Part shown: positions 1-48,452 of the stretch, piece after piece
Position numbering within the stretch: the first letter of the stretch is position 1
How the letters are laid out: the number at the start of each line of letters is the position of its first letter
IMG/VR virus record: IMGVR_UViG_3300045950_000325
Coordinates: 1 to 48,452 of that record
DNA length: 48,452 nucleotides
Source of the DNA: a virus
Strand: one strand, 5' to 3'
Notes under the pieces: model-generated
Database searches by the model: none
Seen by the model: the letters and a program-made list of their open reading frames with translations, nothing else
What the model was told of the DNA's origin: nothing
Translations under genes and position numbers: made by a program

Positions 1-1953
1 TCACCGTAGTGCGGCTATGGCGGCTTGCCCCCCGGCCTCGTCATCGCCGACAAGGGCAGCAAGGCGCGCAAGCGCGTCCGCCACGATCTGACCCTGATCG
101 TGAATGTTGCGGATGATTTCGGCAGGTGAACGGTCGTCGAACTTGGCCACCATGCTCGGGTTCACGGCCTTGAGGTCGAAGACCGCAGCGTCGATGGCGG
201 CAGCCTGCGCCTCCAGTTCGCGTGCGCCCTTCTCCATTTCGCCGATGGTGGCGGTCAGGGCGACGATCTCTCGATCCGGTGCCTTCGCCTTCTTCAGGCG
301 TTTGAGCTGCTCCTTGTGATCGACGATTTCGGCCTTGGTCTCGGCGACCTTGGCAAGGACCGGCTCCATTTCCTCGCGCGCCTTCTTGCGGCGCGCTGCA
401 AAATCGACTGTCCACGAATAGCGACTGTCCGCCGCCGCCGTGGCATGGTCGGGCAGCAACGCGGCATAGGACGGGAACGGGTGGCCGGCATTGTCCTCCT
501 GCTCCTGCCAGTCGGCGGTCAGGTTGGCGGGCAGCGCATCGGCGGCAAGCGTCTGGCCGTCACCGTCGAAACCAAAATGCGCCAGGGTCAGCGGGGTCTT
601 CTTGCCCACCTTCACGTGGCTCAGGTCGTAATACCAGATGCGTTCGGTTTTCCGGCCCTTGGTGAAAAACAGCAGGTTCGTCTTGACGCCCGCGCCGGCG
701 GTCGAGAACACCCCACCCGGCAGGCTGACGATGGCCCAGAGGTCGCATTCATCGACCAGCTTGCGCTTGGTCTCGACAAAGGCGCTTTCGTTGGTCCGAA
801 ACAGCATGCCCTCGTCAAGGACGATGGCGCAGGTTCCGCCGGGCGCAAGCTCGGCCAGGATGTCCTGGACGAACAGGACCTGCGTCGAGCTGGTCTCGAA
901 GGGGAAGTTCTTCTGTGCGTCCTTGCCCTCCTTCCCGCCGAAGGGCGGGTTGGTCAGGATGACGTCGAACTGCTTCGGCGCGCCCTCGAACAGGGCCGCA
1001 TAGCTGGCCCGGCGGGTCAGCGAGTTGCCGTGCCAGAGGTTCGGCTGGTCGATCCCGTGCAGCACCAGATTGGCCAGCGTGATCGGGATGACGAGGTTTT
1101 CCTTTTCGCGGCCGAAGAAGGTGTCCTGTTTCAGCGCCTCCAGATCGGTGCTGAGCGGCGCGGCGCCAAGCCTGCGGGCGATATGTTCATAGGCGACGGC
1201 CAGAAAGCCGCCGGTGCCGCAGCACGGGTCATAGACGGTCTGGCCAAGTTTTGGGTCGACGGTATGGACCATCGCCCGGATCACCTCGCGCGGGGTGAAG
1301 AACTGGCCGCCGTCCGAGTTCTTCTCGCCCATCTTCAGCAGCAGGTCTTCATAGACCTGGCTCAGGGTGAAGAAATGCGTGTCGTCGATATGCTCGATGC
1401 TGATTTCATGCACGCGGTCGAGGATGTCGCGGAAATTCGTCTCGGAATCGACGCGCACCCGTTCGACCGCCGTCATGATCCGGCCGATGATGCGCTGCTT
1501 GGGCATGGCGGCCGGGTTCGGCAGGCCGGTGCGTGGGTCGATGTCGAGGGCGTGGAGCGCGGGCAGCAGCTCCTTGTTGATGAACTCGAACAGCTTGCCG
1601 TCGCCAGCCGCGAACAGCTCCTGCCGCTTCCAGCCGAACGGCTTGCCCTCGGGCGTCACGGGATGGCCGGGCTTGTCGGACCAGGGCGCGGCCCAGTCCT
1701 GCCAGCGGTAAGGCGCGCGCAGGGCCGGGGCGAAATCCCTGCGGCCCAGAGCCTCGGCTTCGTCGCGGTCGCGGGCCTCCTGCGCGTCCAGCAGGCGCAG
1801 GAACAGGATCCAGGTCAGTTCGGGAACATATTGCAGCGCGCTGGCGCAGTTCGAGCGCCGCATGATGTCGCAGATGCCCTTGACGAAGGTCGAAAGCGAT
1901 CTGATGCCATTAATTGACCGCTTGGTAGCCGGCGTCTCCTTCTTCCGCTTCAT
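1..1953 (-). CDS. hsdM: Type I restriction-modification DNA methyltransferase subunit (HsdM)
   Basis: N6-adenine methyltransferase subunit of a type I restriction-modification complex; it methylates the sequence chosen by HsdS and is needed for both modification and restriction. The 650-aa protein has an N-terminal helical HsdM domain (about residues 1-170), SAM-binding motif I 'DPCCGTGG' near residue 241 and catalytic motif IV 'NPPFGG' near residue 336. The C-terminal part (about 530-600) is rich in Lys/Glu/Ala and probably a coiled coil that contacts HsdS. Its ATG overlaps the hsdS stop as ATGA, so it is the last gene of an overlapping hsdR-hsdS-hsdM operon. The stop codon occupies the first three bases of the window, so the gene is complete. 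Family assignment is firm; target sequence is not predictable. Confidence 0.95.
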   Translation of the reverse strand: MKRKKETPATKRSINGIRSLSTFVKGICDIMRRSNCASALQYVPELTWILFLRLLDAQEARDRDEAEALGRRDFAPALRAPYRWQDWAAPWSDKPGHPVTPEGKPFGWKRQELFAAGDGKLFEFINKELLPALHALDIDPRTGLPNPAAMPKQRIIGRIMTAVERVRVDSETNFRDILDRVHEISIEHIDDTHFFTLSQVYEDLLLKMGEKNSDGGQFFTPREVIRAMVHTVDPKLGQTVYDPCCGTGGFLAVAYEHIARRLGAAPLSTDLEALKQDTFFGREKENLVIPITLANLVLHGIDQPNLWHGNSLTRRASYAALFEGAPKQFDVILTNPPFGGKEGKDAQKNFPFETSSTQVLFVQDILAELAPGGTCAIVLDEGMLFRTNESAFVETKRKLVDECDLWAIVSLPGGVFSTAGAGVKTNLLFFTKGRKTERIWYYDLSHVKVGKKTPLTLAHFGFDGDGQTLAADALPANLTADWQEQEDNAGHPFPSYAALLPDHATAAADSRYSWTVDFAARRKKAREEMEPVLAKVAETKAEIVDHKEQLKRLKKAKAPDREIVALTATIGEMEKGARELEAQAAAIDAAVFDLKAVNPSMVAKFDDRSPAEIIRNIHDQGQIVADALARLAALVGDDEAGGQAAIAALR

Positions 1954-2513
1954 TTTCGCCCCTCGAATGACGCAGCTACTATTCGGTGAGGCAGACTCTT
2001 AATGTCTGACAACTGCACATCAATAGCGGCTTTGATACTACTAATCTCGGCCCCAGCCAGCCGCAGGCGCTGAGCAAATTCCTGTTGGACATCATAGTCC
2101 GGGAGGACGACACATGCTTCGGCAAGTCTATTGAAAAGCATGCGTTCTCGTACCGCACCTCGCGCGAGTGATAGAATGCATTCATGACCGAGTGGTGAGC
2201 GTAGCCAGTGGTAGAAGAAATATGAATCGACGCTTCCTTCGTTGCCACGGAAAACAACGTAGTCCGGGCTGGTAATTCCCGGAAAATCGTCGTCTGTGAC
2301 AAATGCAACCGAGCCGATAAGGATGCGCATCGGGTTGTAAAAGATCGTCCCTGGCGCCACTGGCTTGTATTTGTGGGGGCTTTTCCCCGGGCGTTCCTTC
2401 GCAGGCGCCAATCCATCAACCGTTGCCCCATAAACGGGAAACTGAGCCCAATCGCCGCCTATACCACCTTTGATCTCGGTGAGAACGTCTCCTAGCCTAA
2501 TCTTGTTGGTCAC
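1950..2513 (-). CDS. hsdS: Half-size type I restriction specificity subunit (HsdS)
   Basis: Specificity subunit that would choose the DNA sequence for HsdM and HsdR. I place the start at the GTG at 2513, which overlaps the hsdR TGA as GTGA; the longer in-frame extension upstream is only antisense-quality sequence inside hsdR. This gives 187 aa, about half the usual 400 or more, with one target-recognition domain (about residues 1-145: 'NKIRLGDVLTEIKGG' start, 'FYNPMRI' and 'SPDYVVFRG' typical of TRDs) followed by one conserved helix ('QQEFAQRLRLAGAEISSIKA'). Established half-size HsdS subunits pair as dimers and read symmetric sites. The gene is visibly richer in A+T than hsdR and hsdM, consistent with exchange of the TRD. 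Function inferred from family and operon. Confidence 0.85.
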   Translation of the reverse strand: MTNKIRLGDVLTEIKGGIGGDWAQFPVYGATVDGLAPAKERPGKSPHKYKPVAPGTIFYNPMRILIGSVAFVTDDDFPGITSPDYVVFRGNEGSVDSYFFYHWLRSPLGHECILSLARGAVRERMLFNRLAEACVVLPDYDVQQEFAQRLRLAGAEISSIKAAIDVQLSDIKSLPHRIVAASFEGRK

Positions 2514-4918
2514 GCCCCAAACAACCTTCCCTTCGCCTCGCGCACCACGTCGGCCGGCTTCCCGAGCGCGGCGATCGCGGCGAGCCCGCCTGCCATGCGG
2601 ATTTCCGGAACATCCCACAGCGCCGGTGTTTCCAGCGCATCGGTGCCGCCCTGCGCGAACTGGTGTCCAAAACCCTTCAACACGATGGCGGCGCGGTCGT
2701 CCATGCCCGCGAACCAGTCGCGGTTCAAGTCGATATATTGCCGCCCGCGTTCGCCCCGCCGCAGCGCGCGGGCGTGATAGCCGTGGTGGCCGAAGACATC
2801 GAACATGTCGAAATCCGCCATGCGGTCGATGTCGCGGATCACCTCGGGGCTGAAATTCTCGCCCAGAAGGTGGTCGATCAGGTCGCGGCGGCGGGCGGTC
2901 TCGATCCACAGGTCGCGGAACTGGTCCAGCGTGCCGGCCTCGGCAAGGACGCGGGCCATCACCTCGCGGCGGTATTCGTCAACCGGAATCGGCGTGTCGC
3001 GCCCGTCGCGGCTGACCAGGATGAACCGCCCCTGCGGGTTGATCAGCACCTGCTTGCCGCCGATCTCGGCCACCGACGGCCCGTCGCCGCCCTCACCCCC
3101 GCCATCCTCGCCGCCACCCCGGCCGCCGCCCTCGCCGCGCGGCCGGGGCGGCTTGGTGATGAACTCGGTCCCGAACAGGTCGGTGACCCCGGTATAGTCG
3201 TAAAGCCAGAACTTGAACTTGGCCGTTTCCTCGTGGATGCGCGTGCCGCGCCCGACCATCTGGTAGAACTTGATCGGCGATTGCAGGTAGCGGAAGAAGA
3301 CGACGGCATTGAGCCGTTCGATATCCACGCCCGCCTCCAGCAGATCGACCGTGCATGCGATGAAGGCGCGTTCGCCCGATCCCCGCATCGGCTCGATCAT
3401 GTCGGCGCCGTTGTTCGGCCCGCCCATGCATTTGAAGGCGTAGTGGTCCTTGGGTTCGTGCCCGTTCTCGCGGCACCAGCGGACATAGAGGTTGTTCATG
3501 TGCTGGGCTGCGCGGTCGGCATGGATCTCGCGCGTGCAGAAGATGATGACCTTCTGTTCGGGGCCGCCGTTCTGGCACAGAAGCTGGAACAGGTCCTCGC
3601 ACATCTTGGGCGTGCGGAGTTCGATGAACAGCTCGTCGTCGAAGTCCTTGCCGGTATATTGCGGCTTGGTCAGGTCGTCCTCGGTCAGGGGCAGCCCGGT
3701 GCGGATGTCGCGGACGCCGGACTTGAGGATTTCCTCACGTGTGAAGACGAGGTTGTCGATGCTGGCCTTGCGCTTCACGATCTCGCAGGCGGCAAGATAG
3801 CCGTCCTCCTGCGCCTCGATCAGGGTGTATTCGTAGACCGGCTCGCCGAAGTATTTGCGGTTGTTGGCGGTGATTTCTTGATCCTCGGCGCTGGCCTGCT
3901 TCGATTCTTCCAGCTTGCGGGGCGTCGCGGTCAGGCCGATGTGGATGGCATTCGGGTTCCGACGCAGGACCTCGGACCATTTGCCCCAGGCCGAGCGGTG
4001 GCATTCGTCGATGATGATGACGCTGAAGGCATCCTCGCCGTAATGCTCGCTCAGGAAGCTGGCGAACCCCTCGTCATCGTCGAGGCCCAGCGTCTGGTAG
4101 GTCGCGATATGGATGCGGGCGTTCTGCGCCGCATTGCCGCCGCGCTCGGTCTTCACGATGCGGACATTGTCGCCGAACGCGGCCTTGAGCTTGGTATAGG
4201 CCTGTTCGCGCAACTCGTCCCGGTCGCAAAGGAACAGGGCCGGTTTCGGCAGTTGCCCCGCCTGTGACAACCGCCACAGCAGGTTGGTGGCGATGATGGT
4301 CTTGCCCGCGCCCGTGGCCAGCGTCAGCAGCACCCGCGGCGCGAGGCCGGATCGGCGGTCCAGGATGATCTTTTCGAAGGCAGCGCGGATCGCCGCATCC
4401 TGATAGTAGCGCCCCTGCGCCCAGGCCGGACTGTCGGCCTGAAACAGGATTGCTGCCGCGGGGGCGTTCAGGTCGATACCGTTGTCGCGCGCATAGCGCG
4501 CCGTCAGGTCGGGATGGGCCGGAAAATCCGGGAACGGGAAGGGTCCGGTCTGCAGGCTGGTGAAGCAGTCATATTCGCCATAACGGTGGCCGTTGGTCGA
4601 AAAGACGTACTTGACCTCGTAACGCTGGCAGTCGGCATAGGCCTTCGCCTGCTGCATGCCTCTGAGAGGGTCGTCGCCCTCCTTCTTGGCCTCGAGAACC
4701 GCGATAGGCATCGATTTCGGCATGCCGCCGGCCTGGACGCAAAGCAGATAGTCCGTCCGGCCAGGCCCCTTGCGCCGTCGTCCCTTGGGGCCGGTGGGCT
4801 CGACCGGCGGAGGGGTCAGCACGGTTTCCAGCGTCACCTGATCCCGGCTGACATAGCCCTTCGACCGGAGAACAGGGTCGATCAGATGAAATCGCGTATC
4901 GGCCTCATTCATTCCCAT
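2510..4918 (-). CDS. hsdR: Type I restriction endonuclease subunit R (HsdR, EcoEI-like)
   Basis: ATP-dependent translocase and nuclease subunit of the type I system; it cuts unmodified DNA away from the recognition site. The 802-aa protein has an N-terminal nuclease region with D56 and the E76-A-K78 motif of PD-(D/E)XK enzymes, Walker A 'ATGAGKT' near residue 200, a 'DECH' box near residue 302, 'LTATPRK' (motif III) and the C-terminal helicase lobe with 'QMVGRGTR'. A Gly/Glu-rich linker follows ('GEGGGRGGGEDGGGEGG', around residue 600), then the EcoEI-type C-terminal domain that binds HsdM/HsdS. First gene of the operon; its stop overlaps the hsdS start. No inactivating change is visible. Order R-S-M is less usual than R-M-S or M-S-R. 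Confidence 0.95.
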   Translation of the reverse strand: MGMNEADTRFHLIDPVLRSKGYVSRDQVTLETVLTPPPVEPTGPKGRRRKGPGRTDYLLCVQAGGMPKSMPIAVLEAKKEGDDPLRGMQQAKAYADCQRYEVKYVFSTNGHRYGEYDCFTSLQTGPFPFPDFPAHPDLTARYARDNGIDLNAPAAAILFQADSPAWAQGRYYQDAAIRAAFEKIILDRRSGLAPRVLLTLATGAGKTIIATNLLWRLSQAGQLPKPALFLCDRDELREQAYTKLKAAFGDNVRIVKTERGGNAAQNARIHIATYQTLGLDDDEGFASFLSEHYGEDAFSVIIIDECHRSAWGKWSEVLRRNPNAIHIGLTATPRKLEESKQASAEDQEITANNRKYFGEPVYEYTLIEAQEDGYLAACEIVKRKASIDNLVFTREEILKSGVRDIRTGLPLTEDDLTKPQYTGKDFDDELFIELRTPKMCEDLFQLLCQNGGPEQKVIIFCTREIHADRAAQHMNNLYVRWCRENGHEPKDHYAFKCMGGPNNGADMIEPMRGSGERAFIACTVDLLEAGVDIERLNAVVFFRYLQSPIKFYQMVGRGTRIHEETAKFKFWLYDYTGVTDLFGTEFITKPPRPRGEGGGRGGGEDGGGEGGDGPSVAEIGGKQVLINPQGRFILVSRDGRDTPIPVDEYRREVMARVLAEAGTLDQFRDLWIETARRRDLIDHLLGENFSPEVIRDIDRMADFDMFDVFGHHGYHARALRRGERGRQYIDLNRDWFAGMDDRAAIVLKGFGHQFAQGGTDALETPALWDVPEIRMAGGLAAIAALGKPADVVREAKGRLFGA

Positions 4919-5115
4919 CAGAATGCTCGGCCGCGAACTGGCGCTTCCAGAATATGACTGATCTTGCGTTCGGTCGCTACCATGTCGCTCTCATCTGTCG
5001 GGTGGCAACGGCATTGCCGCGTGCCCCAATATGAGTTGACATTGCCGCCGATGATCGGCGCAGCCTAAGCCGCCGACGTGGCAAGGTGCAAGCTGTTCCC
5101 GGCATTTGGCAGAAT
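4919..5115. other. Intergenic gap between hsdR and the integration cassette
   Basis: No gene seen. The gap is less GC-rich than its surroundings and should hold the hsdR promoter. It carries a short palindrome, CGCCGAT-G-ATCGGCG, at 5046-5060. As the outer side of the recombinase cassette it is a plausible place for the left attachment site, but no repeat of it was recognised at the right end, so this is inference only. Confidence 0.4.
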
Positions 5116-5502
5116 TCAGAACCGGAACAGCTTTCTCTGCTCGGCCCAGTCTTCCGGCGGGGCTTCGCGCAATGATTCGAGCGTCAAGTCGCGCGACTGA
5201 CGGCCGTCGAGGATGGCCTCAACGAGATCGGGGGCCAGCTGGGCAAGCCGTGAGACCCGGGTCAGGTACGGCGCCGCGATGCCCTCACGCTCGGCCAGTT
5301 CGGCGATGGTGGCGAATTCGCCCGAGTCCAGCATGCGCTTCCAGCGGAACGCCCGCGCCAGCGCCTTGACGAGGGCATCATCGGGGCGGCGCTGGGTGAC
5401 CGCGCCCTCCGGCAGCTGCATTTCCTTCCGCCCGCCGCGTTTCACGAGGCGGAACGGGACATGGATGGTGACGGTTTCGGGGATTGGCGTGGCGCGGGTC
5501 AT
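5116..5502 (-). CDS. Small HTH protein of the recombinase cassette
   Basis: 128-aa protein whose ATG overlaps the recombinase stop codon (ATGA), so it is co-translated with it. The N-terminus is basic ('VPFRLVKRGGRKEM'). The middle (about residues 60-95, 'TIAELAEREGIAAPYLTRVS') reads as a helix-turn-helix of the ParB/KorB or resolvase type, followed by 'LAPDLVEAILDGRQ', which is typical of small proteins encoded after large serine recombinases in alphaproteobacteria. It may be a DNA-binding accessory or directionality factor for the recombinase, or a regulator of the cassette. Neither role is proven for this family. The gene is certain; the function is inferred from HTH and context. Confidence 0.8.
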   Translation of the reverse strand: MTRATPIPETVTIHVPFRLVKRGGRKEMQLPEGAVTQRRPDDALVKALARAFRWKRMLDSGEFATIAELAEREGIAAPYLTRVSRLAQLAPDLVEAILDGRQSRDLTLESLREAPPEDWAEQRKLFRF

Positions 5503-6818
5503 GCGGCTCCTATGTCGGTGGTGACTTCGCGCGCGAGGCCGGCCAGCCCGTCCATGCGCAGCCGGACGTTCAGCCCTTCGGTGCCGATCTCGACCCGCTC
5601 AACCAGCAGCCCGACGATGCGCGCCTGTTCGGCGGGGAAGAGTTCATCCCACAGCGGGTCCAGCCGGGTCAGCGCCGCGCGGGCGTCGGCCTCGGTGGCG
5701 TCGCCGTCCTGCACCCGGGCGGCCTTCCATGTGCCCGCCACGATCTCGGGCTGGCGGAACACCGCGCGGAGCTGGTCGATGACGGCCGCCTCGATCTCGC
5801 CCGCAGGGACGCGGCCGATGGGACAGGCTCCCGCGCCATGCTTCAGCACCGTCTGGCTGACATAGTAGCGGTACAGCTTGTCGCCCTTGCGGGTATGGGT
5901 CGGCGAGAAGGCCGCGCCATCGGGACCATAGACGAGCCCCTTCAGCAATGCGGGTGTGTCGGCACGAGTGCGTGCGGCGCGCTTGCGCGGGCTTTCCTTC
6001 AGGATGGCATGGGCCCTGTCCCAGAGCGCGCGGTCGATGATCGCATCGTGCTCGCCCGGATAGCTGTCGCCCTTGTGGACGGCCTCGCCGATATAGGCGC
6101 GGTTGCCGAGCATCCTGTAGATGTATTTCTTGTCGATCCGGTTGCCGCGCGGGGTCCGGATGCCGCGCGTGCCGACTTCGCGCGCCAGTTCCGTGCAGGA
6201 GCCGATCTCGAGGAAGCGGGCAAAGATCCAGCGCACTTGCGCGGCGGCGTCTTCGTCGACCAGCAGCTTCCGGTTTTCGACGCGGTAGCCGAAGGGCGGC
6301 ACCCCGCCCATCCACATGCCCTTCTTCCGGCTGGCGGCGACCTTGTCGCGGATGCGTTCAGCCGTGACCTCACGCTCGAACTGGGCGAAGGACAGCAGGA
6401 TGTTCAACGTCAGCCGCCCCATGGACGTGGTGGTGTTGAACGACTGGGTGACGGAGACGAAGGTCACGCCGTTACGGTCGAACACCTCGACCAGCTTGGC
6501 GAAGTCGGCCAGCGAGCGGCTGAGGCGGTCGATCTTGTAGACTACGACCACGTCGACCAGCCCGTCCTCGATATCCTCCAGCAGCCTCTTCAATCCGGGG
6601 CGCTCCAGTGTACCGCCCGAAATGCCGCCATCGTCGTACTGATCGCGCACCAGCACCCAGCCCTCGGAGCGTTGGCTGGCGATGTAGGATTCGCAGGCCT
6701 CGCGCTGGGCATGCAGGCTGTTGAATTCCTGCTCCAGCCCTTCCTCGGAGGACTTCCGGGTGTAGACCGCGCAGCGCAGCTTGCGGACGACCTTCGATTT
6801 TTCCGGCGGCTTCGTCAT
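5499..6818 (-). CDS. Large serine recombinase (phage integrase)
   Basis: Site-specific recombinase expected to integrate and excise the prophage. I start it at ATG 6818, which overlaps the upstream DUF2924 stop (ATGA), giving 439 aa. The N-terminal resolvase domain begins at about residue 14 with 'CAVYTRKSSEEG'; S23 is the likely nucleophile. Also present are the recombinase signature 'KIDRLSRSLADF' near residue 100 and 'AQFEREVTAERIRDK' leading into the long helix. The Recombinase domain follows ('FGYRVENRKLLVDEDAAAQV', then 'NRIDKKYIYRMLGNRAYIG'), and then a C-terminal region that resembles the zinc-ribbon domain but has few cysteines. Serine integrases of this class need short, unrelated attB/attP sites, which is why flanking direct repeats are hard to see. 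Confidence 0.93.
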   Translation of the reverse strand: MTKPPEKSKVVRKLRCAVYTRKSSEEGLEQEFNSLHAQREACESYIASQRSEGWVLVRDQYDDGGISGGTLERPGLKRLLEDIEDGLVDVVVVYKIDRLSRSLADFAKLVEVFDRNGVTFVSVTQSFNTTTSMGRLTLNILLSFAQFEREVTAERIRDKVAASRKKGMWMGGVPPFGYRVENRKLLVDEDAAAQVRWIFARFLEIGSCTELAREVGTRGIRTPRGNRIDKKYIYRMLGNRAYIGEAVHKGDSYPGEHDAIIDRALWDRAHAILKESPRKRAARTRADTPALLKGLVYGPDGAAFSPTHTRKGDKLYRYYVSQTVLKHGAGACPIGRVPAGEIEAAVIDQLRAVFRQPEIVAGTWKAARVQDGDATEADARAALTRLDPLWDELFPAEQARIVGLLVERVEIGTEGLNVRLRMDGLAGLAREVTTDIGAA

Positions 6819-7270
6819 CTCCGCCCCCTGTGGTTCTTGAGGCCGAAGAAGACCCACCCGTTCCAGCGGGTGCCGGTGATGGCGCGGGCGATGGCGGACA
6901 GCGACTTGTAGGGCCGCCCCTGCCATTCGAAGCCGTCGGCGGTGACGGTGACGATCTGCTCGACGCCCTGCCACTCGCGCAGCAGCCGCGTGCCGGTGAT
7001 CGGGCGGTCGTGATCGGCGCGGATGATCCGCTTCGCCCGGTCGCCGCCGTCAAGTTCCTCGCCCAGCCGCTCAAGGCGCCGGATCGTCTCCGGCTTCAGC
7101 CCGCCATAGGCCAGTTCCTGGATGCGATAGGCGATACGGCTTTCAAGGTAGCGGCGGTTGAACGGCGGCGGCTCGCTGTCGAACAGGTCGCGCCACTGTT
7201 TCTTCAGGTCGGGCGTCGGCGTGGTCTTGAGCGTGGCCAGGCGCGCTGGGATGGGATCGGGCTTGTTCAT
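6815..7270 (-). CDS. DUF2924 family protein, recombinase-associated
   Basis: 151-aa DUF2924 protein. The start at ATG 7270 is chosen because GGAG lies six bases upstream and the ATG overlaps the stop of the 67-aa gene (ATGA); 20 further in-frame codons upstream look noncoding. Family landmarks: 'LKKQWRDLFDSEPPP', 'RIAYRIQELAYGGL', 'TRLLREWQGVE' and 'WQGRPYKSLSAIARAITGTR' near the end. DUF2924 genes commonly sit directly upstream of serine recombinases in alphaproteobacterial mobile elements. The biochemical role is unknown; a recombination accessory or DNA-binding function is a reasonable inference from this linkage. Basic and without membrane segments. Confidence 0.92.
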   Translation of the reverse strand: MNKPDPIPARLATLKTTPTPDLKKQWRDLFDSEPPPFNRRYLESRIAYRIQELAYGGLKPETIRRLERLGEELDGGDRAKRIIRADHDRPITGTRLLREWQGVEQIVTVTADGFEWQGRPYKSLSAIARAITGTRWNGWVFFGLKNHRGRR

Positions 7271-7470
7271 GCATTTCTCCGGTGAGTTGGAGTTGCATGA
7301 CGGCATTGGTCGGGCGGATAGTGTAGGCAACGTTCTCCAGTCTCGTCAGATACTTCGTCCCGATCGCGCATCCGCAGCCGAACCAGCCCGAGCGCCAGCA
7401 GGCCGCACAGCTCGGCGCGGCGTTCTGCGGGCGTCATCTGATCGGGCGGTAGGGCGTTGGGGCGTTTCAT
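7267..7470 (-). CDS. Small conserved protein, first gene of the recombinase cassette
   Basis: 67-aa protein whose stop overlaps the DUF2924 start (ATGA). The core 'MTPAERRAELCGLLALGLVRL' is a motif I recognise from small proteins preceding DUF2924/recombinase pairs. Translation could start at ATG 7470 or at the internal Met of that core; neither has a strong Shine-Dalgarno. Function unknown. It leads a four-gene minus-strand operon (this gene, DUF2924, recombinase, HTH) with a four-base overlap at every junction. Confidence 0.75.
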   Translation of the reverse strand: MKRPNALPPDQMTPAERRAELCGLLALGLVRLRMRDRDEVSDETGERCLHYPPDQCRHATPTHRRNA

Positions 7471-7664
7471 GTGAGGCGGGTCCGAGCTGCAGGGGCTTCA
7501 TCCGTAAAAAGCCATCTGCCGCGCGGAATCGGGACATCGGTCCAGAAACGGTCATGGTGGGTGCGCCTGCCTCTTCAGGTTGCGCTTCGGTCTTGTTTTG
7601 TTCGATTGAATCGTCAGACTGGCGTTCCGCAAAGTGTAGTGAGGACAGCAAGTAGGAGGGCCAG

Positions 7665-9839
7665 GTGGCTAGGTCATTGTTTCGCGGCGCGCCGGAGCTT
7701 TCGCGCCTTTTTATTGAATCCCCAACCCATTTGATCAGCGAGTTTCTTTCGCACTCCCAGTTTTCGGTATTTCTGAGCGATGCAATGGCCGCTGTACCCG
7801 CCGATGCTGAGGACCAGATCCGTACCGAAAAAATGGCGGAAGCTCTGAAAGCCCTGAAGAGCGACAGAATTAACCTGATCGAGATCGAGGCCCGTCGCGT
7901 CATGCTGATGACCGACAACACGCCTGATGCGATGCTGCGTCGGCTCGCCGAAGACCCGCGGTTCGCTGCGAAGGAAAGATTGAAGGCGCAACGCGATGCG
8001 GTCGCAAGGAACCTTTGGGCCTATCTCCATGCCAACGCGCTATTCGAGGCCGCTGAGCGCGCAATGCAGGTGCGGGTCTACCGCGAGCACGGAACGCTTT
8101 ACGAGGCGTGGTCGATAGATGCCTCGATTCCCCTCGCCGCCGCAGGGGTCGACCATGATGCGCTCTCTACGGAAATCGCGGAGCGCCTGCAGCATGACGA
8201 CGGTTGCAAGGTGGAGGCTGTCGACCTACCCGCCGAAAATGGTGAGAGTCAGGATGTCTTGCTGGCTGTCACCTTCTTCGGCGCCTATGCGAGCCAGAAA
8301 ACCGTCCAGCCGGATAAGTCGACGAAGCTGCTCTATTTCCGCCCACCTGATGAGATGCTGCTGGTCTACTCACATGCCCGGCGACGGATCGAGGTGTGTT
8401 CGCGCGACAGGGCGGAACGCAAGATCGTCGCCAACCTGTTCGCCGCAGATACTCTGAAGCACGACATTTCAAACAAGCCCCTCACCCAGAAGACCTACAA
8501 TCTGTCGCGCTTCCGGAACTCACTCAAGCTGCCGATACCCGATGAAGAAGCCCATCGGGTCAAGAAGGCCGGCATAATCGAAGTTCAGGTCGCGCTGGGT
8601 GATTGGTCTCGGAAGGTGACCCTCAGTGTCGCCCCGGAGGACGACATCGACGCAATCGCACGCAGCGTTTTCGGGGCAATCATTCCGAAAGCGGGCGGCG
8701 GTTATGTCACGAAGGTCCGCTTCCGGATCGAGCATGTGGACGGCCGCGGGCGAAAAGGCGTCCTTCAGTTCGACGTCTTCGGAAGGAACAAGTCGAACAT
8801 CCAGAGCGAACGGGATCCCGCCAAGCGAGAGCTGGGCTACGATCTCCTCGAAGCCTGGGGAGTACTGGAACGCATCGGCGACCTTTCGAAGCCGCAGCGC
8901 AAGGAGAAGCTTCCGCAGCTGTTGACGCTCTACGACCTCGCTTCCGAGAAGGCGTCCGGCCAGAACCTCGATGAACTTGGTGTCGCGGCCGACGAGTTGA
9001 CCGGCGCCGGTTTCCTGACACGCAAGGGATGGTCGGATGTCATCCTGTTCGAAGACGATGAGCTTGGCGAAGTTGTTCACAACGTCGAGCGCGACGGCAC
9101 GAGCGGTGAGGTCACGCTGACGCTGGTCGAAGGCGGAACTGGGTCGACGGTCCCGACAGAGGATGTTTCCGAGTACGAGATCCGTTTCGATTACCTGCGA
9201 GACGCGCTGCGCGACTTGCTCAAGCCGATGGGCCTGAAAGGTCGCGTGCGGGAACTCGGCGATCATCTCCATCAGTTGGGTGTCGCGACCATCGGTCTGG
9301 CCGAAGCGCCGATCTACCTCGCACGGGCGACATCGGTCGACAAAGTGCTCGAGGCATCCGACCGCCTCGTCCGGGGCGAAGGCAACCGCATTCGCGGGAT
9401 CGTTTTCGTGCCACAGGACGTGCGCTTTCCCTACTTCGGTTGCCATGTCGTCCTGAGCCTCAGGGATCACGTCGATGCCGATACCGGGATGATCGACGCG
9501 GATGCGGTCCGTTCCTCGTATGAGGCTGCGATCGATCCGGCTGCGCGTGGTGCCGCTGTGCACTTCCGCAGGCAGGATGATGGCGCCGCTCAGATCACCG
9601 TGCCCGGTCAGGATCCGTGGATCGTCACCGGCGCGAAAAAAGTGAAGCTGTTCGAGCGTCTTTACATGGCTCACCGTGATCGAGAAGGCGGTGTGAAGCT
9701 CGCAGTTCTGAAGAAGTACGCCGGGTTTTCCCAGCTGCCTCAATTGTTTGGCGATGAATGGGACGGGGTGAACAACCGTTACCTGTATTCGCCCCGGCAT
9801 GGCCACTGGGCCCTTTGTGAAGAACCCATCTCCGTTTGA
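7665..9839 (+). CDS. Large hypothetical protein, unrecognised family
   Basis: 724-aa protein transcribed away from the recombinase cassette. The start is GTG 7665, preceded five bases earlier by a perfect AGGAGG (7654-7659); the first ATG in frame is about 40 codons downstream and has no such site. I do not recognise a catalytic motif, zinc site, signal peptide or membrane segment. The N-terminal 150 residues are helical and charged ('RLAEDPRFAAKERLKAQRD', 'HANALFEAAERAMQVRVYRE'). A middle region with beta character follows ('KLLYFRPPDEMLLVYSHARR', 'YVTKVRFRIEHVDGRGR'), and the C-terminal half again alternates helices and strands. Position next to an integration module, with its own strong RBS, suggests a cargo gene such as a defence or regulatory protein, but nothing in the sequence proves this. 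Confidence 0.85.
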   Translation: MARSLFRGAPELSRLFIESPTHLISEFLSHSQFSVFLSDAMAAVPADAEDQIRTEKMAEALKALKSDRINLIEIEARRVMLMTDNTPDAMLRRLAEDPRFAAKERLKAQRDAVARNLWAYLHANALFEAAERAMQVRVYREHGTLYEAWSIDASIPLAAAGVDHDALSTEIAERLQHDDGCKVEAVDLPAENGESQDVLLAVTFFGAYASQKTVQPDKSTKLLYFRPPDEMLLVYSHARRRIEVCSRDRAERKIVANLFAADTLKHDISNKPLTQKTYNLSRFRNSLKLPIPDEEAHRVKKAGIIEVQVALGDWSRKVTLSVAPEDDIDAIARSVFGAIIPKAGGGYVTKVRFRIEHVDGRGRKGVLQFDVFGRNKSNIQSERDPAKRELGYDLLEAWGVLERIGDLSKPQRKEKLPQLLTLYDLASEKASGQNLDELGVAADELTGAGFLTRKGWSDVILFEDDELGEVVHNVERDGTSGEVTLTLVEGGTGSTVPTEDVSEYEIRFDYLRDALRDLLKPMGLKGRVRELGDHLHQLGVATIGLAEAPIYLARATSVDKVLEASDRLVRGEGNRIRGIVFVPQDVRFPYFGCHVVLSLRDHVDADTGMIDADAVRSSYEAAIDPAARGAAVHFRRQDDGAAQITVPGQDPWIVTGAKKVKLFERLYMAHRDREGGVKLAVLKKYAGFSQLPQLFGDEWDGVNNRYLYSPRHGHWALCEEPISV

Positions 9840-9887
9840 TCTCCCTTTGGGGGGTCTGACCATCTCCGATTCGGGCCGTCACTAGGG

Positions 9888-9911
9888 GTGCTCACTCAGT
9901 CAGAGGAGCAC
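9888..9911 (+). promoter_or_regulatory. Hairpin covering the ribosome-binding site of the Com-like gene
   Basis: GTGCTC (9888-9893) pairs with GAGCAC (9906-9911); the 3' arm includes part of the GAGGAG ribosome-binding site (9903-9908) for the ATG at 9916. The stem is only 6 bp, so this is a weak candidate for translational control. It is noted because the next gene also has a start-site hairpin. Confidence 0.35.
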
Positions 9912-9915
9912 TTCC

Positions 9916-10161
9916 ATGCCGACTCCCTTCCCCCCGCGCCAGGCAGCCCAGACGAGCTGGTCCGGCGCCGCGAAGACCAAGCCCACCACCTCGAACTCGG
10001 AATGGCGCTGCACGCGCTGTGACAAGCTGCTCGGCGTCTGCCGGGACGGCCGCATGCACCTGCGCTTCGCGCGGGGGCACGAGTATCTCGTGGGCTTCCC
10101 GGTGCAGGCCACCTGTCGGGGCTGCGGCACGCTGAACAACGCGACCGCACCAGCGCGCTGA
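9916..10161 (+). CDS. Com-like zinc-finger protein (translational regulator family)
   Basis: 81-aa protein with the layout of the phage Mu Com family: 'WRCTRCDKLLGVC' at residues 30-42 and 'ATCRGCGTLN' at 65-74, giving two CxxC pairs (C32/C35, C67/C70) that would bind one zinc. In Mu, Com is an RNA-binding protein that opens a hairpin at the start of the mom mRNA and so turns on its translation. Here the start is supported by GAGGAG seven bases upstream of ATG 9916. The next gene, 100 bases downstream, starts immediately after a perfect 10-bp hairpin, so a Com-type switch on that gene is conceivable. Family call from cysteine spacing and surrounding residues; the RNA target is inference. Com-like proteins are often found near methylases, and two lie further downstream. 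Confidence 0.8.
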   Translation: MPTPFPPRQAAQTSWSGAAKTKPTTSNSEWRCTRCDKLLGVCRDGRMHLRFARGHEYLVGFPVQATCRGCGTLNNATAPAR

Positions 10162-10231
10162 CACGCGCTTTCACCCAACCCCCTGAAATCGCAGAGACGC
10201 GCGGCGTCCTGACCTGGCCACGAGAAGGCGC

Positions 10232-10260
10232 CGGACGCCTGGCCGCAAGGCAGGCGTCCG
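10232..10260 (+). promoter_or_regulatory. Perfect 10-bp hairpin ending at the base before a start codon
   Basis: CGGACGCCTG (10232-10241) and CAGGCGTCCG (10251-10260) are perfect inverted complements with a 9-base loop GCCGCAAGG. The last stem base immediately precedes ATG 10261, and the only purine-rich ribosome-binding candidate (AAGG, 10247-10250) lies in the loop. Such a structure should limit translation of the sigma-like gene unless opened. There is no T-tract, so it is not a terminator. Confidence 0.6.
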
Positions 10261-10983
10261 ATGTCTATCGCGTGGCACGCGATCCGTGATCACCTCACTC
10301 GTTCATCCACCAACCTTCACTTCCAGCGCAATTTCGACGCCATCCGGCGTGCGCAGGCCGCCCTCGTGGTGTTCCGGGATGCGGCGGCCCTGCTCGACGA
10401 GCTGCACCGCGCGGCCGGCGATCCGGCCCGGAAGAACCTGATCCTCTCCGCGCTCGTCGGGGCGGCGCAGGGCGACGGGCCCACGTCGGACTGCGCGCTG
10501 ACTCTGCTGTTGCTGGCGCTCTGGCCCGGGCTCGACGCCATCCGCCGCCGGTCGATCTGGCGCAGGATCGGCACCGCCGACGAGGTCGCGTCCGATGTTC
10601 TGGCGCGCACCACCGAGGCGGTCCGCAGCCTCGACCTCGGGCGCGTCAACTGGATCGCGGCCACGGTGCTGCGGAATGTCGAGCGCGACATGATCCGCAC
10701 GCGCCGGCGCGACCAGGCGCGTGAACATCTCGCCAGCGGCGCCGACCCCGACGAGGTGGCGGACAGCGGCGACAGCGGGATCGGCGCGGACGGGTACGCG
10801 CGACTGAACAGCGCCGTGCGGAAACTGCTCGGCGATGACGCCCTGCTGGTGATCCGCGTGGCGATCGAGGGCTTCTCGCAGGCCGAGGTCGCCGTCGAAC
10901 TGGCGCTGACCGAGGCCGCCGCCCGCAAGCGGTATCAGCGCGCGATGCGCCGGCTGCACGACGCCCTCGAGGAAATCCCCTGA
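10261..10983 (+). CDS. Sigma-70-like HTH protein
   Basis: 240-aa protein with the two-part layout of an ECF-type sigma factor or a sigma-like phage regulator. The middle part ('ADEVASDVLARTTEAVRSLD', about residues 100-140, then 'LRNVERDMIRTRRRDQ') resembles region 2. The C-terminus ('SQAEVAVELALTEAAARKRY' with 'QRAMRRLHDAL') is a region-4 type helix-turn-helix. The N-terminal 90 residues are helical and not diagnostic. It could direct RNA polymerase to phage promoters or act as a regulator that only resembles sigma. Translation start is just after the hairpin at 10232-10260, and the Com-like gene is immediately upstream. It is followed by the first copy of a duplicated leader (10989-11067). 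The start could be an internal Met if the hairpin is not bypassed. Confidence 0.75.
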   Translation: MSIAWHAIRDHLTRSSTNLHFQRNFDAIRRAQAALVVFRDAAALLDELHRAAGDPARKNLILSALVGAAQGDGPTSDCALTLLLLALWPGLDAIRRRSIWRRIGTADEVASDVLARTTEAVRSLDLGRVNWIAATVLRNVERDMIRTRRRDQAREHLASGADPDEVADSGDSGIGADGYARLNSAVRKLLGDDALLVIRVAIEGFSQAEVAVELALTEAAARKRYQRAMRRLHDALEEIP

Positions 10984-10988
10984 ACGGA

Positions 10989-11067
10989 TGTCCCGATCCG
11001 GTCCCGCCGGTGGCTTTTCCCATTCGAGCGCCCCGAGCGCCTTCCCTCCAACCGAAAGCAGACACGC
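10989..11067 (+). promoter_or_regulatory. Duplicated leader element, copy 1
   Basis: Roughly 79-base noncoding leader directly in front of the 64-aa gene. It shares with copy 2 (12493-12573) the blocks TGTCCCGATCCGGTC, TGGCTTT.CCC and CCCTCCAAC.GAAAG in the same order and near-identical spacing. CCGG...CCGG can form a small stem, and the CCTCC block could pair with a purine-rich ribosome-binding site. Probably a cis-acting RNA or protein-binding leader. Confidence 0.6.
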
Positions 11068-11262
11068 ATGAACCGCACTGCCGATCTGTCGCTCGAGGAT
11101 TTCAGGCGTCTTCCGGGGCTCTATCGCCGCTGGGAGCTGACCGAGGTCTGCGAGCCCAACCGCAACTATCAGATCGAGGACGCCGGCACCCACGCCGACG
11201 GGACGCCGCTGCTGGCGATCTACGTCGCCGAGCCCGCGCCCGACGTCCGCGAGGCCGCGTGA
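11068..11262 (+). CDS. Small hypothetical protein
   Basis: 64-aa acidic protein ('LSLEDFRRLPGLYRRWELTE') with no domain that I recognise. It starts at ATG 11068 at the end of the duplicated leader, with a weak AAAGCAG ribosome-binding site. Its stop overlaps a possible ATG of the next gene. Position between the sigma-like gene and the Sak4 module suggests an early phage function. Typical small early-phage gene; real because it has good codon usage, a leader of its own and close packing, but its role is unknown. Confidence 0.7.
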   Translation: MNRTADLSLEDFRRLPGLYRRWELTEVCEPNRNYQIEDAGTHADGTPLLAIYVAEPAPDVREAA

Positions 11263-11300
11263 TGCGCCTCCTCGATCAAATCATCCCACGGAGAACCGCC

Positions 11301-11597
11301 ATGCCGGACCAGCCGGACGACATCACCCGTATTCGCAAGGCGAGCTACGCGCTCGAAGACCTCCCCGAAACCATCGCCTTCCCGCAGCGCGCCGGTGACC
11401 ATCCGCGCGAGCCGCTGCCCATCATGGAAGCATCCGTCGACGAGATTGCCTTGGCGATCGCGGAATCTGAGTGGGAGAGTTCAGCCGCCTACCGTCGCGC
11501 CGACGCGCTGAAGCGGCTCTACAAGCTCGCCCGCGAGGCGGGGTGCATCGGCGCAGATCGCGCCGCCGCTGCGGTGATGAAGAAGGAGGGCCAGTGA
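11301..11597 (+). CDS. Small hypothetical protein upstream of the Sak4-like ATPase
   Basis: 98-aa protein from ATG 11301 (GGAG eight bases upstream). An alternative ATG at 11262 overlaps the preceding stop and would add 13 residues. The sequence is helical and acidic ('SVDEIALAIAESEWESSAAY', then 'RRADALKRLYKLAREAG'), soluble, with no cysteine cluster beyond a single Cys. Its stop overlaps the ATG of the following ATPase gene (TGATG), which implies coupled translation with the recombination module. No family recognised. Confidence 0.72.
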   Translation: MPDQPDDITRIRKASYALEDLPETIAFPQRAGDHPREPLPIMEASVDEIALAIAESEWESSAAYRRADALKRLYKLAREAGCIGADRAAAAVMKKEGQ

Positions 11598-12472
11598 TGG
11601 CCCTTCCGATCATCGGGGCCGACGAACGGCTCGCGCAGCGCAAGGGGATCAAAGGCGTCATCTTCGGCCGGTCCGGCATCGGCAAGACCAGCCTGCTCTG
11701 GACGCTGAATCCATCCGCCACGCTCTTCCTCGACCTCGAGGCCGGGGATCTGGCGGTCGAGGGGCTGGAGATCGACACGCTCCGGCCCCGGACCTGGAAG
11801 GAATGCCGCGATTTTGCGGTGTTCATCGGCGGGCCGAACCCGGCGCTGCGCGAGGATCAGCCCTACAGCCAGGCGCATTTCGACGAGGTCTGCAGGCGCT
11901 ACGGCGATCCGGCGGTGATCGGGAAATACGAGACCGTCTTCATCGACTCGATCACCGTTGCCGGGCGTCTCTGCTTCCAGTGGTGCCGCGGCCAGCCCGA
12001 GGCATTCTCCGAGAAGACCGGCAAGGCAGACATCCGCGGCGCCTACGGTCTGCACGGCCGCGAAATGATCGGCTGGCTGACCCACCTGCAGCACACGCGC
12101 GGCAAGCATGTCTGGTTCGTGGGCATCCTCGACGAGCGGCTCGACGACTTCAATCGCAAGGTCTTCCAGCCGCAGATCGACGGCTCGAAGACCGGGCTCG
12201 AGCTGCCGGGCATCGTGGATCAGGTCATCACCATGGCCGACATCCCGGACCCCGGCGGCCAGCCGCAGCGCGCCTTCGTCTGCCAGACGCTGAACCCCTG
12301 GGGCTATCCCGCCAAGGACCGCTCCGGTCGCCTCGATAGGGTCGAGGCCCCGCATCTCGGCCGGCTGATGGAGAAGATCCAGCGCCCCGCAGCGCCTGCC
12401 TCAGAACGCCTGTCCTGGCCGCCGGTAACCCCGGCCGATCCCGCGCCCGCGCAGGAGCCCGGCCATGGCTGA
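11597..12472 (+). CDS. Sak4-like RecA-type ATPase (single-strand annealing/recombination)
   Basis: 291-aa RecA-fold ATPase of the phage Sak4/AAA_24 type, expected to bind single-stranded DNA and promote homologous pairing or annealing during phage replication. Start at ATG 11597 overlapping the previous stop. Walker A 'GRSGIGKTSL' is at residues 24-33, an acidic strand 'LFLDLEAGDLAVEG' follows, and Walker B-like 'YETVFIDSITVAG' lies near residue 115. The C-terminal 25 residues are Pro/Ala-rich ('PPVTPADPAPAQEPGHG'), like the acidic or flexible tails of replication proteins. The neighbouring gene encodes the probable single-strand-binding partner, the established genomic companion of Sak4. Assignment rests on the Walker motifs, length and neighbour. 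Confidence 0.85.
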   Translation: MALPIIGADERLAQRKGIKGVIFGRSGIGKTSLLWTLNPSATLFLDLEAGDLAVEGLEIDTLRPRTWKECRDFAVFIGGPNPALREDQPYSQAHFDEVCRRYGDPAVIGKYETVFIDSITVAGRLCFQWCRGQPEAFSEKTGKADIRGAYGLHGREMIGWLTHLQHTRGKHVWFVGILDERLDDFNRKVFQPQIDGSKTGLELPGIVDQVITMADIPDPGGQPQRAFVCQTLNPWGYPAKDRSGRLDRVEAPHLGRLMEKIQRPAAPASERLSWPPVTPADPAPAQEPGHG

Positions 12473-12492
12473 GCGCCTCTCGCCACGCCCGG

Positions 12493-12573
12493 TGTCCCGA
12501 TCCGGTCGCCGGGGTGGCTTTCCCCTTCTGACGCCGCTGCGCGTCCCACCCTCCAACTGAAAGGAGCCGCGCA
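12493..12573 (+). promoter_or_regulatory. Duplicated leader element, copy 2
   Basis: Second copy of the element seen at 10989-11067, here directly before the single-strand-binding protein gene. It matches through TGTCCCGATCCGGTC, GGGTGGCTTTCCCC and CCCTCCAACTGAAAG and ends in AAGGAG with a spacing suited to ATG 12574. Both copies end at a start codon, so translational or transcriptional control in cis is likely. Confidence 0.6.
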
Positions 12574-13197
12574 ATGTCCGGACCCTGGAACGACTTCAAC
12601 TCCGCCCAATCCAACACCAACGTCATCCCGAAGGGCACGCTCGCCAAGGTGTGCCTGACGCTCCGCCCGGGCGGTTTCGACGACCCCTCGCAGGGCTGGA
12701 CCGGCGGCTGGGCGCGCCGCGCCGCCACCGGCGCCGTCTATCTTGACGCCGAATATACGGTGCTCGAAGGGCCCTACGCCCGGCGCAAGGTCTGGTCGCT
12801 GATCGGCCTCTACAGCCCGAAGGGCCCGGACTGGGCGAACATGGGGCGCGGCCTGATCCGCGGCATCCTGAACTCGGCGCGCGGCGTGTCCGACAAGGAC
12901 AACTCGCCCGAGGCGCAAGCGCGCCGCCGCATCAATGGCTTCGGGGATCTCGACGGGGTCGAGTTCATCGCCCGCATCGACATCGGCACCGACACCAACG
13001 GCGAGGACAAGAACGAGATCCGCGCCGCCGTCACGCCCGACCATCGCGACTACGCCGCGCTGATGGGCACGGTCGCGCCGCATTTCACCGCCGCCCCGGC
13101 GCAGGGCCAAGCCCCGCAGCAGCGCACCACGGCCTCCCAGCCCAGCCAGCCCGCGTCCGCCCCCGGCGCCGCCGGTCGGCCGAGCTGGGCGCAGTAA
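12574..13197 (+). CDS. Putative phage single-stranded DNA-binding protein
   Basis: 207-aa protein with the plan of a phage SSB: a folded N-terminal domain (about residues 1-150, with 'VYLDAEYTVLEGPYARRKVW' and 'DGVEFIARIDIGTDTNGED') and a low-complexity Gln/Ala/Pro/Ser tail ('APAQGQAPQQRTTASQPSQP'). Strong AAGGAG ribosome-binding site and the duplicated leader precede it. Located just after the Sak4-like ATPase, the usual companion. Proposed role: coat single-stranded DNA and load the annealing ATPase. I assign it from architecture and neighbourhood, not from a clear OB-fold motif; an alternative is a DUF669-type protein of the same module. Confidence 0.72.
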   Translation: MSGPWNDFNSAQSNTNVIPKGTLAKVCLTLRPGGFDDPSQGWTGGWARRAATGAVYLDAEYTVLEGPYARRKVWSLIGLYSPKGPDWANMGRGLIRGILNSARGVSDKDNSPEAQARRRINGFGDLDGVEFIARIDIGTDTNGEDKNEIRAAVTPDHRDYAALMGTVAPHFTAAPAQGQAPQQRTTASQPSQPASAPGAAGRPSWAQ

Positions 13198-13210
13198 GGG
13201 GGGATCGGCC

Positions 13211-14896
13211 ATGCGCCTGCGGCCCCGCCAGAAGACCTTCGTCGAGCGCAGCGTGGCTGCGCTCGCTTCCCGCGGCAACACGCTGGGTGTGGCGCCCACC
13301 GGTGCGGGCAAGACCATCATGCTCTCGGCGGTCACCGGCGAGATGATCGGCGACGGCGCCAAGGCCTGCGTTCTGGCGCATCGCGACGAGCTGACGGCGC
13401 AGAACCGCGCCAAGTTCCAGCGCGTGGTGCCGGGCGCCGCCACCTCGGTCATCGACGCCACCGAGAAATCCTGGGGCGGCCAGGTCGCCTTCGCCATGGT
13501 GCCGACGCTGGCGCGGGCTTCGAACCTCGCCGACATGCCGCGTCTCGACCTGCTGGTCATCGACGAGGCGCACCATGCCGTCGCCGACAGCTACCGCCGC
13601 ATCATCGACCGTGTGCGCGAGGCAAATCCCGACGCCCGCATCTTCGGGGTCACGGCGACGCCGAACCGTGGCGACAGGAAAGGCCTGCGCGAGGTCTTCG
13701 ACAACGTGGCCGACCAGGTGCGATTGGGCGAACTGATCGCCTCAGGCCACCTGGTGCCGCCGCGCACCTTCGTCATCGACGTGGGCGTGCAGGACGAACT
13801 GCGCTCGGTCCGCAAGACCATGTCGGATTTCGACATGGCGGAGGTGGCGGGCATCATGGACCGCGCGCCCGTCACCGACGAGGTGATCCGGCACTGGAAG
13901 GAGAAGGCGGGTGATCGGCAGACCGTGGTGTTCTGCTCCACCGTCGCGCACGCGGAACACGTCACCGAGGCGTTCAGGGCGGCAGGCGTTCCCGCCGCGC
14001 TGATCCACGGCGATCTCGCGGCCGAGACGCGGAAGGCGATCCTCGCCGACTATGCGGCGGGGGATATCCGCGTCGTCGTCAACGTGGCGGTGCTGACCGA
14101 GGGCTGGGATCACCCGCCCACCTCCTGCGTCGTGCTGCTGCGCCCCAGCTCCTACAAGTCCACCATGATCCAGATGGTCGGGCGCGGCCTGCGGACCATC
14201 GACCCCGAGGAACACCCCGGCATCGTCAAGACCGACTGCGTCGTGCTGGATTTCGGGACGTCGAGCCTGATCCACGGCACCTTGGAACAGGACGTCGATC
14301 TCGACGGCAACACCGAGGCAGGTGAAACCCCAACGAAGTCCTGCCCCGGTTGCGGCGCCGATATTCCGCTGGCCGCTACCGAATGTCCGCTCTGCGGTGA
14401 GGTTTTTCCACGCGACGACAAAGATGGCGGTGAAGGCGGCGGCACGGCCCCGCTGTCGGGTTTCATGATGACCGAGATCGACCTCCTGAAGCGGTCCAGC
14501 TTCGCATGGGTCGACCTTTTCGGCACCGACGATGCGCTGATGGCCACCGGCTTCACCGCCTGGGGCGGCATCTTCTGGCTGGAGGGCCAATGGTATGCGG
14601 TCGGGGGCCGGCGCGGCGCCACGACACGCCTGCTCGGCATCGGCGAGCGGACAGTCTGCCTTGCGCAGGCCGATGACTGGCTGAACGAGCACGAAAGCGA
14701 CGAGAGCGCCTTCAAGACCCGCTCCTGGCTGCGTCAGTCGCCGACCGAGAAGCAGCTGCAATTCCTGCCCCCCGAATGCCGCCACGACTTCGGCCTGACG
14801 CGATACCGCGCCTCGGCGCTGATTTCGTTCCAGTTCAACAAGCGCGACATCCGCCGGCTGGTGATGGCCGCCGAGCCCGAGCGGAGGGCCGCGTGA
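13211..14896 (+). CDS. DEAD/DEAH-box (superfamily 2) helicase with zinc ribbon
   Basis: 561-aa SF2 helicase. Walker A 'PTGAGKT' is at residues 29-35, 'DEAHH' near 118, 'VTATPNRGD' near 150, and the second lobe has 'VFCSTVAHAEH', 'LTEGWDHPP' and 'QMVGRGLR'. A zinc ribbon 'CPGCG...CPLCG' lies at about residues 377-397, followed by a 150-aa phage-specific C-terminal domain. Probably unwinds DNA during phage replication or recombination. A GGGGGGA ribosome-binding site precedes ATG 13211; the stop overlaps the next gene as GTGA. Similar in layout to the helicase genes found beside Sak4/SSB and PD-(D/E)XK nucleases in temperate phages of this group. Confidence 0.92.
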   Translation: MRLRPRQKTFVERSVAALASRGNTLGVAPTGAGKTIMLSAVTGEMIGDGAKACVLAHRDELTAQNRAKFQRVVPGAATSVIDATEKSWGGQVAFAMVPTLARASNLADMPRLDLLVIDEAHHAVADSYRRIIDRVREANPDARIFGVTATPNRGDRKGLREVFDNVADQVRLGELIASGHLVPPRTFVIDVGVQDELRSVRKTMSDFDMAEVAGIMDRAPVTDEVIRHWKEKAGDRQTVVFCSTVAHAEHVTEAFRAAGVPAALIHGDLAAETRKAILADYAAGDIRVVVNVAVLTEGWDHPPTSCVVLLRPSSYKSTMIQMVGRGLRTIDPEEHPGIVKTDCVVLDFGTSSLIHGTLEQDVDLDGNTEAGETPTKSCPGCGADIPLAATECPLCGEVFPRDDKDGGEGGGTAPLSGFMMTEIDLLKRSSFAWVDLFGTDDALMATGFTAWGGIFWLEGQWYAVGGRRGATTRLLGIGERTVCLAQADDWLNEHESDESAFKTRSWLRQSPTEKQLQFLPPECRHDFGLTRYRASALISFQFNKRDIRRLVMAAEPERRAA

Positions 14897-15321
14897 ACGA
14901 TGGCGCGCAAATCCCGGCCCCGCCCGCGCTGGGCCTGGATCGGCCCGGCCATGATCGCCTCTGGCATCCGCGGCCGATCCTCTGCGCCGTCTGCATATCC
15001 CGCACCCGCGGCTTTGGCTGGTTCGATCCCAACCGGCCGCGCCCCAAGCGCACCCGCCGCTGGTTCTGCTCCATGGGCTGCCAGACGGCCTTCACCCGCA
15101 AAGCGAGGAAAGGAATGAGCATGGTCGATTTCACCGAAGAGGAAACCCAGGCGTTGCCCGCCGTGATGCGCGCGCTCGCCCCCGAGATGGAGCGGATCGG
15201 CTGGGACCGACCGCTGGCCGGGCTGACCAAGAATGACATGCACCGGCTGATCGTCGTCACCGTCGAGGCCTTCCGCGCCGAGATGGCCGAGATTGCCAGC
15301 CAGTCGGAGGTCCCCTTCTGA
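14893..15321 (+). CDS. Small zinc-finger protein (DUF6511-like)
   Basis: 142-aa protein starting at GTG 14893, which overlaps the helicase TGA. It carries 'CAVC' and 'RRWFCSMGCQTAF', four cysteines spaced like a treble-clef zinc finger, with 'TRGFGWFDPN' between them. This matches small phage proteins I know as DUF6511, where an acidic helical C-terminus follows ('EEETQALPAVMRAL', 'MHRLIVVTVEAFRAEM'). Role unknown; sits within the replication operon, with stop overlapping the next ATG (TGATG). Family name given from memory of the motif and should be checked. Confidence 0.75.
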   Translation: MNDGAQIPAPPALGLDRPGHDRLWHPRPILCAVCISRTRGFGWFDPNRPRPKRTRRWFCSMGCQTAFTRKARKGMSMVDFTEEETQALPAVMRALAPEMERIGWDRPLAGLTKNDMHRLIVVTVEAFRAEMAEIASQSEVPF

Positions 15322-16088
15322 TGCTGGACTATAATCGCCGTCCCAGCTTCGCCGACCGGGTCAACGCCGCCGTCGATCGGGCGCTCACCGCCGATCAAGC
15401 CACGCGGCCGCCCCGCGACTATCTCGGCGGCTCGCGCCTCGGCCATGCCTGCGAGCGCGCCCTGCAGTTCGAGTTCACTTCGACGCCGAAGGACGAGGAT
15501 CAGGAGTTCACCGGGCAGGCGCTGCGCATCTTCGCCATCGGCCACGCGCTCGAGGATCTGGCCGTCGCCTGGCTGCGCGGCGCGGGCTTCGACCTATACA
15601 CCCGCAAGGGCAACCGGCCCGATGGCGGCCAGTTCGGTTTCTCGGTCGCTGGCGGGCGCATCCGCGGTCATGTCGACGGGATCGTCGCCGCCGGGCCCGA
15701 AGGCTTCGGTCTCGCCGTTCCCGCGCTCTGGGAATGCAAGACCATGAACGCGAAGAATTGGCGCGCCTGCGTCAAGGACGGCGTGACGAAGTCGAAGCCG
15801 GTCTACGCCGCCCAGATCGCGGTCTATCAGGCCTACATGGAAGGAACGGTCCCTGGCATCTCGGCCGCGCCCGCGCTCTTCACCGCGATCAACAAGGACA
15901 CCGCCGAGCTGCACCACGAGCAGGTCGCCTTCGACGCTGATCTCGCGCAGCGCATGTCCGACCGGGGCGTCCGGATCCTGCAGGCGACCGATGCGGGCGA
16001 GCTGTTGCCCCGTATCGGCACCAATCGCGACTTCTTCGAATGCCGCTTCTGCCCATGGGCCGCGCGCTGCTGGGGGCTGCCCGGATGA
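15321..16088 (+). CDS. PD-(D/E)XK superfamily nuclease (RecB/Cas4-like)
   Basis: 255-aa nuclease. 'GGSRLGHACERALQFE' near residue 35 is the N-terminal signature of RecB/Cas4-like phage exonucleases. The catalytic core has 'GHVDGIVA' (Asp) near residue 117 and 'WECKTMNAKNW' (E-C-K, the D/ExK) near residue 138. The C-terminal 'FECRFCPWAARCWG' supplies cysteines that may hold an iron-sulfur cluster or zinc. Likely an exonuclease working with the Sak4-like ATPase, equivalent to an Exo/Bet pair. Its start and stop both overlap neighbours (TGATG and ATGA), placing it firmly in the replication operon. Confidence 0.87.
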   Translation: MLDYNRRPSFADRVNAAVDRALTADQATRPPRDYLGGSRLGHACERALQFEFTSTPKDEDQEFTGQALRIFAIGHALEDLAVAWLRGAGFDLYTRKGNRPDGGQFGFSVAGGRIRGHVDGIVAAGPEGFGLAVPALWECKTMNAKNWRACVKDGVTKSKPVYAAQIAVYQAYMEGTVPGISAAPALFTAINKDTAELHHEQVAFDADLAQRMSDRGVRILQATDAGELLPRIGTNRDFFECRFCPWAARCWGLPG

Positions 16089-18478
16089 GCAACGCGCCCG
16101 TCGAGCCGCCCGATCCACCCCAGACACTTGAGGATGCGCCCATGACCGCCGATTACGAAGACCGCTCCGCCCCGCCCGACGCATCGACGGGCAATCTCGT
16201 CTACTTCAACCCCTGGCGGGATTTCAACGATGCCGCCCCGACGGCCGATGTCTTCGGCGACGAGCCCGACCCCGAGCAGATCACCCAGTTCATGGAGGTG
16301 GTCTTTGGCTACTGCGACGGTCTGATCCCGGTGCGCAGTTTCATCGACAAGGGGCAGGGCATCGACGGCCGCCCGCACAACATCTGGATCGAGGCCGAGG
16401 CGGGTGTTGCTGGAAAGATGGCCACCTTCGCCACATGGGCCTCGCGTGAGGGGGCCGCAGTCTATGTCATCCCCGGCACGGTCGCCGCAGTCGGCCATGC
16501 CAAGGCGGCGGAAATCCTGCAGATGCAGGCCGTGGTCGTGGACATCGACAGCGGTGACATCGCCGCCAAACGCGCCCATCTGGAGCGCCACCTCGGGCCG
16601 CCCACCATGGTTGTGGAAAGCGGCGGTGTCACGGCCGAGGGGCAGCGCAAGGCCCATGTCTGGTGGAAACTCACCGAGCCCGCCGAGGGCAGCGACATCG
16701 CCCGTGTGACGCGCCTGCGCGGCGACATTGCCGCCAAGGTCGGGGGCGACATGCATTTCCGCTCGGCCCACCAACCGATCCGGGTGGCTGGGTCTGTCTA
16801 TTACAAGAACAACCTCAAGACGCAGGTCCGGATCGTCGAACTGAACGCGGGCCTCGAGCGGGATCTGGGAGAGTTCATCGAGGCCGTGGCCGACATGCCT
16901 CCTGCACCCGGGATCAGTCTGGCCCCGGATTTCGCCACGCTGGGCAAGCCCCGCCTCGACGATGTGCTGGTGACTCCGGTGCGCGAGGGCGGGCAGGACG
17001 AGTGGTCCCGTTTCGAGGGCGCCTCGGCGGCGATCGGCCATTTCATCCGCATGGTCCACGAAGGCCGGATGTCGAAGGACGAGGGCTGGCAGGCGATCTG
17101 TGGCTACAACGCCGCCATGCTGCGGCCCCAGTGGCCGGTGGAGAGGCTCAAGCGCGAGTCCGAGCGCCTCTGGGCGATCCATGTCGAGAATCATGGACCA
17201 CCGCTGATCCGGCTCGACAGCGCAGCACCTGTGCCGAATGAACTGCCCTCATTCACGCTGGGTGCGCTACTCGACGACCAGAGCCCGATGCCCGCCGACA
17301 TCATCGCGCCGCGCGTCCTGACGCCTGGGGGGCTTCTGGTTCTTGGCGGCGCGCCCAAGGTCGGCAAGAGCGATCTCTTGATTTCCTGGCTCGTGCACAT
17401 GGCGGCGGGCCAGCCATTCCTCGGCTTCACTCCGCCACGGCCCCTGAGAATCTTCTACCTGCAGGCGGAGATCCAGTATCACTATCTGCGGGAGCGCATG
17501 CAGCAGGTGACGCTGCCCGCGAGGCTTCTGATCGCCGCCCGCGACAACCTGGTTGCCACGCCAAAGCTGAAGATGCTGCTGGACACCGAGGGCAGCGTGC
17601 GCGTGGCGCAAGCTATCCGGCATGCTTTCCCGGGCGATCCTGTTGACATCATCTGCATCGACCCCATCCGCAATCTCTTCGACGGCGGCCCGGACGGCGG
17701 CGGCGAGAACGACAACGCCGCGATGATGTTCTTCCTGAAGGACCGAGTCGAGGTTTTGCGCGACCACGTCAATTCCGACTGCGGCGTGATCCTCGTCCAC
17801 CACACCAAGAAGCTCTCGAAGCACCAGGTGAAGGAAGATCCGTTCCTCGCCCTCTCGGGCGCCAGCGCGCTCCGGGGCTTCTACACCACCGGCCTGATCC
17901 TGCACCGGCCCGAGGAGGACTCGACCCAGAGGCGGCTCGAGATCGAGCTGCGCAATGGCCCCGCGCTGCCCGCGAAGCTGGTGGACAAGGTCAAGGGCAC
18001 ATGGGTCGAGATCAACCCGATGAACGAGCGGCTTGTGCGCCCCGAAGTCGGCGCGAAGCATGACGCCGAGCGCGATCGCAAGCGGGACGTGATCCTCTCG
18101 ATCCTGCTCGAGGAGGCGGCCGAGGGGCGGCTCTACACCATCAACCAGTTCGCCGAGGCCTTCGAGAACAAGGGCGGTCTGGGCGGCAAGGACACGATCC
18201 GCGACCGGATCGCCGTTCAAGCCACCAAGGGGGCGATCAAGTTCATCCGCGACGGCGCCCCCTACGGGCTTGGGCCGTCGCGGTCGCGCTTCGGGTACCT
18301 CTGCGTCGAGGGGATGGTCATGCCCACGGGCGGCGAGGATGTCGATCCAGCGACCGGCGAGGTCACAGCCGCCAGCATCGCAGTGCTGCCCACCCACTAC
18401 AAATCGCCGCAGACCGGGGCGCTGCTCGAGGTCGAGAACCCGCATGTCTGGGTCTATCCGGAGGGGGAACGGCCATGA
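16085..18478 (+). CDS. Primase-helicase fusion (RepB-like primase plus AAA_25/RepA-like helicase)
   Basis: 797-aa replication protein from ATG 16085 (ATGA overlap); an alternative Met at 16142 would drop 19 residues. The N-terminal half has the archaeo-eukaryotic primase look: 'AVVVDIDSGDIAAKRAHLE' near residue 155 carries the hDhD motif, with 'ESGGVTAEGQRKAHVWWKL' and 'SAHQPIRVAGSVYYKN' after it. The C-terminal half is a RecA-type helicase: Walker A 'GGAPKVGKSDLL' near residue 420, Walker B 'VDIICIDPIRNLF' near 520, and 'GVILVHHTKK' near 565. The last 120 residues are a winged-helix-like region. It should prime and unwind at the phage origin, and a repeat-rich noncoding segment starts immediately downstream. 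Confidence 0.85.
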   Translation: MSNAPVEPPDPPQTLEDAPMTADYEDRSAPPDASTGNLVYFNPWRDFNDAAPTADVFGDEPDPEQITQFMEVVFGYCDGLIPVRSFIDKGQGIDGRPHNIWIEAEAGVAGKMATFATWASREGAAVYVIPGTVAAVGHAKAAEILQMQAVVVDIDSGDIAAKRAHLERHLGPPTMVVESGGVTAEGQRKAHVWWKLTEPAEGSDIARVTRLRGDIAAKVGGDMHFRSAHQPIRVAGSVYYKNNLKTQVRIVELNAGLERDLGEFIEAVADMPPAPGISLAPDFATLGKPRLDDVLVTPVREGGQDEWSRFEGASAAIGHFIRMVHEGRMSKDEGWQAICGYNAAMLRPQWPVERLKRESERLWAIHVENHGPPLIRLDSAAPVPNELPSFTLGALLDDQSPMPADIIAPRVLTPGGLLVLGGAPKVGKSDLLISWLVHMAAGQPFLGFTPPRPLRIFYLQAEIQYHYLRERMQQVTLPARLLIAARDNLVATPKLKMLLDTEGSVRVAQAIRHAFPGDPVDIICIDPIRNLFDGGPDGGGENDNAAMMFFLKDRVEVLRDHVNSDCGVILVHHTKKLSKHQVKEDPFLALSGASALRGFYTTGLILHRPEEDSTQRRLEIELRNGPALPAKLVDKVKGTWVEINPMNERLVRPEVGAKHDAERDRKRDVILSILLEEAAEGRLYTINQFAEAFENKGGLGGKDTIRDRIAVQATKGAIKFIRDGAPYGLGPSRSRFGYLCVEGMVMPTGGEDVDPATGEVTAASIAVLPTHYKSPQTGALLEVENPHVWVYPEGERP

Positions 18479-18544
18479 TCGCCCCCGCAGATCGCTTCGC
18501 GCAGAATTGCGCAGCGGCCAGTTTGAACCAGATGCGGGGCCTTG

Positions 18545-18705
18545 CCGAAACTGCCCCGCCATCCGTTCGCGAACATGCGCAAACGCCCGCTGTGATCAGT
18601 TTCGGCCCGCTTCCGAAACTGCCCCTTCAGGATTGCGCTCGGACCGCAACGGCTACGCTGCACCCAGTTTCGGCCGGGGCGGCCGCAGTCGCACTCCCGA
18701 AACTG
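18545..18705. repeat. Array of CAGTTTCGG motifs in alternating orientation
   Basis: Five exact copies of CAGTTTCGG or its complement occur: 18545-18553 (minus), 18597-18605 (plus), 18613-18621 (minus), 18665-18673 (plus), 18697-18705 (minus). A degenerate CCAGTTTA lies at 18743-18750. Copies 1 and 3, and 2 and 4, are each exactly 68 bases apart, so the block is two diverged 68-base units. Copies 2/3 and 4/5 face each other as inverted repeats. This is iteron-like and lies right after the primase-helicase gene: a candidate replication origin or binding array. Confidence 0.65.
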
Positions 18706-18749
18706 GAATTCCCGTTTTCTGTCAGTGTGTTGCTGCGGTTTTCCAGTTT

Positions 18750-18818
18750 AGGGGGTGAAACCACCCCCTACGGGGGTGGGGGAGAACGCCGCACGCGGGT
18801 TCTCCCACGCCCACCCCC
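18750..18818. repeat. Overlapping GC-rich hairpins downstream of the motif array
   Basis: AGGGGGTG (18750-18757) can pair with CACCCCCT (18762-18769), or CCACCCCC (18761-18768) can instead pair with GGGGGTGG (18772-18779), so the two stems exclude each other. A third, larger stem pairs 18772-18787 with GTTCTCCC (18799-18806) and CCACCCCC (18811-18818), with a 4-base bulge. An AGGAGG follows at 18819-18824. No T-tract is present, so a simple terminator is unlikely. Consistent with origin structure or an RNA switch ahead of the resolvase gene. Confidence 0.6.
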
Positions 18819-18946
18819 AGGAGGTTTCGCGCGCGTGGTCTGTCCTCGCCCGAACCACCTGATCCGACGACGGCGGCCCCGTACCGCCAAGCACCAGACC
18901 GCCGTCGTCTTCCACCCGAGCAGCCAACCAGAAGAGGAGACCACCC

Positions 18947-19483
18947 ATGGCTGACCTGACTCTCGCCACACACCGCCGCGAGGCAATCCCCGATCTGCCA
19001 CCCGCCGTCCGGACCAACCGCGCGATGCTGGCGCTCGACCTCGGCACCGCCACGGGCTGGGCGCTGCATGGCATCGACGGGCTGATCACCTCCGGCACGG
19101 TGTCCTTCCGCCCCGGTCGGTTCGATGGCGGCGGCATGCGGTATCTCCGCTTCACCAACTGGCTGACCGAAATCGACCGGCTGTCCGGGCCCGTCGCCGC
19201 CATCTGGTTCGAGGAGGTCCGCCGCCACGCGGCCACCGACGCGGCCCATGTCTATGGCGGGCTGATGGCCACGCTGACCGCATGGGCCGAACTGCGCGGC
19301 ATTCCCTACGAGGGCGTCCCGGTCGGCACGATCAAGCGCCACGCCACCGGCAAGGGCAACGCTCCCAAGGAGGCGATGATTGCCGCGGCCCGCGCCCGGG
19401 GGTTCAGCCCCGCCGACGACAACGAGGCCGACGCCATCGCGATCCTGCTCTGGGCGCTGGAGACCCAAGGGGGCCTGCAATGA
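18947..19483 (+). CDS. RuvC-like Holliday junction resolvase
   Basis: 178-aa endonuclease of the RuvC/RNase H fold expected to cut branched DNA made during phage replication and recombination. Acidic residues are in the expected places: D31 in 'LALDLGTATGW', E89/E90 in 'WFEEVRRH', and D158/D162 in 'ADDNEADAIAI'. A conserved Lys-rich segment 'KRHATGKGNAPKEAM' precedes the last motif, as in RuvC-like phage proteins. A GAGGAG site lies upstream of ATG 18947. Its stop overlaps the next gene (ATGA). Close to RuvC in function, but a phage paralogue rather than the chromosomal gene, with no ruvA/ruvB beside it. Confidence 0.87.
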   Translation: MADLTLATHRREAIPDLPPAVRTNRAMLALDLGTATGWALHGIDGLITSGTVSFRPGRFDGGGMRYLRFTNWLTEIDRLSGPVAAIWFEEVRRHAATDAAHVYGGLMATLTAWAELRGIPYEGVPVGTIKRHATGKGNAPKEAMIAAARARGFSPADDNEADAIAILLWALETQGGLQ

Positions 19484-19677
19484 GGCGGTTTCCCCGTGGC
19501 TATGGCGGCGAGCGCCGCAACCCCGAACAGGTCAAGCGCGACGGCTGGAAGGAGCAACGCGTGTTCGCAGTTTCCCTTGACGACCAGAGACTTACTTGGC
19601 CTGAGCGGGAGCTGGTGAGGCAACTCGGCGAGCGTCTCTATGGCGCGCGCCCACAAAATCGAGAGGTTCAGAAATGA
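19480..19677 (+). CDS. Small basic hypothetical protein
   Basis: 65-aa basic protein ('RFPRGYGGERRNPEQVKRD', 'TWPERELVRQLGERLYG') starting at ATG 19480, which overlaps the resolvase stop, and ending in a TGA that overlaps the next ATG. The overlaps on both sides and the clean codon usage support a real gene. I do not recognise a family. High Arg/Lys content suggests nucleic-acid contact, but this is only a guess from composition. Confidence 0.72.
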   Translation: MRRFPRGYGGERRNPEQVKRDGWKEQRVFAVSLDDQRLTWPERELVRQLGERLYGARPQNREVQK

Positions 19678-20102
19678 CCCATTGGACACCAGCCGACGTG
19701 GAGGCGCGGCTCTCCGAGGCGGGGATGATCCTGCGCCGTCTGCCGGAGCCCCGGCGCAACGGATACTTCAGCACATGGCCAGAGATCGTCCACGGTTTCG
19801 CCGACAAGGTGGGCCAGGAGCCGAAGCCCATGCGCGTCTCGCCCTCGCCACGGGACATCGCGCGGATGGAGGAGACGCTGACCTGGACGAACTGCCTCGA
19901 GCCCATCGACGGCAAGATCGTCTGGATGAAGGCGCATGACGAGCGCTGGAAGAACATCTGCTGGCACGTCGGTCTCTGCCACGCCGCTGCGCATCAGCAC
20001 TGGCGCTACGGGCTGTCGCTGATCGCGCTGAACCTCAACAGGCAGCCCTTCAACCGAAAACTGCCGATCCTCGAGATCATCAAGCTGGCGCGCAGCCTGT
20101 AG
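19674..20102 (+). CDS. DUF6362-like phage protein
   Basis: 142-aa protein, last gene of the early plus-strand operon. The opening 'WTPADVEARLSEAGMILRRL' with 'GYFSTWPEIVHGF' and the later 'ICWHVGLCHAAAHQHWRYGL' and 'SLIALNLNRQ' match a phage family I know as DUF6362. The C-terminal third looks like a helix-turn-helix ('RWKNICWHVGLCHAAAHQHW'), so a DNA-binding role is possible. ATG 19674 overlaps the previous stop and has GAGAGG upstream. Ends with TAG, showing that TAG is read as stop in this phage. Confidence 0.75.
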   Translation: MTHWTPADVEARLSEAGMILRRLPEPRRNGYFSTWPEIVHGFADKVGQEPKPMRVSPSPRDIARMEETLTWTNCLEPIDGKIVWMKAHDERWKNICWHVGLCHAAAHQHWRYGLSLIALNLNRQPFNRKLPILEIIKLARSL

Positions 20103-20139
20103 GAAAGTCTCGTGTAGAGGGTTTTCGCGCAGACAAAAA

Positions 20140-20181
20140 CGCCTCTCCCGGGCTAGAAAGTGGATAAGCTCGGGAGAGGCG
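20140..20181 (-). terminator. Strong hairpin, terminator reading leftward
   Basis: CGCCTCTCCCGGGCT (20140-20154) pairs with AGCTCGGGAGAGGCG (20167-20181), a 15-bp stem with one G-U position and a 12-base loop. On the minus strand the stem is followed by TTTTTG, a classical Rho-independent terminator. It would stop transcripts coming leftward from the SRAP gene and may also slow rightward early transcripts. Confidence 0.75.
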
Positions 20182-20523
20182 CGCGCGGCGCAGCCCCGAA
20201 CGAAACCATCCTTTCGTTGGCGGGGCGCGCTAATAAAGGAAAGGCGCTGATCCTTTCCTTGTGGGCCGCTGTCCGCCCCCGCCACCCCCCCCCTCAGACG
20301 ACTTCGCGGTTCCTTCCTGGCGATATTCGTATGCTGGCGGGCGAAGCGCGGCGCATCGCTAGCGACAGGGCCGGATTTTTGGGAAGCCACCCCAGCCGGA
20401 AGCCACCGCGCAAGATGAGATAACAGCGCCATAACAGAGACTTGCAGGGTGGACTCCGGGGTGGATATCCTGGACTCCGGAATCCACCGCTGCTGGACTC
20501 CACCGGCCGGGAGCCACCTGCTC
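20182..20523. other. Gene-free gap with two more hairpins and a short repeat
   Basis: No gene is supported between the early operon and the SRAP gene. The gap holds a hairpin AACGAAA/TTTCGTT (20199-20205 with 20212-20218, extended by CCCCG/CGGGG) and a 9-bp hairpin AAGGAAAGG/CCTTTCCTT (20236-20244 with 20252-20260). There are also three copies of TGGACTCC at 20450-20457, 20471-20478 and 20494-20501. Meaning of the TGGACTCC repeats is unknown. Confidence 0.6.
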
Positions 20524-21189
20524 TCACACCTCGATGGGCTCGATCAGGCTCGCATCGTCGTTGCGAACCGAGCCGACGGCGCGGCCGACTTCGTGCCATG
20601 TCAGGCCATCAAGCGGCAGCCGCGGCACCTCTACACCGACCACCCCCGACAGCCAATCGGGCAGCGTCTCGGGTGCAATCAGCAACGGCATGCGGTCGTG
20701 GATCGCCGCCACCGGCCCGCGTGCGGGTTCGGTGATGATGGTGCAAGTCAGCCCCTCGAAGTCGGGCAGGCGCACCTCGGAGCAGAGCCCGGCCATCAGC
20801 AGCGCCGGCGCGTTGCCGGTCGGATGGATGTAATGCGGGTGCGTGCCGTCAGGGAGCTGCTGCCACTCGTAGTAGCCGCTCGCCAGCACGGCGCAGCGCT
20901 GGTGGCGCCATGCATCGCGGAAAGCGGGCTTGCGTGCCGCCTCTTCGACGCGGGCGTTGAAGGTGCTGGCCTTCCAAGTGGCGAGCGGGCTGCGATACCA
21001 GCCGGGGATGAGCCACCAGCGGGCCAGCGCACCCTCGGGGCCTTCCTCCCCTGTTCGGACGATCGGCACCATTGCCGTCGGCGCCACGTTGTAGCGGCTG
21101 GAGATCACCCCTTGGGGCGCGCTCGCCAGCGTCAGCCAGGATCGGAACTCGGCCCAGCTCATTTCTGCGAGCGTGATGCGTCCGCACAT
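20524..21189 (-). CDS. SOS response-associated peptidase family protein (SRAP, YedK/HMCES-like)
   Basis: 221-aa SRAP protein. The start is fixed by the catalytic Cys: the family begins Met-Cys-Gly, and ATG 21189 gives 'MCGRITLAEMSW', with the Met removed so that Cys2 is the active N-terminal residue. Further signature positions are 'YNVAPTAMVP', 'FNARVEEAARKPAF' (Asn), 'SGYYEWQ' (Glu) and 'IHDRMPLLI' (His). The known role is covalent capture of abasic sites in single-stranded DNA. Convergent with the early operon and divergent from the methylase gene. In a prophage with its own replication and methylases it may protect replicating phage DNA. Confidence 0.93.
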   Translation of the reverse strand: MCGRITLAEMSWAEFRSWLTLASAPQGVISSRYNVAPTAMVPIVRTGEEGPEGALARWWLIPGWYRSPLATWKASTFNARVEEAARKPAFRDAWRHQRCAVLASGYYEWQQLPDGTHPHYIHPTGNAPALLMAGLCSEVRLPDFEGLTCTIITEPARGPVAAIHDRMPLLIAPETLPDWLSGVVGVEVPRLPLDGLTWHEVGRAVGSVRNDDASLIEPIEV

Positions 21190-21224
21190 CGACAATGCCC
21201 TCCCGCGCGCCCTGAAGGGTAGCG

Positions 21225-21258
21225 CATCCCGTCCGGGAACTTGAGCCCGAACGGGATG
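21225..21258. promoter_or_regulatory. Inverted repeat between divergent SRAP and methylase genes
   Basis: CATCCCGT (21225-21232) pairs with ACGGGATG (21251-21258), continued by CGGG (21234-21237) with CCCG (21246-21249) after one mismatch; loop is 8 bases. Located 20 bases before the methylase ATG in the intergenic gap shared with the divergent SRAP gene. Could be an operator or an RNA hairpin in the methylase leader. No T-tract follows. Confidence 0.45.
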
Positions 21259-21278
21259 AAGTTCAGCAAGGAACCCTC

Positions 21279-22598
21279 ATGACCCTCGCCTTCGCCCCCG
21301 AGCGGATCGAGCAATGGCCGCTGTCGCGCCTGCAGCCCTACGCGAAGAACGCCAAGCTGCATGGCGCTGACCAGGTCGCGAAGATCGCCGCCTCCATGGC
21401 CGAGTTCGGCTGGACCGTGCCCTGCCTCGTGGGTGAGGACGGTGAGCTGATCGCCGGCCATGGCCGGGTGCTGGCCGCGACGCAGCTCGGGCTGCTTGAG
21501 GCGCCGGTGATCGTTCTGGGCCATCTGACCGAGGCACAGCGCCGGGCGTATCGGATCGCAGACAATAAGTTGACCGAACTTGGAAGCTGGGATGAGGCGG
21601 CTCTGTCGGCCGAGCTGAACGAGTTGCTGGCCGAGGATCTCGACCTGTCGCTGGTCGGGTTTTCCGACGGCGAGTTGGACAAGCTGCTGGCCTTCGTGCC
21701 GGAGGGCGACGGTGACGATGCTGGCGGCGCCAGCGTGCCGCCGGTGACCATCCCGGAGCCGCCGCGCAACCCGGCGTCGCGCAGCGGCGATCTCTGGATC
21801 CTCGGCACCCACCGTCTGCTCTGCGGCGACTCGACCAGCCGTGACGATGTGCGCCGCCTGATGAACGGCGAGCGGGCGATCCTGTTCGCGACCGATCCGC
21901 CGTATCTCGTCGACTACGACGGGTCCAACCATCCGACGCGCAACAAGGACTGGTCGGCGTCCTACGGCACGACCTGGGATGACAGTTCGCAGGGGGCCGA
22001 GCTTTACGACGGCTTTATCGCCGCCGCCGTGGCCGAGGCGATCACCGAGGACGCCGCCTGGTACTGCTGGCACGCCTCGCGCCGCCAGGCGATGCTGGAA
22101 GCTTGCTGGGAAAAGGCCGGAGCCTTTGTCCATCAGCAGATCATCTGGGTGAAGGACCGCGGGGTTCTGACCCGGTCGCATTACCTGTGGAAGCACGAGC
22201 CCTGTTTCATGGGCTGGCGCCGCCCGAACCGACCGCCGAAGGTCGCCGATCAGACACTGCCCTCGACCTGGGAGATGCCCAGCTTCGCCAAGGACGAGCG
22301 GCCCGACCACCCGACGCCGAAACCGCTCGACGCCTTCGGCATCCCGATGCGCCAGCATGTGGCGCGGGGTGGGCTCTGCTATGAGCCCTTCTCCGGCTCG
22401 GGCTCGCAGATCATGGCGGGCGAGGCCAATGGCCGCCGCGTCTTCGCGATGGAGATCAGCCCGGCCTATGTCGATGTCGCGGTGGAACGCTGGCAGGCCG
22501 AGACCGGCCGCGAGGCGATCCTCGATGGCGATGGCCGGACCTTCGCAGCCGTGAAGGCCGCGCGGTTGGGCGACAGCACCGATCACGCTGCTGCCTGA
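21279..22598 (+). CDS. ParB-like nuclease/DNA methylase fusion (N4/N6 adenine or cytosine methyltransferase)
   Basis: 439-aa two-domain enzyme. Residues 1-130 are a ParB/Srx-type domain ('SRLQPYAKNAKLHGADQV', 'GHGRVLAATQLG', 'RIADNKLTELGSWDE'). The rest is a beta-class DNA methyltransferase: motif IV 'TDPPYLVDYDG' near residue 207, 'HPTPKPLDAFGIPMRQH' near 345, and motif I 'YEPFSGSGSQIMAGE' near 370, the IV-before-I order of beta-class enzymes. Such ParB-methylase fusions are common in phages and probably protect phage DNA from restriction. The target sequence is unknown. An AAGGAA ribosome-binding site precedes the ATG, and the final TGA overlaps the next gene's ATG (TGATG). Confidence 0.92.
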   Translation: MTLAFAPERIEQWPLSRLQPYAKNAKLHGADQVAKIAASMAEFGWTVPCLVGEDGELIAGHGRVLAATQLGLLEAPVIVLGHLTEAQRRAYRIADNKLTELGSWDEAALSAELNELLAEDLDLSLVGFSDGELDKLLAFVPEGDGDDAGGASVPPVTIPEPPRNPASRSGDLWILGTHRLLCGDSTSRDDVRRLMNGERAILFATDPPYLVDYDGSNHPTRNKDWSASYGTTWDDSSQGAELYDGFIAAAVAEAITEDAAWYCWHASRRQAMLEACWEKAGAFVHQQIIWVKDRGVLTRSHYLWKHEPCFMGWRRPNRPPKVADQTLPSTWEMPSFAKDERPDHPTPKPLDAFGIPMRQHVARGGLCYEPFSGSGSQIMAGEANGRRVFAMEISPAYVDVAVERWQAETGREAILDGDGRTFAAVKAARLGDSTDHAAA

Positions 22599-23617
22599 TG
22601 GCCGTCTATTACAACGATTCCGACCCCGCGGCCTGTGCCTGGCTGCGGGAACTCATCGCCGCCGGCCACCTTCCGGCTGGCGAGGTGGACGAGCGATCCA
22701 TCCTCGATGTCGCCCCCGACGATCTGCGGGGCTTCACGCAATGCCATTTCTTCGCCGGCATCGGCGGCTGGCCTCATGCGCTGCGCCTTGCCGGCGTGCC
22801 CGAGGACCGGCCGGTCTGGACCGGTTCGCCGCCCTGCCAGCCATTCAGCCAGGCCGGGCAGCGCAAGGGACAGGACGATGACCGCCATCTTGCACCCGCC
22901 TTCCTGCGCCTCGTTGCCGCCTGCGGCCCCGGCCTCGTCTTCGGCGAGCAGGTCGCCAGCGCGGCAGTGCTCGGACCATCTGGCCGAGCGGTTGGAACAG
23001 CGCCTGAAGCTGCGGCTCCATGGGCGTGGTTCGACGCTCTGGCGGCTGACCTGGAAGCGACATCTTACGCCGTCGCGGCGGCCGATCTGCCGGCTGCGGG
23101 CATCGGCGCCCCGCATATCCGCCAGCGGCTGTTCTTCGGCGCCGTGGCCCTCGACGGCTCCGCAGGCAGGCTGGGCCACGGCCTCGGCCCGCGATCACAA
23201 GGACGGCGCGGAATGCCCGGCCGTGCCGATCAATGCGTTGCTCGGCCGTCAGGTCTGGCTGGCAGGCTGGCCGACGGCGATGGCCGGGTCGCCCGGCACG
23301 GAGAGATACAACGCGGCCGGCAATACCGATGCCAGCCGCAGGACGGTGGCGCTGCTGGCCAGGACGGGCCTCTCGTCAATCCCGCCGGGACCGGCGCGAC
23401 GGGTGGCGTCTGGGGCGATCCGGACTGGCTCCTCTGCCGGGATGGACGCTGGCGACCGGTTGAGCCCCGAACATTCCCGCTGGCTGATGGGATACCCGGC
23501 CGCATGGGGCTCTTGCGGGGCTACGGCAATGCGATCGTGCCGCCGCTCGCGGCGGAGTTCGTGACCGCGTTTCTGGAATGCCTGCCGGAGGGGAGCCGAT
23601 GCAGCAGAGCCGCCTGA
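22598..23617 (+). CDS. DNA cytosine-C5 methyltransferase
   Basis: 339-aa C5-cytosine methyltransferase. Motif I 'FFAGIGGWPHAL' lies at residues 51-62, motif IV 'GSPPCQPFSQAG' with catalytic Cys80, motif VI 'FGEQVAS' (EQV rather than ENV) near 118, motif VIII 'GAPHIRQRLFF' near 170, and motif X 'RGYGNAIVPPLAAEF' near 308. The variable region between VIII and X is the target-recognition part. Probably protects phage DNA. An unusual feature is that the +1 frame (22635-23564) is open for 309 codons and, from about 22960 on, has phrases resembling a phage methylase-associated protein family; see the separate finding. ATG overlaps the upstream methylase stop. Confidence 0.9.
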   Translation: MAVYYNDSDPAACAWLRELIAAGHLPAGEVDERSILDVAPDDLRGFTQCHFFAGIGGWPHALRLAGVPEDRPVWTGSPPCQPFSQAGQRKGQDDDRHLAPAFLRLVAACGPGLVFGEQVASAAVLGPSGRAVGTAPEAAAPWAWFDALAADLEATSYAVAAADLPAAGIGAPHIRQRLFFGAVALDGSAGRLGHGLGPRSQGRRGMPGRADQCVARPSGLAGRLADGDGRVARHGEIQRGRQYRCQPQDGGAAGQDGPLVNPAGTGATGGVWGDPDWLLCRDGRWRPVEPRTFPLADGIPGRMGLLRGYGNAIVPPLAAEFVTAFLECLPEGSRCSRAA

Positions 23618-23814
23618 TGTCGCTGGCCGAAGCCGCGACCAATGTCGTGGTCGGCTATGCGCTGGCCATCTCGACGCAGATCGTTGTCTTCCCGTGGTTC
23701 GGGATCAGGACCGGGCTGGCGGAGCATCTGACCATCGGCCTCGCCTTCGTCGGCGTTTCGCTGGCGCGCGGCTATCTGTTGCGCCGGCTGTTCGAACGCC
23801 TGCGGCGCGTCTGA
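23599..23814 (+). CDS. Small membrane protein (DUF7220-like)
   Basis: 71-aa protein with two predicted membrane helices: 'ATNVVVGYALAISTQIVVF' (residues about 13-32) and 'LTIGLAFVGVSLARGYLL' (about 45-62), and a positively charged C-terminus ('RRLFERLRRV'). Start at ATG 23599 with GGAGG seven bases upstream, overlapping the 3' end of the methyltransferase gene. The opening 'MQQSRLMSLAEAATN' is one I associate with DUF7220 proteins in phages and mobile elements. Function unknown. Confidence 0.82.
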   Translation: MQQSRLMSLAEAATNVVVGYALAISTQIVVFPWFGIRTGLAEHLTIGLAFVGVSLARGYLLRRLFERLRRV

Positions 23815-23858
23815 TCCAGCGGCTGGCGGTCCGGCTCCTGCGCTGATAGCCTTTGGGC

Positions 23859-24056
23859 ATGTCCGAAGGCTGGAAACATATCGAGGTCAACGATCACGGG
23901 ACCATCGTTGTCCTGCGTCCGATTTCGGAGGAGGGACGGGACTGGTTCGCGGAGCATGTCGGCGAACCGGAACCGGGCGGCATCTACATCTGCGAGCCGC
24001 GCATGGCGCAGGATATCCTGCAGGCCGCCGCCCGCGATCTGCTGTCGTGGCAATGA
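23859..24056 (+). CDS. Small hypothetical protein
   Basis: 65-aa acidic protein ('GTIVVLRPISEEGRDWFAEH', 'GGIYICEPRMAQDILQAAAR'), resembling small conserved phage proteins of Rhodobacterales. Start at ATG 23859; no strong ribosome-binding site is seen, and a TTG six bases earlier is also possible. Beta-rich N-terminal half and a helical end. It ends just before a terminator hairpin. Function unknown. Confidence 0.65.
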   Translation: MSEGWKHIEVNDHGTIVVLRPISEEGRDWFAEHVGEPEPGGIYICEPRMAQDILQAAARDLLSWQ

Positions 24057-24060
24057 GAAA

Positions 24061-24083
24061 CCGCCGCCCGGTCGGGGCGGCGG
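24061..24083. terminator. GC hairpin between convergent genes
   Basis: CCGCCGCCC (24061-24069) pairs with GGGCGGCGG (24075-24083) across a 5-base loop. On the minus strand it is followed by TTTCT, so it best serves the DUF3489 gene, which ends 21 bases away. It may also act on the plus-strand transcript of the 65-aa gene. Confidence 0.65.
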
Positions 24084-24104
24084 CGTAGCAATATCCCTTC
24101 GGGG

Positions 24105-24665
24105 TCAGGCGGCGGGAAGCCTATAGACTCGCCCGCGCCCCTCGACCTTCTCCGAGGTCACCTCGAGCCCGAGCTTCTTCTTCAGCGCCCCGGCGAACGC
24201 GCCGCGAATCGTGTGATGAGCCCATTCGAGCCCGGTGGCGATCTCCTCGATGGTCGCACCGTCCGGCGCGCGCAGCATGGCGATCAGGGCGGCCTGCTTG
24301 GTCCCCTCGCGCGGCGTGCGCGGCTTGGGCGCGGTTTCGGCCCCGGTGGGGGTGTTCGGTGCGAGCGCGTCCGGCGCGCCCACGGGCGCGGTGTGCGCGT
24401 CGTCGGGCTCGATGCCGATGGCGGCAAGGCCCGCGTCGGTGGCGACCAGCGTGGTGCCGTGGCCGTCGCCGGTCTCGCGCCACACGGGTTCGCCCTTGCG
24501 CAGGTCGGCGTCGACCTCCTGCAGGAACCCCTTGGCGAGCATCCCGCCGACTACCTTGGCGGCGGCCCCGCCGCGCAGGCTCTCGGGCAGCGGCAGGGCA
24601 ATGTGCTCGGGTCGCCGAGCGGCGGCGGTGAGGATGATGGCTTGGTTGTCGGAAAGCTTGGTCAT
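24105..24665 (-). CDS. DUF3489 domain protein
   Basis: 186-aa protein. The C-terminal 75 residues ('GTKQAALIAMLRAPDGATIE', then 'WAHHTIRGAFAGALKKKLGL' and 'RGRVYRLP') are the DUF3489 domain, a winged-helix-like fold. The N-terminal part ('TKLSDNQAIILTAAARR') begins as DUF3489 proteins do. The two are joined by a Pro/Ala/Thr linker ('PTGAETAPKPRTPREG'). DUF3489 proteins are frequent in alphaproteobacterial phages; a DNA-binding regulator is a reasonable guess. On the minus strand with two small genes further right, it forms an accessory cluster opposite the late operon. Confidence 0.9.
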   Translation of the reverse strand: MTKLSDNQAIILTAAARRPEHIALPLPESLRGGAAAKVVGGMLAKGFLQEVDADLRKGEPVWRETGDGHGTTLVATDAGLAAIGIEPDDAHTAPVGAPDALAPNTPTGAETAPKPRTPREGTKQAALIAMLRAPDGATIEEIATGLEWAHHTIRGAFAGALKKKLGLEVTSEKVEGRGRVYRLPAA

Positions 24666-24759
24666 CTGGGGTCTCCGTAGTCGGGCCCGCGTGATGCGGC
24701 GCCTTCTACGACCCCGAGCCGCGCAGGGCGCGCGGCGGGATTTCCGGCAGTGCCGGAGA

Positions 24760-25029
24760 TCAGCGGGCGTGTTCGCCCTCGCCGAAAGCGCTGTCGGTAA
24801 TGCGCTTCAAGAGGCTGGCGTAGTGTTCGAGGGTACCGACCATGGCCCAGCCCACCTCGTCGGGGTGGCAGTTGAAATGGTCGTCGCTGAGCGCCTGCAG
24901 GCGGGCGAGCATCTCGTCGATCTCCGCCTTCTTGCCGATGAAGGCGTTCAGGGCCGCTTCCTTTTTGCGCCGGGCCTTCTCGGCGCGGAGTTCATGGTGC
25001 GAGGTTGTGATCGGGTTCAGGCGGGTCAT
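24760..25029 (-). CDS. Small hypothetical protein
   Basis: 89-aa charged, helical protein ('ELRAEKARRKKEAALNAFIG', then 'AEIDEMLARLQALSDDH' and 'EVGWAMVGTLEHYASLLKRI') with coiled-coil character in the first half. No motif recognised. It is the middle of three minus-strand genes between the methylase block and the terminase genes. A purine-rich GGAGGAGCGACC precedes its ATG, a strong ribosome-binding site, which supports translation. Function unknown. Confidence 0.8.
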   Translation of the reverse strand: MTRLNPITTSHHELRAEKARRKKEAALNAFIGKKAEIDEMLARLQALSDDHFNCHPDEVGWAMVGTLEHYASLLKRITDSAFGEGEHAR

Positions 25030-25050
25030 GGTCGCTCCTCCTTCGGCGGC

Positions 25051-25272
25051 TCAGAGCAGGGCCATCTCGGCCAGCACGGCGGTGGCGCGGGCAAGCTGGG
25101 CGGTGGGCAGTTCGATCTTGATGTGCGAGATCACATCCGATGCTTCGGCCTTGATGCCATCCTCGCGCAGTTCGGCCTCGATCGTCTCGGCGATGGCGTC
25201 CTTGCGGCTGAGGTCGAAGTGCGCCGGCAAGGCGGCATAGTCGAGGCGGATGGTGGTGATGGCCATGGTCAT
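25051..25272 (-). CDS. Small hypothetical protein
   Basis: 73-aa protein from ATG 25272 (GGAG nine bases upstream; a second ATG at 25266 is also possible). It looks like a small alpha/beta fold ('ITTIRLDYAALPAHFDLSRK', 'ASDVISHIKIELPTAQLARA'). Its ATG faces the terminase small-subunit gene across a 113-base divergent gap (25273-25385), which is relatively AT-rich and should carry the late promoter and the promoter for this minus-strand cluster. Family not recognised. Confidence 0.78.
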   Translation of the reverse strand: MTMAITTIRLDYAALPAHFDLSRKDAIAETIEAELREDGIKAEASDVISHIKIELPTAQLARATAVLAEMALL

Positions 25273-25385
25273 GGGCAGGCTCCGTGGGCGGGTTGCATCG
25301 TTGTCCTGCATCCGTGTTCGCTCTGTCCGCGATGCTTATCCACGTAAATCAAGCGTATGAATCTGAATGATAATCGGAGCCGCGG

Positions 25386-26027
25386 ATGCAGGGCATGAGC
25401 GAACGCCACTACGCCGCCCATGCCGGGTTGTCGCGGGGCGCCATCCAGAAGGCGAAGGCGGCCGAGCGGCTGGTCCTCTATCCCGACGGCAGCATCAATG
25501 CGGACGCCAGCGACGCTCGGCGAGCGGAAACCACCGACCCGTCCAAGACCCGCAAGCCGCCCGCGCCGAAGCTGAAGCCTGTCCCCGAGGCGGCGCGCCC
25601 GTCGTCGGTTGGCGCTGCACCCGCCAGGCTGAAGCCGGTGCCGGAGGCCGCCGTCGCGGCCGTCGGCGAGACCCTGCGGGAAGAGGGGCTTGCGGCGCCG
25701 GCGGTCGGGGGCGGCACGACCTTCCTGCAGGCCAAGACGGCGAACGAGGTGCTGAAAGCCCAGGAACGCCGCATCCGGCTGCAAAAGCTGAAGGGCGAGT
25801 TGGTCGACCGCGCCCGCGCCGAAACACTGATGTTCCGCCTTGCCCGCGAGGAACGCGATGCCTGGGTGACCTGGCCGTCCCGGGTGGCGGCGCTGATGGC
25901 CTCGGAACTGGCGGCGGCCTTGGGTGGGGGCATCGCAGTGGAGGCGGCGCTGATGCAGAAGGTTCTCGAATCCCATGTTCGCGCCCAGCTCGACAGCCTT
26001 GCCGAGGTTCGAACGGGCATTGGATGA
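25386..26027 (+). CDS. Terminase small subunit
   Basis: 213-aa protein at the start of the late operon, directly followed by and overlapping the large terminase. The N-terminus 'SERHYAAHAGLSRGAIQKAK' is a winged-helix/HTH of the Nu1 type, which binds phage DNA at the packaging site. A Pro/Lys-rich linker contains a duplicated phrase LKPVPEAA (near residues 62 and 82). The C-terminus 'AQERRIRLQKLKGELVDRAR' and the helices after it ('EERDAWVTWPSRVAALMASE') are typical of GpA-partner small subunits, where this region contacts the large subunit. GGAG six bases before ATG 25386. Confidence 0.87.
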   Translation: MQGMSERHYAAHAGLSRGAIQKAKAAERLVLYPDGSINADASDARRAETTDPSKTRKPPAPKLKPVPEAARPSSVGAAPARLKPVPEAAVAAVGETLREEGLAAPAVGGGTTFLQAKTANEVLKAQERRIRLQKLKGELVDRARAETLMFRLAREERDAWVTWPSRVAALMASELAAALGGGIAVEAALMQKVLESHVRAQLDSLAEVRTGIG

Positions 26028-27960
26028 CGACATCCTGGCCTTCGACGGCGCGCGGGACCTGCTGCGCGCCTGGTCGCAGGGCATCCGGCCCGACCCGGAC
26101 CTGACGGTCTCGGAATGGGCCGACCGGCACCGCTGGCTCTCATCCCGCGCCTCGGCTGAGCCGGGCCGGTATCGGACGGTGCGCACGCCCTACATGCGCG
26201 AGATCATGGATGCGCTCTCGCCCGGCAGTCCGCTGCAGCGGGTGGTGCTCATGAAGGCGGCGCAGGTGGGCGCGACAGAAGCGGGCAACTGCTTCATCGG
26301 CTTTGTCATGCATCACGCTCCGGGGCCGATGCTGGCGGTCCAGCCGACGGTGGAACTGGCCAAGCGCAATTCGCGCCAGCGGATCGACCCGCTGATCGAG
26401 GAAAGCCCGGAGCTGCGGGCAAAGGTCAAACCGGCGCGTTCGCGCGATGCGGGCAATACGATGCTGTCCAAGGAATTCGCCGGTGGCATCCTGATCATGA
26501 CTGGTGCGAATTCCGCCGTGGGCCTGCGCTCCACCCCGGCGCGGTATCTGTTTCTGGACGAGGTCGACGCCTATCCGGCCTCGGCTGATGAAGAGGGTGA
26601 TCCGGTGACGCTGGCGGAGGCGCGCTCGCTCACCTTTGCCCATCGGCGCAAGATCTTCCTTGCCTCGACCCCCACGATCCGGGGGCTGAGCCGGATCGAG
26701 CGGGAATTCGAGGCCAGCGACCAGCGGCGGTTCTTCGTGCCATGCCCACATTGCCGCCATCGCCAATGGCTGAAGTTCGACCGGCTGCGCTGGCAGAAGG
26801 GGAGCCCCGAGACAGCGGAATACCACTGCGAGGGCTGTGATCAGCCCATCGCCGAGCATCACAAGACGGCCATGCTGGCCGCGGGCGAATGGCGTGCGAC
26901 GGCAACCGGGGCAGACCCGCTGACGGTCGGCTATCACCTCTCGGCGCTCTACTCGCCCATCGGCTGGCTGGCCTGGTCGGGGATCGCACGGTCCTGGGAG
27001 GCAGCACAGGGCAGCGACGAGGCGCTGCGGGCATTCCGGAACACGATCCTCGGCGAGACCTGGTTCGAGAGTGGCGAAGCCCCGGACTGGCAGCGGCTCC
27101 ACGACCGGCGCGAGGACTGGAAGCCCGGCACGGTGCCTGCGGGCGGGCTGTTCCTGACCGCCGGGGCGGATGTGCAGAAGGACCGGATCGAGGTTGACGT
27201 CTGGGCCTGGGGCCGCGGCCTCGAAAGCTGGCTGATCGACCATCTCGTGATCGAGGGCGGCCCGGGTGATGCGGGGTGCTGGCAGAAGCTGACCGACCTT
27301 CTGGGCCGGGTGTGGGCGCATGAAAGCGGCCAGCACCTGACCATCGCGAAGCTGGCCATCGACACAGGCTACGAGACCAGCGCGGTCTATGCCTGGGCGC
27401 GCCAGGTCGGCTTTGGCCAGGTCGCCCCGGTGAAGGGGCTCGAGGGCTTCAACCGCTCGAGCCCTGTCACCGGTCCGACCTATGTCGATGCCACCGTTGG
27501 TGGCAAGCGTCTGCGCCGCGGCGTGCGGCTCTGGACGGTTGCCACTTCGACCTTCAAGGCGGAAACCTACCGCTTCCTGCGGCAGGATCGACCGACGAGG
27601 GAAGAGATCACGGCTGGTGCCGCGTTCCCGGCGGGAACCGTGCATCTGCCGGACTGGGTCGACAGCGAATGGCTGAAACAGCTGACCGCCGAGCAGTTGG
27701 TGACGGTGAAGACCAGGCGCGGGTTCACGAAGCTCGAATGGCAGAAACTGCGCGAGCGCAACGAGGCGCTTGACTGCCGGGTCTATGCCCGCGCCGCCGC
27801 CTGGATCGCTGGGGCCGATCGCTGGCCGGAAGCCCGGTGGCAGGAGCTGGAGCGACAGCTGGTCGTGGCGGGGGAAAGGAACGCGGGTGACGCGCCCCCG
27901 AAGCAACCAGCACGACCGTCGGCGCGCCGGCGGACGGTGCGGTCGAGCTACATGGGGTGA
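25975..27960 (+). CDS. Terminase large subunit, GpA family
   Basis: 661-aa packaging motor and nuclease of the lambda GpA type. It starts inside the small-subunit gene (53-base overlap). N-terminal 'SEWADRHRWLSSRASAEPGR' is the classic GpA opening. The ATPase has 'MKAAQVGATEAGNCF' (the family's divergent Walker A) near residue 100 and 'YLFLDEVDAYP' (Walker B) near 193, with 'FLASTPTIRGLSRIE' as the coupling motif. A zinc-like 'CPHCRHRQW...CEGC' lies near 260-285. The nuclease domain follows ('LTAGADVQKDRIEVDVWAWG', 'LAIDTGYETSAVYAW'). It would package DNA from concatemers. No inactivating change seen. Confidence 0.95.
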   Translation: MFAPSSTALPRFERALDDDILAFDGARDLLRAWSQGIRPDPDLTVSEWADRHRWLSSRASAEPGRYRTVRTPYMREIMDALSPGSPLQRVVLMKAAQVGATEAGNCFIGFVMHHAPGPMLAVQPTVELAKRNSRQRIDPLIEESPELRAKVKPARSRDAGNTMLSKEFAGGILIMTGANSAVGLRSTPARYLFLDEVDAYPASADEEGDPVTLAEARSLTFAHRRKIFLASTPTIRGLSRIEREFEASDQRRFFVPCPHCRHRQWLKFDRLRWQKGSPETAEYHCEGCDQPIAEHHKTAMLAAGEWRATATGADPLTVGYHLSALYSPIGWLAWSGIARSWEAAQGSDEALRAFRNTILGETWFESGEAPDWQRLHDRREDWKPGTVPAGGLFLTAGADVQKDRIEVDVWAWGRGLESWLIDHLVIEGGPGDAGCWQKLTDLLGRVWAHESGQHLTIAKLAIDTGYETSAVYAWARQVGFGQVAPVKGLEGFNRSSPVTGPTYVDATVGGKRLRRGVRLWTVATSTFKAETYRFLRQDRPTREEITAGAAFPAGTVHLPDWVDSEWLKQLTAEQLVTVKTRRGFTKLEWQKLRERNEALDCRVYARAAAWIAGADRWPEARWQELERQLVVAGERNAGDAPPKQPARPSARRRTVRSSYMG

Positions 27961-27970
27961 TGCCGAGGGC

Positions 27971-28864
27971 TCACTGCAGGCAGCATTTCTTGAACTTCTT
28001 GCCGCTGCCACAGGGGCAAGGATCGTTTCGGCCAACTGACGGCGCCGGGTTACGCCAGAAATTGGCCATGGGAATCACACGCGGGTCCGGGTTTTCCTTC
28101 TGTGCCTTCTGCTTCTCGAAATAGGCGTCGGTGTAGCAGTACCATCGCGACAGCTCCTCGACTGCGTCCTCGATCAGGCCATGGCGATAGCGGCGATTGG
28201 CGGAAATGCTCCCGGCTGCGCGCGTGGCTTCCAGATCGGCGAGGAAATCAGAAAAGCTGCAGTAATCCTTCGGGATTTGCCCCTTGTCGAAGATCGTGCG
28301 CACGGCGTCGGTCATGTCCTCCAGCCCCAGGTCGGCCACAGCCTCGGTCCAGCCGATCAGCAGATCGGCCGGGGCTTTGGGCTGACGGGCAAGGAAATTG
28401 CGGATGAAGCTCTCGACCACCGGCCGTCGCGCAGGGTGCAGCTCCGCCAGCAGGACAAGGGCGCTCATCATTGCACTGCGGGCGAAATCATCAGCGCGCA
28501 GGTCCATGATTGCCTCGAACAACGGCTCGAGATCGCCATCGAAGGTTCCCGCGATCATGCGAAACGCGCTTTCGGTTACCGCGTCGCCAAGCGTCGCATC
28601 GAGCGTCCGGGGCGAGCGGCGCATCAGGCGCAGAAGCGGGCGGTAAGCGCGTGTCTCGCGCCATTGCGCAAGCAGATAGACGATCGGGATCAGGGCCATC
28701 AGATCGGCATCCGCCATGGCGCCGGATCGCTGCTGACTGACCCGATCGAGCAGATCGACGAAGATCGGCGCCATCGCATCGCGCTGCGCCGAGGCGGCGG
28801 CCATGGCCTCCTTGGGGAAAATGTCGTTTCGCGAAAGATCGCGCAGGATTTCGGTGGGGGTCAT
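27971..28864 (-). CDS. DUF1186/SEC-C motif protein (accessory gene in the late operon)
   Basis: 297-aa protein on the minus strand between terminase and gpW-like genes. Starting at ATG 28864 (GGAAG seven bases upstream) it opens 'MTPTEILRDLSRNDIFPKEA', the pattern of DUF1186 proteins, which are all-helical repeats. The last 16 residues, 'GRNDPCPCGSGKKFKKCC', are the SEC-C zinc-binding tail also found at the end of SecA. SEC-C tails bind zinc and contact SecB or ribosomes in SecA; the role in DUF1186 proteins is unknown. The gene is oriented against all its neighbours and fits the pattern of a moron. Its stop lies ten bases from the terminase stop. Confidence 0.9.
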   Translation of the reverse strand: MTPTEILRDLSRNDIFPKEAMAAASAQRDAMAPIFVDLLDRVSQQRSGAMADADLMALIPIVYLLAQWRETRAYRPLLRLMRRSPRTLDATLGDAVTESAFRMIAGTFDGDLEPLFEAIMDLRADDFARSAMMSALVLLAELHPARRPVVESFIRNFLARQPKAPADLLIGWTEAVADLGLEDMTDAVRTIFDKGQIPKDYCSFSDFLADLEATRAAGSISANRRYRHGLIEDAVEELSRWYCYTDAYFEKQKAQKENPDPRVIPMANFWRNPAPSVGRNDPCPCGSGKKFKKCCLQ

Positions 28865-28929
28865 GGATTCGCTTCCAGCAGGCGACAAGGCCCTCAGATG
28901 AAACAGGTCACAGGGACGGGTCAACTCGC

Positions 28930-29145
28930 ATGCCGACAATCACGGAACTCCGCGCCCGCCGCGAGGCGCTGGCCGCGCAGCGCGCCTCGGGCGTGGCACG
29001 GGTCAGCTATGACGGCAAGACCGTGGATTATCGCAGCGTGGCGGAGATCGACCGGGCCATCGAGGTGCTGGATCGCGAGATCGCCTCGGCCGAGGGACGG
29101 CGGATTGTGCGGCAGGTGCGCGTCATGACCGACAAGGGGCTCTGA
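28930..29145 (+). CDS. gpW-like head-tail connector protein
   Basis: 71-aa protein ('MPTITELRARREALAAQRAS', 'YRSVAEIDRAIEVLDREIAS') matching the gpW family by length, helix-strand-helix layout and position between terminase and portal, where lambda W lies. gpW plugs the filled head and prepares it for tail joining. No strong ribosome-binding site is seen; the divergent accessory gene starts 66 bases upstream, so this gene has been separated from its terminase partner by the insertion. Confidence 0.85.
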   Translation: MPTITELRARREALAAQRASGVARVSYDGKTVDYRSVAEIDRAIEVLDREIASAEGRRIVRQVRVMTDKGL

Positions 29146-29147
29146 GC

Positions 29148-30716
29148 ATGGGTCTGTTCGACAGGTTCCGCCGCGGGGCCGTTGCTGGCGGGGCGACCGG
29201 TGGCCCTGCGTCCTCCGGGCTTACGCGGCTCCCCCGGAGCCACGGTCCCTCCGGACTGCGCGCCCGGCTCGAAGGGTCCATGGCGAGGCGACGGCTCAAG
29301 GGCTGGAATCCGCCGCTCGAGAACATCAACGCGCTGGTGGCCTCGGGTGGACCGCGCCTTCTGGCCCGTGCCCGCGAACTGGTGGTGACCAACGGCTACG
29401 CGGCGAATGCTTGCGAGGCCTTTGCGGCGAACCTGGTCGGTGACGGGATCAAGCCCTCGTCGCTGATCGAGGATGCGGACCTGCGCGAACGAGTCCAGAA
29501 GCTCTGGCTGGCCTGGACGGACGAGGCCGATGCGGACGGGCTGACCGACTTCTACGGGCTGCAGGCCATGGTCGCGCGCGAGATGTTCGTCGCGGGCGAG
29601 TGCTTTGTCCGACTGCGCCCGCGTCGGCCCGAGGATGGTCTCATGGTGCCCATGCAGTTGCAGCTTCTCCAGTCCGAGATGCTGCCCTTCGAGAAGACCG
29701 AGACAGCCGCCAACGGCAACCGCATCCGCTGCGGGATCGAATTCGACGCAATCGGGCGGCGCGTGGCTTATCACTTCCGCCGCCGCCATCCGGGCGACAG
29801 CACGGACCAGCGGGTGGCGGTGCCGGATACAGTCCGCGTCCCGGCCGGGGACGTTCTGCATATCTACCGGCCCATAGATGCCGGCCAGATCCGGGGCCTT
29901 CCGCATGTGGCACCCGCCATGGTGCGGCTGTTCCTGCTCGACCAGTACGATGACGCGGAGCTTGACCGGAAGAAGACCGCGGCAATGTTCGCGGGCTTTA
30001 TCACCAAGACCGCGCCGGAAGAGCCGATGCTGGGCGAAGGCGCCGCCGATCCTGACGGCGCCGCGATCGCCAGCCTCGAGCCCGGCACGATGCAGGTCCT
30101 GCTGCCGGGAGAGGACGTGAAGTTCTCGAGCCCGGCCGATGTGGGCGGGGGTTACGAGGCCTTCCAGTACCGCACCTTGCTCGCCGTCTCGGCATCGCTG
30201 GGGCTGCCCTATCACCTCGTGACCGGCGATGTGCGGCAGGCGAACTACTCGAGCCTTCGGGCCGAACTGGTGGAGTTCCGTCGCCGCATCGGGCAGCTGC
30301 AGCATGGCGTGATCGTGCACCAGTTCTGCCGTCCGATCTGGGCGCGCTGGATGGAGACGGCGGCGCTCGCGGGCGCGCTCGATCTGCCCGGGTTTGCCGC
30401 CGCACCCGGCCGGTTCCGCGCCGCGCAATGGATCCCGCCGCGCTGGGACTGGGTCGATCCCTTGAAGGATATCCAGGCACAGGTCCTGGCGATGGAGGCC
30501 GGAATCACCTCGCGGCGCAAGGTGGTCGAGGCCACCGGCTATGACGTCGAGGAGGTCGACCGCGAGAACGCCGCCGATGCCCGGCGGTCGGCCGAACTGG
30601 GCCTCCGATACCGGACCAGCCCCGGCGAGGCGCAAGGCGCACGGGCCACGCCCACAAGGCTGCCCGACCCGGACACCGATGGGTCCGGCGCGGACGCTGA
30701 ACCCGAACAGGAGTGA
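29148..30716 (+). CDS. Portal protein, lambda family
   Basis: 522-aa portal forming the head vertex through which DNA enters. Family landmarks: 'NALVASGGPRLLARARELVV', 'NGYAANACEAFAANLVGDGI', 'VAGECFVRLRPR', 'IYRPIDAGQIRGLPHVAPAM' and 'YSSLRAELVEFRRRIGQLQ' near residue 370, all typical of the lambda portal family. The acidic, disordered C-terminal 45 residues ('PTRLPDPDTDGSGADAEPEQ') are likewise usual. Starts two bases after the gpW-like stop. The next gene is four bases downstream, so the head genes are tightly packed here. Confidence 0.95.
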   Translation: MGLFDRFRRGAVAGGATGGPASSGLTRLPRSHGPSGLRARLEGSMARRRLKGWNPPLENINALVASGGPRLLARARELVVTNGYAANACEAFAANLVGDGIKPSSLIEDADLRERVQKLWLAWTDEADADGLTDFYGLQAMVAREMFVAGECFVRLRPRRPEDGLMVPMQLQLLQSEMLPFEKTETAANGNRIRCGIEFDAIGRRVAYHFRRRHPGDSTDQRVAVPDTVRVPAGDVLHIYRPIDAGQIRGLPHVAPAMVRLFLLDQYDDAELDRKKTAAMFAGFITKTAPEEPMLGEGAADPDGAAIASLEPGTMQVLLPGEDVKFSSPADVGGGYEAFQYRTLLAVSASLGLPYHLVTGDVRQANYSSLRAELVEFRRRIGQLQHGVIVHQFCRPIWARWMETAALAGALDLPGFAAAPGRFRAAQWIPPRWDWVDPLKDIQAQVLAMEAGITSRRKVVEATGYDVEEVDRENAADARRSAELGLRYRTSPGEAQGARATPTRLPDPDTDGSGADAEPEQE

Positions 30717-30720
30717 CAGG

Positions 30721-31749
30721 ATGAAGAGCTGGTACACGATCCGCGCCCGGGGCCGAGGCACGGAAGGATCTCGCGCGGAAGTGCTGATCTATGACGAGAT
30801 CGGCGCCTATGGCGTCAGCGCCAAGGGGTTCCTTGCCGAACTCGGCGCGCTGCCGGACGGGGTGCCGATCGACCTGCGGCTCAACAGCCCCGGCGGCTCG
30901 GTCTTCGATGCCGTCGCGATCTATAACGCCCTGCAGCGGCATGACGGCACCATCACCGTCTGGATCGACGGCATTGCCGCTTCGGCCGCGTCCTACGTCG
31001 CCATGGCGGGCGACGAGATCGTCATGCCTGAGAACGCCTTCCTGATGATCCACGACCCTTCGGGCCTGGTCATGGGCACTGCCGCGGACATGCGCGAGAT
31101 GGCCGACACCATGGACAAGATCGCGGCCGGCATGGTCCGAGGCTATGCGGCCCGGTCCGGACGCGCCGAGGAAGAGATCGCGGCCCTGATGGCGGCCGAG
31201 ACCTGGTTCGACGCGGAAGCGGCCCTGGAGGCGGGGTTGGCCACCCGCAGGATCGAGCCGGTGCGGATCGCCGCCAGCTTCGACATCGGCCGTTTCCGCA
31301 ACGCGCCGCCTGTGCTGGTGGACGCGGTTGCGGCCGCTGTCGCCGATCCAACCCAGGAAGCGGAACCGGATCGTGTGGAAGCCGACGAGGGCGCCGAGGT
31401 TGTCTTCGATCACGCCGATCCTGCGACCGCGCCGGAGCCCGGCCCGGAACCGGCCCGGCCGTCGAACCCTGACGCCGCAGCGCCTCACATCGACCCTGCG
31501 GCCCTCCGGGCCGAAGCCATCGCCCATGCCCGGGCCGTGATCGACCTCTGTCGTCTCGCGGGCCAGCCGCAGATGGCGGGGCGCTTCCTGGAGGAGGACG
31601 CCAGCCTCGACGCGGTGCGCGCGAGCCTTCTCTCCTCCCGCGCCGAGGCCACGCCCGCGATCTCGCCGCATCACCCGCAACCCGGGCCCAGCCCCAGTGC
31701 CCGCCCCTGGGGCGACGTGATCGCCCGCACCTTCAAGCTGAAAGGATGA
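30721..31749 (+). CDS. Head maturation protease, ClpP-like (S14)
   Basis: 342-aa prohead protease with scaffold-like tail. Start at ATG 30721 just after the portal stop. The ClpP-like core has 'LRLNSPGGSVFDAVAIYNAL' near residue 53, the nucleophile S88 in 'DGIAASAASYVAMAGD', and H111 in 'LMIHDPSG'. Residues from about 200 on are Pro/Ala/Glu-rich ('ADPTQEAEPDRVEADEGAEV'), then a helix ('RAEAIAHARAVIDLCRLAG'), the layout of lambda gpC/Nu3 fusions that also serve as scaffold. Cleaves prohead proteins during capsid maturation. Active-site residues intact. Confidence 0.93.
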   Translation: MKSWYTIRARGRGTEGSRAEVLIYDEIGAYGVSAKGFLAELGALPDGVPIDLRLNSPGGSVFDAVAIYNALQRHDGTITVWIDGIAASAASYVAMAGDEIVMPENAFLMIHDPSGLVMGTAADMREMADTMDKIAAGMVRGYAARSGRAEEEIAALMAAETWFDAEAALEAGLATRRIEPVRIAASFDIGRFRNAPPVLVDAVAAAVADPTQEAEPDRVEADEGAEVVFDHADPATAPEPGPEPARPSNPDAAAPHIDPAALRAEAIAHARAVIDLCRLAGQPQMAGRFLEEDASLDAVRASLLSSRAEATPAISPHHPQPGPSPSARPWGDVIARTFKLKG

Positions 31750-31753
31750 TCCC

Positions 31754-32119
31754 ATGACCACGCTGGTTGAAGGCAAACACCCCGGCGGCTTCCTCGTCTG
31801 GGAAGCCTTCCGCGACTACACCCGCGAGACCATCACCATCGGCTCAGGCATGCTCGAACCCGGAACGGTGCTGGGCAAGATCACCGTATCGGGCAAATAC
31901 GCCGCCCACGACCCGGCCGCGGTCGATGGCACCGAGACCGCCGTGGCCCTGCTCTGGGGCCGCGCCGATGCCAGTGCTGGCGAGGTCGTGGCCGTCGCGG
32001 TGGTGCGCGGTCCCGCCATCGTCAATCGCCACGACCTGGTCTTCGCAGGCACGCCGACCGAGGGCGAGATCGCCGCGGCGCATGCAGCACTTCTGGCAGC
32101 CGGCATTCTCGTGCGCTGA
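31754..32119 (+). CDS. Head decoration protein (gpD-like)
   Basis: 121-aa capsid decoration protein placed between protease and major capsid, as in lambda. 'GSGMLEPGTVLGKIT' and 'ALLWGRADASAGEVVAVAVV' with 'GPAIVNRHDLVFA' are typical of the lambda head decoration protein D family. It trimerises on the expanded head and stabilises it. Start at ATG 31754, directly following the protease stop. If the capsid gene is truly broken, this protein would have nothing to bind. Confidence 0.9.
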   Translation: MTTLVEGKHPGGFLVWEAFRDYTRETITIGSGMLEPGTVLGKITVSGKYAAHDPAAVDGTETAVALLWGRADASAGEVVAVAVVRGPAIVNRHDLVFAGTPTEGEIAAAHAALLAAGILVR

Positions 32120-32142
32120 TCCCCCATCGAAAGGACATTCCC

Positions 32143-33156
32143 ATGGCGACCATGGACATCTTTGAAGGCGATGCCTTCTCGATCATCGAACTGACCCGCG
32201 CGCTGGAGAACATCCCCTTCAAGCCCGCGATCCTCTCGGGCTCGAACCTCTTCGGGCCGCGCGGCGTGCGCGCGCGCACCGTGGTGATCGAGAGCCGGGA
32301 CGGCACGCTGCAGCTGATCCCGTTCTCCGAGCGTGGCTCGGCCTACGAGAGCCAGGTACCGGAACGCCGCGAGATGCGGGCCTTCGTTGTGCGCCAGTTC
32401 AAGAAGCAGGACGTGCTCTGGGCCTCGGAAATCTAGGGGATCCGCGACCACGGTTCCGAAACCGCCACCCAGCAGGTGCAGACCGAGGTCGCCCGCAAGC
32501 TGGGGCGGCTCAGGAACGACGCCGAGGCCACTTTCGAGTTCCACCTCTTCAACGGCATCCAGGGCGTGGTGAAGGATCCGAAGGACGGGGCGGTGGTGGT
32601 GAACTACTTCACCGAATTCGGCATCACGCCTGCCACGGAAGTCGACTTCGACCTCGACAACGCGAGTCCGGCCTCGGGAGCGCTGCGCAAGCGCTGCCAG
32701 GCGCTGATCGAGAGCGTCGAGGACAGCCTTGGTGGACTGGCGGCCGGTCAGGTGCAGCTGCGCGCCGAATGTGGATCAGCTTTCTTCGCCGATCTGGTCG
32801 CCCACAAGGAGGTGCGCGAGACCTATCTCAACACCGCCGCTGCCGCGGACCTGCGGGGCAGGGTAGGGGAGGAGGTCAGCTTTGGCGGCATCACCTTCCG
32901 CCGCTACCGGGGCGGCCTCGGCTTTGGGGTGCCGACCGACAAGGCATACTTCTATCCCGAGGGTGTCGAGGGCCTCTTCGAGATCTACTACGCCCCGGCC
33001 GACACCTTCGAGACGGTGAACACGCTGGGCCTGCCGCTCTATGCGCGCATGATCCCGGACCGCGACCGCGACGAATGGGTGCGCCTCGAGATCGAGAGCA
33101 ATCCCCTCCCGATCTGCACGCGGCCGCAGGTTCTGCGCAGCGCGCGGCGGACGTGA
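32143..33156 (+). pseudogene. Major capsid protein (gpE family) interrupted by an in-frame TAG
   Basis: Lambda gpE-type major capsid gene, 337 codons long if the internal stop is ignored, close to lambda E at 341. A TAG lies at codon 98 (32434-32436): 'KKQDVLWASEI' then stop, then 'GIRDHGSETATQQVQTEVAR' in the same frame. In the family this position reads ...EIQGIR..., so CAG to TAG, a single C-to-T change, explains it. Upstream 97 codons and downstream 239 codons are otherwise intact, with 'GTLQLIPFSERGSAYES', 'EFHLFNGIQGVVKDPKDG' and 'DKAYFYPEGVEGLFEIYYAP'. Expressed protein would be a 97-aa fragment unless the stop is suppressed. TAG ends other genes here, so code reassignment is unlikely. 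Confidence 0.92.
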
Positions 33157-33467
33157 TGAGTGCCTTCGTTGCCGCGCTGGAGGAACTCTTCGCCGATCCC
33201 AATCTTGCACGGGATGTCGTCCATGTTGCGGATGGCGGCGCGCCCAGATTGATCCGCGCGGTCATGCGCCGCGCGGACGCAATCACCGACTTCGGCGATG
33301 CCCGGCTCTGGTCGGAAACCACCCGCCTCGACCTGCGAGTGGCGGAGGTGCCAGCCCCGCGCCCGGGCGACCGGATCGAAATCGATGGCGAGGCCTTCCT
33401 CATCCAGGGCGAACCCGTCCGCGACCGCGAGCGACTGGTCTGGACCATTGACTTGCGCCCGGCGTGA
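33156..33467 (+). CDS. Head-tail joining protein (gpFII-like)
   Basis: 103-aa protein starting at ATG 33156, overlapping the capsid stop (TGATG). 'MRRADAITDFGDARLWSETT' and 'RPGDRIEIDGEAFLIQGEPV' followed by 'RERLVWTIDLRP' match the gpFII head-tail joining family in length and beta-strand pattern. It binds the portal/gpW complex and creates the tail docking site. Its stop overlaps the GTG of the next gene. Assigned from sequence look and position just after the capsid gene, as in lambda. Confidence 0.85.
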   Translation: MSAFVAALEELFADPNLARDVVHVADGGAPRLIRAVMRRADAITDFGDARLWSETTRLDLRVAEVPAPRPGDRIEIDGEAFLIQGEPVRDRERLVWTIDLRPA

Positions 33468-34102
33468 CGGCGATGAAGCTGAAGCTCGACATCGATCCGG
33501 ACATCGTCGCGATGATGGCGGCCGAGGTCGCAGCAGGGGAACGCGCGGTCTCGGCGGCGATCCGTGAGGCTGGAACCGGCCTCAAAACCGCCTGGCGCGG
33601 GCAGATCACTGGCGCGGGACTGGGTGCACGGCTCGCCCGAACCATCCAGTCCGAACAGTTCCCGAAGGCCACGCCCAGCCTGAACGCGGCGGCCGTGGTC
33701 TGGTCCAAGGCCCCGGTCATCGTCGGCGCGCATGACACCGGCCCGCTGATCCGGTCCAGGAACGGCTTCTGGCTGGCGATCCCAACCGCGGCGGCGGACA
33801 AGTCACAGCGCGGCGGTCGGATCAGTCCCGGTGAGTGGGAGCGCCGCACCGGCCTGCGCCTGCGGTTCATCTACCGCCGTACCGGCCCGAGCCTCCTGGT
33901 CGCCGAAGGGCGGCTGAACACGAAGGGCAGGGCAGTCGCATCCCGCTCAAGGACTGGCCGGGGCCTCGTCACAGCGCCGATCTTCCTCCTGGTGCCGCAG
34001 GTCAAGCTGCCGAAGCGGCTGGATCTGGCGCGGGACGCCGGACGGGCGCACGATTCCGTGCCGGGGTTGATCGTGGCGAATTGGGTGGAGGGACGCGCGT
34101 GA
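33464..34102 (+). CDS. Phage tail component, DUF6441-like
   Basis: 212-aa basic protein. 'KLDIDPDIVAMMAAEVAAGE', 'AGTGLKTAWRGQITGAGLGA' and 'VIVGAHDTGPLIRSRNGFWL' match tail proteins I know as DUF6441, which stand where lambda Z (minor tail) is. Start either at GTG 33464 (GTGA overlap) or ATG 33473. Probably a tail completion or minor tail protein. The next plus-strand gene is 940 bases away because a minus-strand accessory gene lies in between. Confidence 0.8.
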   Translation: MTAMKLKLDIDPDIVAMMAAEVAAGERAVSAAIREAGTGLKTAWRGQITGAGLGARLARTIQSEQFPKATPSLNAAAVVWSKAPVIVGAHDTGPLIRSRNGFWLAIPTAAADKSQRGGRISPGEWERRTGLRLRFIYRRTGPSLLVAEGRLNTKGRAVASRSRTGRGLVTAPIFLLVPQVKLPKRLDLARDAGRAHDSVPGLIVANWVEGRA

Positions 34103-34139
34103 TCTTCCGGCGGATATCGTTCGGCGCCGCTCTCTTCGA

Positions 34140-35003
34140 TCAGTTCGGACGCTCCACGGGCTGAGCGCGCTCGATGTCAAACTGCATGAACCGATCGAAG
34201 AGCGGCGTCTTCTGGTATAGTGGATCCTGGACTCGCGTCGCTTCGACCGCCGGCATCGACTTGAGGAGACCGAACCACGACAAAGGTGTCAGATAGACGG
34301 CCCGCATGTAGACCTCGAGCACATTGAGCGGTTCGTCGAGGAATTTCTCGGGAGGCACGAAGCAGTAACGCGTCAACTGGGGTACAGATCGCGGCAAGTC
34401 GGCCGTGATCGAGAGGCACCAGAAGACGATCCCCGCCTGCTCATGGACCCAAGGATGCGCCAACTTGGTCAGGGTTCTTGGGTTGACCCGCGCGAAGGCC
34501 GCTTCGAAAACCGCCCGCACCATCGATGCATCGATCAGGTTCTCGCGCAGGCGGCGACCCGCTTCCGTGACAGCTAGCCGCGCTCCATCGATCTGGACGA
34601 GCCGGGCGGCAATCGCGAGTGCCATCAGGAAGTCGAGAGGGCAGATGGTTTCCTGGTCAAGCGGGCGTCTGAGATGCCTGGTCATCTCGGTGTCGAAATC
34701 CGGCCAATCCATTGTCGTCAGCAGAAGATCGAGGCTTTCGGAGGTCATGGCGCCGCTCGGCAGCAACGCAATCCGTCCTTCGCCGATCAGGGTCAGATAA
34801 AGGCGCAAATTGCGGAAGATGACCGATCCAGCAATGTCAGCGGCGTTGCCGTGATAGTCGATGTGCAGAGGTGATCGAGGCGAGTGGAAGGGCACCAGAT
34901 CGTAGAAAGGCCCCGCGCCCAGTTGCAGCCAGGCAGGATGCACGTCGTTCAGCCACCTGGTCAGGTTGGATGGAAGTGGTGCCGATAGTCTGAGTCTCGA
35001 CAT
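34140..35003 (-). CDS. Hypothetical protein, accessory gene in the tail module
   Basis: 287-aa protein of no family that I recognise, opposite in direction to its tail-gene neighbours and slightly lower in GC. Soluble; no membrane segments. The region 'PLDFLMALAIAARLVQIDGA' with 'RLAVTEAGRRLRENL' (about residues 120-155) looks like a winged helix. 'WVHEQAGIVFWCLSITADLP' and 'VLEVYMRAVYLTPLSWFGLL' are hydrophobic-helix segments of a globular fold. Two-domain architecture. The position between DUF6441-like and gpU-like genes, with its own strand, is that of a moron, so expression in the lysogen and a host-directed or anti-phage role are plausible but unproven. Confidence 0.85.
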   Translation of the reverse strand: MSRLRLSAPLPSNLTRWLNDVHPAWLQLGAGPFYDLVPFHSPRSPLHIDYHGNAADIAGSVIFRNLRLYLTLIGEGRIALLPSGAMTSESLDLLLTTMDWPDFDTEMTRHLRRPLDQETICPLDFLMALAIAARLVQIDGARLAVTEAGRRLRENLIDASMVRAVFEAAFARVNPRTLTKLAHPWVHEQAGIVFWCLSITADLPRSVPQLTRYCFVPPEKFLDEPLNVLEVYMRAVYLTPLSWFGLLKSMPAVEATRVQDPLYQKTPLFDRFMQFDIERAQPVERPN

Positions 35004-35044
35004 GCCGATTCAGTTCCCATGATGACAGGCTTGCAGGTTATCCG

Positions 35045-35464
35045 ATGCCCACCCCCCGCGAAACCATCCTCGCCGCGCTCCACGCGCGGCTCCTGGCGCT
35101 GCCAGCCACCGTCCTGCGCGGCGAGGTGCTGCCCGAGCGCGTGCCCGCTGCTGGCCTCCTGATCCTGCGCGATGGCGAGCCGGGGGAGCCGGAGGTCACG
35201 CTGTCGCCGCTACGCCATCACTACCAGCACCGGGCCGAGATCGAGGCGGTGGTCCAAGGCGCCGACCGTGACGCCGCCTTCGACACGCTCTGCGCCAGCG
35301 TGGGCGCAGCGATTGCCGTCGACCGGACACTCGGCGGCCTCTGTGACTGGCTCGAGGCGGAGGCACCGCGACCGGTCGATCTGCCGGTCGAGGGGGCGGC
35401 GGGACTGAAAGCCGCCGTGATCCCGGTGGTCCTGCACTACTCGCTGGCGGACGCGCTCGGCTGA
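35045..35464 (+). CDS. Tail terminator-like protein (gpU-like)
   Basis: 139-aa protein ('PRETILAALHARLLALPATV', 'RHHYQHRAEIEAVVQGADRD', 'VDLPVEGAAGLKAAVIPVVL') in the position of lambda U, between minor tail and tail tube genes. The alpha/beta pattern and length fit tail terminators, which cap the tail tube and join it to the head. Its last 28 bases overlap, tail to tail, the 3' end of the bactofilin gene on the other strand. Called from position, size and general pattern. Confidence 0.78.
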   Translation: MPTPRETILAALHARLLALPATVLRGEVLPERVPAAGLLILRDGEPGEPEVTLSPLRHHYQHRAEIEAVVQGADRDAAFDTLCASVGAAIAVDRTLGGLCDWLEAEAPRPVDLPVEGAAGLKAAVIPVVLHYSLADALG

Positions 35465-35862
35465 GGCGTGACCGGATAGGGAACCGCCGGTTCTGCAGGT
35501 GCCATGCGACGCAAGTCACCTTCGATGATCGCGCCCGCTGCAACTCTGAGCGCGCCGTATGTGATCCGACCCGTGAGCCTGGCGGTCGGGTGTATGTCCA
35601 CGACCGTCGCGGTGACGTCGCCCATGACCGTGCCGCCCAGGTCGAGCTGCTCGGCGGTGATATCACCCTGCACCTTGGCATCGGATTCGACCGTCAGATG
35701 CGGACCCGCCAGGTTGCCGTTGATCTGGCAATGCACCTGGATGCGGCCCGTGCTCGTGACATGGCCGTCGATCTGGAGATCGGCGGCGAGGATCGAGGAT
35801 TTGGCTGACGCGCCTGCTGGGGCTGTCAGCACCGGCTTCTGGACAGGGTCCCGGTAACTCAC
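35437..35862 (-). CDS. Bactofilin family protein (polymer-forming cytoskeletal)
   Basis: 141-aa bactofilin on the minus strand inside the tail operon. Starting at GTG 35862 (GGA about eight bases upstream), the N-terminal 20 residues ('SYRDPVQKPVLTAPAGASA') are flexible. Then a right-handed beta-helix core of repeated turns follows: 'ILAADLQIDGHVTSTGRI', 'VHCQINGNLAGPHLTVES', 'DAKVQGDITAEQLDLGGTV', 'GDVTATVVDIHPTARLTGRI', 'ALRVAAGAIIEGDL'. The C-terminal tail is Pro-rich. Bactofilins polymerise into filaments used in bacterial cell shape, stalks and chromosome/plasmid positioning. One in a prophage is unexpected. Its final codons overlap the gpU-like gene tail to tail. Confidence 0.9.
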   Translation of the reverse strand: MSYRDPVQKPVLTAPAGASAKSSILAADLQIDGHVTSTGRIQVHCQINGNLAGPHLTVESDAKVQGDITAEQLDLGGTVMGDVTATVVDIHPTARLTGRITYGALRVAAGAIIEGDLRRMAPAEPAVPYPVTPQPSASASE

Positions 35863-35884
35863 GCGGCATTCCTTCGTTTCTGGT

Positions 35885-35906
35885 GCGCAGGCCGACCTGC
35901 CTGCGC
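35885..35906. promoter_or_regulatory. Hairpin in the gap between bactofilin and tail tube genes
   Basis: GCGCAGG (35885-35891) and CCTGCGC (35900-35906) form a 7-bp inverted repeat with an 8-base loop. It lies between two divergent start codons (bactofilin at 35862, tail tube at 35958), so it may be an operator or an mRNA leader hairpin. Weak evidence. Confidence 0.35.
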
Positions 35907-35957
35907 GTGTCTCAAACAATCTTGGTGCGGAACGTACCCCCCTGCAAGGAGAAGAAC

Positions 35958-36896
35958 ATGGCACGTGCGCAAGGCGCGCGGGCGCAGATGGCGCTTGCGT
36001 TCGAGACGACTTACGGCACCCCGCCGGTGAGCGGCTTCACCCGGATGCCCTTTGCCAGCACCACGCTCGGCTCCGAACAGCCGCTCCTGTCGAGCGAGCT
36101 TCTGGGCTACGGGCGCGATCCCCTGGCCCCGGTCAAGGATGCGGTGACGGCGGATGGCGATGTGGTGGTGCCGATCGACGCCGAGGCCTTCGGCTTCTGG
36201 CTGAAGGCGGCCTTCGGCGATCCGGTCACAACCGGCACCGGTCTCTACAGCCACGAGTTCCGCTCCGGGAGCTGGACCCTGCCGTCGATGTCGATCGAGA
36301 CCGCCATGCCGGAGGTGCCGCGTTATGCGATGTATTCCGGCTGCGTCCTGGACCAGCTCAGCTGGCAGGTGCAACGCTCGGGCCTCCTCACCGCCACGGC
36401 CCGGCTCATCGCGCAGGGCGAGACGATCGCCGCCACGAGCGGGGCTGGCACGCCGGAGGAGCTCTCCCTCCTGCGCTTCGGGCACTTCAACGGCGCGATC
36501 AGCCGTGATGGCGTGGCCCTCGGCAACGTGGTCTCGGCCGAGATCACCTATGCCAACAGTCTCGACCGGATCGAGACCATCCGCGCGGATGGCAAGATCG
36601 ACGGCGCTGATCCCTCCATCGCCGCCCTCACGGGGCGGATCGAGGTGCGCTTCGCCGACCAGACGCTGGTGGCACAGGCGCAGACCGGCGATCCCTGCGA
36701 GATCGGCTTCGCCTACACCCTGCCCACGGGCGAGAGCTTCAGCTTCACCGCCCATGCCGTCTACCTGCCGCGGCCCCGGATCGAGATCCCGGGCCCGCAG
36801 GGCATCCAGGCCAGCTTTGACTGGCAGGCCGCCCGGGCCGAGACCACCGGCCGGATGTGCACCGCCGTCCTCGTCAACTCTGTCGCAACCTATTGA
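35958..36896 (+). CDS. Tail tube protein
   Basis: 312-aa major tail (tube) protein. AAGGAGAAG precedes ATG 35958. 'FETTYGTPPVSGFTRMPFAS', 'PIDAEAFGFWLKAAFGDPVT', 'CVLDQLSWQVQRSGLLTATA' and 'FGHFNGAISRDGVALGNVVS' are typical of siphovirus tail tube proteins of this type, which polymerise into the hexameric tube around the tape measure protein. It is directly before the tail assembly chaperone pair, the expected order. Mostly beta, no signal peptide. Confidence 0.9.
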   Translation: MARAQGARAQMALAFETTYGTPPVSGFTRMPFASTTLGSEQPLLSSELLGYGRDPLAPVKDAVTADGDVVVPIDAEAFGFWLKAAFGDPVTTGTGLYSHEFRSGSWTLPSMSIETAMPEVPRYAMYSGCVLDQLSWQVQRSGLLTATARLIAQGETIAATSGAGTPEELSLLRFGHFNGAISRDGVALGNVVSAEITYANSLDRIETIRADGKIDGADPSIAALTGRIEVRFADQTLVAQAQTGDPCEIGFAYTLPTGESFSFTAHAVYLPRPRIEIPGPQGIQASFDWQAARAETTGRMCTAVLVNSVATY

Positions 36897-36909
36897 GAAG
36901 CCGCCCGTC

Positions 36910-37347
36910 ATGCTGACCCTCGATCTCACCAACGCCCCGTCCTGGTGCGACCTCATCCCCGGCGTGCGCGTGAAGCTGCGCCCGCTGACCACCGCGCTGA
37001 TGGTCGCGGCGCGCGGCGATCCCGCGATTGCCGATCTGCCCGAAGGGGCCGCGACCGAGGAGGCCGCCCTTGCCATGGCCAAGGCGCTGGCGCGGCGCGC
37101 GATCCTCGACTGGGAGGGGATCGGCGATGAAGCGGGCGCGCCCTTGCCGGTCAGCCCCGAGGCGATCGACGCGCTTCTCGACCTCTGGCCCGCCTTCGAG
37201 GCGTTCCAGTCGGCTTACGTCGCGAAGGCGCTCCTGCTGGACGCGGAAAAAAACGCCTCATCGCCCTTGCCGACTGGGTCTTCGGCGGGGGCGACGGCTA
37301 CTGCGCGGCCTGCGCCGGAAGCTGCCCCGACTGCCCCGCGCGGCTGA
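36910..37347 (+). CDS. Tail assembly chaperone, unshifted product (gpG-like)
   Basis: 145-aa zero-frame product of the tail chaperone region. The folded part ends at about residue 112 ('FQSAYVAKALLLDAEK'); after the slippery site the zero frame adds a low-complexity tail ('NASSPLPTGSSAGATATARP'), just as in other G proteins where the zero-frame end is short and unstructured. Chaperone G coats the tape measure protein and recruits tube protein. Preceded by the tail tube gene and followed by the tape measure gene, as in lambda. Confidence 0.87.
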   Translation: MLTLDLTNAPSWCDLIPGVRVKLRPLTTALMVAARGDPAIADLPEGAATEEAALAMAKALARRAILDWEGIGDEAGAPLPVSPEAIDALLDLWPAFEAFQSAYVAKALLLDAEKNASSPLPTGSSAGATATARPAPEAAPTAPRG

Positions 37348-37589
37348 ACCAGCCGCAGACGCTGGAGGGCGCGCAGGTCTGGGATCTGGCGCAGCGCCTC
37401 GGCGGGCAGCTGCGGGTCCTCCCCGGCGTGGTCATCGGCTGGGACATGGGTGCGGCCTTGGCCTTGGGCGCCGCCCTCGGCATCTCCCCACCCGCCATCG
37501 CCGAACTTCTGCCGGCGCTCGAGGCGGTGATGGTGCGCCGCGTGAACGAACAAGTCGCCGGTGGGGATCGGGGCGGCCCTAGCCCTTGA
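36910..37589 (+). CDS. Tail assembly chaperone, -1 frameshift product (gpGT-like)
   Basis: 226-aa fusion made by slipping back one base at 37248-37254. The -1 frame after the site continues with good coding character: 'RLIALADWVFGGGDGYCAAC' (with CAAC...CPDC cysteines), 'AQVWDLAQRLGGQLRVLPGV' and 'AIAELLPALEAVMVRRVNEQ', ending at TGA 37587-37589. The shifted part has no start codon or ribosome-binding site of its own, which supports production by frameshift. In lambda GT links the tape measure to tube protein. The last 11 bases overlap the end of vapC on the other strand. Confidence 0.85.
37248..37254 (+). other. Programmed -1 frameshift slippery heptamer
   Basis: A AAA AAC in the zero frame (codons GAA AAA AAC, with the A at 37248 as first base). 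This X XXY YYZ heptamer is one of the strongest known slippery sequences. Reading shifts to AAA AAA CGC, opening a 110-codon extension. Position near the end of the first chaperone gene is exactly where siphoviruses carry it. Confidence 0.9.
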
Positions 37590-37959
37590 TCTTGCGGATC
37601 AGCGTGATGCCCGGCAGCCCCTCGAAATGTGCGTCGCAGGTCAGAAGGCTGGCCCCGCGCACACGGGCCGTAGCAAAGACGATGGCGTCGGCCGACGCAA
37701 GCTTGTGCTCGCGGCAGGCGTCGGCGGCCGCAAGTGCGATCTCGGTGTCGAGCGGAACCACCTGGCAGACCTGGGTGAAGGCGATCACCTGATCCGCCTT
37801 GTCCTCGCCGACCTCGCGGGTCAGCCATTTGGCGAGTTCGAGCTGCACCATGGTCGGCACCAGCCAGTCCGCCTGATCGGGCAGGTGTTCTGCCAGCCGG
37901 TCGCCGGTGGCCGAACCGATCAGCCATTCGATCCAGGCGGATGTGTCGACGAGGATCAT
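37579..37959 (-). CDS. vapC: VapC-like PIN-domain toxin
   Basis: 126-aa PIN-domain ribonuclease. The four acidic residues of the active site are visible: D5 in 'MILVDTSAWIEW', E41 in 'VQLELAKWL', D91 in 'LASADAIVFATA' and D109 in 'LLTCDAHFEGLPG'. VapC toxins cut tRNA or rRNA sites when freed from VapB. The ATG overlaps the antitoxin stop (TGATG), the standard antitoxin-first order. Minus strand, between tail chaperone and tape measure genes, and its TAG end overlaps the chaperone by 11 bases. Likely acts to stabilise the prophage or to block infecting phages. Confidence 0.93.
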   Translation of the reverse strand: MILVDTSAWIEWLIGSATGDRLAEHLPDQADWLVPTMVQLELAKWLTREVGEDKADQVIAFTQVCQVVPLDTEIALAAADACREHKLASADAIVFATARVRGASLLTCDAHFEGLPGITLIRKIKG

Positions 37960-38171
37960 CAGGTGCGGTCCGCACGATCACGGTAGTCGTCGGGCGATGC
38001 GCCGCGCGCCAGCCCTTTCAGCGCCTCGCGCTTCGGAACCGGGACCAGCAGCACGCCCGTGCCCTTGGGGATGAAGGCGAAGGTCAGCCCGGCTTCCCAA
38101 TGCTGGGCCGCCCGGATCGCCTTGGGGATCGAGATCTGGAACTTCGAGGATAGGGTCGCGGTCTCGGACAT
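37959..38171 (-). CDS. vapB: VapB-like antitoxin, AbrB/SpoVT family
   Basis: 70-aa DNA-binding antitoxin ('SETATLSSKFQISIPKAIRA', 'LTFAFIPKGTGVLLVPVPKR'), a swapped-hairpin AbrB fold N-terminus with a C-terminal toxin-binding tail. I choose ATG 38171 because GGAGG stands nine bases before it; ATG 38177 is only three bases from GGAGG and adds two residues. It should neutralise VapC and, with it, repress its own promoter in the short gap upstream (38172-38240), which it shares divergently with the tape measure gene. Confidence 0.92.
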   Translation of the reverse strand: MSETATLSSKFQISIPKAIRAAQHWEAGLTFAFIPKGTGVLLVPVPKREALKGLARGASPDDYRDRADRT

Positions 38172-38240
38172 GATCATACGCCTCCATGATCGATACGATG
38201 AACGTAAGAAAAGAAGCGCGGAAACGCAAGGAATCCTGCA

Positions 38241-40712
38241 ATGGCCGAGAAACGCGTTTCCGTCCGGCTTGCCGCCGTGGGCGGCCGCCAGGTGCGCGCC
38301 GAACTGGAGGGCGTGGGCGAGGCCGGGGCCAAGGGCTTCGGCCGCCTCAGCCGCGAGATGGACCTGGCGAACACCCGGCTGGCGAGCTTCGCGCGGCGGG
38401 CGGGCCTCGCCCTCGGCGCTGCCGCTGCCGCCGCAACGGCCTCGCTTGGCCTGATCGTGCGCTCCACGGCCGAGAGCGCCGCGCAGGTCCGGCAGTTCGC
38501 GCAGGTCGCGAATGCCACGCCGGAGGCGCTGCAACGCTGGTCGGCTGGCGCCCGGACGGTCGGGATCGAGCAGGAGAAGCTCGCGGACATCCTGAAGGAC
38601 GTGAACGACCGGGTGGGGGATTTCCTGCAGACCGGCGGCGGGCCGATGAAGGACTTCTTCGAGACTGTCGCGCCGCGGGTGGGCGTGACGGCGGACCAGT
38701 TTGCCCGCCTTTCCGGCCCCGAGGCGCTGCAGCTCTACGTCGATACGCTGGAACGCGCCGGTCTCAGCCAGCAGGAGATGACCTTCCATCTCGAGGCGAT
38801 GGCCTCGGACGCAACGCGGCTCCTGCCGCTCCTGCGGAATGGCGGGGCGGAGATGGCGCGGCTCGGCGACCAGGCGGCGGGCCTCGGCGCGGTGCTGGAC
38901 GGCGATGCGCTGGAGGCGCTGCGGCGCACGCAAGCCGCCTTGGGCACCGTGTCCTTGGTCTTCGAGGGCCTGAGGAACCGCATTGCTGTCGCGGTGGCCC
39001 CGACCGTCGAGGCGCTGGCCAAGGCCTTCGTCGCTCTGGCCTCGGACGGCGGGATCCTGCGGACGGCGATCGATGCGCTGATCGGCAACCTCGGGCGCCT
39101 GGCCAGCTATGCCACAACCTTCGCCGCGGTGATGGCGGGACGCTGGGTCGTGGGAGTCGCGGCGGCGGCGCTTTCCGTCCGCGGCCTTGCCACGGCGCTC
39201 GTCCTCCTGCGCGGTGCCCTCATCCGCACCGGCATCGGGGCGCTGATCGTCGGCGCGGGGGAACTGGTTTATCAGTTCACCCAGCTTGTCGCCCGCGTCG
39301 GCGGTGTCGGCGAGGCCTTCCGCCTGCTCGGCGATCTGGCGCGCGAGGTCTGGTCGAGGGTTGGCCTGTCGCTCGATGCCGCACTCGCCCGCATGGCGGC
39401 CGGATGGGAGGGGCTGAAGGCGGCGGGTCTCTCGGCCCTCGAGGGCACGATCGCGGGTGTGGTCAGCTTCGGCGACCGGACGGCGGCGATCTTCCAGGGG
39501 GCCTATGACGCGGCGGTGGCGATCTGGGGCAGTCTGCCCGGCGCCATCGGCGACTTCGCCTTCCAGGCCGCCAACGGACTGATCTCCGGCGTCGAGGCGA
39601 TGCTGAACGGCGTCGTCACGCGCATCAACGGCTTCATCGAGGGGCTGAACGCGGCGCTGGCACTTTTGCCGGAGTGGGCCACCGGCGAAGGCGGGGTGCA
39701 GATCGGCACGCTCGACCCGGTGGAATTGGGGCGCATCGGCAATCCCTTTGAGGGCGCGGCCTCGGCCGCAGGCACCGCCGCCGCCGATGCCTTCTCGGCT
39801 GCTCTGGCACGGACCTATCTCGAGCCGCCCGATCTCGGCCTCGGCGCGATGGCCGATGATGCCCGCGCCACAGCGGCAGGCTATCGCGAAGCAGCAACCA
39901 TGCTCGCCGATGCGGCGGGTCGACCGCTGGCAAGCTGGCAGGCACTGAAGGATGCGATGACCGGCGCGGGCAGCGAGGGGGAAGCGGCGCTCGACGGTGC
40001 GGCGGAGGCGGCCGGCGCCTTGGCGGATGGCTTTGAAGAGGCCGGCCGCGCAGCCGGGGGCGCGGGTGCCGCGGCGAAGAAGGCGGCCGAAGAGGCGAAG
40101 ACCGGCTGGCAGGCCGTCATCAAGACCCTGGCCGACTATGCCAAGGGCGCGATGGACTGGGGCAAGGGTCTCGGCGAGACGCTGGTCTCCGCCTTTACCT
40201 CGGCCGAGAACGCCTTCCGGACCTTCGTCACCACCGGCAAGTTCGACTTCAAGGGGCTCGTCTCCTCGATCCTCGCCGATCTGGCGACGCTCACCTTCCG
40301 GACCTCGGTGCTCGGCCCCCTGGCCGACTGGCTCTCGAAAGGCCTCGGCGGGATCTTTGCCCCGGTCAAGCATGCGGGCGGCATGGTCGGCGCCCCCGGT
40401 CCCGGCCGGTTGGTGCCCGCGCTCGCCTTCGCGGGCGCGCCCCGGCTGCACAATGGCGGCTGGGCCGGGCTCCGACCCGACGAGGTGCCCGCCATCCTGC
40501 AACGCGGGGAACGGGTGCTGTCGCGGGCCGAAGTCGCGGCCGGAAAGGCCGGCGGTGGTTCTGGCGGCGTCACGATCAGCATCGACGCCCGGGGCGCGCA
40601 GGCGGGTGTCGCGGCTGAGATCGACGCGAAGCTCCGCGCCGCGATCCCGGAGATCGCCCGGCTGGCCAAGGCCAGTGTCGCCGATGGTCGGCGGCGGGGC
40701 CATGCCCTCTGA
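38241..40712 (+). CDS. Tail tape measure protein
   Basis: 823-aa protein that sets tail length and is injected with DNA. The N-terminus 'EKRVSVRLAAVGGRQVRAEL' and the hydrophobic stretch at residues about 54-73 are typical, with a second hydrophobic block at about 294-340 ('LALVLLRGALIRTGIGALIV' region). The C-terminal region 'GGIFAPVKHAGGMVG', 'HNGGWAGLRPDEVPAILQRG', 'ERVLSRAEVAAGK' is the typical tape measure end of this type. Gly/Ala-rich helices in between. At roughly 820 aa, the tail should be comparatively short for a siphovirus. Start codon follows directly after vapB's promoter gap. Confidence 0.92.
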   Translation: MAEKRVSVRLAAVGGRQVRAELEGVGEAGAKGFGRLSREMDLANTRLASFARRAGLALGAAAAAATASLGLIVRSTAESAAQVRQFAQVANATPEALQRWSAGARTVGIEQEKLADILKDVNDRVGDFLQTGGGPMKDFFETVAPRVGVTADQFARLSGPEALQLYVDTLERAGLSQQEMTFHLEAMASDATRLLPLLRNGGAEMARLGDQAAGLGAVLDGDALEALRRTQAALGTVSLVFEGLRNRIAVAVAPTVEALAKAFVALASDGGILRTAIDALIGNLGRLASYATTFAAVMAGRWVVGVAAAALSVRGLATALVLLRGALIRTGIGALIVGAGELVYQFTQLVARVGGVGEAFRLLGDLAREVWSRVGLSLDAALARMAAGWEGLKAAGLSALEGTIAGVVSFGDRTAAIFQGAYDAAVAIWGSLPGAIGDFAFQAANGLISGVEAMLNGVVTRINGFIEGLNAALALLPEWATGEGGVQIGTLDPVELGRIGNPFEGAASAAGTAAADAFSAALARTYLEPPDLGLGAMADDARATAAGYREAATMLADAAGRPLASWQALKDAMTGAGSEGEAALDGAAEAAGALADGFEEAGRAAGGAGAAAKKAAEEAKTGWQAVIKTLADYAKGAMDWGKGLGETLVSAFTSAENAFRTFVTTGKFDFKGLVSSILADLATLTFRTSVLGPLADWLSKGLGGIFAPVKHAGGMVGAPGPGRLVPALAFAGAPRLHNGGWAGLRPDEVPAILQRGERVLSRAEVAAGKAGGGSGGVTISIDARGAQAGVAAEIDAKLRAAIPEIARLAKASVADGRRRGHAL

Positions 40713-40727
40713 TGAAGGCCAATCCAC

Positions 40728-41330
40728 ATGCCTGACGTGATCCCGGAACTGCCGCTGACGCTGGTGCAGACGCTGGAGCGCCGCCTCGTCACCGCTACGG
40801 CCGTGGCGGCTTCGCCCTTCACCGGGACCGAGGAAGTCCAGGACTGGGGCGGGGAATGGTGGGACTACGCGATCGAGATGGCGCGCACCACCGGCCGCGA
40901 CGGCCGTCGCCTCTCGGCCTTCCTTGCCGCTCTCGGCGGCCCACGCGGACGCTTCCTGTTCCGCGACCCGACCATCCGGCAGGTTGGAAGCACGCTTGCG
41001 CCGCAGGTCGCGGGCGGCTTCCAGACCGGTAACCAGCTCATCACCGCCGGATGGCCATCCTTCTCGACGCCACTCCTGGCCGGGGACTTCTTCTCTCTGG
41101 GCTCGGGCGCCCAGACCCGGCTGCATCAGCTGACGGCGGATGTGGTCACCGACGAGGCGGGACAGGCCACGCTCGCCTTCGTGCCCCGCCTCCGGTCCGC
41201 GCCCGAGGATGGCATGCCCCTCGAGATCGCGGCCCCGGCCGCCCTCCTGCGCCTGACCGCGCCGGTCCCGACCCGGATCGGCCGGGCCGATAGCTTCCTC
41301 TTCACCCTGACCGCCCGGGAGGCCTTATGA
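40728..41330 (+). CDS. Tail tip protein (gpM-like position)
   Basis: 200-aa protein in the place of lambda M, after the tape measure gene. 'GTEEVQDWGGEWWDYAIEMA', 'LSAFLAALGGPRGRFLFRDP' and 'AGDFFSLGSGAQTRLHQLTA' are recognisable from distal tail proteins of Rhodobacterales phages. Beta-rich. The stop overlaps the next gene (ATGA). Exact role inferred from position: part of the tail tip complex. Confidence 0.82.
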   Translation: MPDVIPELPLTLVQTLERRLVTATAVAASPFTGTEEVQDWGGEWWDYAIEMARTTGRDGRRLSAFLAALGGPRGRFLFRDPTIRQVGSTLAPQVAGGFQTGNQLITAGWPSFSTPLLAGDFFSLGSGAQTRLHQLTADVVTDEAGQATLAFVPRLRSAPEDGMPLEIAAPAALLRLTAPVPTRIGRADSFLFTLTAREAL

Positions 41331-41887
41331 GCCGCGATCTGACCCCCGACTTCGCCGCGGCACTGATCGACCGCGATCTGCGCCCGGTGATCTTCTTCGA
41401 GGGTCACTTCGCCTCCGGCCCGCTGCGACTCTGGTCGGGTCTCGGCGAGATCGGCTGGGCCGGGGAAAGCTGGTCGGGCGCGGGCGCGCTGCTGGGTCTC
41501 GGCGCCATCGAGGAGACCTCCGAGGTGGTGGCGGGTGGCACCTCGGTCTCGCTCTCGGGCATCCCGCCGCATCTGGTGCAGCTGGCCATCGCCGAGGCGC
41601 GTCAGGGCCTGCCGGGTCGGGTCTGGCTCGGGCTCCTGACGCCCGAGGGCCAGATCGTCGCCGATCCGGTCCTCGCCTTCGCCGGGCGCCTCGATGTGCC
41701 GGAGATCACCGATGATGCGGAGAGCTGCCGGATCACAATCAGCTACGAGTCCCGCCTCATCGATCTCAACACCGCCCGCAGCTGGCGCTACACCCATGAA
41801 AGCCAGCAGGCGCTCCATCCTGGCGATCTCGGGTTCGAATATGTGGCTGCGATCCAGGATCGGGAAGTGACCTGGGGGCGGGGATGA
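41327..41887 (+). CDS. Tail tip protein (gpL-like position)
   Basis: 186-aa protein, ATGA overlap on both sides. 'TPDFAAALIDRDLRPVIFFE', 'LRLWSGLGEIGWAGESWSGA' and 'RITISYESRLIDLNTARSWR' followed by 'YTHESQQALHPGDLGFEYV' are typical of the tail proteins between M and K in phages of this kind. In lambda, gpL carries an iron-sulfur site; here no cysteine pattern for it is visible. Likely a beta-structured tail tip component. Name by position only. Confidence 0.8.
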   Translation: MSRDLTPDFAAALIDRDLRPVIFFEGHFASGPLRLWSGLGEIGWAGESWSGAGALLGLGAIEETSEVVAGGTSVSLSGIPPHLVQLAIAEARQGLPGRVWLGLLTPEGQIVADPVLAFAGRLDVPEITDDAESCRITISYESRLIDLNTARSWRYTHESQQALHPGDLGFEYVAAIQDREVTWGRG

Positions 41888-42297
41888 GCGGGGCGCGGAT
41901 CGAGCATTGGGAACGCCATCTGGCGGAGGCGGTCGCGGCGGCACAGGCGCGGCCCTTTGCCTGGAGCCTGAATGACTGCCCGACCTTTGCCTTCGAGACC
42001 CGGCAGCTTCTGACCGGCGGCACCGATGTCGCGGCCCTCTGGCGCGGGCGCTACCGCACCGCACGCGGCGGGCTTCGGGTGATGCGTCGCCTTGGCTGGG
42101 ACACGCTCGAGGTCATGGGACTCGCGCTCCTCGGCCCGCCACTGGCCTCCGTCCACCTCGCACAGCGCGGCGACCTGGTGCTGGCCACCGGTGGCAGCGG
42201 CTTTGGTGTCTGCATCGGCGCCCGGGCCGTCGGCATGGCGCCCGAGGGGCTTGTCAGTCTGCCGATATCCGCCTGCGCTCTGGCCTGGCGTGTCTAA
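41884..42297 (+). CDS. NlpC/P60-like tail protein (DUF6950-like, gpK position)
   Basis: 137-aa protein with the shape of a small NlpC/P60 domain: 'PFAWSLNDCPTFAFE' supplies Cys32, and 'HLAQRGDLVLATGGSGFGVC' the following strand. The His normally found in this second motif (H.G) is replaced by 'FGVCIG', so catalysis is doubtful. The family (I know it as DUF6950) stands where lambda K, the tail tip peptidase, lies. Could help entry through peptidoglycan or be structural only. ATGA overlap with the preceding gene. Confidence 0.78.
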   Translation: MSGARIEHWERHLAEAVAAAQARPFAWSLNDCPTFAFETRQLLTGGTDVAALWRGRYRTARGGLRVMRRLGWDTLEVMGLALLGPPLASVHLAQRGDLVLATGGSGFGVCIGARAVGMAPEGLVSLPISACALAWRV

Positions 42298-42351
42298 CGC
42301 GCTCGCCTGACGCGGGCCAAACCCATTCCTTCCCACCGGAAACCCACCCCC

Positions 42352-44892
42352 ATGCCCTTCATCGTCTCTGCCGTCACGGCGATTGCCGGGGCGATCTCCG
42401 GCGTACTGGCCGCGGGCGGCATTGGCGCTGCGCTGGTGCGGCTCGGCGGCACGCTTCTCCTGTCCTACGCCTCCCAGGCGCTGATGCCGAAGCCGAAGGT
42501 GGCGCTGCAGGCCAGGAGCGTGACGGTGCGCGAGCCGGTGGTGCCGCGGGACATGGTCTATGGCCGGGCGCGCAAGGGCGGCGTCATCACCTTCCTGCAT
42601 GCCTCGGGGGCGAAGGACCAGTATCTGCACCTGGTGGTCGTGCTCGCCGCGCATCGGGTCAGATCGATCGGGGCGATCTGGTTCGACGGCGAGATGGCGG
42701 TCAGCGCAGGCGGGCTCGTGCAGGGCCGCTGGGCGGGCAAGATCACGCTGGAGAAGCGCCTCGGGGCGGAGGACCAACCGGCCTTCGCGAGCCTGATGGC
42801 GAATGTCCCGGACAAATGGACCGCCGCGCATCGGCTGGCGGGCTGCGCCGCGATTTACCTGCGGCTGACCTATGACCCGGATGCCTTTCCGGGCGGGATC
42901 CCGAACATCACCGTGGACATCGAGGGCAAGGATGACATCCTCGATCCGCGGACGGGGCTGCGCGGCTATTCCGAGAACCCGGCGCTCTGCCTCGCCGATT
43001 ACCTCGCCCATCCCGCCTTCGGCATCGGCGCTGGGATCGGCGCGGCGGACGGGGTCGAGGTGGAGAGCCTGATCGAGGCCGCCAACATCTGCGACGAGAT
43101 GGTGCCCCTCGCCTCCGGGGGTTCTGAGCGGCGCTACAGCTGCAACGGCGTCGTCGTGCTGTCCGAGCCCCCGAAAGCGATCATCGAGGGCCTTCTCTCC
43201 GCCATGGCCGGGCGGGCGGCGGTGCAGGGCGGCACCTGGCGGATCCATGCCGGGGCGTATCGGTTGCCCGAGATCACGCTCGGCGCCGATGACGTGCGCG
43301 CGGGCGGGCTGGTGCTCGCCACCCGCGTCAGCCAGTCGGAGAACTTCAACGCCGTGCGCGGCCAGTTCGTGAGTCCCGAGAACGACTGGCAGCCCGACGA
43401 CTTTCCGGCTTATGCGAGCGAGGCCTATCTCGCCGAGGATGGCGGCGAGCGGAAATGGCGCGACCTCTCGCTGCCCTTCACCATCTCCGCCGCCATGGCG
43501 CAGCGCCTGGCCAAGATCGAACTCGAGCGTGCCCGGCGCCAGATGACGGTGAAGCTTGCCGGCAAGCTCGCGGTCTGGCGTGCCGGGGTCGGCGAGACCG
43601 TGATGCTCTCCTATGCCCGCTGGGGCTTTGCCGCCAAGCCCTTCGAAGTCCAGGGGGTGAGTCTTGACCTCAGCGCCTCTGGCGATGGCGCGCTTCTCCT
43701 GCCGGAACTGGTCCTGCGCGAGACTTCGCCCTTGGTTTATGACTGGTCGGCCTCGGAAGAGGCGATCTATGCCGCGGCCCCACGCACCAGCCTGCCGGGA
43801 CCGGGTGATGTGCCGGCACCCGGCACGCCGCATCTTGCCGAGGAGATGTATGAGACCCGGGGCGGCACCGGGGTACGGACGCTGATCCGCGCCACATGGG
43901 TCGAAGCCCCCTCCGACTTCGTCCGCGACTATCAGGTCAGGGCGCGGCGGATCCTCGACAAGGACGGCCTCCCCACCGGCGAGGACTGGATCACCCTTGG
44001 TCGCACCGACCAGCCCGCCTGGGAAATCCGCGACGTGAAGCCCGGCCGCTGGGAGGTGGCAGTGAAGGCGCTCTCGGTGATCGGGGTCTCCTCGGGCTAT
44101 GTCAGCGCCGGGATCGAGATCCTCGGCCTGACCGCACCGCCGGCCGCGCTGGAGAACCTGACGATCCAGACCGCGGGCGGGCTCGCCATCCTGAAATGGT
44201 CGCCCTCGGCCGATCTCGATGTGCGGATCGGCGGGCGGATCGTGATCCGGCATTCCGCCGCCACGACCGCGACCTGGGCCACCTCGACCAGCATGGACGA
44301 GGTGGCAGGCTCCGACGCCGTGGCGCTCGTGCCGCTGAAGCCCGGCACCTATCTTCTCCGCGCCCGCGACAACTCCGGCAATCTCGGGCCCGTGGCGAGC
44401 GTCGTGACCAAGGGCGCGCAGGTCCTGCCCTTCGCCCCGGTGATGAGCCTCGCGGCCGACCCGGCCTGGATCGGCACCGGGGTCAATGTCACGGTCGATG
44501 GCGGGGCGCTGAAGCTCGCGGATATCGGTCTCGAGGGCCGCTTCACCTTTCCGGCCGGCATGGACTTCGGGAGCTTGCGCCGGGTGCGGCTGCGCTCGGA
44601 GATCGATGTCGCCGCGTTGAACCTCGGCGGGCTGATCGATGACCGGGCATCGATGATCGACAGCTGGCTCGATGTCGATGACACCGACGGCGCCGAGATC
44701 GATGTCATCGTCGAGGCGAGAGCCACCGACGACGATCCGGCCGGTGTCCCCGTCTGGTCCGACTGGTCGCGGCTTGACAGCTCCGAAGACGAGGTCCGCG
44801 CGGTGGAACTGCGGGCCCGGCTGATGTCGCAGAGCCCCGATTACAACGTCCTCCTCCTGAGGCTCCGCATCCAAGCGGAAGAGGTATCCTGA
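42352..44892 (+). CDS. Tail tip attachment protein (gpJ-like)
   Basis: 846-aa central tail tip protein. It starts with a hydrophobic N-terminus ('FIVSAVTAIAGAISGVLAAG', 'LLLSYASQALMPKPKVALQA'), the pattern typical of gpJ-like proteins. It continues with 'RSVTVREPVVPRDMVYGRAR', 'CAAIYLRLTYDPDAFPGGIP' and 'FNAVRGQFVSPENDWQPDDF'. From about residue 500 there are fibronectin-type III-like repeats. Likely binds the host receptor or holds the fibres. Length and domain order match gpJ-like proteins of rhodobacterial phages. Next gene overlaps its stop (TGATG). Confidence 0.88.
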   Translation: MPFIVSAVTAIAGAISGVLAAGGIGAALVRLGGTLLLSYASQALMPKPKVALQARSVTVREPVVPRDMVYGRARKGGVITFLHASGAKDQYLHLVVVLAAHRVRSIGAIWFDGEMAVSAGGLVQGRWAGKITLEKRLGAEDQPAFASLMANVPDKWTAAHRLAGCAAIYLRLTYDPDAFPGGIPNITVDIEGKDDILDPRTGLRGYSENPALCLADYLAHPAFGIGAGIGAADGVEVESLIEAANICDEMVPLASGGSERRYSCNGVVVLSEPPKAIIEGLLSAMAGRAAVQGGTWRIHAGAYRLPEITLGADDVRAGGLVLATRVSQSENFNAVRGQFVSPENDWQPDDFPAYASEAYLAEDGGERKWRDLSLPFTISAAMAQRLAKIELERARRQMTVKLAGKLAVWRAGVGETVMLSYARWGFAAKPFEVQGVSLDLSASGDGALLLPELVLRETSPLVYDWSASEEAIYAAAPRTSLPGPGDVPAPGTPHLAEEMYETRGGTGVRTLIRATWVEAPSDFVRDYQVRARRILDKDGLPTGEDWITLGRTDQPAWEIRDVKPGRWEVAVKALSVIGVSSGYVSAGIEILGLTAPPAALENLTIQTAGGLAILKWSPSADLDVRIGGRIVIRHSAATTATWATSTSMDEVAGSDAVALVPLKPGTYLLRARDNSGNLGPVASVVTKGAQVLPFAPVMSLAADPAWIGTGVNVTVDGGALKLADIGLEGRFTFPAGMDFGSLRRVRLRSEIDVAALNLGGLIDDRASMIDSWLDVDDTDGAEIDVIVEARATDDDPAGVPVWSDWSRLDSSEDEVRAVELRARLMSQSPDYNVLLLRLRIQAEEVS

Positions 44893-45770
44893 TGGTCGAC
44901 TACAATCTTGCCAACCAGTCCGGGGCACAGTTCCGGGCCGAGCTGAACCTGATCCTGGCGGCACTCCAGTCCTGCGCCTTCGGGGCCACGCCGCCGACCG
45001 CCACCACGGCCGGGCAGATCTGGGTCGATGCCTCCGGCGCCAGCCCGGTCGTGAAGCTCCGCAACGCGCTCAACACCGGCTGGACCCCGCTCGGCAGCCT
45101 CGCCCCAGGCGGGTTCGAACTGGCGGGGACATCGGAAGCGGGCCGCGTGCTGATCGCGGCGGCAACAGTAGCGGCGCAGCGCACCGCGCTTGGGCTCGGC
45201 GCCGGGGCCACGCTGGGGCTGGCGAGCCAGGCGCAGGCGCAGGCGGGCACCGACAATGCCACGCTGATGACCCCGCTCCGGGTGGCGGAGGCGATCGCCG
45301 CGCTGGTCACCGGCGTCTCGAACCTTCTGCCCGATGCGATGGCGCCGACGCTCGCCGCCGACACCGTGGTCCTGAAGCATTGCTCCGGCGGCGGCACCCT
45401 GCCCATCTCCCACGACAAGTCCGGCAACGGGACCAGCTATGTCTTCCTCGCCGGAGAAACCGGGATCACCGCCACCCGGGACTGCGCGCTCCGGGTGGTC
45501 TTCGAGCAGGCCCGGGGCGGCACCACGGCCACGCAATATGCCGCCGTGGTCCGGGATGGCGTGGTCTTGCAGGAATGGACCACCTCCAGCACCTCCTGGG
45601 CCGCCCGCAGCATCGACGTCACCCTGACCGCGGGCCAGACGCTCTGCATCCGCCTTGGCGCAACAGGCGGCACCACCGACACCGGCAACACCACCACCAA
45701 CACTACCGGCAGCTCACTCATCCGCAATGTCCGCTACCTCGCGGACCAGCGCTCTCTGATCGGGATCTGA
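44892..45770 (+). CDS. Tail fibre-like protein
   Basis: 292-aa protein that looks like a phage tail fibre or tip appendage. N-terminal 'MVDYNLANQSGAQFRAELN' and the following 'AGQIWVDASGASPVVKLRNA' are typical of fibre attachment parts. A low-complexity Ala/Gly region ('LGLGAGATLGLASQAQAQAG') follows, and then a beta-rich, Thr/Gly/Ser-rich end ('GGTTDTGNTTTNTTGSSLIR') expected of a receptor-binding or adhesin-like tip. Start overlaps gpJ's stop. Host-range determinant by inference. Confidence 0.78.
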   Translation: MVDYNLANQSGAQFRAELNLILAALQSCAFGATPPTATTAGQIWVDASGASPVVKLRNALNTGWTPLGSLAPGGFELAGTSEAGRVLIAAATVAAQRTALGLGAGATLGLASQAQAQAGTDNATLMTPLRVAEAIAALVTGVSNLLPDAMAPTLAADTVVLKHCSGGGTLPISHDKSGNGTSYVFLAGETGITATRDCALRVVFEQARGGTTATQYAAVVRDGVVLQEWTTSSTSWAARSIDVTLTAGQTLCIRLGATGGTTDTGNTTTNTTGSSLIRNVRYLADQRSLIGI

Positions 45771-45773
45771 TCC

Positions 45774-46235
45774 ATGCAAGCCGAATGGCGCAATGCCGAA
45801 CGCACCATCCTCGCCCTGATCGAAGACAGCGGCCATGTCGTGATCGTCGAGCCCGGGCATCCGCTCTGGGCCGAGGCCTCCGCCCGGCCGGACATCGTGC
45901 CCTTCGTGCCGGTCCCTGACCCTGAGCCACCCTTTGAGGATCCCCGCGCCGCAATCCCGCCGCTCACCCGCCGCCAGCTCTTCATCGCGCTCCACCGGCT
46001 TGGGCTCATCACCGCCGCCGAAGCTGTGGCCGCTGCTGCCACCGGCGCCGTCCCAGCCGCCCTCGAGCCCACCTTCGCCGCCCTGCCGGAGCCCGACCAG
46101 ACCGACGCCCGCGTCACCTTCGCCGCCTTCCAGATGGCCTACCGGCTCGATCCCCTGACCGCGATGATCGCCGCAGCCGCCGGCAAGACCGAGGCAGAGC
46201 TCGACGCGATCTGGACCGACTTCGCCGCGGTCTGA
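45774..46235 (+). CDS. Fibre-associated hypothetical protein
   Basis: 153-aa protein after the fibre gene. N-terminal half: 'ERTILALIEDSGHVVIVEPG' and a Pro/Asp segment ('FVPVPDPEPPFEDPRAAIPP'). C-terminal half: 'LTRRQLFIALHRLGLITAAE' and 'DARVTFAAFQMAYRLDPLTA', which recurs in small proteins after phage fibre genes and resembles tail fibre assembly proteins. A chaperone-like role is possible. Start follows the fibre stop by three bases. Confidence 0.72.
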   Translation: MQAEWRNAERTILALIEDSGHVVIVEPGHPLWAEASARPDIVPFVPVPDPEPPFEDPRAAIPPLTRRQLFIALHRLGLITAAEAVAAAATGAVPAALEPTFAALPEPDQTDARVTFAAFQMAYRLDPLTAMIAAAAGKTEAELDAIWTDFAAV

Positions 46236-46310
46236 GCCGCAAGCATCCTGGCGCGAGCGCCAGATCGACACTTGGCGACCCGGCCCGGGGACAATCCAGA
46301 CCGACCAGTG

Positions 46311-46335
46311 AAGCCCGCCCCGGAGGCGGGCTTTT
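46311..46335 (+). terminator. Rho-independent terminator between tail fibre and lysis genes
   Basis: AAGCCCGCC (46311-46319) pairs with GGCGGGCTT (46325-46333) across a 5-base loop, followed by T bases (46332-46335). A clear intrinsic terminator that ends or attenuates the tail operon before the endolysin gene, leaving about 35 bases to its start codon. Confidence 0.85.
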
Positions 46336-46369
46336 GCACGCCCTGCCTCCAGCGAAAGGAACCGAGCCC

Positions 46370-47023
46370 ATGCCGACAGACATGCGCAAACCGATCCGTG
46401 ACCTCCAGCGCGCGCTGGAACGCCTCGGCCATTCTCCTGGTGCCATCGATGGTCTCTGGGGACCACGCACCGCGCGCGCCCTGGAATCCCTCCTGGCCGC
46501 CAAGGGCCGCGGCGCATCCGCGTCACCACCCGGACCTTTGCCCTGGATCGCCGAAGCGATGTCCGCCCTCGGCCGCCATGAAGTCCGCGACCGGTCCTGG
46601 CTCATGGCCTGGCTGAAACGCGATGGCCGCAGCCTTGGCGATCCGGCGAAGAACCCCTGGTGCGGCGACTTCCTCGAAACCTGCATCCGTGTCGCACTGC
46701 CGGATGAGCCGCTTCTCAGGGCCTTGGGCAGCAATCCCTACTGGGCGCGGAACTGGCTCCGCTTCGGCCAGGAGGTGGCGCCGATCCCGGGCGCGATCCT
46801 GGTGTTCGCCCGCGGCTCAGGCGGCCATGTCGGCTTCGCCATGGGTCAGGACGACACCCACTTCCACGTCCTCGGCGGCAACCAGTCCGATGCCGTCACC
46901 ATTGCCCGCATCGCCAGGTCCCGCCTCCTCGGCGCGCGCTGGCCCACGACCGTTCCGCCCCGCATCCAGTCCTTGCCGGTGATGAAGCCGGGCGCACTGC
47001 CAACCACCACCAATGAAGCTTGA
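46370..47023 (+). CDS. Endolysin: peptidoglycan-binding plus CHAP-like (TIGR02594) amidase/peptidase
   Basis: 217-aa lysis enzyme from ATG 46370. Residues about 8-45 ('IRDLQRALERLGHSPGAIDG', 'LWGPRTARALESLLA') are a PG_binding_1 domain that anchors it to peptidoglycan. Residues about 58-185 form a cysteine peptidase domain of the TIGR02594 type: C98 in 'NPWCGDFLETC', H153 in 'SGGHVGFAMG' and N171 in 'VLGGNQSDAV' make a plausible catalytic triad. It would degrade peptidoglycan at the end of infection. No signal peptide, so it depends on the holin-like gene just downstream. Confidence 0.9.
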   Translation: MPTDMRKPIRDLQRALERLGHSPGAIDGLWGPRTARALESLLAAKGRGASASPPGPLPWIAEAMSALGRHEVRDRSWLMAWLKRDGRSLGDPAKNPWCGDFLETCIRVALPDEPLLRALGSNPYWARNWLRFGQEVAPIPGAILVFARGSGGHVGFAMGQDDTHFHVLGGNQSDAVTIARIARSRLLGARWPTTVPPRIQSLPVMKPGALPTTTNEA

Positions 47024-47037
47024 AGAGGAGAGTCCCC

Positions 47038-47205
47038 ATGCTGAAACCTGCCATCCTGGCGCTCGTCCGCCAGATCCTGACCGTCGCGGGCACCGCCCTC
47101 GTCGCCAAGGGCTACATCGAGGCCTCCCAGGTCGAACCGGTGATCGGGGCTATCCTTACCATCGGCTCCACCGTCTGGTCCGTCGCCGACAAAAGGGTGC
47201 GGTGA
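47038..47205 (+). CDS. Holin-like small membrane protein (Pam3-gp28-like)
   Basis: 55-aa membrane protein: 'AILALVRQILTVAGTALVAK' (about residues 5-24) and 'PVIGAILTIGSTVWSVADKR' (about 34-53) are two hydrophobic helices, with Lys/Arg at the C-terminus ('ADKRVR'). Length and layout fit small phage holins such as Pam3 gp28. Starts 14 bases after the endolysin stop with GAGGAGAG as ribosome-binding site. Probably forms the pore that releases the endolysin. Confidence 0.82.
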   Translation: MLKPAILALVRQILTVAGTALVAKGYIEASQVEPVIGAILTIGSTVWSVADKRVR

Positions 47206-47440
47206 GGGGGTGATGACCCCGGCAGCTGCGCCGAGGCCTCATGTGTGAGAGCCGGGCCGGGTAAGCCACAAGCGGGAAGCGCCATACGCCTCGACCGCAG
47301 GCATCGCCCGGCCCGGATCAGGGTTCATAATGTCAAAGAGCGACAGATATGACGCTGAGCGGTTCTAGGTAGCATTGAAAAACATGGGTACGGCCCTGCA
47401 TCCCCGACCGGGAGCCTTGCGGAAAAACTGGACGTTCCAC
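47206..47440. other. Right-end gap with a 10-bp inverted repeat
   Basis: No gene supported. CCGGGCCGGG (47252-47261) and CCCGGCCCGG (47307-47316) form a perfect 10-bp inverted repeat with a 45-base loop. The T-tract expected of a terminator is missing. As the segment between the last phage gene and the insertion-sequence remnant, this is the likely place of the right attachment site, although I could not recognise it. Confidence 0.4.
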
Positions 47441-47609
47441 AAGCGACGCTATCGTCGCCGCAACCGGAATCGAGATCATCTTCGGTTGGCTGATCGACTT
47501 GCGCTGGATCGCAACCCGCTACGACAAGTCCCTCACAACCTTCCTCTCCGCCGTTGCACTCGCCACAGCCGCCATATTCCGGCCTACAATGAGTTGGGGG
47601 CTGACATGA
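47441..47609 (+). pseudogene. IS5-family transposase C-terminal remnant, frameshifted
   Basis: Fragment of an IS5-like (IS427-type) transposase C-terminus. In one frame 47441-47467 reads 'KRRYRRRNR'; after an extra base at 47468 the next frame reads 'IEIIFGWLIDLRWIATRYDK' and then 'SLTTFLSAVALATAAIF', ending at TGA 47607-47609. The family end normally reads ...RRNRIE..FGRLKDWRRIATRYD...F, so this is a joined but frameshifted relic. No intact terminal repeats or full transposase are seen. It marks old insertion activity at the prophage/host border. Confidence 0.8.
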
Positions 47610-47660
47610 ACATTTTTCTGCGCAGCGACCCGCCGGTCATCAGGAACAGTTCGTTGCGAT

Positions 47661-48452
47661 TCACGTCACTCCCGGATCGGTCGGCAGGATGACTTGCGAG
47701 CCCGCTTCCCGCAGGCTTTGATTCAGCTCCTTCTGGGGCATTCGGTCGGTGATCAGGCTCATGCGATTGCTCCAGCCGGCCAGCAGCATAAGCGCGCGCT
47801 TGTCGAACTTCGAATGATCCGCCAACACCACCGTGCGATCAGCCATCCGCAGCATCGCGCTATAGATTTCGCCGATCTGCAGCATTGCCTCGCTGACGCC
47901 CGAGGCGGCGAGACCGGAAGCGCCAATGACGACGACCTCCGCACGATAGCGTTCCAGGGCGCGTATAGTTTCAGGGCCGTAGACCATCCGCTCTTGTGGC
48001 TCGAATATCCCGGGCAGAAGCATGATCTCGATCATCGGGTTTGCGGAAAGCTCAACCGCAATCGGATAAGCGGGGGTAATCACCGTGCGGCGCTGATGCG
48101 TCTCACGGAGGGCGCGGGCGAAGGTCAACATGGTAGCCCCGCCGCCCAGAAGCATCGTCTCGGCATCGCCGAAGCGTTCAATGGCCGTGCGCGCAATAGC
48201 CTGGCGTTCGGTCACATGCAAGGCAAGCCGTTCGGTCAGTGCCGGCTCGAACCGGCCGCCGGTACTGACTGCGCCACCATAGGTACGGCTCAGCCGGCCG
48301 ATCTGGTCCAACTCCGCCAGGTCGCGGCGGATGGTCTCGGTCGAGACTTCAAGCTGGTCTGCCAGCTGGTTGACCCGAAGGGTCGGGTTGGCCTCCAGTG
48401 CCGCCAGAATGCGGGTGTGGCGCATTTCCTTGCGCGATCTCGTCGGTTTCAT
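47661..48452 (-). CDS. DeoR-family transcriptional regulator
   Basis: 263-aa DeoR/GlpR-type repressor whose ATG sits exactly at the window end, so an upstream start cannot be excluded. N-terminal HTH 'LRVNQLADQLEVSTETIRRD' (about residues 25-45) with 'GRLSRTYGGAVS' is the DeoR signature. The effector domain (DeoRC) has 'MLLGGGATMLTFARAL', 'VVVIGASGLAASGVSEA' and 'TVVLADHSKFDKRALMLLAG', which bind a phosphosugar in this family. Probably a chromosomal gene controlling a carbohydrate operon beyond the window, and the right-hand neighbour of the prophage. Confidence 0.93.
   Translation of the reverse strand: MKPTRSRKEMRHTRILAALEANPTLRVNQLADQLEVSTETIRRDLAELDQIGRLSRTYGGAVSTGGRFEPALTERLALHVTERQAIARTAIERFGDAETMLLGGGATMLTFARALRETHQRRTVITPAYPIAVELSANPMIEIMLLPGIFEPQERMVYGPETIRALERYRAEVVVIGASGLAASGVSEAMLQIGEIYSAMLRMADRTVVLADHSKFDKRALMLLAGWSNRMSLITDRMPQKELNQSLREAGSQVILPTDPGVT

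Follow-up and report, generated by a model that had tools for sequence, protein, structure and literature searches.

A probable young nonsense substitution at codon 98 of the major capsid gene in an otherwise intact lambda-type Rhodobacteraceae prophage

The window analysed here is 48,452 bases long and constitutes a virus record of its own. It contains a lambda-type major capsid gene that is interrupted by an in-frame TAG. The question raised by this locus is whether the TAG is a genuine lesion, a codon that is translated or compensated in some way, or an error in the record. The gene and its stop are described by three features:

32143 to 33156, plus strand: major capsid protein gene of the lambda gpE type (Pfam PF03864), interrupted at codon 98
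32434 to 32436, plus strand: the in-frame TAG, codon 98
32143 to 32436, plus strand: open frame of 97 amino acids upstream of the TAG

The frame begins with an ATG at 32143 and ends with a natural TGA terminating at 33156, with 239 codons downstream of the TAG. The coordinates, the position of the stop and the lengths of both parts, all previously given in an earlier note, proved exact on checking the sequence. When read through, the product exhibits a full-length Pfam match to Phage_cap_E (E=3e-78), residues 16-334 aligning with positions 4-327 of the 329-position profile. As recorded, the gene is an interrupted member of this family and not a working one. A structure prediction using 15 close relatives reached a mean pLDDT of 31, a very low confidence, and was left out of the analysis. 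Internal restart of the capsid was also considered: GTG codons occur in frame at 32476 and from 32566 onward, but without a convincing ribosome site, and a product restarted there would miss at least a third of the protein at its N-terminus, both of which make restart unlikely.

The genes surrounding the capsid gene form a head module whose components are as follows:

25975 to 27960, plus strand: terminase large subunit gpA (Pfam GpA_ATPase and GpA_nuclease), intact and open in comparison with L277
28930 to 29145, plus strand: head-tail adaptor Ad1 (PHROG 2545)
29148 to 30716, plus strand: portal protein of the lambda family (Pfam Phage_portal_2), intact and open in comparison with sister loci
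30541 to 31749, plus strand: ClpP-like head maturation protease (Pfam CLP_protease), intact and open in comparison with relatives
31754 to 32119, plus strand: head decoration protein D (Pfam HDPD), intact and open in comparison with relatives
33156 to 33467, plus strand: head-tail attachment protein (Pfam Phage_attach, E=1.4e-26), intact
33464 to 34102, plus strand: DUF6441 gene (Pfam PF20039), intact

A gpA-type terminase, a lambda-family portal, a ClpP-like protease, D, E and the attachment protein thus follow one another in the order of a lambda-type head module. The same succession, from terminase and adaptor through to DUF6441, is found in the Rhodobacteraceae lambda-type capsid-E prophages L086 (Tabrizicola soli), L002 and L082, the head genes of L086 and L002 being 93-94% identical to those of the window at the DNA level. 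Whereas the capsid gene is uninterrupted in these three prophages, that of the window is not. Compared with L086, L002 and L277, the frames of the terminase, adaptor, portal, protease, D, attachment and DUF6441 genes are all open, and neither deletions nor gene loss is seen in the head operon, which bears out the earlier description of an operon intact apart from its capsid gene.

To note, two minus-strand genes lie among or next to the head genes. A DUF1186/SEC-C gene (27971-28939), located between terminase and adaptor, looks like an inserted passenger. The second, coding for 287 amino acids without a Pfam match (34140-35003), lies between DUF6441 and the tail genes; its product shares 98.6% amino-acid identity with L086, but at the DNA level alignments to most of the other relatives skip this stretch.

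Tail genes are located downstream of the head module, and a large serine recombinase is encoded on the minus strand at 5499-6974. The left end of the window, adjoining this recombinase, is occupied by type I restriction-modification genes on the minus strand, HsdM-like (1-1953) and HsdR-like (2510-4918). At the right end, a DeoR-type regulator gene displays 82% DNA identity to Tabrizicola soli, consistent with a prophage integrated in the genome of a Rhodobacteraceae bacterium. For this flanking gene, no genome closer than Tabrizicola soli was found among 32 in the genus and 397 in the family, and no near copy was found in plasmid and phage collections.

The interruption probably goes back to a nonsense substitution that arose spontaneously, and recently, in the capsid gene of a lambda-type Rhodobacteraceae prophage that is intact in other respects. 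The codon census of relatives is one line of evidence. Codon 98 is a glutamine codon in 210/210 distinct nucleotide versions of the gene (198 CAG, 12 CAA), and none of these relatives carries a stop there. Capsid relatives 95-99% identical occur in Rhodobacteraceae genomes and in IMG/VR. A search of the latter with the family pattern bearing a stop at codon 98 returned no match, while the matching pattern with glutamine was found in at least 120 stretches. Among more distant capsids of solved structure, the motif at this site is still EIQG or DIQG. The earlier note had taken glutamine as the family codon and had called for a comparison with sister prophages; the census agrees with the former, and the comparison reveals a lesion common to none of them. 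Within the window, the TAG is the single in-frame one among 33 credible genes (11,707 codons, with 302 CAG and 50 CAA), and no tRNA gene is present in its 48,452 bases. An independent in-frame TAA was observed at codon 273 of the capsid gene of L092, an uncultured Marivita contig (gene at 558-1568). Such lesions therefore belong to a low-frequency background, sporadic stops in the capsid gene arising through mutation or error in about 1 in 100 records of these collections.

The age of the stop can be gauged from the 239 codons that follow it. The nearest relative, L002, is 96.6% identical at the DNA level, and beyond codon 98 the two differ by 24 synonymous changes and a single amino-acid difference (dS 0.143, dN 0.0019). 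When changes are assigned to branches using L086 and L088, this sole amino-acid difference falls on the L002 branch, and the window branch retains seven synonymous and no amino-acid changes. With a synonymous site fraction of 0.237, the chance that seven of seven changes would be synonymous is of the order of 1e-4. Had the gene drifted free of constraint along the entire branch, ~20 amino-acid changes would be anticipated, and as none is seen the gene was under constraint for nearly all of the branch time. The stop is thus much younger than the split from L002, in agreement with the recent origin proposed earlier, or else it is not real or not effective. One stop represents one event; the feature that goes beyond chance is the absence of any other damage. 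Codon census, branch counts and intact head neighbours together support a single substitution in an otherwise undamaged gene. Conversely, a gene that is functional, suppressed or mis-called would equally be expected to lack other lesions, and a base error would give the identical sequence.

The latter alternative, a base-call, consensus or assembly error in a capsid gene that is actually uninterrupted, is the most serious competitor, unlikely but with an appreciable chance of being correct. It would account for a gene that, apart from a single discordant base, has every appearance of full constraint, and for a stop that is seen in one record only. Against it, the head operon is free of any other apparent error, be it a frameshift or a stop. 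Moreover, the gene can undergo 3033 single changes, and a random error would have had to hit one of the 87 that create a stop.

A second alternative retains the stop as real, and supposes that it is read through sufficiently to yield functional capsid, either because termination leaks or because the host has an amber suppressor tRNA. The lack of decay past the stop is compatible with such a mechanism, and leucine or glutamate at this position in some phages, among distant homologues, suggests that the protein could accept a residue other than glutamine there. Bacterial genes with in-frame stops but low dN/dS have moreover been reported (PMC7918605). On the other hand, a phage-borne suppressor tRNA is rejected, the window containing no tRNA gene, and the stop is conserved in none of the 210 relatives, hence showing no sign of a maintained or programmed readthrough signal. 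The capsid is also required in hundreds of copies, a demand that low-level leakage would not satisfy. Readthrough is therefore considered improbable. The broader proposition that the stop is both real and functional, the prophage being a conditional or helper-dependent passenger whose capsid needs either host amber suppression or a related resident prophage, is judged quite improbable as well.

The helper version of this proposition, in which a prophage with a genuine lesion is maintained as a passenger and obtains its capsid from another, related prophage of the same host cell, seems likewise improbable. It draws on the gene content of nine related genomes that were searched, several of which possess two or three capsid-E copies with 88-99% identity (three in G033, two each in G038 and G040). 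These genomes, from which L082, L089 and L144 originate, illustrate that several related prophages can reside in a single Rhodobacteraceae host. Packaging in trans would nevertheless be a further assumption on top of the nonsense substitution, and it offers no rival account of how the stop arose.

The weakest alternative is a changed code in which TAG would specify glutamine. In code-15 crAss-like phages, TAG is read as glutamine in several structural proteins, and several such codons can occur within one protein (PMC9523058). The window resembles these phages in having a TAG where a structural gene has a glutamine codon, the codon found in its relatives, but differs by its single TAG among credible genes, by its lack of a tRNA gene and by genes that terminate at TAG:

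19674 to 20102, plus strand: DUF6362 gene (Pfam PF19889), with a genuine TAG stop according to the stop census
35437 to 35964, minus strand: bactofilin gene (Pfam PF04519), with a genuine TAG stop according to the list of TAG-ending ORFs
37579 to 37959, minus strand: PIN-domain (VapC-like) gene (Pfam PF01850), with a genuine TAG stop according to the same list

The late genes (4848 codons) hold 104 CAG and one TAG, where a code-15 phage would have many, and a changed code is refuted by the codon counts together with these three genes, whose identities Pfam confirms. The earlier note had already argued from the three genes against such a code. The bactofilin and PIN-domain genes lie between plus-strand tail genes and look like inserted passengers.

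Returning to the nonsense substitution, this explanation takes the base as real, supposes that no suppressor acts and predicts a particle defect. A recent substitution would have turned codon 98 into TAG, translation of the capsid would stop after 97 residues and no full-length subunit would be made; the prophage by itself should then not form heads, and would be defective unless a host suppressor or a related prophage supplied the capsid. The earlier qualification of the prophage as non-productive thus holds when it acts alone, but not without reserve, since rescue is possible and related bacteria often harbour at least two near-identical capsid genes.

It is routine for prophages to carry a sporadic nonsense mutation. 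Work by Bobay et al. from 2014, cited in PMC8224337, is said to offer an example of defective prophages whose structural genes contain point nonsense mutations. Like known defective prophages, the window is integrated and otherwise recognisable, with one structural gene inactivated: in the record, the frame of this essential particle gene ends after codon 97. It differs from them in that the damage is confined to one very recent substitution, in a head operon without deletions. The finding is real in the record but ordinary, this being one of the ordinary routes by which a prophage loses particle production, and it bears on no open question. For annotation, the capsid should be recorded as one interrupted gene and not as two genes, and gene content alone is no sufficient ground for listing the prophage as productive. 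If the stop is real, prophage decay is observed here at its first step, ahead of any other damage.
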